DNA of 37,021 bases, taken from IMG/VR virus record IMGVR_UViG_3300039412_000813, positions 1 to 37,021 of that record. One strand, 5' to 3'. This DNA comes from a virus. This document shows, piece by piece, positions 1 to 37,021 of the stretch; position 1 is the stretch's first letter; every line of letters starts with the position of its first letter. The notes below the pieces were generated by a model. That model was not told the origin of the DNA. It did not search any database and was given only the letters and a program-made list of their open reading frames with translations. Both the position numbers and the translations under genes were made by a program.

Positions 1-2
1 AG

Positions 3-356
3 ACCCATCGCCGGTACTACGCGGCGAACCGGGAAAAAGTCACCGAGGCCAATCGCCGGTACAGAGCGGCGAATCGGGAAAAAGTCGCCGAGATTAAGCG
101 CCGGTACAGAGCGGCGAATCGGGAAAAAGTCGCCGAGGCCAATCGCCGGTACTACGCGGCGAACCGGGAAAAAGTCGCCGAGGCCAATCGCCTGTATAGA
201 GCGGCGAATCGGGAAAAAATCGCCGAGATCAATCGCCAGTACAGAGCGGCGAACCGGGAAAAAGTCGCCGAGACCAATCGCCGGTACTACGCGGCGAACC
301 GGGAAAAAGTCGCCGATCTGCAAAAGTTCTCGCGCAGCCAATTAGTTCTTATTTAG
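3..356 (+). CDS. 15-residue-repeat helical protein, 5' truncated
   Basis: This open frame runs in from the left edge without a start codon and ends at TAG 354-356. It consists of seven copies of a 15-residue unit (consensus RRYRAANREKVAEAN) and a short unrelated tail ending in LVLI. The unit is rich in Arg, Glu, Lys and Ala, and Y/R, N/K and V/I alternate at fixed places, which suggests a long charged helix or coiled coil. Similar repeats occur in phage and bacterial proteins of unknown function, sometimes beside HNH endonuclease domains, but no such domain is visible here because the N-terminus is missing. The next gene starts 4 bases after the stop. The reading frame is confident; the function is unknown. 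Confidence 0.6.
   Translation, partial: THRRYYAANREKVTEANRRYRAANREKVAEIKRRYRAANREKVAEANRRYYAANREKVAEANRLYRAANREKIAEINRQYRAANREKVAETNRRYYAANREKVADLQKFSRSQLVLI
9..323 (+). repeat. 45-bp tandem repeat, seven copies
   Basis: Units begin at 9, 54, 99, 144, 189, 234 and 279. Copies differ at a few positions, for example tactac against tacaga and gccaat against attaag or atcaat. The period is a multiple of three and the array stays open in one frame, so it is a coding minisatellite. There are no spacers, which rules out a CRISPR array. Confidence 0.9.
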
Positions 357-359
357 GAT

Positions 360-770
360 ATGAACAGAACTTCCACATATGTCCCCGACATAATCGATTT
401 CCTGCGTAAACATTTCAGTTTTCGCTTCGAGTTCGACAATCCGGAGTTTACGGAAATCACAATTAAAGGATCGAGTATTTTCGCGCATGATCTTTACAAT
501 GCACTAGATGAATATCGGGATGCCATAAGTATGTATTTGCAACTGGAACGGAAAAAATCGCTGGAAATTTATATCGGCGGACCTGTAAACGGCAAACGAT
601 GTCTTTTGCGAAGAATTTCTTTTCAGATCGGCGAGGTGATCCCCGTCCACGTCGATCGTTCAAAGTGGGCCGTGTATCAGATCGGTGAAGATAATCTTCG
701 CGCATGGTTCAAGGGTTTTGCCACCAGTAAAAAAAAGGCGAAAAACCTGCAATTGGTGAAAGAGTTGTAA
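360..770 (+). CDS. hypothetical protein, 136 aa
   Basis: I do not recognise a family. The protein starts MNRTSTYVPDIIDFLRKHF and looks like a compact alpha/beta protein with no membrane segment or cysteine motif. The C-terminus is strongly basic (KGFATSKKKAKNLQ), which would suit nucleic-acid binding, but this is only inference. The start is the first ATG, with a weak purine stretch (aggat) directly before it. Its stop overlaps the next start as TAATG, so the two are probably translationally coupled. Confidence 0.6.
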   Translation: MNRTSTYVPDIIDFLRKHFSFRFEFDNPEFTEITIKGSSIFAHDLYNALDEYRDAISMYLQLERKKSLEIYIGGPVNGKRCLLRRISFQIGEVIPVHVDRSKWAVYQIGEDNLRAWFKGFATSKKKAKNLQLVKEL

Positions 771-1003
771 TGAGTATTTTTTTGGGAAAAACCGAATCCG
801 GCGAAAAATTCTCCTTGCCCATCGAACTGCCGGCAATGGGCAAATCGATTCAATTATCACATAAATCGGCTCATTTATTGCCAAAACGGCTCACTTTATC
901 ACAAAAAAGTGATAATCTATTACAAACTGCCGGCAAAACTCAGCCTGGATTAATTCGTGAAATAACCGGGAAATTATTCCAAAAATTATTCCAGCCCCCT
1001 TAG
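770..1003 (+). CDS. hypothetical protein, 77 aa
   Basis: The start codon overlaps the stop of the preceding gene (TAATG), which is the main argument that it is real. The protein is polar and basic, with Ser, Gln, Lys and Leu and no membrane segment. Two similar stretches (SIQLSHKSAHLL and RLTLSQKSDNLL) look like a short internal duplication. At the DNA level this part has related AT-rich segments around 850-925. Function is unknown, and it could be a fortuitous frame in AT-rich DNA. Confidence 0.4.
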   Translation: MSIFLGKTESGEKFSLPIELPAMGKSIQLSHKSAHLLPKRLTLSQKSDNLLQTAGKTQPGLIREITGKLFQKLFQPP

Positions 1004-1026
1004 TAAATGGTAAGGCAACGACTTAC

Positions 1027-1055
1027 TTGACACACAATATTGGTGCGTTAAGTAT
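1027..1055 (+). promoter_or_regulatory. weak sigma70-like promoter
   Basis: A perfect TTGACA (1027-1032) is followed after 17 bases by AAGTAT (1050-1055), which matches the -10 consensus at only three positions. It lies in a gene-free stretch. The spacing is ideal but the -10 box is poor. Confidence 0.25.
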
Positions 1056-1216
1056 ATCAATGCCTAAGATTAGCATTCTGATTCTTTGCACTTCGTGCCC
1101 TCTTTGGTGAAATCCTCGCGAGTTAAGTTATAACTGAACTCCGCCTGCTAGCAGCTTATTGTTAAGCTGGACAAGGAGTTATGGCGAATTTTGCTGGTTA
1201 TTTTTGCCGGTCGGCG

Positions 1217-1225
1217 TGTTATAAT
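1217..1225 (+). promoter_or_regulatory. extended -10 promoter
   Basis: TGTTATAAT is a perfect extended -10 element (TGn plus TATAAT at 1220-1225). No good -35 is present at 17 bases, which is typical of extended -10 promoters. Transcription would start near 1232, just before the hairpin and T-run ending near 1303. Confidence 0.4.
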
Positions 1226-1231
1226 CGGTCT

Positions 1232-1303
1232 CACGATCGATCCGCCGCCGGCCGGGAATCTCAAGATGAATTTGAGATGTTGCCAAACCCTGCCGGCTTT
1301 TTT
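1232..1303 (+). ncRNA. candidate small RNA with intrinsic terminator
   Basis: From the predicted start near 1232, the RNA would contain a 7-bp hairpin (1258-1264 with 1272-1278, loop gatgaat) inside an outer gccggc pair (1247-1252 with 1292-1297), followed by six Ts at 1298-1303. It exposes gagatgttgcca (1274-1285), exactly complementary over 12 bases to 1398-1409 in the leader of the HTH gene. It could be a free small RNA or an attenuated leader of the downstream operon. No RNA family was recognised. Confidence 0.3.
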
Positions 1304-1398
1304 ATTTTCTGCCTAACTCCTTATCGGGAAACTCCTTATCTTCCCCATTTTCCTGAAAATGCTGGTTTTTTGGCCACCCCGGGATTAGATTAACCCCT

Positions 1399-1437
1399 GG
1401 CAACATCTCTTGGTTTTTTTGAGCCCGCGATGTTGCC
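1399..1437 (+). promoter_or_regulatory. hairpin in the HTH gene leader, alternative pairing partner
   Basis: ggcaacatc (1399-1407) can pair with gatgttgcc (1429-1437) to form a 9-bp stem whose 21-base loop contains seven Ts. The left arm can instead pair with 1274-1285. Two exclusive pairings of this kind are the usual layout of an attenuator. Confidence 0.3.
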
Positions 1438-1484
1438 GCTTCTTTTTGCGGCATGCGCCGGGTTTGAAATGGCCCGGAGAGCAC

Positions 1485-1883
1485 ATGGTGATTGAGCAGT
1501 TTCGCATAGATGAGGTCAAAAGGCTGCTGGCCAGGGGCAAGCTAAGCCAGCGGAAGATCGCCAAAGCCGTGGGCATCAGCCGAGGCACGGTCTACTACGT
1601 GGCCACCGGCCGGCGCCGAGATCATTTTGATCGGATCCTTGAAGAACCCATCGAAAATTCGGGCCCCAAAACCCACTGCGGCGGCTGCGGCGGCATGGTG
1701 AGCATGCCCTGCCGGCTATGTAAAGGCCGGGCTCTTGCAATTTTGAAAAAGGCTATAAAAAAACCGCAAAACCAACCGGATTTGAAACTCAGCCTGGAAT
1801 TGAAACCGGATCACCAGGAGCGATACGAAGACGTGCGGCGCGGGCGCTCCCGGCAGGAAATGATCTTATCTTTTGTGAGTTGA
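1485..1883 (+). CDS. HTH and zinc-ribbon DNA-binding protein
   Basis: Residues about 8-43 form a helix-turn-helix (EVKRLLARGKLSQRKIAKAV, then ISRGTVYYVATG) of the resolvase/transposase-like type. They are followed by a probable zinc-binding knuckle: C65-x2-C68 and C76-x2-C79 in the context CGGCGG...MPCRLCKGRA. The C-terminal third is charged and has no recognised domain. The chosen start has ggaga four bases upstream; an in-frame extension to 1410 would add 25 residues with no ribosome site. I recall small proteins with this HTH plus CGG-x-V-x-MPCRLC layout from planctomycetes, which supports the host guess. A transcription-regulator role is inferred. It heads the run of genes to about 7 kb. 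Confidence 0.75.
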   Translation: MVIEQFRIDEVKRLLARGKLSQRKIAKAVGISRGTVYYVATGRRRDHFDRILEEPIENSGPKTHCGGCGGMVSMPCRLCKGRALAILKKAIKKPQNQPDLKLSLELKPDHQERYEDVRRGRSRQEMILSFVS

Positions 1884-1886
1884 ATC

Positions 1887-2333
1887 ATGAATAACGTCGA
1901 ATTTAAGTCCGTCTGCCTGGCCGCCCTGGAATTGGTCGCCAAAAAAGAGGGGCGGCGCGATGTGCTTACCGCCGGGTCGGAAAACGACGTGTTCCTGAAA
2001 ATCGAGGCTTCAGTCGGCAAAAAAACCCTGCGCATGCAATCGGAGGCTCACGTCGCCGTGAATCATGACAGCACGCGGTTGGCTTCGTGGGCCCCGCCGC
2101 AAGCGCAGCTTATCGGCTATATTTTATCGCTTTTGACCAAGCGCAACCGGGAAATGCTATTGAAGGAACTGCCGGAAAAATTCGCCGCCGCCGGCAATTT
2201 GTTGCCCGACATCGACGCCGGCCTGGTGGAAGCGGCTGAGCAGCTCCTGCAGCGCCTGCGGGCCAAAATCCAACAGAACGTAAAAGGAACGGTCAGCACG
2301 TCTTACACTGTGCAAAAATGGGAAATTATTTAA
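1887..2333 (+). CDS. hypothetical protein, 148 aa
   Basis: The gene begins 3 bases after the HTH gene. The protein is soluble and mostly helical, with a leucine-rich C-terminal half (EAAEQLLQRLRAKIQQNVKG). No catalytic motif, cysteine cluster or membrane segment is seen. I do not recognise the family. The tight spacing suggests co-transcription with the HTH regulator. Confidence 0.65.
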   Translation: MNNVEFKSVCLAALELVAKKEGRRDVLTAGSENDVFLKIEASVGKKTLRMQSEAHVAVNHDSTRLASWAPPQAQLIGYILSLLTKRNREMLLKELPEKFAAAGNLLPDIDAGLVEAAEQLLQRLRAKIQQNVKGTVSTSYTVQKWEII

Positions 2334-2351
2334 GTAAAAAAGAGATTTACG

Positions 2352-2960
2352 ATGGCGGCATTGCTGGCAATACTGGCTGAAGTCTGGGGGTTTTTTAAAC
2401 CCCTTCTGTCCGCGCTTGTTGGCAACCAGTATTTTTGGATCATCGCTGGCACGGTGATTATCACGCTCATGATTACGAGCAAAGGCTGCGGCTGCCGGCG
2501 TGATAAACCGGTCCGCACGCAAACCATCTCCTGCGAAATCACCGACGTCCTGGACGGGGCGACGCTGACGGCTCGAGCCGGATTGCTGGGACGCAAAGAG
2601 CGCACTCTGCGCCTGGCCGGGATCGAGGCCCCGGGCCTGTCCGAACCCTTTGGGGCCGATTCTCAGGCGTCTTTAAAAGCATTGGCCGGAGACAAGGTTT
2701 CGGTATTGATCGAGGAAGGACGCGCAATCGGCTCCGGGGATATTTCCGGGCTGGTTTCCAGAGGGGGAAAATTGCTCAACCTCGAGCAAGTCAAGGCCGG
2801 CCTGGCCGCATGCAATTCCGACGCGCCTAAAGAGTGGATGGCCGCCCAGACGGCCGCCAAAAAACAAAATCTGGGAATGTGGGCCGGCGATAAAAAAGAA
2901 CACTGGTGGAACGTTCCACTGGGACGAAGCAACGAGAAAATTTTGGAGGCCATACAATGA
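2352..2960 (+). CDS. membrane-anchored SNase-like protein, probably inactive
   Basis: A hydrophobic N-terminus with a membrane segment at about 26-42 precedes a staphylococcal-nuclease-like OB domain (about 57-180). The domain is recognisable from TDVLDGATLTA, LRLAGIEAP, a GxxS-A-LKAL helix, LLNLEQVKAGLA and the C-terminal helix ending KKQNLGMWAG. Aligned by eye to staphylococcal nuclease, Arg35 is kept (R87), but Asp21 is Ala (A70), Glu43 is Gly (G95) and Arg87 is Ser (S132), so catalysis is probably lost and a binding role is more likely. The C-rich stretch KGCGCRR after the membrane segment is unusual. The stop overlaps the next start as ATGA, and a ggagg at 2945-2949 serves the next gene. 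Confidence 0.7.
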   Translation: MAALLAILAEVWGFFKPLLSALVGNQYFWIIAGTVIITLMITSKGCGCRRDKPVRTQTISCEITDVLDGATLTARAGLLGRKERTLRLAGIEAPGLSEPFGADSQASLKALAGDKVSVLIEEGRAIGSGDISGLVSRGGKLLNLEQVKAGLAACNSDAPKEWMAAQTAAKKQNLGMWAGDKKEHWWNVPLGRSNEKILEAIQ

Positions 2961-3295
2961 TTGCCGAGGCGATATATTCCGGCACGGCGTCGAACCTGGT
3001 GGGCATGCTCGTTTTAGGCGCGATTGCCATCGTGATTGCATATAACCTGGCCGTGAAATTCTGGCCGACGTTAAAATCCTCAGCGGTGGGGACAACGGTT
3101 GTAAGCGGCGAAAACTACACGGCCTACGAGGCCTTGGTGGTGATCGCCAAGCTCGAGCAAATCCAGGCCGATCCAAAGGCCGTCGAGGCGGTGCAATATC
3201 TTTTGGGCATGATTATGAACGCACCTGCGACTACATCCCAGCCGGTCGCAACCTCCTCGCCGGCGGCCGCCTCCAAAATTATGGGGGGCAAATAA
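2957..3295 (+). CDS. small membrane protein with Ala/Pro/Ser tail, 112 aa
   Basis: One membrane segment (about 12-34, NLVGMLVLGAIAIVIAYNLA) is followed by a helical soluble region (EALVVIAKLEQIQADPKAVE) and a low-complexity Thr/Ser/Ala/Pro tail. The start has ggagg eight bases upstream and overlaps the previous stop (ATGA); an in-frame ATG at 2906 lies inside the previous gene and lacks a site. No family is recognised. It is one of a string of single-pass proteins with overlapping genes, which suggests a membrane-associated complex or lysis module. Confidence 0.65.
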   Translation: MIAEAIYSGTASNLVGMLVLGAIAIVIAYNLAVKFWPTLKSSAVGTTVVSGENYTAYEALVVIAKLEQIQADPKAVEAVQYLLGMIMNAPATTSQPVATSSPAAASKIMGGK

Positions 3296-3296
3296 C

Positions 3297-3530
3297 GTGA
3301 ATTTATCGCTTTTACAAATCGGATTGCTGATCGCCGCCGGCCTGGGCGTGATCTGGTGGCTGCGCTCGAACACGGCCGCCGCGCCGACGGCTACGAACCC
3401 ACCGGCCGCGCCGCCGGCAACCGGCTCGCTGCAAACCGCGGTAGCCGCTTACCAGGTGATCGCAGCGTACCTAACCGAGGACGGCCTTGCCGACAAGGTT
3501 TGGCTAGCGATCAAACAGGCGAAGACATGA
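3297..3530 (+). CDS. small membrane protein, 77 aa
   Basis: The gene uses a GTG start two bases after the previous stop, with a G-run about 10 bases upstream. Residues 5-22 form a membrane segment (LLQIGLLIAAGLGVIWWL), followed by an Ala/Pro/Thr linker and a helical C-terminus. It resembles its upstream neighbour in layout (membrane segment, Pro/Ala linker, helix), so the two may be diverged paralogues or partners. Function is unknown. Confidence 0.6.
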   Translation: MNLSLLQIGLLIAAGLGVIWWLRSNTAAAPTATNPPAAPPATGSLQTAVAAYQVIAAYLTEDGLADKVWLAIKQAKT

Positions 3531-3718
3531 GCGACGAGGAACGTGAACTGGCCGCGATTGACACCGGTTATACCGCCGAACTGAGTGGCATGTTCCAAAC
3601 TATGTTCATCAACGCGGATACGGACGGCGTGGAAATCGCCGGGGCGCGTTTTGAAAAAGGCCTGAAGATCCTGCGGGAAGCGCGGCAAAAGGCGATTGAG
3701 ATCGTGAAAAAGACATGA
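3527..3718 (+). CDS. small helical protein, 63 aa
   Basis: This soluble, acidic, helical protein starts MSDEERELAAIDTGY and ends in a basic helix. Its ATG overlaps the previous stop (ATGA), and its own stop overlaps the next start in the same way, so it sits inside a translationally coupled chain. The in-frame extension back to 3356 overlaps the preceding gene and is rejected. No family is recognised. Confidence 0.55.
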   Translation: MSDEERELAAIDTGYTAELSGMFQTMFINADTDGVEIAGARFEKGLKILREARQKAIEIVKKT

Positions 3719-4155
3719 CGCAACAAAACAAAAACCTGCTGGTCGTGATTTTGCTGGGCTTGTGCGCAGCCGGTTTTATTTGGAATCCGGCCGTAACACT
3801 GCCGGATTGGATGCCCCACCCGACTCCGCAACAGATCCAGGTCGTAATCGTCCATAAAACGGCCGACGACCCGAAAATGCCGGCCGCGCAGATCGAGGCC
3901 ATGAATTCATCTGCCATAGACGCCTTTCTGACCGCAAAGGGCGATGATCCGGTGCAAAGGATCGATCCAAACGACATCAAGGATTATAGCGGCGCGGTCC
4001 CGGCCCGCTTCGCCCCGGCCATCGCCGCCATGACCGGCAAACAGCCGCCGTATTTATTCATTACCGCCAAGGACGGCAAGCTGCTCGCCGGCGAGCCTCT
4101 ACCGGCTGACGAAACAACTGAATTATCCTTTATCCAAAAATACACGGGAAAGTGA
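3715..4155 (+). CDS. membrane-anchored, possible thioredoxin-fold protein, 146 aa
   Basis: An N-terminal membrane anchor or signal (about 7-24, NLLVVILLGLCAAGFIW) precedes a domain exported or facing the periplasm. The C-terminal part, PYLFITAKDGKLLAGEPLP followed by a helix ending FIQKY, reads like the cis-Pro strand, hairpin and last helix of a thioredoxin fold. No CxxC is present, so a redox role is unlikely. It is followed by a second thioredoxin-like protein that does have CxxC, so the pair may work together. The fold call is tentative. Confidence 0.55.
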   Translation: MTQQNKNLLVVILLGLCAAGFIWNPAVTLPDWMPHPTPQQIQVVIVHKTADDPKMPAAQIEAMNSSAIDAFLTAKGDDPVQRIDPNDIKDYSGAVPARFAPAIAAMTGKQPPYLFITAKDGKLLAGEPLPADETTELSFIQKYTGK

Positions 4156-4162
4156 GGAACCA

Positions 4163-4792
4163 GTGAAATTCACGCGCAACGACGCCATTGTTTGTTTGAT
4201 TCCAATAATGGGATTGCTGGCCTTTTACTTATTGCTCGATCGGCCGCAGCCCAAGACCTTGCCGCCCCCGGAAATCGTTCTGCCGGCGCCGGATGTTCAA
4301 AAACCTGTGATTGCACCGGCAATTGATACGCCAAAAACGATCGAGAATCCCCAGCCCATTAAAATCGCCGATGTTCCCGAAAAATCAACCGTAACTGAGG
4401 TGAACGTCTTAGCGGCATTTGCCGATGCAAAGCCGAAAGCCGCAGGGGCGATGGGCGATTATTACGACGCCCTGTACAAGGCCCGGGCGCAAAAGGTAAA
4501 ACTCTTGCTTTTTTTTTACGGAGACGGCTGCCAGCCCTGCGCTTACATGAAGAAAAATGTCTTTCCCGATGGTCGCGTGAAAACCGCATTGGGCAAAGAC
4601 ATATTATTGCCCTTGCATTTGCCGGAGATGGCTGCGGTCAAGGAAGTGCCCGACCCGATGGTGGGCAATCGTGTTCCAACCCTGGTGCTGATCGATCCCG
4701 GCGAGAAAGAGGGCGATTCGCGAACGCTTGCCGAGCACGTCGGCGGCATGAACGTCAACCAATTCGTCCAGTGGTATTCCCAGAGAAAATAA
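4163..4792 (+). CDS. membrane-anchored thioredoxin-like protein with CQPC
   Basis: The gene has a GTG start with gagga just upstream. The protein has an N-terminal membrane segment (about 9-25), a long Pro-rich linker (27-75) and a thioredoxin-fold domain (about 95-205). The domain shows the redox motif C123-Q-P-C126 after a hydrophobic strand (KLLLFFYGDG), and the cis-Pro strand VPTLVLIDP (P172). This is the layout of periplasmic thiol-disulfide proteins of the DsbD-C/thioredoxin_7 kind. In a phage it could assist folding of disulfide-containing tail proteins or be part of an envelope-modifying set; that part is inference. It is followed after one base by a cysteine peptidase. Confidence 0.75.
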   Translation: MKFTRNDAIVCLIPIMGLLAFYLLLDRPQPKTLPPPEIVLPAPDVQKPVIAPAIDTPKTIENPQPIKIADVPEKSTVTEVNVLAAFADAKPKAAGAMGDYYDALYKARAQKVKLLLFFYGDGCQPCAYMKKNVFPDGRVKTALGKDILLPLHLPEMAAVKEVPDPMVGNRVPTLVLIDPGEKEGDSRTLAEHVGGMNVNQFVQWYSQRK

Positions 4793-4793
4793 T

Positions 4794-5588
4794 ATGCGGC
4801 CGATCATAATAGACGACTCCAACTATCGGGAAATTCTGCAATGGCACGCCGAGCAAGGCCATGGGTTCGGCCACCTGCCGCGCGTTTCGCGGGTGGGCGA
4901 ACTGGAAACCTCGCCGGGCAGATGCGCGCCGCTGCTGGCCGACAAGATACTGCTGATCGATGAAAAGGAATGGCCGGAGCGAATCAAGGAGATGACGGCC
5001 AAGAAACTCTGGCCGCAAGACAAATACGAAGCCGCCAGCGGCAAGGACAGCAACCAGGACGGGCTCGAATGGTGCTGGGCCTTCTCGCTTACAGAATGCG
5101 TGATGTACACCCGCGTTTGCGCGGGTGAAAAGCACGTTCCGCTGGCTGCCGAAAGCCTGGGTGGATCGGTCGGATACAAAAACCAGGGCAATTCGCTGGA
5201 TGTAGCCCTGGCCTATGCCATCAAGCACGGCATTTGCCGGGCGGATTTTATTCCGGCCCTATGCCGCGACCCGTCGAAATTCAAAACCGGCTGGGAACAA
5301 GATGCGCTGAATTACCGGCCCATCGAAGATGCAGTCTGGGACGGCGGCGGACAGGATTTGTGGGCCGAATTCGTTACCGCGCTTCTATCCGGGTATCCGC
5401 CCTATATAGCCTACAACTGGGCTGGGCACGCCATGATCGGCAGCAAGTTGATCCTCGATCCCAGCGGTGAGATTTGCACCTACACTCCCAATACTTGGGG
5501 CCCGGGCCAGGCCTGGACGCTGAAGGGCAAGAAAAAGGTGCCCGATGAACTTTACATCCCGCGAGTGATTACGTATTGCCAGAATTAG
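4794..5588 (+). CDS. papain-like (C1-type) cysteine peptidase
   Basis: All four papain-family landmarks can be placed in order: Gln88 in SNQDGLEW, Cys94 in EWCWAFSL, His212 in WAGHAMIG and Asn233 in TPNTWG. The lengths between them fit a compact C1A-like domain. No signal peptide or propeptide is obvious; the first 80 residues are polar and could serve as an inhibitory or targeting segment. Its place after membrane and thioredoxin-like proteins and before a holin-like gene suggests a role in lysis, envelope passage or virion processing. Target specificity cannot be read from the sequence. A start at 4794 fits, being one base after the previous stop. Confidence 0.75.
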   Translation: MRPIIIDDSNYREILQWHAEQGHGFGHLPRVSRVGELETSPGRCAPLLADKILLIDEKEWPERIKEMTAKKLWPQDKYEAASGKDSNQDGLEWCWAFSLTECVMYTRVCAGEKHVPLAAESLGGSVGYKNQGNSLDVALAYAIKHGICRADFIPALCRDPSKFKTGWEQDALNYRPIEDAVWDGGGQDLWAEFVTALLSGYPPYIAYNWAGHAMIGSKLILDPSGEICTYTPNTWGPGQAWTLKGKKKVPDELYIPRVITYCQN

Positions 5589-5600
5589 GAACGCCGAAAA

Positions 5601-5936
5601 ATGTTTTGGAAAATAGGATTGGGATTAGGACTGTTATTACTTGGAGCCGGAGAATTGCCTGTATCCACGAAGGTCGGCGATTATCTGCAATATGGTGCAT
5701 TGGGAATTTTATTTCTCTCGATCCTTTTGCAATATTGGCAAGCCGATCGGCGGGAAAAATCGAATAATAATTTCAACGATAAACTCCTGGCGCAACACGC
5801 AGCGGCGTTCAAAGGGTTTGGCGATTTAAAAAATCATTGCTCTGAAGTTCTGGCCCCTTATGCGGCCAAATCGGCTGCACGAAAGCGAAAACGTAGAAAT
5901 ATACATTCGCATAATAATGCCGATCCCGAGGGGTAA
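5601..5936 (+). CDS. two-segment membrane protein, holin-like
   Basis: Two membrane segments (about 4-17 and 28-45) are followed by a cytoplasmic-looking charged tail ending in a Lys/Arg run (ARKRKRR). Length, two helices and a basic C-terminus are typical of phage holins, which open the inner membrane for lysis enzymes. The neighbouring peptidase gene supports that reading, but holins have little sequence conservation, so it rests on topology and context. agga lies ten bases before the ATG. Confidence 0.55.
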   Translation: MFWKIGLGLGLLLLGAGELPVSTKVGDYLQYGALGILFLSILLQYWQADRREKSNNNFNDKLLAQHAAAFKGFGDLKNHCSEVLAPYAAKSAARKRKRRNIHSHNNADPEG

Positions 5937-6083
5937 ATGTATTTTTTCTTCCCCAAATATTTTCGCCGCGAGATCGAGGATGGAAAACCGTGCCGCGAGT
6001 GCAGGTATTTTAGGATTTTGCAAAAATGGCTCGAACTGGACCGGCCATCCAGCCCGGGCATCACGCTTTTAGGAGTAAACGCC

Positions 6084-6416
6084 ATGAAATATGACACGTT
6101 TGTAGCAAGTTGGTCGGTTCCGACCAACCCGCTGAAAGTCGCAAAGCGGGAAATCACCGTAACCATCGGAGCCAATCCGCCGATTGTCCAGGAGATCACC
6201 GACCTGGCCCAGACCGCCCTGCCGGCGATGACCGCCCCGGACGGCACTACGGTTACGGCCGCGATTCGCGATTGCAACATTGTGGGGACCTGGACTGATC
6301 CGGCTGTGACCACGACCGTTTTGGACGCCTCGGCACTCCCGGCGGACCAGCCGGCGACGCCGGTGATAACCGTTACCGCCGTGGCCGACGTCCCGGCTCA
6401 GGCAGATAATCAGTGA
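6084..6416 (+). CDS. small beta-rich protein, 110 aa
   Basis: The protein is beta-strand rich (REITVTIGANPPIVQEI, TTVTAAIRDCNIVGTW, PVITVTAVADV), like a single Ig-like or fibronectin-like domain, and ends with a short acidic tail. It may be a structural accessory protein. The start was chosen because aggag (6071-6075) sits eight bases upstream. The frame is open back to an ATG at 5937, directly after the previous stop, adding 49 residues with a CRECRYF motif; that longer form cannot be excluded. A terminator-like hairpin follows. Confidence 0.6.
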   Translation: MKYDTFVASWSVPTNPLKVAKREITVTIGANPPIVQEITDLAQTALPAMTAPDGTTVTAAIRDCNIVGTWTDPAVTTTVLDASALPADQPATPVITVTAVADVPAQADNQ

Positions 6417-6431
6417 ACGTAAGCTCTCCTC

Positions 6432-6494
6432 AAAATCCCGGCAGATAAAACACATCCGTGAAACTGCAACTAATGTATCTGCCGGGTTTTGATT
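6432..6494 (+). terminator. Rho-independent terminator
   Basis: cccggcagata (6437-6447) pairs perfectly with tatctgccggg (6476-6486), followed by TTTTGATTTT. The 28-base loop is long for an intrinsic terminator. Its place after the 6416 stop supports the end of a transcription unit. Confidence 0.5.
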
Positions 6495-6527
6495 TTAAGG
6501 AAAGACTTTTGGACGGAGGCATTTAAC

Positions 6528-6662
6528 ATGGCCGGATTGGACCCGATTATCACGCCAAACCCGAAACGGGTGAAGCCTGTAAAACGACCTCGGAGGCCAT
6601 ACAAGACCCGCGAGGAAGAGCGCGGACAGCCCGGAACCCGGAAGTCATCGAAACGTGTTTGA
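6528..6662 (+). CDS. small basic protein, 44 aa
   Basis: A strong ggagg (6515-6519) lies eight bases before the ATG. The product starts MAGLDPIITPNPKRVKPVKR and is extremely basic and Pro-rich (RRPYKTREEERG), with no fold that I recognise. Such peptides often bind nucleic acid. The excellent ribosome site argues that it is expressed despite its size. Confidence 0.5.
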   Translation: MAGLDPIITPNPKRVKPVKRPRRPYKTREEERGQPGTRKSSKRV

Positions 6663-6707
6663 ACGCAAATGGAGCGATTTTACGGCTGCCATTTTTGGTA
6701 AATTCAA

Positions 6708-6806
6708 ATGGATACAACCCATAAGAGCGGGAAAATCTGGAAACGATTGATTTTTTGGCTGGCGATTGTCGCCTATGCGATTTACGCCGGATTGGGCCAT
6801 GCGTAG
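6708..6806 (+). CDS. single-pass membrane peptide, 32 aa
   Basis: The peptide begins with a basic head (MDTTHKSGKIWKR) followed by one membrane helix (LIFWLAIVAYAIYAGLG). The positive-inside head plus one helix is a convincing small membrane peptide, as seen among phage lysis or envelope peptides. The ribosome site is weak (ggtaa nine bases upstream), so expression is uncertain. Confidence 0.35.
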   Translation: MDTTHKSGKIWKRLIFWLAIVAYAIYAGLGHA

Positions 6807-6845
6807 ATGATCGACATTTTGTAGATCGAGATCGAGGAAACAGAA

Positions 6846-7040
6846 ATGACGCCGCCTTTTGCACAGAAATCAGTGCCCGTGATCGATGAGCGATCGCCGG
6901 CGGAGTTGCGCGAGGAGCTGAAGCGGACGCAGGCGCTTTTAAACAACGTCCGCTGGTTCCTGGCGGGCGTCTGCGGCGCAGTCTGGCTCGATCCAGAAGA
7001 GATGATCGAGCGAATCGATAAAACATTGAAAGGCGAGTGA
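6846..7040 (+). CDS. hypothetical protein, 64 aa
   Basis: gagga lies about eight bases before the ATG. The first half is charged and helical (SPAELREELKRTQALLNNV), the centre is hydrophobic (RWFLAGVCGAVWL), and the end is an acidic/basic helix. It might associate weakly with the membrane. No family is recognised. It is the last small gene before the long tail-fibre gene. Confidence 0.5.
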   Translation: MTPPFAQKSVPVIDERSPAELREELKRTQALLNNVRWFLAGVCGAVWLDPEEMIERIDKTLKGE

Positions 7041-7052
7041 AAAAAGGTTAGA

Positions 7053-7069
7053 CCGATCCGCGAGATCGG
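7053..7069 (+). promoter_or_regulatory. hairpin in fibre-gene leader
   Basis: ccgatc (7053-7058) pairs with gatcgg (7064-7069) around a five-base loop, 19 bases before the fibre start codon. No T-run follows, so it is more likely a leader structure or an operator-like palindrome than a terminator. Confidence 0.25.
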
Positions 7070-7087
7070 GTAAAGAGTGATTGAGTA

Positions 7088-9622
7088 ATGTCCGGAACTG
7101 CCTATACCGCTGCTGCATCTGGTAATTGGAGTGCCACAGGAACATGGTCGCCTTCCGGTGTACCCGGTACCGACCCCGCTGACACCATAACTTCTCTCGC
7201 GGGCTACACCGTAACGGTTGACACCAGCCCGACGCTTACAAGTATTGCATTTTCGACAGGCTATCTATATTGCACGAGCACACGCACCATAACGCTTAGC
7301 GGCAACCCAGGATTAACGTACTCTGGAACAGATGTTGCGCATGGCGGCGTGCAGGTTTATAGCGGCGGAGTGCTTACAATCGCCGGTCCAGGTTCGGGTA
7401 CGCTCATTAGTATCACTGGCTCGGGCTGGGGAATTTATGTTAGCGGAACCGGGAGAATAAACCTAACTAATTCCGGTGGCACGGCATTAAACTGGACAGG
7501 ATCAAGCAGAGGATTATATTTATCGTCAACCTCTCCTTCCTTTTCCACAATATTCGGCAATGTTACAGGCCCAACCGCGACGGTTAATAATGGTGCGCTT
7601 CTTTATATAGACTACGGAAAATTATTACTAGATGGAAATTTGTCTTGTGGTTCAAATGGTACGCCGTCTGGGACATACGCTGTAGAGTTGGTTACCGGCA
7701 CAACAAGCTTTCAATGGGGCACAGGCACTAGCAAAACCTATACTTTAGCAACGGGATTGGAGTGTTATATTTATATTTGGTCTGGAACCCCTACCCTAAC
7801 GCTAACAGGCGTAACGCTTAATAATAGCGGAAGCTTTACAATAAGAAATAGTGTGGTCGGTACTACTTTTAACCGATCCAATTTTTCAGTAGTGAATCAA
7901 ACGGCTGTGGGGCAGGCTGCGTGTTTTGGTATGACTGCTTTTACTGTTACAGGCCCGACCGTTCCAGCAGCCACGGATGTTCGATCCGGCGTGGCTCGCG
8001 GTTATCCTAATGATAGTGGTGCAGCGGTGAGTGGCGGCGGGAATGTTGCTGGTTCGCTTGTTGGCGTTATCGATTCGGGCGGCACGCAACATAATTATGG
8101 TACATGCAGCAGTACGCAAGCCTGGGCAGCATCGGGCATCATCTACAGTTCCGGCACGTCGGCATCGACCGGAATCCTAAAAGACTCGACGCATTATTAT
8201 GCGACCGGAATTTTCGACGGCACGAATTACAATGCCAACGGCACACTATACGGCAACACCGGCAGTAATGGAACATACCACGCGACTGGGATCGTGTATG
8301 GAACGGGAACATACAGCTATCAGGCAACAACCGGCCTAAGCACAAGTCAAGTGCTATCGACCGTTACGACATGGTATGACGGCGATGGAACCCATGCGGG
8401 CAATTATTATGCAATCACTCAGGCCGACGCGAGAGCAAAAGGCGGCGGCTACTATGGTGTCGGCCAAGCTACGGACGGAACTTGCAATGTGCCAAGTCCG
8501 AACTATGTTTTATTTCCCGTTACAATAGATGCAACTTACGGATTATTGACTATGCCATCTGGCGCGGACGTGCAAGCCGATGCGGATAAATTTGGTATTC
8601 CTGGTTCCCTGACAACGCCAACTTATCCGACTACGGCCACAACCCAATCCGCTGACGCAACAGTGATAAGCAACAAGTTGGTTAATACCAATAATACCGA
8701 TACGTCGGTCACGATGGGAGCCTCTACCGCCTATATCCGGTCGCAGGCAGCTTATGGAACAATTTATGCAGCCGCCCAATCTGCTGATGCCTCTACACTA
8801 ACAGCTAAAACACTAAACGCCGATGGCACCGATACAACCGTGGGCTTTGGTGCATCGAACGGCACGGCGAAGTCGGGGGCGGTATTCACGGCAGGTCAAT
8901 CTAATCAATACACTACCGACCAGGCCGACGCTACCGCGAAGAAGATGCACCTTGACAACAACTATTCGATTGCCGGGATCACCGGCTCTTTGGACATGTC
9001 CACCTACGTTTTAAAGTCCGCCGTGGTTGATAAATCGCACGTCGATAGTCTTTATGAAAATTGGACCGGCAACGGCTACGGTTCGATTGTGATGGCCAAT
9101 TACGTTCTCAAATCGGCCGTAGTCGCCAAGGCACACGTCGATTCAAATTACGAGAACTGGACTGGGAACGGTTACGGCACACTTGATCTAAGCAATCTAG
9201 TTGTCGGCAACATCAAGAGCGGCGTTACTATTGCTGGCGTGGGGCCGGGGACATTCACGCATACAAGTGATTACACCTTGACCAGCGGCATAGTCTGGCC
9301 GACTCAGGCTCATGTAAATGCTGTGGAAACAGCTTGGGGGCCAACTGGAGCGGAATATCACGGCACGCTCGACATGACACTCTATGATTTCAAGAGCAAC
9401 TATACCGATCCCGGCAAAGCCTATGTTTTGACTGGCCATAACTACACCTATGCGGGCGTCTCGCAAACGGCAGCATATGCGGGTGGCGGCACCGACCCGA
9501 CCAATCTTTTAAAAATCGGGGACGCTGTTGAATCTGGCGTATTTGTAAAACGCTCAGGCAGCAGTACTCCGGCAACTTATGGGTGTACTCTACAATCCGG
9601 CGTAATAGTAGGAGCAGAGTAA
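7088..9622 (+). CDS. tail fibre or adhesin-like protein, 844 aa
   Basis: This is a long Gly/Thr/Ser-rich protein of beta-solenoid character. The N-terminus (SGNWSATGTWSPSGVPG) matches the pattern of surface and fibre proteins with right-handed beta-helix or G8-like repeats. The last third carries a 32-residue repeat starting YVLKSAVV at residues 640 and 672, with a diverged third copy from residue 729; the two close copies differ mostly at silent or near-silent sites. There is no signal peptide, as expected for a virion fibre. It overlaps the tailspike gene at TAATG, so both products probably assemble in one host-recognition structure. DNA here is more AT-rich than the head genes, fitting exchange of fibre genes between phages. 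Confidence 0.7.
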   Translation: MSGTAYTAAASGNWSATGTWSPSGVPGTDPADTITSLAGYTVTVDTSPTLTSIAFSTGYLYCTSTRTITLSGNPGLTYSGTDVAHGGVQVYSGGVLTIAGPGSGTLISITGSGWGIYVSGTGRINLTNSGGTALNWTGSSRGLYLSSTSPSFSTIFGNVTGPTATVNNGALLYIDYGKLLLDGNLSCGSNGTPSGTYAVELVTGTTSFQWGTGTSKTYTLATGLECYIYIWSGTPTLTLTGVTLNNSGSFTIRNSVVGTTFNRSNFSVVNQTAVGQAACFGMTAFTVTGPTVPAATDVRSGVARGYPNDSGAAVSGGGNVAGSLVGVIDSGGTQHNYGTCSSTQAWAASGIIYSSGTSASTGILKDSTHYYATGIFDGTNYNANGTLYGNTGSNGTYHATGIVYGTGTYSYQATTGLSTSQVLSTVTTWYDGDGTHAGNYYAITQADARAKGGGYYGVGQATDGTCNVPSPNYVLFPVTIDATYGLLTMPSGADVQADADKFGIPGSLTTPTYPTTATTQSADATVISNKLVNTNNTDTSVTMGASTAYIRSQAAYGTIYAAAQSADASTLTAKTLNADGTDTTVGFGASNGTAKSGAVFTAGQSNQYTTDQADATAKKMHLDNNYSIAGITGSLDMSTYVLKSAVVDKSHVDSLYENWTGNGYGSIVMANYVLKSAVVAKAHVDSNYENWTGNGYGTLDLSNLVVGNIKSGVTIAGVGPGTFTHTSDYTLTSGIVWPTQAHVNAVETAWGPTGAEYHGTLDMTLYDFKSNYTDPGKAYVLTGHNYTYAGVSQTAAYAGGGTDPTNLLKIGDAVESGVFVKRSGSSTPATYGCTLQSGVIVGAE
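9005..9375 (+). repeat. 32-codon repeats in the fibre C-terminus
   Basis: Copies begin at 9005, 9101 and, diverged, 9272. The first two share YVLKSAVV-x-K-x-HVDS-x-YENWTGNGYG; the third reads YTLTSGIV-x-x-x-AHVNAVETAWGPTG. Many differences between the first two are at third codon positions, so the repeat is kept at protein level. Confidence 0.75.
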
Positions 9623-12180
9623 TGGCAGATTTTATCCCGCGATACGAGTCTCAGTTATACGACATTGAATCCATCAGGAAGATGCGATACTGCCAAGAGC
9701 TATTCAAACGGTTTGCGATACCTACGCCGAAACGGCCTACTAGTTGTGTTGGGCATTGGAATTTCTTTGGCCTAGCTGGCGGTGCAACCACGGTTTACAA
9801 CAAGGCAACCGCGACGGCGGGGCGAAATAATCTCTTGGAAAGTTTTGCCACCTACAGCGGCAACAACAGCGGGGAGAGCGAACCGAGACTAAAGGATTTG
9901 CTTGCTTACACCGGGGCTGTGACCGAGAACACAGTGAATCTTTCGGATATTGGTCTAGGTTATTACGTTGCTGCCTTGCACTTGCCGACTAGTGCGTTTG
10001 TTCGCAATCAAGTGACTATTCCGGCATCAACATATACGCTTAGTGTTTTTGTCGTAATGGATACGTCGGCTACCCTGCAATCATCCGACGTGGGTGATCC
10101 AGCAAGTCACGCCATTGGTTTTTATTACAATGGTGCATGGGCGAGTACAACTGTTACAGCCGTGGCGGGCGTTACAAATGGTTATCGGCTAACGGCTGCG
10201 ATTACTGGCCACAATACCGCCGGGGATGAATGGCGTGTTTATGCCGGTTCAACTCGATCCTTCTCAGTTACGGGATGGATGATAAACATAGGGGATACTG
10301 CGGCGACGCCATTGACTTACGAAAAAACGCCCTACATGGACATGACGCTAGTAGGCTCGCCAACAATCGAGGCCGATGGCGTGACGTTCAATGGTACAAG
10401 CCAGTATGGCGTGACGAAACCCCATTTTATTCTGAATGATAACTGGACAGTGTTGGCCGTAGTTGAAAATCAAAATACCGACGGCACAACAAGAGTTTTA
10501 ATGTCAGTCGGGCAAATTGCTGATGCAAACCATCGAATAGATGTTGAATGTGAGGGGTCAGTATCTTCGCTAAATGCTGATGGTCAAGTTGATCCAAATG
10601 GTCATTCGATAGGTTTAAACATACCTATGCTTTATGCCTTGGAAGCAACAGCATCAGGCGTAAAGTTGAATAATTATGTAAGTGCAGCCAATGGAGCATC
10701 TACCTATGATACGATGCGTGGCCGTCTTTGCATCGGGGCGAGGGCAATCGACTTAGCGGTATTTTCTGGTCAAAAGGTTTCTGCCGTTATGGCTTTTGAA
10801 ACAACTTACTCCGCTCTTTCCCGGCAAGAAATGAGAGAGGCATGGTCTGTGATGTACCACGATCTGTTGACCGTGGGCATTGATATTAGCGTATCAATTC
10901 CTCCACTAATCACGGCAATACCTCGAAACAACGTAACAAAACCGATGATTCCTTTTTATCTTACTTGGGGTTTTTTAGGATCGAACCCAAGTGATGCTGC
11001 GATTAGACCTCAAGTTGCTGCTATGGCATCTTCTGGTTTAAGAGATGCTGGGTGGTCTTTGTTTGAAGTAGATGCCTTTGCATTTGAAAGTCGGGACGAG
11101 TCCAATCAGCTTGTGGCTGATCCAATACGTTTTCCAAATGGTTTTGACGCTGTAGTAGATTACATAAAAGCGAACGGAATGACTTATGGTTTTTATACAT
11201 CCGTTGGAAACCAGCCAGGAAGTGTTAATGGGGTTGGATGTTATGGGTTTGAATGGGAGGATGCCCGTTTTGCGGTAGTTCGGGATGCAAAATATGTAGA
11301 GGACGATTCTGTTACTTGGCCCTATGGGTATACCCGGCAGTTTAAAATCTGGCCCAACGATATTCAGGTTGAGTATTTCAGTAAAATGGGAACTGCCTTG
11401 TTGGCGCAAAGTCAAGATATTTTCTACAATGTTTGTGGGTGGAGTAACCAAAATGTTGCCGACTCGATGGAAACCCTAGCGATGAATTGTGGTGGTAATG
11501 GCTTACGATTTGCTGGTGATTCGGGTGTAGCAGATACTTGGAGTGGTCTAGTCACAACATTGATCTTTGCTCCCAAGACGCCAGAAACAGATGGTACATA
11601 TCACACAGATAAAATAAAGTATGTTGCACCAGGATTCCAATATGACCCTTCTACAATGCACGCCGGTGGGGGTAATCTAACACAACCAGAAGTGCAAACA
11701 GAATTTTCGATGTACTGCTTGTTGAAATTTGAACTTTACATCGGTTATGATATTGCGACCGATTGGAGTACCAACGGCACAAAGTCCGCAACGATCACGA
11801 TGTTGAAAAACGCCGACACCCTTGCGATTTACAACGATTCGCTCGGCCTGATGGGATTGCAAGTTACAAAGACGGCAGTGACGCATGGAGGTGGTGCAGA
11901 TTCTTATATCGAGGTTTGGGCTAAGCCTCTTGCAAACGGGAAATGGGCTATTGGATTATTTAATCGCGGTGCCTACGCTCATACGGTCACCGTCGCATGG
12001 TCGGATATTTTAGCAGCATTAACAGCTAAAGCTGCTTCGCTGCCTGCCGGTTATCCGACTTGCGAATTAAGCGGGGCTGTGAATGTAAAAGACGTTTGGA
12101 ACAATACATCCACAAGCTCTAACGGCTGGTCGGTAACAAATCTGGCAAGCCATGCTTGTGCCTTAATAATTGCAGGTTAA
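9622..12180 (+). CDS. tailspike with GH27-type glycosidase domain
   Basis: Domain order over 852 residues: a short head-proximal part (1-60), a carbohydrate-binding-like beta-sandwich (about 65-235), a LamG/concanavalin-like jelly roll (about 243-415), a GH27 (alpha-galactosidase-type) TIM barrel (about 440-715) and the GH27 C-terminal beta-sandwich (about 725-815). Diagnostic matches are GLRDAGWSLFEVDAF, DPIRFPNGFDAVVDYI, YNVCGWSNQN, and NGLRFAGDSGVADTW containing the expected acid/base Asp633. The C-terminal pattern LAIYNDSLGLMGLQV then EVWAKPLANGKWAIGLFNRG also fits. The nucleophile position falls in the acidic cluster 560-562 (E-D-D) instead of the usual Lys-Tyr-Asp, so activity needs testing. 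aggag (9610-9614) precedes the ATG, which overlaps the fibre stop. Likely role: binding and cutting a host surface glycan. Confidence 0.8.
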   Translation: MADFIPRYESQLYDIESIRKMRYCQELFKRFAIPTPKRPTSCVGHWNFFGLAGGATTVYNKATATAGRNNLLESFATYSGNNSGESEPRLKDLLAYTGAVTENTVNLSDIGLGYYVAALHLPTSAFVRNQVTIPASTYTLSVFVVMDTSATLQSSDVGDPASHAIGFYYNGAWASTTVTAVAGVTNGYRLTAAITGHNTAGDEWRVYAGSTRSFSVTGWMINIGDTAATPLTYEKTPYMDMTLVGSPTIEADGVTFNGTSQYGVTKPHFILNDNWTVLAVVENQNTDGTTRVLMSVGQIADANHRIDVECEGSVSSLNADGQVDPNGHSIGLNIPMLYALEATASGVKLNNYVSAANGASTYDTMRGRLCIGARAIDLAVFSGQKVSAVMAFETTYSALSRQEMREAWSVMYHDLLTVGIDISVSIPPLITAIPRNNVTKPMIPFYLTWGFLGSNPSDAAIRPQVAAMASSGLRDAGWSLFEVDAFAFESRDESNQLVADPIRFPNGFDAVVDYIKANGMTYGFYTSVGNQPGSVNGVGCYGFEWEDARFAVVRDAKYVEDDSVTWPYGYTRQFKIWPNDIQVEYFSKMGTALLAQSQDIFYNVCGWSNQNVADSMETLAMNCGGNGLRFAGDSGVADTWSGLVTTLIFAPKTPETDGTYHTDKIKYVAPGFQYDPSTMHAGGGNLTQPEVQTEFSMYCLLKFELYIGYDIATDWSTNGTKSATITMLKNADTLAIYNDSLGLMGLQVTKTAVTHGGGADSYIEVWAKPLANGKWAIGLFNRGAYAHTVTVAWSDILAALTAKAASLPAGYPTCELSGAVNVKDVWNNTSTSSNGWSVTNLASHACALIIAG

Positions 12181-12182
12181 AA

Positions 12183-12464
12183 ATGGCCAACACATTTCCA
12201 TTAAAATTCGGATTGGGTATTTCAGGTTTGACAACGGTGATAGCCGTAGTGAATGGTGGCGAACCAATCGCCCTGACCGAGTGTACCGTAGCGAAAGGCG
12301 ATTACTACGGGTCCGTTGCCGATCCGACATTGCCCGCCCTGGTTGAATATTCCAGCGGCGAATCAGTACCAAAAGTCGGGTCTGAAATACTTGTTGCCAG
12401 CATGGGGTCAGACTTCAAGGATGCTTCCGACAAATGGAATAACTACTTAATTTCAAATAGTTAG
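12183..12464 (+). CDS. small tail-associated protein, 93 aa
   Basis: The gene starts three bases after the tailspike stop and continues the fibre operon. The product is a beta-rich, soluble protein (MANTFPLKFGLGISGLTTVI at the N-terminus) with no recognised family. Position suggests a fibre chaperone, cap or small structural subunit. The ribosome site is weak (aggt), so coupling to the gene before it is likely. Confidence 0.6.
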   Translation: MANTFPLKFGLGISGLTTVIAVVNGGEPIALTECTVAKGDYYGSVADPTLPALVEYSSGESVPKVGSEILVASMGSDFKDASDKWNNYLISNS

Positions 12465-12466
12465 AC

Positions 12467-13153
12467 ATGGTATACGAAGTCAATCCTGACACTGTTTATG
12501 AAGTTGATCCGGCTTTGTACGTGCCTGGTCCAGGCGTTTTGACCGTGGCTGACCGCGGAGCTATAGCTTCATATCTTACAAGCGATTCTGGATTTATTCA
12601 GGCGGTTCAATCTGGTATTGCTACTCAGGCAACGGCAGAGGCGGCATACGAGGCCGCGGGAGCAGCGGCGGCGGCCGTGCAAGATGGGCATGTAGTATTA
12701 CCAACCGGAAATGACATTCCAACTGGATATGGAGGCGGACTGTCTGAACAAGATGCCGCGAAACTGAACACCATCCTTACCCAGGCATTGCTGATCTCCA
12801 GTGGTAAATTGAGCATTATCAATCCATTCCTGGCAGGGAAAGTTTTGGTTATTGTTAAAGACGACGATTACCTCGCGGACAAAGATCGGACAATCACCAT
12901 CCCCCCGGATGTTTGGATCGATCCGACCGGCGCCAATATAAAACTGCACTGTCTGGATTTGGAGTCGGAAAAGGATATCGTTATCATCGATGGCTCGGCT
13001 GATGCCGAGAAAGAACGATATAATTTTAATCCGTCCCAGGCCCAGACTTCTCTTCTGAAAAGAACCGGCATCGGCCATTATCAATGGGCCGTGAAATATC
13101 ATTACGACGCCGGGATGTTCACCATCTTGTTAGGTCCATTGATAGTTAAGTAG
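12467..13153 (+). CDS. tail or baseplate accessory protein, 228 aa
   Basis: The N-terminal part is acidic with a repeated VYEV-x-P motif (VYEVNPDTVYEVDPALYV). An Ala-rich helix (ATAEAAYEAAGAAAAA) follows, suggesting a coiled coil, and then a beta-rich C-terminal domain (KVLVIVKDDDYL, TITIPPDVWID, IVIIDGSA). This helix-then-beta pattern is common in proteins that attach fibres to the tail tip. Not recognised at family level. It closes the fibre transcription unit. Confidence 0.6.
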   Translation: MVYEVNPDTVYEVDPALYVPGPGVLTVADRGAIASYLTSDSGFIQAVQSGIATQATAEAAYEAAGAAAAAVQDGHVVLPTGNDIPTGYGGGLSEQDAAKLNTILTQALLISSGKLSIINPFLAGKVLVIVKDDDYLADKDRTITIPPDVWIDPTGANIKLHCLDLESEKDIVIIDGSADAEKERYNFNPSQAQTSLLKRTGIGHYQWAVKYHYDAGMFTILLGPLIVK

Positions 13154-13188
13154 CAATGTTAAGTGCAAAAATCTTCCTATAAAATTTT

Positions 13189-13205
13189 GGGTCCTTCGCC
13201 GACCC
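13189..13205 (+). promoter_or_regulatory. hairpin before the terminase genes
   Basis: gggtc (13189-13193) pairs with gaccc (13201-13205), loop cttcgcc. A TATAAA at 13178-13183 precedes it but has no -35 partner. The 104-base gap between the fibre and terminase genes holds nothing else clear. Confidence 0.2.
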
Positions 13206-13257
13206 TCCAACATGGACGGTTTGGGAGGTGCAGCAGCGATCTCAGTGAGTTTGTTTC

Positions 13258-13440
13258 ATGATTTACGAAGGTCTGACATCCCAGGAGTTAGCAGACTTAC
13301 TTTGCGACTCTGGGCTAGATGTCACATCTAAGGACATCGAAGAAGATATTCAAAATGGGGCTCCGGCGAAAAATGGGAAACTATCATTGCTTGCATACGT
13401 CGCATGGCTGATCAAGCGGGTCGATAATGGCAAAAAATGA
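13258..13440 (+). CDS. putative small terminase-like helical protein, 60 aa
   Basis: The protein is one helical domain: LTSQELADLLCDSGLDVTS, IEEDIQNGAP and LLAYVAWLI. The same pattern (T-x3-IE..., GP/GAP..., G-x3-LL-x-Y-x2-WL) recurs in the first 60 residues of the terminase encoded next. I recall an IE-DI-x-AGAP-x-N...AAWL pattern from planctomycete phage-like loci. A DNA-recognition role as small terminase subunit is inferred from position and from the shared domain. The gene overlaps the terminase start by 14 bases. Confidence 0.6.
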   Translation: MIYEGLTSQELADLLCDSGLDVTSKDIEEDIQNGAPAKNGKLSLLAYVAWLIKRVDNGKK

Positions 13441-15709
13441 TTTCACACGCCTGTGCATCGGCAATCTTTGCCGCCTTCTAAACAAATCTTCCACGGTCGG
13501 AAGAATCGAAGAAAGAGTCGTAAAAAAACATCGCGACGCCGCCGGTCCCAACATCGGCGCCCATGGCCGCATCGACCTCTTAAAATACGCCTGTTGGCTG
13601 CGCGGTCAGTTGCCCATTCACAAGTGGGCCGAGTCTAAAAAGAAAAAACAAAAAGACTCATCCGCCGATTACGAAACGATCAAAGAGAACGCCCGCGAGC
13701 GGAACGCCGAGACCAGCAAAAAAGGCCGCGACATCGGCGAACTGCCGGCGGTCCGCGATCCCGATCGCAAGGCCAAGGGCGGCGAGAGTCTGGCCTTTTT
13801 TTGCAAGGCGTATTTGCCCCTGATTTTCTTTTTGCCCTGGTCCAAAGACCACCGGAAGATCATAGCGAAGTTGGAGCGGATCATTCGCGGCAGCGGCAAA
13901 CTGGCCCAGGCCATGCCCCGCGGCAGCGGCAAAACAATGCTTTGTTTAGCTGCCAGTTTATGGGCAATTTTATATGGATATCGCCGCTTTGTATCGATCG
14001 TTGCCTCAAAGGCCGAAAAAGGCGAACAATTATTAGATTTTTTGAAAACATGGATCGAGACCCGCGAAGAATTGGCCGCTGATTTTCCCGAGGCGATTTA
14101 TGCCATTAGAAAACTGGAAAGAATCGCGGGCAGATTGAAGGGACAGCTCTATAACGGCGAACCGACAAGAATTGAGTGGAGCGCTGACAAAATCGTTTTT
14201 CCCACGATTCCCGGCAATCCTTCGAGCGGCTCGATAGTGATGACCTGTGGTTTGAAGGGATCAGATATTCGCGGCCAGGTCCATGCCTTATCTAGCGGAG
14301 AAGCCATTCGCCCGGACCTGGTTTTGCTTGACGATCCGCAGACCCGCGAATCTGCCTGGTCCGAGCTGCAATGCCGCCAGCGAGAAGCAATTATAGCAGG
14401 AGATGTTTTGGGTATGGCCGGCCCTGGCCACAATCTGGCAGCTATGGCTTGCGTCACTATTATTAGGCCCGACGACCTGGCTGACCGCCTGGTGGACCGC
14501 AAAAAGCACCCCGAATGGCAAGGGGAGCGGATGAAAATGGTGTATGCGTTTCCAAAGCGGGTCGAGTTGTGGGACCAGTATGCCCAGATTCTCCGCGACA
14601 GCCTGACCGGCGACGGCGACGGCAGCGCGGCGACCGAGTTTTATCGCCGGCACTTCGACGAGATGAACGAAGGCGCGGAAGTCGCCTGGCAGGAGCGCTT
14701 TGAACAACAGGAGATCTCCGGCCTGCAGCACGCTATGAACTGGAAGATCCGCGATGAAAAGCAGTTCCTTTCCGAGTGCCAGAACGAGCCGGCGCAGGAA
14801 AACCTGAACCTTGTCAACCGCCTGACGGCCTTCGAGATCTGCATGAAGCTCAACGGGCGCAAGGACCGGGATATACCGGCCAAATGCTCGCATGTAACGG
14901 GCATGATCGACGTTCATGACCGCCTCTTGTATTACACGGTTTGCCATTGGGAGGAGAATTTCGACGGCGGCTTGTGCATTTACGGCACCTGGCCCGAGCA
15001 GCCCTTGGCATATTTCACCCTGCACAACGCGCCCCAGGGCCTGGCCGACTTGTATCCCGGCCGTGGAAAGGACGGCCTGATCTTCGCGGGGCTGGAAGAG
15101 CTTATAAAACGATTATTGGCCGAGCGCTTCAAGCGCGACGACGGCGCTGAAATGCAGCTCGAGCGCCTGCTCGTAGATACCGGGTATGTGCCCACGGTCG
15201 TGGGCAACGTGATCCGCCTGATCAACAATCCGGTAGTCATGCCGTCGCGCGGATTTTCGATAAAGGCCGAGGGAAAACCGTTTGCCGAATACAAGCCCGA
15301 GGCCGGGGCGGTGATCGGCCATCACTGGCGGATCGCCCCGGCCCCGGCGATCAAGATGCGCACGCTCTTTATCGACGTGAATTATTGGAAGAGCTTTTTT
15401 GCCGACCGGCTGGCCACTCCCCTGGGCGACGCCGGCTGTTTTTCATTGTTCGGAAGCTCACCGCACAGGCATCAATTGCTGGCCGATCACTGGTGCTCGC
15501 AGATCTCCGAGCGGACATTCGGCCGCGGCCGCTGGGTTGACGTATGGATGCAGCGCCCGGAGCATTTTGACGATCACCTTCACGACACGGCCGTGGGCTG
15601 CGCCGCGGCCGCGTCCAGTCTTGGTTGCCGTTTGCCCGAATGGGGCGATTTTAGGCCCCGCCGGCGTGCGCAGAAAATATCACTCAACAGCATGTGGAAA
15701 AAATCATGA
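13427..15709 (+). CDS. terL: terminase large subunit with extra N-terminal domain
   Basis: This is the ATP-driven DNA-packaging motor. Residues 1-65 repeat the helical domain of the upstream small protein. The ATPase domain shows Walker A PRGSGKT (164-170) and Walker B LVLLDDP (298-304). The C-terminal nuclease-like domain contains candidate metal ligands in VTGMIDVHDRLLYY, LLVDTGYV and DDHLHDTAVG. At 760 residues it is longer than most large terminases, partly because of the added domain and a charged linker (about 70-115). It overlaps its neighbours at both ends, so packaging genes are translated together. The family call is firm; the boundary between ATPase and nuclease domains is approximate. 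Confidence 0.9.
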   Translation: MAKNDFTRLCIGNLCRLLNKSSTVGRIEERVVKKHRDAAGPNIGAHGRIDLLKYACWLRGQLPIHKWAESKKKKQKDSSADYETIKENARERNAETSKKGRDIGELPAVRDPDRKAKGGESLAFFCKAYLPLIFFLPWSKDHRKIIAKLERIIRGSGKLAQAMPRGSGKTMLCLAASLWAILYGYRRFVSIVASKAEKGEQLLDFLKTWIETREELAADFPEAIYAIRKLERIAGRLKGQLYNGEPTRIEWSADKIVFPTIPGNPSSGSIVMTCGLKGSDIRGQVHALSSGEAIRPDLVLLDDPQTRESAWSELQCRQREAIIAGDVLGMAGPGHNLAAMACVTIIRPDDLADRLVDRKKHPEWQGERMKMVYAFPKRVELWDQYAQILRDSLTGDGDGSAATEFYRRHFDEMNEGAEVAWQERFEQQEISGLQHAMNWKIRDEKQFLSECQNEPAQENLNLVNRLTAFEICMKLNGRKDRDIPAKCSHVTGMIDVHDRLLYYTVCHWEENFDGGLCIYGTWPEQPLAYFTLHNAPQGLADLYPGRGKDGLIFAGLEELIKRLLAERFKRDDGAEMQLERLLVDTGYVPTVVGNVIRLINNPVVMPSRGFSIKAEGKPFAEYKPEAGAVIGHHWRIAPAPAIKMRTLFIDVNYWKSFFADRLATPLGDAGCFSLFGSSPHRHQLLADHWCSQISERTFGRGRWVDVWMQRPEHFDDHLHDTAVGCAAAASSLGCRLPEWGDFRPRRRAQKISLNSMWKKS

Positions 15710-15942
15710 GCGGATCGGAACCGGTAAAATCGTACAACTGCCCCACGCCCGGCTGCCTGGGAAATCTTTGGGTCGTGCTCCGCACGGATCCTATCCCGCT
15801 GGAAAAGGGCGGCGGGATCCGCCGCGTCCGCCGCTGTTGCCGCTGCGATGCCCTGATCGAAACCTTTGAATTCGAGTCCTTTCCCGACGCCAAGATCCAC
15901 CCTGTGCCTTTAAAGGCGTATTTTCAAAGAAGGGATGTTTAA
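15706..15942 (+). CDS. small zinc-ribbon protein, 78 aa
   Basis: C-x4-C (NCPTPGCLGNL) and C-x2-C (RRCCRCDAL) motifs make a classic two-knuckle zinc ribbon, with basic residues between them (GGGIRRVRR). The start overlaps the terminase stop (ATGA); a GTG at 15694 would add four residues. A nucleic-acid-binding or adaptor role linked to packaging or late transcription is likely but unproven. Confidence 0.65.
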   Translation: MSGSEPVKSYNCPTPGCLGNLWVVLRTDPIPLEKGGGIRRVRRCCRCDALIETFEFESFPDAKIHPVPLKAYFQRRDV

Positions 15943-15943
15943 A

Positions 15944-16522
15944 ATGAGCAAGCTCGCAAAAGACATCATCAACGCCATCCCCGGCATCGAAAACAAGCGC
16001 TACCTCGAGCTGGGCCTGGGCCGCGGCGAGACTTTCAACGCCGTGCGGGCAAGATCGAAAATGTCCGTCGATATACAATACAGTCCCATGTTTCGCATGT
16101 CGACGGACGAGTTTTTCGCCATCTTGTCGGAAAACGTCCTTTTCGACGTGATCTTCATCGACGCCGGCCACGATTTCGCCAACGTCGTCCACGATTTCAA
16201 CAACTCGGTAGAACACCTGAGCATGGGCGGTTATATCCTGGTTCACGACCTTCTTCCTCCAGATGAAAGTCACACAGCCAGAGATTTATGCGGGGACGGT
16301 TACAAGTTACTGGCATATTTCATTGAAGAACGCATTGATGATTTACGTTCGCTTTATATGAATGATTTTGGTTTGACTGTATTTAAAAACCCAAATTCGA
16401 ATCAACCTTTGAGATCCGCACCAGAAGAGCGACTTGCGAATTATGTGAACATGAGTTTTGAGCTTTTTAATAATTTATTCAACTTTGAGGCATTATATGG
16501 AAAACTCAACCCACACATATAG
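15944..16522 (+). CDS. SAM-dependent methyltransferase, class I
   Basis: Motif I is YLELGLGRGETF (about 20-31), the acidic end of strand 2 is SVDIQ (D43), and strand 4 reads FDVIFIDAGHDF (D73), followed by the helix and YILVHDLLPP. This is the layout of the methyltransferase_24-type family, whose members often modify sugars or small molecules. The start was chosen because aaggg lies nine bases upstream; an ATG at 15935 abuts that site. It overlaps a glycosyltransferase gene by 26 bases, so the two probably act on the same substrate, such as a virion glycan or a modified base. Confidence 0.75.
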   Translation: MSKLAKDIINAIPGIENKRYLELGLGRGETFNAVRARSKMSVDIQYSPMFRMSTDEFFAILSENVLFDVIFIDAGHDFANVVHDFNNSVEHLSMGGYILVHDLLPPDESHTARDLCGDGYKLLAYFIEERIDDLRSLYMNDFGLTVFKNPNSNQPLRSAPEERLANYVNMSFELFNNLFNFEALYGKLNPHI

Positions 16523-17165
16523 GATCATGCTGGCCTGGCACCTTACCGATATTGCAAAGCAGTGCATCGCCAAACTCGAAGAACAAGACCTTCCGCACAC
16601 GCCGGTGTGCGGATTATTGGACCCGTCTTGTACGGCGCTCTGGAATCGTTGCGTCGAAAAATGTCCCACCGAGATCGTGATCATTTGTAACCAGAAGGCC
16701 CGGCCCACGCGGGCCAACGTGAATCGGCTGCTGGAATTGCTCGACGCCGGCCACGGCATAGTCGGCCTGCACCATTTCGGCTTTTTCGGCTTTTACAAGG
16801 AGGTTCTGCGCAGGATCGGGCTTTTCGACGAGCGCTTCGTGGGCGGCTGGTTCGAGGACAACGACGTCATCCTCCGCCTGCAGGAGGCGAACCTCTCGTA
16901 TTACGAGGCCGAAGAACTGGAGTACCTGGACGCCGGCAGCGCCTGGACCTGGGCAAAATCATTCGAGCATTTTAAAAACAAGTGGCGGTTGGGCCTGCAC
17001 GGCGGTGCGAAATATCTGAGAGCTTTGCCCGAATTGCCGCCGGCCTTTGATCTGGGGCCGTCGCAGCCGCGAAATTTCCTGCCCTGGTCGGCCAGCGTGC
17101 TCACGCCCATGCAGGGCCTGGTGACTACAAGCTGGGATCACGTCCATCCGTTGCTGGGCGTATAA
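16497..17165 (+). CDS. GT2-like glycosyltransferase, short form
   Basis: The C-terminal part of a GT-A fold is clear: GFYKEVLRRIGLFDERF (about 98-114), then GGWFEDNDVILRLQEANL with the acidic E120-D121-x-D123 cluster, and a strand ending EYLDAGS. The N-terminal nucleotide-binding half is short (MLAWHLTDIA, then EIVIICNQKARPTRANVNRL), so it is smaller than a typical GT2 enzyme. It could transfer sugar to a virion protein or to modified DNA. The start has gagg seven bases upstream; an in-frame ATG at 16458 is less likely. Confidence 0.7.
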   Translation: MENSTHTYRIMLAWHLTDIAKQCIAKLEEQDLPHTPVCGLLDPSCTALWNRCVEKCPTEIVIICNQKARPTRANVNRLLELLDAGHGIVGLHHFGFFGFYKEVLRRIGLFDERFVGGWFEDNDVILRLQEANLSYYEAEELEYLDAGSAWTWAKSFEHFKNKWRLGLHGGAKYLRALPELPPAFDLGPSQPRNFLPWSASVLTPMQGLVTTSWDHVHPLLGV

Positions 17166-17183
17166 TAAAAATCTCGCGCAACA

Positions 17184-17375
17184 TTATTTATATTCTTTTT
17201 GACCAGACATTGCGATAAAACATTCGCGGAAAGCTTCCAATTTTGCTTTCACACATTTTATATGATAATTCTTTTGTGAGCCAAGGTAGATTCGCTGCCA
17301 GGGCCAGATTATCCTTTTGCATTGCTGGCATCTGCAAATTTTTAAAGCGTAATTACTATTTGGAAGTACTATCAT
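17184..17375 (-). CDS. small cysteine-rich protein, 63 aa
   Basis: Cysteines in CRCQQC and HIKC could bind zinc; the surrounding sequence is basic and aromatic (RIIWPWQRIYLG). It is the last gene of a three-gene minus-strand unit and converges with the glycosyltransferase, leaving 18 bases between stops. No recognised family. Its ribosome site is poor, so expression may depend on readthrough from the genes before it. Confidence 0.5.
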   Translation of the reverse strand: MIVLPNSNYALKICRCQQCKRIIWPWQRIYLGSQKNYHIKCVKAKLEAFRECFIAMSGQKEYK

Positions 17376-17387
17376 GATGCTCTTGTT

Positions 17388-17645
17388 CTAACTGACTGGC
17401 CTCGGTTCTTTGGCAAGGGTTTTTAAAAAAGGGCGGAGTTTAGTTTCCAGGCATTCTTCGCAGATATCCCAATGAACCGGGATTATTAAGGGCGGATAAT
17501 AATAATCGATTTTCCCGCAGCAAGTTTCGGATCTGATGAAAAATTTACTCTGATGCTCCCGGATGACATGCCCGCAGATGTCACAGATAATTTTATCAAT
17601 AAAAGTACGCTGTTCGGCAATCGTTTCCGTTCTTTTAATTTCCAT
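17388..17645 (-). CDS. putative zinc-binding protein, 85 aa
   Basis: Three cysteine pairs stand out: CDICG, ETCCGK and WDICEECLETKL. This is a treble-clef or double zinc-finger-like arrangement, with a basic/aromatic strand (KFFIRSETC) between. The gene starts three bases after the preceding minus-strand gene. The pattern fits a small nucleic-acid or adaptor protein, but I cannot name a family. Confidence 0.55.
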   Translation of the reverse strand: MEIKRTETIAEQRTFIDKIICDICGHVIREHQSKFFIRSETCCGKIDYYYPPLIIPVHWDICEECLETKLRPFLKTLAKEPRPVS

Positions 17646-17648
17646 CTT

Positions 17649-18356
17649 TCAGACCGTCCGGGGTTTTTTGAAATCCGGCTCGTTCCAGACCTCGAGGTGA
17701 TAGCGGCTGCCGTCCGGCAGCACGGCGACCAGGAAAGGGCAGGGCGTGGGCGTGAGTTCCTCGATTTCAAACTCGATTTCCGGGCACCGCTCTTTGATGT
17801 CCAGGGCGGTTTGCAGGGCGAATTCGGGCACCGGCTTTTTGAATTTTTTGATTGAAACGGCAACCCATCTCAAGAAGTGCGGATAACCGCTGGGATGATG
17901 GTATTTTTTTGTCTTTTCGTGGTATTTGTATTTATCCACGGTTTCCGGATCGAAGGGCATGATATCGATTTCCCGGCAGGCCTGCATGAACCGCTCCAGG
18001 ACGCCCAGGCCGTAGCCGAGAATTTTTGCCGCCCGATCTACGACGTCTTCCAAAGGCTCGCGCGCCGTCTTGTCCATCCGCTTCAATTCGACCGGCTCCT
18101 CGGCGTTCCGCTCGCCGCTTTCCACGCCTACAAATGCATTGGTGTAATCATCGAGCGCGATTCCGGCCTGATTTGGGTCCATAGTAGTAACGTGATCCGG
18201 AATCAATAGCCCCATTTCAGTTCTCGACATTTTCAAGGCAGCGGACATATTCCCGGCGTACTCGTCCGCCGACATTGCTCGGCCTTCCGTATCAAAAAGA
18301 TCGGGTCTGCTTTCGATGATTGTTGGATCATCAATTACGAATGCATCAGTGATCAT
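17649..18356 (-). CDS. hypothetical protein, 235 aa
   Basis: This is the first gene of the minus-strand unit, with aaggtg a few bases before its ATG. The N-terminal half is acidic (DDPTIIESRPDLFDTEGRAM), the middle helical (PLEDVVDRAAKILGYGLGVL), and the C-terminus beta-rich and Pro-rich (EIEELTPTPCPFLVAVLPDG), followed by the short strand RYHLEVWNEPDF. No catalytic motif is recognised. It lies between the packaging and head genes on the opposite strand, the usual place for an inserted cargo (moron-like) unit with its own promoter. Confidence 0.6.
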   Translation of the reverse strand: MITDAFVIDDPTIIESRPDLFDTEGRAMSADEYAGNMSAALKMSRTEMGLLIPDHVTTMDPNQAGIALDDYTNAFVGVESGERNAEEPVELKRMDKTAREPLEDVVDRAAKILGYGLGVLERFMQACREIDIMPFDPETVDKYKYHEKTKKYHHPSGYPHFLRWVAVSIKKFKKPVPEFALQTALDIKERCPEIEFEIEELTPTPCPFLVAVLPDGSRYHLEVWNEPDFKKPRTV

Positions 18357-18411
18357 AAAACACCTTTTTCAAAAAATTCCTTTTGAATTTCGACCGCCCG
18401 CGACTTAAGCG

Positions 18412-18440
18412 ATTATATCTCTTGGCGCCGGCCATTTCAA
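18412..18440 (-). promoter_or_regulatory. sigma70-like promoter of the minus-strand unit
   Basis: On the minus strand, TTGAAA (18435-18440) is followed by exactly 17 bases and a perfect TATAAT (18412-18417). It lies 56 bases upstream of the 18356 start codon and drives the three-gene unit. This is the best consensus promoter in the window. Confidence 0.65.
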
Positions 18441-18453
18441 TAACACCGCCGTT

Positions 18454-18479
18454 AAAAATACCACCAGCGGGTTATTTTT
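18454..18479. promoter_or_regulatory. AT-rich inverted repeat near the divergent promoter
   Basis: aaaaata (18454-18460) pairs with tattttt (18473-18479) around a GC-rich loop (ccaccagcgggt). It sits just upstream of the minus-strand promoter and before the head genes, so it could be an operator or a stop signal for either direction. Confidence 0.25.
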
Positions 18480-18499
18480 GCCGCATTAGTGGCGATTCT

Positions 18500-18769
18500 T
18501 TGGCAAAAGCGAAACTGCCCTGGAAATTGGGCCAGGCGGTCCTGTTTACTCATGACATGCAAGATCGCGAGTCCGAACAGATCGCCAAAACCATCGCCCA
18601 GACCGCGGCCCGCGGCGTTGACCGCTTCGAGATCGAGGGCATGGGCGGATCGGCCTTGCCCATCGGCCAGCAGATCGCCGCCGACCGGCACCTGGCCGCG
18701 CGCAAGGCCGCCAGGCATCCTCTGTTCGGCGTACGGTTGATTCCCATTATTCCCGGCAGATCGCTGTGA
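18500..18769 (+). CDS. small protein before the portal, 89 aa
   Basis: The recognisable part is WKLGQAVLFTHDMQDRES, then IAKTIAQTAARGVDRFEIEG and IGQQIAADRHLAARKAA, a helical protein with a short beta segment. In lambda-like phages this slot holds a small head-tail joining or portal-associated protein; I place it there by position only. The start is uncertain: no ATG is available before 18557, so a TTG at 18500 (MAKAKLPWK) is proposed, and the frame is open back to a TTG at 18383. No good ribosome site is visible for either. Confidence 0.5.
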   Translation: MAKAKLPWKLGQAVLFTHDMQDRESEQIAKTIAQTAARGVDRFEIEGMGGSALPIGQQIAADRHLAARKAARHPLFGVRLIPIIPGRSL

Positions 18770-18801
18770 CGCATCTTCGATAAGACAACTCTGATCAGAA
18801 C

Positions 18802-20442
18802 ATGGCCAATCGCCTTTTGGACAGGTACGGTTCCCCGCTGCGCGCCGGCACGAACGGCGACGCCCGCGCAAACGGCGAATCGCAGCGGCAATCGATGCAG
18901 CCGGCCGTGCAGCTCAGGCCGGCCCTCCGCGCTTTATATGACGCCGCTGCTAGCACTCCTACCACCGCTTATTACTGGCCCGGCGCCGATGATTTCGACG
19001 CCGACCGCTCCAATACCCAAATGGTCCGCCAGCAGACCCGCAAACGGGCCCGCTGGCTGGTTGCCAATGATTCCCTGGCCCGCGGCATAGTCCGCACCAT
19101 GGCCAACCACGAGGTCGGCTGCGGCCCGGGCCTGCAGCTTTTGACCAAGAGCGACGCCTTCAACGCCATGGTCCAGCAGCGCTGGGACGAATGGACGATG
19201 GCCACCGGCTTCGGGGAAAAGCTGCACACCATGGTCCAGTCCCGCGTGATCGACGGCGAGTGTTTTGCGCTTCTGGGATCGAATCCCAATCTGGACTGCG
19301 ACGTAAAGCTCGACATCAAGCTCCTCGAGACCGATCAGATCTTCACGCCCTGGCTCCCCTGGGCCGTTCCCAACCGCATCGACGGCGTATGGTTCGACGA
19401 TTGGGGCAATCCCACTTTTTACGACGTGCTGCGCTGGCACCCGGGCGGCGTGTTTCCATATTGGACATGGCTCTACGACACCGTTCCTGCGCAATACATC
19501 GTGCAGCTCATGCGCCGCGAGCGGCCCAACCAGCACCGCGGCATGTCCGAATTCACCGCAGCGATGCGGCTCTTCGCCGAGCGGAAGCGGTTCCTCGAGG
19601 CCGTGATCAAGGCCGCCGAGACCCACGCCAATATCAGCATCCTTTTGGAAACCCAGTCTCCGCCTGGATTGGAGGAAACAACGCCGGCCGAGGCCATCGG
19701 CGCGGCCGAGATCCCGCAGAATATGGTGGCCGCGTTGCCCTGGGGATACAAGGCCAGCGGGTTCAAGGCCGAGCAGCCGGCCACGACCTTCGAGATGTTC
19801 GATCGCCGCCTGATCACGGCCATCGCCATGACCTTCAACATGCCCTATGCCATCGCCGCCTGCGATTCCAGCCAAACGAATTTTTCCTCGGGCCGGCTCG
19901 ACCACCAGACGTATTTTTCCATGGTCCGCGTGAACCAGCGGCTCATCGCCCGCACGGTCTGCACGCGTGTCTTTCGCGAATGGTTCAAAGAGGCCTGCCG
20001 CGTTTACAAGTGGTCGGTCCCCGATTCCCCGGCGCCGCCGCATACCTGGCACTGGGTGGAACCGGAGTACTGCGACCCCGAGGCCGAGGCCAATTCCATC
20101 GGCACCGAGCTGGCCATCGGCATAGCCTCGCATTCTGCCGTGCTCACCGCCCGCGGCCAGGATGCCAAGGCCGTTCACAAAAAAGCGGCCGAGGATCTGG
20201 GGTTTGACACCGTGCCCGAATACCTGGCCTGGGTGCGGGCGAATATTTCGGCCAAGTTCGGCGGTCAAAATCGCACCCCCGAGCCGGTTTTGGAAAAACA
20301 AGATCCAACCGACGCCGACGTGGCCCAAACCAAGGCCGACGTGGCCGCCATGGCCCACATCCTGGAAACCGCCTCGCCCGACACCCGCCGGGCGATCGCC
20401 GCCTGGGCCCGCGGTGCGATGGCCCTGGGAAGCGCAGTTTAG
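18802..20442 (+). CDS. portal protein, lambda gpB type
   Basis: The portal forms the dodecameric DNA channel at one capsid vertex and anchors the tail. Family landmarks are RKRARWLVANDSLARGIVRT near residue 80, the acidic strand VIDGECFALL, and the pattern DDWGNPTFYDVLRWHPGG. AMTFNMPYAIAACDSSQTNF then FSSGRLDHQTYFSMVRVNQR is the hallmark of lambda-type portals. Its length of 546 residues is normal for the family. An acidic, Ala-rich C-terminus (from about residue 500) is probably the disordered or scaffold-contacting tail. No strong Shine-Dalgarno was found. Confidence 0.9.
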   Translation: MANRLLDRYGSPLRAGTNGDARANGESQRQSMQPAVQLRPALRALYDAAASTPTTAYYWPGADDFDADRSNTQMVRQQTRKRARWLVANDSLARGIVRTMANHEVGCGPGLQLLTKSDAFNAMVQQRWDEWTMATGFGEKLHTMVQSRVIDGECFALLGSNPNLDCDVKLDIKLLETDQIFTPWLPWAVPNRIDGVWFDDWGNPTFYDVLRWHPGGVFPYWTWLYDTVPAQYIVQLMRRERPNQHRGMSEFTAAMRLFAERKRFLEAVIKAAETHANISILLETQSPPGLEETTPAEAIGAAEIPQNMVAALPWGYKASGFKAEQPATTFEMFDRRLITAIAMTFNMPYAIAACDSSQTNFSSGRLDHQTYFSMVRVNQRLIARTVCTRVFREWFKEACRVYKWSVPDSPAPPHTWHWVEPEYCDPEAEANSIGTELAIGIASHSAVLTARGQDAKAVHKKAAEDLGFDTVPEYLAWVRANISAKFGGQNRTPEPVLEKQDPTDADVAQTKADVAAMAHILETASPDTRRAIAAWARGAMALGSAV

Positions 20443-20453
20443 GAGTTTTGAAT

Positions 20454-23237
20454 ATGTCTTGGAAACCCAAAGACGCATACGACATAAATCCGGCGATCAA
20501 AAAGAAAAAGATCGCCCGGCTCTGGGCCCAGGTCGCCAATGACACGCTGCAAAATCATTTGGATCACGGCGTGGATGCGGACGAGGCCAAGAAGCTGGCC
20601 ATCGACGCCGCCAACCAGGCCGCGGGGCGGGTGATCAACAAAACGGCGGAAATCCCCCAAGGCCCGGTCTTCGCCGGCGGCATTCCTAAAATCGGCGCCC
20701 CATACAAAATTCTGGCGGCCGAGGCCGGGGACCAGGCCAACCTGGTCATGAACGAATTCCTGCCCAAGATCGGAGAGCACTGGGCCCGCGTGGCAGAGCC
20801 CGAGGATTTCAATCACGAAACCTTCCGCGCCGACGACATCGAGCCCGGGATCCGCTGCATCTCGGCCGCGCTCAAGGACGGCGACGGCTCGATGAAGCCC
20901 CAGGCCTACCACTTCGACAAGCGGGTCTTTGCCTCCATCGCCGATGTGCAGCGCTGGCTCTCGAATAAAAATATCCAGGCCACCAAGCTCGAGCCGGCCA
21001 AGGACGTGCAATATCCCAAAATGACCTGCGGCGCTGACCTCCGCTTCGAGGCCGAATTCGCGGCCCTGGAATCCCAGCCTACCCAGTCGGAAAAACTCCC
21101 CTCGATCGACATCCTGGCCTACAACGGCGGGCCTTTGAGCGTGAAAGGCTACGACCTGCCGGTCGTGGTCGACATCCCCACGCTGCGGGCCGACGCGGAC
21201 CAGACGCCGATCATCACCGATCACGCCGGGCCCAATCGCGTGGGCCACGCCGACCTGATCAAGTCCCCCACGAATCTCCGCCTTAGCGGCGTGATCTCCT
21301 GCGTAAACGCCGCATCCGAAGAGGTTTTGGCCAACCACAAAAACGGCTTCAAGTGGAAGGCCTCCATCGGCTGCGCGATGGGAGACGCGCTTTTCGAATA
21401 TTACGCGCCCGGCGAATCGCTCGAGGCCAATGGCCAGCGCTTTCAAGGGCCCCTGTACTACGCCAAAAACGCCCGGCTGGCCGAGTGCTCTTTAGTCACC
21501 ACGGGCGCGGACAACGACACCCAAGTCACAATCGCGGCCCAGGCCAATCCGGCCGCGGCCCAATCCATAAAGGAGTCTTTACAAATGCCACAACCGGTCA
21601 TTCCCGCAACAACGCAAACCCAAACAAAGCCCAAGTTCAAGGCCTGGTTAAAGGCCAAGGGCCTGGACAAGGACCAGCTCGAGGCCGCGAAGCGAACCGA
21701 GCTCCGCGCCGAGTACGACGCCGAATTCCAGGCCGCGGCCGTCCAGCCGCCGCCCGCGACGCCCTTGGAGGCCGCGCTCGATGTCCGCAAGCAGGTCTTG
21801 GATGAGACCACGCGGATCCAGCGGATCCGCAAGATGACGGCCGATGTCCTGGCCGGCTACGGCGGCCACGCCGACGGCAAGACCATCGAGGCCGTGCAAA
21901 AAATCGAATTGGAGGCCATCGGCAAGGGCTGGGACGCCCGCGACGCCGAGATCGCGCTTTTGCGCCAGGCCCGCCCGGTGGGGCCGGCCCTGCACATCCA
22001 CGACCAGCAGCCGCTCCAGGCCGAGGTCCTCGAGGCCGCGGCCTGCATCGCGGTCAACCTGCCCAACATCGAAAAGCATTTCAAACCCGAGGTCTTGCAG
22101 GCCTCGCACGATCGCTTCCACGGCCAAATCAGCCTGCAGCAGCTCATGCTCGAGGCGGCATGGGCCAATGGCTGCCCCACGCGCTTCATGCGCGGCCCGG
22201 CGGACGTGAAAAAGGTCATGAATTTCGCCTCGCCCGGCCATTACTGCCCGGGCGGCGAGCGCTTGGAAGCCGCCGACGCATCCACCTTGTCCCTGCCCGG
22301 GATCTTGAGTAACTTGCAAAACAAGATTTTGCTGGAAGGATTTTGGGCCGTCGAATCCGTGTGGCGGGACATCGCCGCGGTGGGCAACGCCAAGGATTTC
22401 AAACCGCACTACGGCTTCCGCTTCTACGGAGACATGACCTTCGAGGGCCTGGGCGCAGCCGGCGAGATCAAGCACGGCAAGGTCGGCGAGTTGAAATACG
22501 CCAACCAGGTCTCGACCCGGGCCAAGATGTTCGTCACGACCTACGAGGACATCATCAACGACGACCTGGGCGCGATCAGCCAGACCCCGCGCCTGATCGG
22601 CATGGGCGCGGCCTACGACCTGAACCAGTGCTTCTGGGCCAAATTCCTGGCAGCCATCGATTCCCAGGGCAACGCCATGTGGTCCTCGGCCCGCAAAAAC
22701 CTGCTGGCCGGCACCTACAGCTACACCAACGACGACGACGAGACTGTCACCGTCAATTATGGCCTCACTCCCAAGGCCGGAATCCAAACCCTGACGGCCA
22801 TGAAACAGGCCTTCCTCGAGCAAAAGAAACCGGACAACCAACCGGTGGCCGTAGCTCCGAAGGTTCTCTTGACCACTCCCAAACAGGCCGACTTCGCCAA
22901 GCGCTTGATCCAGTCCAGCGAATTGCGGTCGACCGTGGCCGGCACCACGTATCCCATCGACAATCCGCACGCCGGATTGTTCAAGCTGGCCATCAGCTCC
23001 TACCTGGCCACGGCCTTCGGCATCACCGGGGCGGACGACGACGCCTGCTGGCTGCTGGCCGATCCGGCCGTGCTGCCGATCATCGAAGTCCTGTTCCTCA
23101 ACGGCCAGCAAACCCCCACCGTGCAAAGCTCGGACGCCGACTTCAACGTCCTCGGCTTCCAGCACCGCGGCTGGTGGGCCCACGGCGTGGCCTTGCAGGA
23201 ATATCGCGGCGGCGTGATGGCCACCCCCAAGACCTGA
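20454..23237 (+). CDS. prohead protease-scaffold-major capsid polyprotein
   Basis: Order over 927 residues: a helical ChaB-like N-terminal region (IARLWAQVANDTL, about 20-60), a linker, a prohead protease (about 215-365), a charged helical scaffold-like segment (about 378-500), and a Mu gpT-like HK97-fold capsid protein (about 540-927). In the protease, His257 is in TDHAGPN and Ser304 in KASIGC, with the typical AECSLVTTGAD strand. The capsid shows GAAGEIKHGKVGELKYANQV and TYEDIINDDLGAISQTPRLI. These parts are usually separate genes. aggag (20441-20445) lies eight bases before the ATG. A second ribosome site lies inside, at 21571, just before codon 378. Confidence 0.85.
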   Translation: MSWKPKDAYDINPAIKKKKIARLWAQVANDTLQNHLDHGVDADEAKKLAIDAANQAAGRVINKTAEIPQGPVFAGGIPKIGAPYKILAAEAGDQANLVMNEFLPKIGEHWARVAEPEDFNHETFRADDIEPGIRCISAALKDGDGSMKPQAYHFDKRVFASIADVQRWLSNKNIQATKLEPAKDVQYPKMTCGADLRFEAEFAALESQPTQSEKLPSIDILAYNGGPLSVKGYDLPVVVDIPTLRADADQTPIITDHAGPNRVGHADLIKSPTNLRLSGVISCVNAASEEVLANHKNGFKWKASIGCAMGDALFEYYAPGESLEANGQRFQGPLYYAKNARLAECSLVTTGADNDTQVTIAAQANPAAAQSIKESLQMPQPVIPATTQTQTKPKFKAWLKAKGLDKDQLEAAKRTELRAEYDAEFQAAAVQPPPATPLEAALDVRKQVLDETTRIQRIRKMTADVLAGYGGHADGKTIEAVQKIELEAIGKGWDARDAEIALLRQARPVGPALHIHDQQPLQAEVLEAAACIAVNLPNIEKHFKPEVLQASHDRFHGQISLQQLMLEAAWANGCPTRFMRGPADVKKVMNFASPGHYCPGGERLEAADASTLSLPGILSNLQNKILLEGFWAVESVWRDIAAVGNAKDFKPHYGFRFYGDMTFEGLGAAGEIKHGKVGELKYANQVSTRAKMFVTTYEDIINDDLGAISQTPRLIGMGAAYDLNQCFWAKFLAAIDSQGNAMWSSARKNLLAGTYSYTNDDDETVTVNYGLTPKAGIQTLTAMKQAFLEQKKPDNQPVAVAPKVLLTTPKQADFAKRLIQSSELRSTVAGTTYPIDNPHAGLFKLAISSYLATAFGITGADDDACWLLADPAVLPIIEVLFLNGQQTPTVQSSDADFNVLGFQHRGWWAHGVALQEYRGGVMATPKT
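21585..23237 (+). CDS. scaffold-capsid product from an internal start
   Basis: Inside the polyprotein frame, aggag (21571-21575) lies nine bases before an in-frame ATG (21585, peptide MPQPVIPATTQ). The ATG falls exactly at the junction between protease and scaffold-like parts. This would give a 550-residue protein lacking the protease, so capsid subunits could be made in excess over protease. Lambda C/Nu3 uses the same idea to make scaffold from inside a protease gene. The site is visible; its use is inferred. Confidence 0.5.
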   Translation: MPQPVIPATTQTQTKPKFKAWLKAKGLDKDQLEAAKRTELRAEYDAEFQAAAVQPPPATPLEAALDVRKQVLDETTRIQRIRKMTADVLAGYGGHADGKTIEAVQKIELEAIGKGWDARDAEIALLRQARPVGPALHIHDQQPLQAEVLEAAACIAVNLPNIEKHFKPEVLQASHDRFHGQISLQQLMLEAAWANGCPTRFMRGPADVKKVMNFASPGHYCPGGERLEAADASTLSLPGILSNLQNKILLEGFWAVESVWRDIAAVGNAKDFKPHYGFRFYGDMTFEGLGAAGEIKHGKVGELKYANQVSTRAKMFVTTYEDIINDDLGAISQTPRLIGMGAAYDLNQCFWAKFLAAIDSQGNAMWSSARKNLLAGTYSYTNDDDETVTVNYGLTPKAGIQTLTAMKQAFLEQKKPDNQPVAVAPKVLLTTPKQADFAKRLIQSSELRSTVAGTTYPIDNPHAGLFKLAISSYLATAFGITGADDDACWLLADPAVLPIIEVLFLNGQQTPTVQSSDADFNVLGFQHRGWWAHGVALQEYRGGVMATPKT

Positions 23238-23260
23238 TCGTAAAACCCGACAACCAAAGC

Positions 23261-23286
23261 CTTGCCGGCCCCGCGGGGCCGGCAAG
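23261..23286 (+). terminator. perfect 26-bp GC-rich palindrome after the capsid gene
   Basis: Two 13-base arms, cttgccggccccg and its complement, meet without a spacer, so the RNA would form an about 11-bp stem with a tight loop. Only TTCT follows, so termination may be partial. A leaky terminator would lower tail-gene expression relative to capsid. Confidence 0.45.
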
Positions 23287-23346
23287 TTCTCATAGACCCG
23301 CGTAACAGAATTTCATCCTAAAAAACTCCAACCGAGAAAAAATACC

Positions 23347-23772
23347 ATGTCACAGACACAAGTTCCGACCTGCTTCGTAGCAGGCGATTACGAAACCATC
23401 GATTACACGCCCGCCGCCGACGTGCAGGTTTACGGCGGGGACGTGATCGTGATCAACAACGGGGTGTTCATCGCCCCGCGAGACATCCCCAACGCCGCCG
23501 GCAGCGATCTGGACGGCACCCACACGGGCGCGTTGGCCCGCACGCACGGCCGCTGGTGCGGTCCCAAGAAGTCCGGCGAGGTCTTGGCTGTAAACGCCAA
23601 GCTGTATTACGACGCATCCGGCAATCCGGTAGGTGGAACGGCCGGCACCGGCGCCTTTACCGGAGTCAGCACCGGCCACAAGGAATGCGGCGTAGTCACC
23701 AAGGCCGCGGGCGCTTCGGACCCAACGGTCGAATTCGCCCTCAACGACCCCGGAGTAATGCCGCAAAGCTAG
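23347..23772 (+). CDS. DUF2190-like capsid cement or decoration protein
   Basis: The sequence shows the DUF2190 pattern: an early YETIDYTPAADVQVYGGDVI, a Gly-rich segment (TGALARTHGRWCGPKKSGE), AVNAKLYYDASGNPV, and a C-terminal VEFALNDPG. Members decorate or cement capsids in siphoviruses and are encoded right after the capsid gene, as here. It is a small beta-barrel-like protein of 141 residues with no signal peptide. Confidence 0.75.
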   Translation: MSQTQVPTCFVAGDYETIDYTPAADVQVYGGDVIVINNGVFIAPRDIPNAAGSDLDGTHTGALARTHGRWCGPKKSGEVLAVNAKLYYDASGNPVGGTAGTGAFTGVSTGHKECGVVTKAAGASDPTVEFALNDPGVMPQS

Positions 23773-23781
23773 CGACCAGGC

Positions 23782-24657
23782 ATGAGCGAATTGAAGATCA
23801 AAGGCCGGATCGATTGCATCGATCCCAGGCTGGGCACGCACGCCTTTAACGGCTGCGTGCTCACGGCCTGGAATCGCCTGCTGGCGATCTATCGCGTCAA
23901 TCGCCGGCACTCGGTCCTGGCGGTCTCGGAACTGGACGACCGCTTCCGGCCCGTTTACACGCAGATGCTCTGGGATTTCAGCGATCAAACGCTGATCCCG
24001 GAGGACCCCAGGGCGATAGTCCGCGGCGATCGCGTGTACGTGGCCTGGACCGGAATGAACGCGGTCAACGACAGCGCGGCCTTGATGTGCCACGGCGGCA
24101 TCGACCGCGCCTACAACGTGGTTTGGAAATCTCCATGCTGGCACAGGAACATCAAGACCGCCGAGAAAAATTGGGTGCCTTTTTTGAGGCGCGACAAGCT
24201 GTTTTGCATTTACGAATACAAGCCGCTTTCGATCATGCGCTACGCCGGCGGCTCCTGGTTTTTGCATCACGCCCATGAAGTAAATTGGAAATGGAAATAC
24301 GGCGAGGTCCGCGGCGGCGCCCCGCCGGTGTGGTTTCGCAACCGCTGGTATTGTTTTTTTCATTCGTCGCGCGAGGAATATGGCTCGGCCGGGAAAGTGA
24401 AGGTGTATTACGCCGGATGTTTCATAATGGACGCCCAATACAACGTGCTGGCTATCACCCGCCAGCCGATCCTGGCCGGCCATGTGGAAACTTATAGCGA
24501 GCCCTGGTCACAAGGGAACCGCATATCCGCGGTGTTTCCCTGCGGGGCCATGCTCCGCGGCGACAAGTGGATCGTGTCCTACGGCTATATGGACAGCGAA
24601 CTGAGGATTGCGACATTCGACCAGGCGGAATTGGACCAGGTAATGAGCGCGGCATGA
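23782..24657 (+). CDS. GH130-like five-bladed beta-propeller protein
   Basis: Motifs along the chain match glycoside hydrolase family 130 (mannoside phosphorylases and related enzymes): EDPR (74-77), EKNWVPF (128-134), YEYKPLSIM (144-152), RGGAPPVWF (177-185), VFPCGAML (251-258) and YGYMDSELRIATF (267-279). Repeated W/Y-strand patterns fit five blades. At 291 residues it is close to the core family length. It has no signal peptide and is coupled to the next neck gene by an ATGA overlap, so it is a true member of the head operon. An enzyme, a sugar-binding capsid protein or a former enzyme are all possible. Confidence 0.6.
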   Translation: MSELKIKGRIDCIDPRLGTHAFNGCVLTAWNRLLAIYRVNRRHSVLAVSELDDRFRPVYTQMLWDFSDQTLIPEDPRAIVRGDRVYVAWTGMNAVNDSAALMCHGGIDRAYNVVWKSPCWHRNIKTAEKNWVPFLRRDKLFCIYEYKPLSIMRYAGGSWFLHHAHEVNWKWKYGEVRGGAPPVWFRNRWYCFFHSSREEYGSAGKVKVYYAGCFIMDAQYNVLAITRQPILAGHVETYSEPWSQGNRISAVFPCGAMLRGDKWIVSYGYMDSELRIATFDQAELDQVMSAA

Positions 24658-25037
24658 ACACGTTATTGAACTCGATCACCGAAATGGCGGCCCTCCAGGT
24701 CCAGCAGAACGGCGAGGAGATCGAATACACGCAGGACGGAGAAACCATATACCCCTGGGCCATTGCCAGCAAGCCGGAGATGATCATCGACGACCCCGGC
24801 GGCCCCATGCTGGAACACGACGACCTGAATTGGATGATGGTGGCCGCGGACGTGATCATAGGCGGCGACATGGCCCAGCCAAAGCCCGGGGCACGGATCA
24901 GGCGCTACAACGCGATTACGGCGAGTTTTGAAAATTATGAAGTCCGCTCCAAGGGCAAACAGGAGTGTTTTCAGCGCATGGACCCCCTGGGCCGCGTGAT
25001 TTTGATACACACCAAGCGCGTGGAAGATCAGGCATGA
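24654..25037 (+). CDS. head-closure (neck) protein, 127 aa
   Basis: The position between the capsid cluster and tail genes, the length, and the end pattern (PGARIRRYNAITASFENYEV, later DPLGRVILIHTKRV) fit the phage head-tail joining or head-closure group, like lambda FII and SPP1 gp16. The N-terminal half is helical then acidic. The start overlaps the previous stop (ATGA). Family assignment is by pattern and gene order. Confidence 0.6.
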   Translation: MNTLLNSITEMAALQVQQNGEEIEYTQDGETIYPWAIASKPEMIIDDPGGPMLEHDDLNWMMVAADVIIGGDMAQPKPGARIRRYNAITASFENYEVRSKGKQECFQRMDPLGRVILIHTKRVEDQA

Positions 25038-25522
25038 CGGATTTACTGCTAACACTGGCCGACAACCTTGCGACCGCCATTAGCGCAGCCGCGGCCGACA
25101 AGGCCTTTTCCGCGCCTTTCGACAGCGCCGATTCATTCAGCGTGGCATGGAACGACGACCCCATCGCCGCCCTGACGGAGCCCGACCTGGACAAGCCGCT
25201 GATCTGGATCGTGGATATGTCGGAACTATTGGAGACCGACAAACACTCGGCGACGTTGGGCGAATGGATTTTGGCCGTCGTATTCCAGCGAAAACTGGGA
25301 GTAAACGACACCGGCCCCGCCCGGCTAACAGCCTGCCGGCAGCTATCCGGACTGGTGGCCGAGATAACGGCCTTTTGCCGCCAGGCGGTTCTGGCCTTGG
25401 ACGACGACAACGGGGCGGTGTGCTTCAAGACCGACCGCAAGCCGGCCCGCGACATCCAGGCCTACCACGACGACGGCTTGTTCCGCACTGAAATCAGCAC
25501 CCATTGGCGGGCCGTGCTTTAG
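25034..25522 (+). CDS. neck or tail-terminator protein, 162 aa
   Basis: The ATG overlaps the previous stop (ATGA). The sequence alternates helices (LLLTLADNLATAISAAAADK, LTACRQLSGLVAEITAFCRQ) with strands, and ends in FRTEISTHWRAVL, similar to the end of gpU-like tail terminators. Such proteins cap the tail tube at the neck. Gene order supports this; sequence alone is not decisive. Confidence 0.55.
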   Translation: MTDLLLTLADNLATAISAAAADKAFSAPFDSADSFSVAWNDDPIAALTEPDLDKPLIWIVDMSELLETDKHSATLGEWILAVVFQRKLGVNDTGPARLTACRQLSGLVAEITAFCRQAVLALDDDNGAVCFKTDRKPARDIQAYHDDGLFRTEISTHWRAVL

Positions 25523-25531
25523 AGCGAAGAC

Positions 25532-26188
25532 ATGGAAATCACCTTCACCATCAGCAACGACGAAAAACTGATCCGCGCATTCGAGGATCTGCCCCATGCC
25601 GCGCAGGATCGGGTCATAAAACCGCTGATGATCGAGGCCTCAGACATGATCGCCCAGGCCGAAAAAGGCGAAGCCCCCAGCGAGTCCGGGCTCTTGCAAA
25701 CCTCGCTCGGCCACACGCAATTGAAAAATTACGGCGGAAAACTCTTCATCACAACCGGCGTGCGGCGCGGGTTCCGCCGCGCAGTGACCGTCAACCGCCG
25801 CGGCGGACTCCGATTCCGCAGCAAAGCGTTTACAGAGGCAAATATCGATATCCCAGCACGCGACCCTGCCAAATACCTGCGCCTGGTGGAACACGGGAGA
25901 AAAGAATCTATTGCCGGAGCGCGCCCTGGATCTTATTACGGCAATTTGGGTCCCGAGCGCGGTCTTAGAGGCAGATTTATTGAACCGGACGCCGAGAGAA
26001 ATCCGGCCAGCAAAGTCCTGTATTCAGCGGCAAGCGACAAATTCTTCGGCCGCAGCGTGGCCGCGGCCGCGCCCAATCCCTTCATCGAGCGGACCTACGA
26101 ATCAAACAAGCAAAAAATAGCCGACTTCATCACGCTCCGCGGCGAGGAGGGAATCATCGCCGAGGCCAAACAACTGATCAAATTTTGA
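25532..26188 (+). CDS. HK97 gp10-like tail completion protein
   Basis: The N-terminus follows the HK97 gp10 pattern: ISNDEKLIRAFEDLPHAAQD, then KPLMIEASDMIAQAEKGEAP and SGLLQTSLG. The C-terminus PNPFIERTYESNKQKIADFI also fits. These proteins join tail to head. At 218 residues it is longer than usual, with an insertion in the middle (about 95-165). It sits in the expected place before the tail tube gene. Confidence 0.65.
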   Translation: MEITFTISNDEKLIRAFEDLPHAAQDRVIKPLMIEASDMIAQAEKGEAPSESGLLQTSLGHTQLKNYGGKLFITTGVRRGFRRAVTVNRRGGLRFRSKAFTEANIDIPARDPAKYLRLVEHGRKESIAGARPGSYYGNLGPERGLRGRFIEPDAERNPASKVLYSAASDKFFGRSVAAAAPNPFIERTYESNKQKIADFITLRGEEGIIAEAKQLIKF

Positions 26189-26200
26189 AAGGCAATAAAC

Positions 26201-26563
26201 ATGTCAACTCCAAAGACGCGAATGTTCAACGGCTCGACCTTCACCTTTTCCGGCACGCCCGTGGGGCAGTTGGTGGGAATTTCCTACCGCGCAGGCGGGG
26301 CCTGGGTCGATGTCTCCTATCCCGAAGACCTGAACAAATTGTTCGAGCAGGGCCAGACCGAGCTCGAAGTCCGCCTGAAATTCAAGGGCGGAACGTCGCT
26401 CAGCCCAAAAGCCAAGGGCGTGGCGGCGATCGTCTGGGCGGACGGCTCGAGCTCTTCCTGCCCGGGCACATGGCAGGTCGGCCCGGTGGAATGCACCGGC
26501 GATTGGGACGCCCCCATCACCAGCACGGCCGAGCTGCGGCCCACAGTACCCGACGCCTCCTAA
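26201..26563 (+). CDS. tail tube protein, 120 aa
   Basis: The protein is all-beta: FNGSTFTFSGTPVGQLVGIS, then WVDVSYPEDLNKLFEQGQTE and LEVRLKFKG. That layout suits the tail-tube (gpV or tube-like) fold and the VG-x-x-x-I...VDVS signature. The short length would be near the minimum for the family. aaagg lies before the start, and a short palindrome with T-run follows. Its position is upstream of the chaperone and tape-measure genes. Confidence 0.6.
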   Translation: MSTPKTRMFNGSTFTFSGTPVGQLVGISYRAGGAWVDVSYPEDLNKLFEQGQTELEVRLKFKGGTSLSPKAKGVAAIVWADGSSSSCPGTWQVGPVECTGDWDAPITSTAELRPTVPDAS

Positions 26564-26577
26564 AACGGCCGTTTTTT
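26562..26577 (+). terminator. short AT-flanked hairpin with T-run
   Basis: aaaacggccgtttt is a perfect 14-bp palindrome ending in a run of six Ts, directly after the tail tube stop. The stem has no spacer and only three G-C pairs on each side, so it is a weak candidate that may reduce readthrough. Confidence 0.35.
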
Positions 26578-26664
26578 AAATTGAAATATCGGCGAACCGC
26601 CGGCCCGCTGCGGCGGCTCGCATTACAAATTCTGGGTTTGACAAATATATCAAAACGGTGATTT

Positions 26665-27150
26665 ATGGATATTTCCGAAGACGTGTTTTTTCGCGGCGCT
26701 GCCAGGTTCTCCAACATGTACCCCAGCCCGAATTGCATCAAAGATGCGCACGTTGCCGCCGATGCCGGATTACAAACGAACAAGATGGAGCACAAGCACC
26801 GCAAATCTTACAGCCAGCCCCTTTCCGCGGCCGCTTCCGAAACCAAGACTTTGCACGTCGTCATCGGTACGACCGGCACGGTGAAGGCCTTCAAGGCCGG
26901 ATCGATCACCGTCTGCGCCGGCAATGCGACTGTCACCTTGGACTTGAAGAAGAACGGCACGAGCATCCTATCGGCCGTGATCACGCTTAACAACGCCAAC
27001 ACGGCCCGGATCGCCGTCGCCGGTACCATATCCAGTACTACCCTGGCGGCCGGCGATTGGCTGGAGGTGGTCATCACGGCCACGATCGGGACCGGAACGC
27101 TGGCCACCGGAGTTTTTTGCGAACTGGAAATCGACGAAGACGCATCCTAA
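26665..27150 (+). CDS. beta-sandwich structural protein, 161 aa
   Basis: A short N-terminal segment (MDISEDVFFRGAARFSNMYP) is followed by a jelly-roll-like region of alternating strands: TKTLHVVIGTTGTVKAFKAG, SITVCAGNATVTLDLKKNG, SILSAVITLNNAN and WLEVVITATIGTGT. Such domains are seen in virion decoration or tail proteins. No catalytic motif. Position between tail tube and chaperones suggests a tail or decoration protein. Not recognised further. Confidence 0.6.
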   Translation: MDISEDVFFRGAARFSNMYPSPNCIKDAHVAADAGLQTNKMEHKHRKSYSQPLSAAASETKTLHVVIGTTGTVKAFKAGSITVCAGNATVTLDLKKNGTSILSAVITLNNANTARIAVAGTISSTTLAAGDWLEVVITATIGTGTLATGVFCELEIDEDAS

Positions 27151-27191
27151 TCAACCAAATCAACCAAAACCATCCATTTTGAAAACAGGAG

Positions 27192-27211
27192 GGCGGGCGA
27201 TTTTGCCCGCC
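27192..27211 (+). promoter_or_regulatory. hairpin between Shine-Dalgarno and start codon
   Basis: A strong aggagg (27187-27192) is 30 bases from the ATG at 27223, too far for normal use. Between them, ggcgggc (27192-27198) and gcccgcc (27205-27211) form a perfect 7-bp stem with a six-base loop. Folding would shorten the effective distance to about 11 bases. A comparable hairpin bridge is known for phage T4 gene 38. Confidence 0.5.
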
Positions 27212-27222
27212 ATATAAAACCA

Positions 27223-27663
27223 ATGGGACTTCGCGACGAAATTCGCTCTTTTACCCAAAACACCAAGCCTCCGGTGCTGGCAGTGCCGACGCCCGAACTG
27301 CCCCAATGGGACGGCCAGATCTTCGTCCGCCGCGTCTCGCCCCGGGCCTTTGCCAATTTCTGGCTGGAAGGCGCGGATGAGGAGGATTTCGACGAGCGCG
27401 CCAGATTCGCGGTCCTGGCGGCCTCAGACGCCGACGGCTCGCGGATCTTCCAGGATGAGGACATCCTTTGGCTCACGACCTGCGAGCTCTTGACGCCGAT
27501 GGTGGAGCGTCTGTATTGGGCCGGCCGCTTCCATAACGGCCTGACCGAAGAGAACCGGACGAGTTGGAGAAAAAACTCGCCGAGCACGGGAGGCGGTGGT
27601 TCGCCTTCCTCCTGTGCCGAACAGTCAACACAGGTTTTGGACTCGACGTCGACCGGCTCTTAG
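27223..27663 (+). CDS. tail assembly chaperone, G-like product
   Basis: This gene lies directly before the tape measure and is the zero-frame product of a frameshift pair. It is 146 residues, with an acidic central part (EGADEEDFDERARFAVL) and ending in a low-complexity Ser/Thr/Gly tail (about 28 residues after the slip site). Tail assembly chaperones bind the tape measure while the tube polymerises. The identification rests on gene order plus the frameshift signal. The slip site is at codons 117-118. Confidence 0.75.
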   Translation: MGLRDEIRSFTQNTKPPVLAVPTPELPQWDGQIFVRRVSPRAFANFWLEGADEEDFDERARFAVLAASDADGSRIFQDEDILWLTTCELLTPMVERLYWAGRFHNGLTEENRTSWRKNSPSTGGGGSPSSCAEQSTQVLDSTSTGS

Positions 27664-27932
27664 AAGAGGTCCCGCCTGAACTATTCGAAGAGTGGCGGGT
27701 TTTGTACGACCTGGAACCCTGGGCCGAGGAGCGGGCCGATTTCGCCGCGGGCACGGCCATCATGCACAACGCGGCCGCGCACGGCGGCAAGCCCCGGCCG
27801 CCCGTCGAATACATGCCGTTTTTGAAAAAGGAAAAACCCAAGCCGCAGCGTCAATCGGACATGAAGGCCGCCTGGCAGGCGATCTGCGATCGCATGGCCG
27901 CCGCCGACAAGAAACAAAATCCTGAACCCTGA
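27564..27932 (+). CDS. GT-like extension made by -1 frameshift
   Basis: This frame is reached from the G-like gene through A AAA AAC (27570-27576). The fused protein would span 27223-27932 and have about 236 residues. The extension matches the lambda gpT-like domain: DVDRLLEEVPPELFEEWRVL, YDLEPWAEERADFAAGTAI, then HGGKPRPPVEYMPF. The nominal TTG start at 27564 has no need to be used on its own. Both products are expected in unequal amounts, with the fusion as the minor one. Confidence 0.8.
   Translation: MEKKLAEHGRRWFAFLLCRTVNTGFGLDVDRLLEEVPPELFEEWRVLYDLEPWAEERADFAAGTAIMHNAAAHGGKPRPPVEYMPFLKKEKPKPQRQSDMKAAWQAICDRMAAADKKQNPEP
27570..27617 (+). promoter_or_regulatory. programmed -1 frameshift site and stimulatory stem-loop
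   Basis: The heptamer A AAA AAC is in the correct phase, read zero-frame as AGA AAA AAC. After a seven-base spacer, gcac-ggg-agg-cg (27584-27595) pairs with cg-cct-tcc (27602-27609) and, beyond a four-base bulge, gtgc (27614-27617), giving about 12 pairs. Heptamer, phase, spacing and stem all fit the known signal. Confidence 0.85.
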
Positions 27933-27985
27933 ATACTTTTTTTGGCCTTATCTGAACCCTGAACCCTGAATATTAGAATATTAAA
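27933..27985 (+). repeat. CCCTGAA-type short repeats
   Basis: ctgaaccctgaa occurs at the end of the GT-like frame (27922-27933) and again at 27952-27963, and overlapping once more to 27970. The spacer between the chaperone and tape-measure genes is made largely of this heptanucleotide plus an AT palindrome (aatattagaatatt). It looks like local slippage, with no evident function. Confidence 0.5.
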
Positions 27986-29893
27986 ATGCCCTCAGTCGCC
28001 TCCCAGATCCGCATCGACATCCTGGCCAACGCCGCCCGGTTCAAGGCCGACATGCGCGAGGCCGGGCGCGAGGGTTTCGGTTCTTTCCAGGACGAGTTCA
28101 AAAAATTCCAGCGGAGCTTTGACGCCCAAAAGCAGGTCATGGAGCGGTCTTTGGCCGAGACCCGGGCCTGGAAAATGGCCATGGTCGATCTTAACAAGGA
28201 TCATTCGCTCTTCAGCCCCCAGGATCTGATGCTCGCCGGCGCAGCCGGCAAAGACCAGGGCCTAAGCAATTCGATGCGTTTTAAAGAAATGCTCCCCTGG
28301 GGCAATTCCATGCGGGTTGAACTTACCCGCGAAGCCGCCGAGACGGCCGCCGCGATCGGCGCGAGCAAGCAAACCGTAATCAGATCGCTGGCCGGCGCCG
28401 AGGCGGAGCTCAGATCGCCCAGTTTTTTTGGTTCGTTACGGGGAGTGGGAACTGCAGCCCTGGGCCGCGGTCCGCTTCGCCCGCTATCTTCCATGGGCGT
28501 GGCCATCGAGGACATGTCCATGGCGACAAAGGGTCTTGGCCTTTTTACAGCCGGACTATTGATATCGCAAATGGCCGCCGCCTCGCTGGGCCGTAAAATC
28601 ACGGAAACCCGTGAAAAGGCCAATTCCCTGGGTCAGACTTACGATCAATACGTCAAACGCAAGGGATTGCCGGAGTATTCGCGCTCTACGGAAGGCGGAG
28701 CCCTGACAGCGATGCATGGATGGGAAGGGGCCAAAGAATTTGGTAAAGGACTTGCGGCTGGAACTTTTGGTGCTGTGGTTGATTTTTTCGGGAATACGGA
28801 TGTCTCCAAAATAGCCGAGAGCGCTAGATCCGACGAACAAAATAAGTTATGGGAACGTGGCATGGCCATGCGGACCACGCAGATCCAAGAGGCTCAACAG
28901 GGGCTGGGCGGATTGCACCGCGAATTGGCCGGCCTGCAAGGCACTTCAGAACAGCTTTCCCGCCAGGAATGGATCGAAAAATTCAAACCCACGGATTTTC
29001 AAATAAAAGCCTGGGACGACTTGAGTTTGAAAATCTATAAGGCAAAAGCCGCCAAAGAGGCGGAGTCCATGGCCGGCGGATTATTCAAGGAGTTGACTGC
29101 CGCGCAAAAACCGGATTCCAAGGGCGAATCCGAATATCTGCAAAAGCTATATGAATCGGGCATGGGCGGCGATGACATTGCCGCGAACCTGCGGTTATTC
29201 CGGCAACACAGAACTGAACTCGGCCAGTTGACCCGCGCCAATTCCGCGGCCGCATCCCTGATGAGTCCGGAGGATAAATATCGGCAGGCCATGGGCGACG
29301 CGGAAACATGGCACGAATATCACCACGGCCGCATGCAGGACGAGCAGACCTACCAGGCCATGCGGATGAAGGCCCAGCAGGATTATTACCGGGAAGCGGC
29401 CGGCCTGGACGCCAAGCAGCTCAAGGAAGAAGCCAAATCCGACATCGAGCGGTTCAGAATTCGCCGGGCCACGCTGCAAAATATGGCCGAGAGCGGCGCT
29501 TTGACCACTGAAGAAGCCATGAATGCCCAGGATCGCGACCGGCTCAAGGAGCGGCAGAGATTGGGCATCTCCGATCCGCTGGGCGATTACGGCCGTTCGC
29601 TAAAGGATCTTCGCGAGGCGCTCGACGCCGGCTTGATCGAGCAGGGCGAATTCAACAAGCGGCGAAAAGAACTCCGCAGCAAGACGATTAAAGAAATTGA
29701 AAAAGATGATTTTCACGAAGTCCATCCCGTGGGGGCTATGCAAGCCGGTTCGATGGAGGCCCACGCCCTGATCGTCAACAGCATGCTGGCCGATCCAAAG
29801 GTTAAAATCGCTCAGGACGCCAATGCCAAGCTGGATCAAATCGAAAAAAACACCAGGCAGCAGCCAATCGGCAACCGTTTGGAAAAGAGATAA
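27986..29893 (+). CDS. tail tape measure protein, 635 aa
   Basis: This is a long, mostly helical protein following the chaperone pair. The N-terminus (ANAARFKADMREAGREGFGS) and long heptad-like stretches (FKKFQRSFDAQKQVMERSLA) are typical tape-measure features. One hydrophobic stretch at about 182-203 (GLGLFTAGLLISQMAAASLG) could insert into the host membrane. Such proteins set tail length and help DNA pass into the cell. From length alone the tail would be short, on the order of 100 nm by the usual 0.15 nm-per-residue rule. No lytic domain is visible. Confidence 0.8.
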   Translation: MPSVASQIRIDILANAARFKADMREAGREGFGSFQDEFKKFQRSFDAQKQVMERSLAETRAWKMAMVDLNKDHSLFSPQDLMLAGAAGKDQGLSNSMRFKEMLPWGNSMRVELTREAAETAAAIGASKQTVIRSLAGAEAELRSPSFFGSLRGVGTAALGRGPLRPLSSMGVAIEDMSMATKGLGLFTAGLLISQMAAASLGRKITETREKANSLGQTYDQYVKRKGLPEYSRSTEGGALTAMHGWEGAKEFGKGLAAGTFGAVVDFFGNTDVSKIAESARSDEQNKLWERGMAMRTTQIQEAQQGLGGLHRELAGLQGTSEQLSRQEWIEKFKPTDFQIKAWDDLSLKIYKAKAAKEAESMAGGLFKELTAAQKPDSKGESEYLQKLYESGMGGDDIAANLRLFRQHRTELGQLTRANSAAASLMSPEDKYRQAMGDAETWHEYHHGRMQDEQTYQAMRMKAQQDYYREAAGLDAKQLKEEAKSDIERFRIRRATLQNMAESGALTTEEAMNAQDRDRLKERQRLGISDPLGDYGRSLKDLREALDAGLIEQGEFNKRRKELRSKTIKEIEKDDFHEVHPVGAMQAGSMEAHALIVNSMLADPKVKIAQDANAKLDQIEKNTRQQPIGNRLEKR

Positions 29894-29895
29894 TC

Positions 29896-30846
29896 ATGGC
29901 CATTCTTTGGTCTCGACGAAAAACGGGTTATGAGGCGTCCACCGGCCCGCACGGAGAGATATCCTTTCGCACGGTTTACACGCTCAAGTCCGATACGCCA
30001 CTGGAAAACCGCATCGCCATTTTGGCATCCGGGCTCTTGCCGGTCTACGGTTCCCCGCATCCGGATTGTGCCTTGTCGACCTGTGTCAAAGTTACCCCCG
30101 TTCAGAACAAGGAAAATCCATATCTCTGGGAAGCGACCTGCGAGTGGAACACCGTCCACGGCGGTGAGAATCCCACCGAGATGCAAAAGCAACTCGATCA
30201 GCGCCGCCCGCGCTGGCGCCACAAATTCGTGAAATCGCCGATGCAGCGATTTTACGACCTGGACGGAAAGCCCTTTTTCGACACCGCCGGGTCGCCCTTT
30301 CTCCCGGCCCCCAACATCCCGATCTGGATGGATGAGATCACCATCACCCGCTGGCAGGCCCAATGCGACCGCCAGTTCGACAGGCAGTTCCTCAACGCCA
30401 CCAACACTGACACCTGGTACGATGCCGAGCCTAGCACGGCCCTGATCGACGACATCGACGCCGAGGAAATCTACGAGAAGGGCGCATACTGGTTCATTTA
30501 CACCTATCGCATATTGGTGAATCCCAAAGTGGTTTTGGATCACGGCGAGGTCATCGGCGGCTGGGACCCCTGCCCGGTTTTAAACGCCGGCCCGAAAAGC
30601 CTGCAGGACGATCCGGATCACCCCGGCCAAACGATTGTAAAGCCCATCAACGATGACGGCGTATATACCGGACAGCCTGCGCCGCTGGACATGCAAGGTT
30701 ATCGCCTGTGGCTTAAGCCGAACGGTTCGATTATAGATTCTTTGGGCGTGTCGATCCCTTCGTTTTGTTATCTCAAATTCCGCACGGTCAACAAAACGGC
30801 CTATGCCCCTCTGAACCTCATCCCGCCCTGGCAAGAGCAGACGTAG
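29896..30846 (+). CDS. tail tip or distal tail protein, 316 aa
   Basis: The gene sits two bases after the tape measure. The protein is beta-rich with many aromatic and Pro residues and hydrophobic strands (YEKGAYWFIYTYRILV). It starts MAILWSRRKTGYEASTGPHG. Downstream of the tape measure, phages encode the distal tail and tip proteins, and this one has the right size and character. No detailed family match is claimed. A pair of Cys residues (CALSTC) may be structural. Confidence 0.6.
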   Translation: MAILWSRRKTGYEASTGPHGEISFRTVYTLKSDTPLENRIAILASGLLPVYGSPHPDCALSTCVKVTPVQNKENPYLWEATCEWNTVHGGENPTEMQKQLDQRRPRWRHKFVKSPMQRFYDLDGKPFFDTAGSPFLPAPNIPIWMDEITITRWQAQCDRQFDRQFLNATNTDTWYDAEPSTALIDDIDAEEIYEKGAYWFIYTYRILVNPKVVLDHGEVIGGWDPCPVLNAGPKSLQDDPDHPGQTIVKPINDDGVYTGQPAPLDMQGYRLWLKPNGSIIDSLGVSIPSFCYLKFRTVNKTAYAPLNLIPPWQEQT

Positions 30847-30860
30847 GAGGTTCAACAAAA

Positions 30861-31211
30861 ATGCCCGATTACACCAGCATCAGCCAGGCCATGGGCCGCG
30901 GCATCCAGGACGTTGTCGAAGAGTACGACCGTCGCCATCTTCGCGGCCCGAATTTCAACCGCAACTATCCCATCCCGCAGGCCTCCGGCGGCGGCGCCGG
31001 CATAGACTCTTACGTTCTCCTCCAGCAGCTTCATGCCAAGGGCTGGGCCTACGGGGTTCTTTTAGGCGATGACGCCCAACCGACCGGATCTCCGGTGATT
31101 CTGCAAGATTTTACAAAGCGCTCCGGGCATTATGAGATCGGCCAGGTTGTACTTGTTCCACATGGTTCAGCCTCTGTTATCGGTGGCGACTGCCAGACGC
31201 AGGAGACGTAA
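30861..31211 (+). CDS. small tail-tip protein, 116 aa
   Basis: A perfect aggagg (30845-30850) lies ten bases before the ATG; the in-frame ATG at 30765 is inside the preceding gene. The protein has a helical N-terminus (ISQAMGRGIQDVVEEYDRR), a Gly-rich linker and a small beta domain (WAYGVLLGDDAQPTGSPVIL). It looks like an adaptor between tip and fibre. Not recognised further. Confidence 0.6.
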   Translation: MPDYTSISQAMGRGIQDVVEEYDRRHLRGPNFNRNYPIPQASGGGAGIDSYVLLQQLHAKGWAYGVLLGDDAQPTGSPVILQDFTKRSGHYEIGQVVLVPHGSASVIGGDCQTQET

Positions 31212-31213
31212 AA

Positions 31214-34200
31214 ATGTCTCACACCACGCCCACCTATAATTTCCCCGCTCAGGACGATATACAGACCATCGCCATGAACGGCGTGACTGCAGGCAACTGG
31301 GTCCTGCGCTATGGGATGGAGACCTGGGGCACGGCTTCCCTGGATAAAGACACGACGGCGGCCGATTTACAAGCCACGATCCGCGCTACTTACGGCAGCG
31401 ATTTTGCTAATACTACCGTAACCCGAACCGGCAATGTCTTTACAATCACGGTTCCCAATACAACGCTCCCATTCGCCTATTGGGTCGAAAACAGCACCGA
31501 CGGCGCCTTTACGATCAACCACGTCCAGGTCGGCAGCTCCGGGTTCACACTCGGCCCGGTTACTTATTCCGACCCAACTTATCCAAAGGGCATTCCCTTC
31601 CAGCCCAAGCGGCATTACCGCTCGATCCCCGCGAATCTGGGCGAGGTCGATGATACAGGCGCGGACAATCCGGCTTACGACGGAACCCTTGGAAGCGGGA
31701 TCGGCCTTACCTGGGACGAATCGGCCCGCTCCGATGGCAATCCATATTACACCGATGGCAACATGAGGTGTCTAAAGGTCTTGTGCAACCACACCGAGAC
31801 CGAATTCGGCGTGGTTGTGGCCGGATTCACAAACGTAACCGACGACCTGGTCAAGGATATTTGGATACTTACAACCAAGCCCAACATGGTCCAGGTCGGC
31901 GATAAGATCGTCATCACCGACCCGGACGGCAATTACAACGCCGGCGGTTCTTGGACAGTGGCCGCCATCGAAGTTTTGGACATATCCGCCGACGGCTTTT
32001 TGGTGCATCTTGGAAACGGATACGCACCGCAAGATCTTGTCACGAAAACCGCCCATGCCGACCTAAGCGCGATCGGCGGTTTTACATGGCAGAAGGACGA
32101 CACCAATAAACTCTGGCCGATTGACTGGGCCCAGGGAGTCTGGTCCCCGCCGCAGGCAGATATTCAAACCATCACCATCGGCTCGACCGATGATTTCGAT
32201 TTATTCTACGGCCCCGCCGATACGGGATGGCTGCATTACAACGTATCCCTGGCCGACCTGCAGGCCGCGATTCGCGGATTGTCTTCCGAAACGGCCAACT
32301 CTATCGTGACCGGTACGCCGGGAACTTCGTATACGATCACCACGCCGGCCGCGAACATGTCGCAAGTCTTCGCCACCAATACCGGTGGCCCGACCGTAGA
32401 TCACACCCAAATCGGCAACGCCCGATTCGATCCGGACGTGGGAACAAACAAGAACGCGAATCAAAGCCCGTGGGACGAGGTCGCCCAGTGGATGACCTGG
32501 GATTATTACAAAGTGCATCGCGGCCTGAACGTTACATTGTTGAGTCTTGTTTGGTGGAAGGAAACGGAGAGTGGCATTTCAAACATGGGAGCCCGCACCG
32601 GCTTGATGGGCGACGATCTATCATCATCAAACATTATCGCCCTATTTCAAACCCAGGCAGGATATGGCTCGCCGTTCCCCGCCGCCGGCAGCGATACACT
32701 CAAGGTGATGCTTGGAAAATGGACGCCCTTTTATTGGTTCCCCGAGATCGAGACAAACCTTAATCGGATTTCAGTCCCGACCTACACGGTCGGCGGCGAA
32801 ACGCTCGGCGGCTTTGATGTTTTGCAAACTACCGTAATCCGCAAAGACCTTGACCCGACAAGCGAAGCCTCGTTTTATGCGGCCTATATTCCATACTTTG
32901 CGTGGGCTAATCCCTGGTTTGGCGTTACGGGCGCGGGAGATCAAGCTCAATATCCCTGCATCGCCACGGCCGGTTATTATCCCTGGTTCACGTCGGACTT
33001 AAACCCGGATGATGCCCCGAATTATTATCCCATGCTTTACGATTATCGCTGGACGGGCGTACCGCGGCTTCGCAAGTCGATCGGCACAATCGAGGCGCCA
33101 GGCAATTACGATTGCCTTTTATCCGGTTCTTTTTGGTTGAACACCGCCAGCCCAAGCGCATCCGGTACGATCACCCTGGGCCTCGGCATACCCGGGGCTT
33201 ATTATACTTTCGGAACCGACCAGCAGTATTTTATCAACAATGATGAGCATTCTCTTAATTACGGCAAGATCGACTATAAGGTCAACTATCCTTACGACTT
33301 TAATCTCCAAAATATCTGGACTGATAGTCCGCCTTGTTCACCGGAGAAGATTGATTTCAGCCAATGGCGCGAGCCGGGCGATGACGCTATAGTTGTTCGC
33401 GTTCGTCACAATGCCCAAGACCTTACAACTCCTTTTGTCGTCGGCGTTCCCACGCAGGGCGTCCCGCTCTCGATCAGCAGCGACGTGGAGGTTTTGAGCC
33501 ACATCGAAGTGGCGAATAAAAACGTCCCGCGCGATTGGAGTTGGACTTCATTTCCTGATTATGGAACCATTACAGAAGTCAGTCCGGGTTGCGGTGGGGC
33601 AAATCCATATTCGGAATTTGTCTTTCGTGGCATAACGTCCAGTTGCATAAAGATCACGATCTCCGGCGTGGTCCGGGGAAGCACTTGTCAAAGCGTCTCG
33701 CCTGGTTACGATCCGCGCAGTAGTCGCAACGGCAATACGATCCTCGGCAGCATCGGCCCAGGCGGTTGGAAAAAATCTTTCAGGTATCCCAATTGCTGGG
33801 ACGGCACTTGGCATGATATCGAAGCGTATCTTCATAATTTAAGCGACTCTGCCGGCGGATGCGTACTTATGAACGGCGACATCAGCGGCAGCGGTACGGG
33901 AGCGCGTTTTTATGGGGCTGAGGTTTCGCTGGGGGCCGATCCGGTAATGGTTGATCGTGACGGTCTTGATCCCATTGCCAGTACGCATCTTTTCAATGTG
34001 ACTTTATCGGTTGCAATCACGGCGGCGGGCGGGGCGACATGGAAAAAAGTTGTCGCATCAAACCAGATACCACAACCCTATCAGGAATCCGCGCCTTATA
34101 CCGATACGAATTGGCACCAGCGCAGCATGACGTACATCGGGACGGACATCGACGTGACATTTACAAACGCCGATCTAATTTCAACTACAGACCAAGCCGA

Positions 34201-34828
34201 TTATCCCGACGATTACGGCAACGCTACAATCCGCGTGCAAAGCGAGAACGCCCAAGACCCGCCCACCGGCGGCGAGAGTGTTTGGTTGTGCGCGATCATT
34301 GACGCTGCTTATCCCAAAACGTACTCTTGCAGCGAGGGCGCTGAGGATCATTTTGTGGAGGTGTCTTTTGCCGGTGATGGTTTTAGCGGTTCTTTCCTTT
34401 GCGAGAAAGACCTCTTGGAATCGACTTGGAGCGCGACGGTTTATAAACTCATTTTTGATGAGCCGATTGAACTAACATTTGGCGACCCGATCAATACATC
34501 GGGGACAGTTTATGGCATCAAAGTCACACTCTGCGATTATTCCTATGCCACCGACATGATAAATACACCATCCGAATCGTATGGAGGCAAGATCGAATTT
34601 ATCGGCCCTATGATTTATTGTTGGGTAAATAATCCCTGGGTGCCGACCGGCACGGTTCATACAATCGGACCTTGCGTAGGCGAGTATTTATTGGGTGGTT
34701 ACGAGGCTGGGTCTGGAGACAATCCTATAACCATGGCTTGGGATCCGTCCACAATCGACACTACGGTAGCTGTGAATTGGCGAAATGTTCAAGCCACAAT
34801 AGCAGGTTTTATAGGGAGCGGCGAATAA
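31214..34828 (+). CDS. giant tail protein with duplicated domain, 1204 aa
   Basis: The N-terminal part contains two copies of one beta-rich domain: DIQTIAMNGVTAGNWVLRYG (from residue 15), and ADIQTITIGSTDDFDLFYGP (from about 315). Each is followed by a helix with DLQATIR or DLQAAIRGL and a strand containing VT-x-T...Y/FTIT. This 'DxQTI...ADLQ' layout is known in planctomycete surface proteins and phage tails. The remainder is rich in aromatic and Gly residues and Cys pairs (CQSVSPG, CDYSY), as expected for a large receptor-binding or baseplate component. No enzyme domain was recognised. The start overlaps no gene but follows two bases after the previous stop. Confidence 0.7.
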   Translation: MSHTTPTYNFPAQDDIQTIAMNGVTAGNWVLRYGMETWGTASLDKDTTAADLQATIRATYGSDFANTTVTRTGNVFTITVPNTTLPFAYWVENSTDGAFTINHVQVGSSGFTLGPVTYSDPTYPKGIPFQPKRHYRSIPANLGEVDDTGADNPAYDGTLGSGIGLTWDESARSDGNPYYTDGNMRCLKVLCNHTETEFGVVVAGFTNVTDDLVKDIWILTTKPNMVQVGDKIVITDPDGNYNAGGSWTVAAIEVLDISADGFLVHLGNGYAPQDLVTKTAHADLSAIGGFTWQKDDTNKLWPIDWAQGVWSPPQADIQTITIGSTDDFDLFYGPADTGWLHYNVSLADLQAAIRGLSSETANSIVTGTPGTSYTITTPAANMSQVFATNTGGPTVDHTQIGNARFDPDVGTNKNANQSPWDEVAQWMTWDYYKVHRGLNVTLLSLVWWKETESGISNMGARTGLMGDDLSSSNIIALFQTQAGYGSPFPAAGSDTLKVMLGKWTPFYWFPEIETNLNRISVPTYTVGGETLGGFDVLQTTVIRKDLDPTSEASFYAAYIPYFAWANPWFGVTGAGDQAQYPCIATAGYYPWFTSDLNPDDAPNYYPMLYDYRWTGVPRLRKSIGTIEAPGNYDCLLSGSFWLNTASPSASGTITLGLGIPGAYYTFGTDQQYFINNDEHSLNYGKIDYKVNYPYDFNLQNIWTDSPPCSPEKIDFSQWREPGDDAIVVRVRHNAQDLTTPFVVGVPTQGVPLSISSDVEVLSHIEVANKNVPRDWSWTSFPDYGTITEVSPGCGGANPYSEFVFRGITSSCIKITISGVVRGSTCQSVSPGYDPRSSRNGNTILGSIGPGGWKKSFRYPNCWDGTWHDIEAYLHNLSDSAGGCVLMNGDISGSGTGARFYGAEVSLGADPVMVDRDGLDPIASTHLFNVTLSVAITAAGGATWKKVVASNQIPQPYQESAPYTDTNWHQRSMTYIGTDIDVTFTNADLISTTDQADYPDDYGNATIRVQSENAQDPPTGGESVWLCAIIDAAYPKTYSCSEGAEDHFVEVSFAGDGFSGSFLCEKDLLESTWSATVYKLIFDEPIELTFGDPINTSGTVYGIKVTLCDYSYATDMINTPSESYGGKIEFIGPMIYCWVNNPWVPTGTVHTIGPCVGEYLLGGYEAGSGDNPITMAWDPSTIDTTVAVNWRNVQATIAGFIGSGE

Positions 34829-34830
34829 TG
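34814..34830 (+). repeat. 17-bp block repeated at 35527-35543, copy 1
   Basis: gggagcggcgaataatg occurs here and, identical, at 35527-35543. It includes a ribosome site and an ATG in both places. Here the ATG overlaps the tail protein stop. Confidence 0.8.
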
Positions 34831-34875
34831 AAAATTATTTACCAAGCAGGTAAAAAGTTTTTATCATACCCCTAA
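34828..34875 (+). CDS. possible 15-residue peptide
   Basis: An ATG overlapping the preceding stop (TAATG) after ggag opens a 15-residue frame, MKIIYQAGKKFLSYP. It is short and unproven, but the same 17-base start block introduces another tiny frame 713 bases away. It could be a leader peptide for the zinc-finger gene at 34908, or the remains of a gene. Confidence 0.25.
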   Translation: MKIIYQAGKKFLSYP

Positions 34876-34907
34876 GAAAAAAGTTTTACTTAGTAGGTAA
34901 AAAAATA

Positions 34908-35417
34908 ATGGCTTATTGTCAATGGCAACCCGACGGCGCTAAAACACGATGCTCGATCTGCGGGTTTCCCTTGGAGCGTCCCTTTGGGCCGAATCTGCCC
35001 AAGAAACCTTGCACCATGCCGAGTCCTCCGCCAAAAACGCCCGTAATCCGCAATGAGGCGATTCCGGCCGAGGAAAAGGCCAAGCGCCGAGTGGTGCTCT
35101 TGAAAACAATTGAAAGCCTGTTGGCCGTTACCGAGTCCTCTGAAGATCCAAAAAAGACCGTTGAAGATCCAAAAAAGACCGTGGGCGAAGCCGAATCGAT
35201 GCGCCGCCTTGCGATCTGCGACGCCTGCCCTTCGTTTACAGGCCTGAACTGTAAAACTCTTTGCCCGGACTGCAACAGCCAGGCCGGCATCAAGATGGCC
35301 AAGATCGTCCTCGGCCTATCGACCATTACCCCCGGCGTATCTGATATTACGCCATGCCCGAAATTCACCAGGCATTTAGTGGCTATTTCAAATTGCGCCG
35401 AGTTCGACACGAACTAA
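34908..35417 (+). CDS. double zinc-finger protein, 169 aa
   Basis: An N-terminal C-x2-C (RCSICGFPL, with an earlier Cys at position 4) and a C-terminal cluster (ICDACPSF...NCKTLCPDCNS, then TPCPKF) suggest two zinc sites. In between is a helical region with a tandem EDPKKTV repeat (14-residue duplication). This C-terminal CDACP...CP-x-C pattern is known from small phage proteins that bind metal. A role in transcription or DNA handling is inferred. Its 3' end has a decayed copy near 36.3 kb. aggt lies about 11 bases before the start. Confidence 0.65.
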   Translation: MAYCQWQPDGAKTRCSICGFPLERPFGPNLPKKPCTMPSPPPKTPVIRNEAIPAEEKAKRRVVLLKTIESLLAVTESSEDPKKTVEDPKKTVGEAESMRRLAICDACPSFTGLNCKTLCPDCNSQAGIKMAKIVLGLSTITPGVSDITPCPKFTRHLVAISNCAEFDTN

Positions 35418-35463
35418 ATCTTTTTGCGGCTTTTTGGCTTCCTTTTTTAAGCGCATGATTTTA

Positions 35464-35529
35464 CCCTCCTGATTATCAAACTACTTCCCCACCCATCATA
35501 TTACAATTCCCAGTTTGATACTACGAGGG
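35464..35529 (+). promoter_or_regulatory. inverted repeat able to cover a ribosome site
   Basis: tatcaaac (35474-35481) pairs with gtttgata (35513-35520), and an outer ccctc (35464-35468) pairs with gaggg (35525-35529). The outer arm includes the Shine-Dalgarno (gaggga) of the tiny frame at 35541. It could also be a dyad operator. Confidence 0.3.
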
Positions 35530-35543
35530 AGCGGCGAATAATG
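35527..35543 (+). repeat. 17-bp block, copy 2
   Basis: This is an identical copy of 34814-34830. Downstream sequence (atggctatt) also resembles the starts at 34908 and 36292 (atggcttatt and atggcctatt), which hints at repeated copying of one gene start. Confidence 0.8.
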
Positions 35544-35585
35544 GCTATTTTACCCATCTTACCATTACCCCCTCTATGTGGTTAA
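35541..35585 (+). CDS. possible 14-residue peptide
   Basis: The second copy of the 17-base start block opens MAILPILPLPPLCG. It is Leu/Pro-rich and very short. It may be a leader peptide or a remnant. It precedes a good promoter at 35611. Confidence 0.2.
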   Translation: MAILPILPLPPLCG

Positions 35586-35610
35586 TTTGGAAATAATTAC
35601 GATTTTTCTC

Positions 35611-35638
35611 TTGTAATTTATTCGCTATGACGTATAAT
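35611..35638 (+). promoter_or_regulatory. sigma70-like promoter of the 35717 gene
   Basis: TTGTAA (35611-35616), 16 bases, then a perfect TATAAT (35633-35638). A transcript would start near 35645, leaving a leader of about 70 bases before the ATG at 35717. Confidence 0.55.
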
Positions 35639-35654
35639 ATATATAGATTAATAA

Positions 35655-35698
35655 GGCGGACGAGTGATCCGCCAACTCGGCCCCGGAGAGTCAGGGGC
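35655..35698 (+). promoter_or_regulatory. two-hairpin leader
   Basis: ggcgga (35655-35660) pairs with tccgcc (35668-35673), and gcccc (35680-35684) pairs with ggggc (35694-35698). Both lie between the promoter and the ribosome site (aaaggaga, 35703-35710). They would give a folded 5' leader that may stabilise or regulate the mRNA. Confidence 0.35.
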
Positions 35699-35716
35699 AG
35701 GCAAAGGAGAATTAAA

Positions 35717-36031
35717 ATGAGAACCGAATATTTGTTGGAAAATCAGGAAGATGTAATTGAGGTTAATGATACAAACAGCCCAATGTACATCACCTATACG
35801 AGCGGCACAAAAAATCCGCTGTACAAAGGCGATTCGCTGCACGAAGCAGCCGCATCTCTTGAAATGGATGTAGATGACTTGGAAGATCAGCTAATGGGCG
35901 ATGGAATTGAATTGGAAGCAACGATTCAGCATGATTGCTTCGTAGAACGCTGCGAGTGTGAGGAGTGCCGGCTAGATCGCAGCCGCACACCGGCCGAGCG
36001 CGAATCCCACGATTACCCGGATGATGATTAA
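35717..36031 (+). CDS. acidic protein with Cys cluster, 104 aa
   Basis: aaaggaga lies seven bases before the ATG, and a promoter and folded leader precede it, so this is a well-equipped single-gene unit. The protein is strongly acidic (DDDLEDQLMGDGIELE and a DYPDDD end). C74, C79, C81 and C84 (CFVERCECEEC) may hold a metal. Acidic small phage proteins often mimic DNA to inhibit host enzymes, and the acidity fits that, but there is no direct evidence. The in-frame extension to 35627 crosses the promoter and is rejected. Confidence 0.65.
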   Translation: MRTEYLLENQEDVIEVNDTNSPMYITYTSGTKNPLYKGDSLHEAAASLEMDVDDLEDQLMGDGIELEATIQHDCFVERCECEECRLDRSRTPAERESHDYPDDD

Positions 36032-36043
36032 AGTAGTTCTCCT

Positions 36044-36104
36044 GCCGCCCGGCTCTACTGGGATTGGATACACTTTAATCTCTGCATCCGGGCGGCGGCC
36101 TTTT
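36044..36104 (+). terminator. terminator after the acidic protein gene
   Basis: gccgcccgg (36044-36052) pairs perfectly with ccgggcggc (36088-36096), followed by ggccTTTT. The loop is 35 bases, longer than usual. The end of the hairpin lies ten bases before the ribosome site of the next gene. Confidence 0.45.
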
Positions 36105-36115
36105 GGAGCTAAAAA

Positions 36116-36289
36116 TTGCTAACCAACGAAGCCGCTAAAAAACTCGGTATCTCAATTCGTCGCATCCAGCAGTTTTGCCGCTCAGGTCGGCTCGGGCAAA
36201 AGGTCGGCCGGGATTTTATTATAGATGAATCTTCATTGAAAAAATTCCAAAAAATAAAGCGCCGCGTTGGCCGACCGAAAAAGCAGTAA
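36116..36289 (+). CDS. 57-residue HTH (excisionase-type) protein with AT-hook-like tail
   Basis: A TTG start has ggag (36105-36108) seven bases upstream. Residues 2-45 match the HTH_17/excisionase group: LTNEAAKKLGISIRRIQQFC, then RSGRLGQKVGRDFIIDESSL. The end KIKRRVGRPKKQ contains a GRPKK core like an AT-hook, which binds the minor groove of AT-rich DNA. It was easily missed because of its size and TTG start. Likely roles are excisionase, repressor-like regulator or DNA architecture; no integrase lies nearby to favour the first. Confidence 0.65.
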   Translation: MLTNEAAKKLGISIRRIQQFCRSGRLGQKVGRDFIIDESSLKKFQKIKRRVGRPKKQ

Positions 36290-36290
36290 T

Positions 36291-36418
36291 AATGGCCTAT
36301 TGGCGTATCGACCATCACCCCCGGCGTGCCGGATATAGCGCCATGCCCGCAATTCACCAGGCATTTAGCCGCTATTTCAAATTGCGCCAAGCGTGAGCCG
36401 GGCATTAAGACTTATTGA
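36291..36418 (+). pseudogene. internally deleted copy of the zinc-finger gene
   Basis: 36306-36388 aligns without gaps to 35317-35399, the 3' end of the zinc-finger gene, with 74 of 83 bases identical. The start (aataatggcctattgg) also resembles the start of that gene (aataatggcttattg), so roughly 400 bases of the middle are missing. The remaining ATG frame is shifted and codes 33 unrelated residues; the original frame ends at TGA 36416-36418. It is a decayed duplicate. Confidence 0.65.
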
Positions 36419-36503
36419 TGAGAACCGGGAAAATAAATCTTGGCGTATTTCGCCCCCCCTTAAAATGGTTTGTGGAAAACCACAAATCTGAATGGCCGTA
36501 TAG

Positions 36504-36509
36504 TATAAT
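36504..36509 (+). promoter_or_regulatory. -10 box before the tRNA-like elements
   Basis: A perfect TATAAT without a convincing -35 at 17 bases. Transcription would begin at about 36516, a few bases before the tRNA-like fold at 36521. Confidence 0.35.
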
Positions 36510-36520
36510 TTTGCACTCCG

Positions 36521-36582
36521 GCCGGCGGGTGAGGCGAGGAATCATAATCCGCGTGTCGAAGGTCCGAGTCCTTCCGCCGCTA
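36521..36582 (+). ncRNA. D-arm-less tRNA-like element, CAU anticodon
   Basis: A T-arm is clear: gaagg-tccgagt-ccttc (36558-36574, five pairs, seven-base loop). Before it, gagga-atcataa-tccgc (36536-36552) gives a 4-of-5 pair anticodon arm with U33 and anticodon CAU. The acceptor arms gccggcg (36521-36527) and cgccgct (36575-36581) pair at five inner positions plus a G-U. Only eight bases (36528-36535) lie where the D-arm should be, and no CCA is encoded. It may be a relic, a tRNA mimic, or a truncated tRNA. Confidence 0.4.
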
Positions 36583-36620
36583 CAAATGCTAGCTTCGTTT
36601 TTTACGGCAAAAACGGAGGT

Positions 36621-36649
36621 AGTGCAGCGGATTCATAGTCCGCTGCACT
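36621..36649 (+). ncRNA. second CAU anticodon-like hairpin
   Basis: An 11-bp perfect stem (36621-36631 with 36639-36649) closes a seven-base loop TTCATAG, which has the tRNA anticodon-loop pattern of U33, CAU and purine 37. The core cggattcatagtccgc resembles aggaatcataatccgc in the first element, so they look like diverged tandem copies. No T-arm or acceptor stem is evident. It overlaps no gene. Confidence 0.4.
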
Positions 36650-36662
36650 GAGCAAGCGGCAT

Positions 36663-36784
36663 CGGCCGGACAGGAGAATCGACGCGCCGTGAGGCTCGTC
36701 GGGGCCAAACTAAAGGCAACCCGGGTGGTGCCGGGGGCCGAAAGCTTTTTACGCCCGATAACTCTCTTGTCCGGCCGTTTTTTT
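36663..36784 (+). ncRNA. structured RNA ending in an intrinsic terminator
   Basis: cggccggacaggag (36663-36676) pairs with ctcttgtccggccg (36764-36777) as 13 Watson-Crick pairs plus one G-U, followed by seven Ts (36778-36784). Inside are a GTGA-capped hairpin (cgacg 36680-36684 with cgtcg 36697-36701; inner gcc with ggc) and a second stem-loop around ggcaacccgggtggtgcc (36715-36732). A closed multi-branch fold plus T-run is characteristic of a stable non-coding RNA. It did not match a riboswitch, tmRNA or ribozyme that I know. Confidence 0.45.
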
Positions 36785-37021
36785 GAAAAATTTTTCCAAC
36801 CCCTATTGACGCGCGTTTCTGGGCGCGTAAATTTGACCCCATCGTTGTAAAAAGCTTTTACTCTACCAAACCTCTTTAACCCGCGTCTTGCGGGCTTGGG
36901 GGCCGCGGTTGAGCGAAAGCCACCGGACCTGACCAAGTAAAAGCTCAGGACAACCGGCCAAACCCGAGTCCCATTAACGGCAGACGGCGCCAACCGGCAG
37001 TATTCTTGGACTGCCCCTCCC
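36785..37021. other. hairpin-rich non-coding end of the window
   Basis: No credible gene. Stem-loops seen: gaaaaa/tttttc (36785-36796), acgcgc/gcgcgt (36809-36828), gtaaaa/ttttac (36847-36861), cccgc/gcggg (36880-36894), and a nested cggttg/caaccg with cctga/tcagg (36906-36956). The density of hairpins fits a regulatory RNA, a replication origin or a packaging region; nothing visible decides between them. Confidence 0.4.

Follow-up and report, generated by a model that had tools for sequence, protein, structure and literature searches.

Tailspike and tail-fibre depolymerases of the P22, K1F and KP32 type are encoded in tail operons, carry an N-terminal part for attachment and a C-terminal enzyme, and are exchanged as modules; their catalytic domain is mostly a beta-helix (PMC5380687, PMC6966330). 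As PMC5380687 describes, tail-spike genes are highly diverse and mosaic; a table there lists a phage galactosidase activity, reported in 1974 with no gene assigned to it. Some Acinetobacter phages have tail spikes with a TIM barrel and reported depolymerase activity, but these belong to another barrel group, with an InterPro transglycosidase domain in 4 of 313 proteins, and GH27 is not named there (PMC11823257). GH27 enzymes, such as those of rice (1uas), Nicotiana (6f4c) and Bacteroides (4nzj) and human GLA and NAGA, consist of a barrel and a sandwich, and use two catalytic Asp residues. We found no description of a GH27 domain on a phage tail in the literature. An enzymatic tailspike is a known kind of protein, and GH27 in this role appears to be new.

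We analysed a stretch of 37,021 nucleotides (IMG/VR record IMGVR_UViG_3300039412_000813; hereafter the window), which encodes a protein, P0001, with a GH27 domain where known tailspike depolymerases have a beta-helix or endosialidase domain. We consider it likely that P0001 is a receptor-binding tail protein, either a spike or a fibre, whose GH27 domain would cleave a glycan of its host, itself likely a member of the Verrucomicrobiota. The open reading frame listed for P0001 begins earlier, with a GTG at 9583. We took the ATG at 9622 as the start, since its A is also the last base of the TAA that ends the preceding gene (TAATG) and AGGAG is found just 5' of it. The features of the locus are as follows:

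9622..12180, plus strand: P0001, putative GH27-bearing tail protein, 852 aa, from ATG to stop (open frame and TAATG overlap)
9622..9975, plus strand: residues 1-118, N-terminal part, putative virion attachment (low-confidence model)
9976..10296, plus strand: residues 119-225, CBM-like beta-sandwich, the second 'sugar-binding-like' domain (model, strands 126-223)
10297..10896, plus strand: residues 226-425, putative LamG/concanavalin-like domain (sequence pattern)
10909..11856, plus strand: residues 430-745, GH27 (beta/alpha)8 barrel (Pfam, phmmer, AlphaFold, Foldseek)
11857..12177, plus strand: residues 746-852, GH27 C-terminal beta-sandwich, Melibiase_C (Pfam, model)
11299..11301, plus strand: E560, replacing the Lys of 80/80 bacterial homologues (alignment)
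11305..11307, plus strand: D562, predicted catalytic nucleophile, retained (alignment)
11518..11520, plus strand: D633, predicted catalytic acid/base, retained along with R629 (alignment)
7088..9622, plus strand: fibre-like protein, 844 aa, same operon as P0001 (putative fibre role, from repeats and composition)
12183..12464, plus strand: small protein gene immediately 3' of the P0001 gene, same operon (fused counterpart in the sister phage)
12467..13153, plus strand: 228-aa protein at the right edge of the swapped module (comparison with the sister phage)
8260..12733, strand not applicable: module that L010, the sister phage, carries as a diverged allele (genome comparison)

A first-pass annotation had recognised the GH27 pattern through both the barrel and the C-terminal sandwich of the 9622-12180 product, and both profile searches and structure prediction bore this out. 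The two Pfam Melibiase families scored above their cut-offs, favouring GH27: Melibiase_2 at residues 466-712 (E 4.7e-11, 43 bits, cut-off 23) and Melibiase_C at residues 762-849 (E 9.4e-15, 54.9 bits, cut-off 22.9). phmmer against the PDB aligned residues 448-823 with rice alpha-galactosidase (1uas_A, E 9.2e-30). An AlphaFold model built with 81 relatives reached a pLDDT of ~90 across most of residues 440-852, with weaker loops, and contained a TIM barrel of the (beta/alpha)8 type followed by an antiparallel beta-sandwich. When this model was compared with the PDB using Foldseek, 1uas was the top match (E 4e-31, TM 0.89), and the best 39 matches were alpha-galactosidases and their GH27 kin. 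The similarity extends over the catalytic and C-terminal domains, as in the CAZy family GH27, and, judged by sequence and model, the C-terminal half of P0001 is a true GH27 barrel with its C-terminal sandwich. In a tree, P0001 was placed on a very long branch relative to all bacterial relatives; long branches were joined, and no donor of the GH27 gene could be identified.

We examined the active site in an alignment of 82 rows, comprising P0001, its phage homologue from L010 and 80 bacterial GH27 proteins. Columns W449, D484, D562, R629, D633 and D675 were invariant. D562 and D633 therefore align with invariant columns as the two catalytic Asp residues of GH27, and R629 lies four residues before D633, as does an Arg before the acid/base in known alpha-galactosidases and alpha-N-acetylgalactosaminidases; the acid/base Asp is thus in the place first assigned to it. 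The nucleophile region reads V-E-D-D in P0001 and V-E-L-D in the sister phage. Because of this reading, and because its column is invariant, we take D562, and not D561, to be the nucleophile. The changed E-D-D cluster that had been noted here is real at the adjoining positions, with K560 replaced by E and Y561 by D, but the nucleophile itself is kept.

P0001 departs from known GH27 enzymes at several other positions. K560, C533, W487 and C564 are each found in 80/80 bacterial rows, D677 in 79/80 and D485 in 77/80. In both phage proteins position 560 is E, 485 is A and C564 is replaced; W487 is A, C533 is G (P0001) or A, and D677 is S (P0001) or A. Both phages carry a three-residue insertion after the nucleophile, and they are identical at 13 of 16 active-site positions, changed ones included, as against 55% overall. 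Alpha-galactosidase specificity is recognised by an Asp-Asp pair on beta-strand 2, a Lys two residues before the nucleophile and the Asp of an NDPDM motif, all of which are altered in P0001 (D485A, K560E and D677S). We take the E560 column to be that of K168 of the human enzyme and, by the alignment, the changed columns presumably correspond to contacts to the galactose hydroxyls in human GLA and NAGA. Position 606 is Gly in P0001 and Glu in most of the relatives listed; by the same mapping, G606 is presumably comparable to the small residue through which NAGA can accommodate an N-acetyl group. As read from the alignment, the -1 subsite has lost several galactose-holding contacts, and the substrate would therefore probably be a different or modified host-surface sugar rather than a plain alpha-galactoside.

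Since P0001 differs at many GH27 positions that are otherwise conserved, it may be only weakly active or inactive. A spike whose barrel has become a non-catalytic lectin, binding a glycan without cutting it, would also fit the absence of several active-site residues that are otherwise invariant (K560, D485, D677 and C533). However, the two catalytic Asp residues and the Arg have survived in both phages although the proteins have diverged by 45% and synonymous sites are saturated, and a lectin would have no need of the Asp pair. We regard such a lectin as quite unlikely, and favour a barrel that cleaves its glycan.

Unlike known GH27 enzymes, P0001 is fused to ~430 residues of tail-type domains. 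The first-pass annotation had seen two sugar-binding-like domains in this N-terminal half, of which one fared better than the other. The sandwich at ~119-225 was modelled with a pLDDT of 50-80, mostly ~70, but the LamG-like part (226-425), recognised by its sequence pattern, had a pLDDT below 50 in the full model. Pfam lectin families gave no match at cut-off in the N-terminal half, the best being Lectin_leg-like over residues 226-425 (E 0.13, not significant), and this half folded alone had a pLDDT of 33. The two phages agree best over residues 226-425 (64%). Lectin-like domains at the N-terminus of P0001 are plausible. For residues 1-118 we found no family match, tail-attachment domains included; the best matches of the first 66 residues of the sister protein were to tail-fibre proteins and repeats, but at E 2-3, a hint only. 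In 388 Verrucomicrobiota genomes, N-terminal domains of the P0001 type (~430 residues) did not accompany any GH27, and only residues ~440-840 matched.

From the overlap of their codons, the P0001 gene is predicted to be translationally coupled to the fibre-like gene upstream (7088-9622), and the genes at 12183 and 12467 each begin two bases past the preceding stop codon. The four genes (7088, 9622, 12183 and 12467) form one tight operon leading to the terminase gene at 13427 (phrog_38). The P0001 gene is thus the third gene before the terminase gene and lies in a structural region of the kind that holds tailspike genes, next to a putative fibre gene. Promoter and terminator scans gave no more than chance.

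A sister phage, L010, part of a 44.7-kb IMG/VR contig, is collinear with the window. Identity was 98.6% (9-4224), 95.9% (4109-8259), 99.93% (12734-25706) and 99.4% (25645-35720); toward the right end there are more variable stretches. Between the 95.9% left flank and the 99.93% right flank, from 8260 to 12733, the second half of the fibre-like gene, the GH27 gene and the 5' part of gene 12467 are replaced; the C-terminal 139 aa of the gene 12467 product are 100% identical in the sister phage, and its N-terminus is swapped. The GH27 protein of L010 is 55% identical to P0001 and shares K560E and D485A with it. Synonymous sites between the two GH27 genes are saturated (ps 0.77) and dN is 0.37, which indicates that the alleles are old, diverged and under strong purifying selection. 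A recent exchange of a receptor-binding module would explain the replacement, and allelic exchange between close phages is among the marks of a tailspike gene. A tail position of P0001 has indirect support in the operon with a fibre-like gene, the apparent lack of a signal peptide and the module swap between near-identical phages, and its place in the virion is presumptive.

A soluble cargo glycosidase (an auxiliary metabolic gene), derived from a bacterial alpha-galactosidase and either released on lysis or intracellular rather than carried in the virion, is an unlikely alternative on these data. It would account for bacterial GH27 enzymes being the only relatives detected beyond the sister phage, and the same genome holds another sugar-enzyme-like gene, GH130-like, at 23782-24657. 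That gene is, however, 99.7% identical in the two phages, in contrast to the GH27 gene, so cargo-like genes there behave otherwise. A crude hydrophobicity scan detected no evident signal peptide in P0001, unlike the hydrophobic N-terminal stretch found in 61/80 bacterial GH27 homologues. The N-terminal ~430 residues, missing from the verrucomicrobial GH27 proteins, the coupling to a fibre-like gene and the swapped module likewise argue against cargo and for a tail protein.

The window is a metagenome-derived contig, and a bacterial GH27 gene might have been joined to a phage contig during assembly. A second contig has the 3' part of the GH27 gene and the downstream genes at 99.95%, the third (L010) has a diverged homologue at the same place, and in both phages a single frame runs through the N-terminal domains and GH27. 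Such an artefact is largely refuted by L010 and L001, and we give it hardly any weight.

How rare such a tail protein is was assessed in several collections. tblastn against 50,697 phage records gave no comparable phage GH27 and matched only bacterial-looking contigs. In three of these (MT836088, MT837193 and MT835685) the neighbours of the GH27 gene are transporters and regulators of bacterial type, further glycosidases or SusC/D-like genes, and the contigs appear to be bacterial sequences wrongly labelled as phage. No relatives of P0001 were detected among annotated phage spikes. The BFVD viral models held no comparable phage GH27; the sole full GH27 fold there, A0A2P0VP48 of Tetraselmis virus 1 (E 1e-27, TM 0.85), resembles that of P0001 but belongs to a giant algal virus, where it is a separate enzyme of 356 aa with no tail domains. 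Pattern scans of IMG/VR (pair, barrel, LamG part and mixed alignments), which depend on a handful of short patterns and can overlook distant members, returned only the sister phage and a single host gene adjacent to a prophage; the latter, the GH27 of L007, carries a signal peptide and sits apart from the phage genes of a Bacteroidetes-type prophage contig. The 'alpha-galactosidase' of JH01 (PMC8228385) was rejected as a GH27 tail protein, since the match covers 93 residues of a capsid fibre 112 aa long, which is not enough for a barrel. The earlier view that an alpha-galactosidase-type TIM barrel is unusual in a tail is fair but needs qualification: GH27 seems new, but TIM-barrel spikes are known from Acinetobacter phages (PMC11823257), which P0001 resembles in its presumed tail location.

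Beyond the terminase gene, the window has genes for portal, capsid/protease, head decoration, neck and tail chaperone, indicating a long-tailed phage, probably siphovirus-like and temperate. The extension past the window on a second, near-identical contig has integrase-like and replication-like genes (our own reading, made without a library scan). We compared the terminase with Verrucomicrobiota and Acidobacteriota genomes. Relatives at 39-46% identity were found in Verrucomicrobiota, where 42/338 genomes had a match of any strength; Acidobacteriota gave weak matches in 5/297 genomes, none as close, and were set aside as hosts. The host is an uncultured soil-type bacterium and, between the two phyla compared, likely one of the Verrucomicrobiota. 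This label for the relatives rests on G025 being a member of the Kiritimatiellaeota, which GTDB places within Verrucomicrobiota. In six verrucomicrobial prophages the position directly before the terminase gene was not occupied by spike genes, so that synteny with them is uninformative on the spike. In an IMG/VR contig, L018, a gene close to the terminase gene may be beta-helix-like (Beta_helix, E 0.054, a weak match). The frequency of the terminase family in Verrucomicrobiota (L121-L128) suggests a large, poorly described prophage group.

Several other genes were noted. The GH130-like gene lies between head and neck genes and encodes a protein like the five-bladed propellers of the mannoside-phosphorylase family (Pfam PF04041, E 1.3e-14, 54 bits, cut-off 26); it had no match in the 50,697 phage records and was not present in the retrieved portions of the other loci with related terminases. 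Its product may decorate the virion or be a second enzyme acting on glycans. Methyltransferase-like and glycosyltransferase-like genes occupy 15935-17165, between terminase and portal (PHROG E 1.7e-6 and 2.8e-6), and 20448-23237 encodes a 929-aa product, apparently a fusion, with matches to both the head maturation protease and the major head protein family. A staphylococcal-nuclease-like protein with an N-terminal membrane segment is encoded at 2352-2960. A 45-bp tandem repeat encoding YRAANREKVAEANRR-like units is present at 1-316 and in L153, with more copies in the sister phage, and a leucine-rich-like repeat (LDLRGLTSVPDNFKLPD) is found on the near-identical contig L008, past the right end of the window.

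We propose that the N-terminal ~420 residues would attach P0001, perhaps as a trimer or other oligomer, to the tail and/or bind a host glycan. The C-terminal barrel would then cleave a glycosidic bond in that glycan by a retaining two-Asp mechanism, with D562 as nucleophile and D633 as acid/base, and the altered -1 subsite would direct it to a different or modified host-surface sugar. We are evenly divided on the fuller claim, that P0001 is the first phage receptor-binding protein with a GH27 domain, with its -1 subsite retuned to a non-galactose verrucomicrobial sugar and evolving by allele exchange.

Verrucomicrobiota are rich in polysaccharide enzymes, and to our knowledge little is known of how phages recognise them. 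If true, a GH27-fold spike would widen the known set of depolymerase folds, known GH27 enzymes acting on terminal sugars, and would point to an unknown surface sugar of Verrucomicrobiota. P0001 would also offer a natural GH27 with a changed subsite, in two alleles, 55% identical, for comparison.
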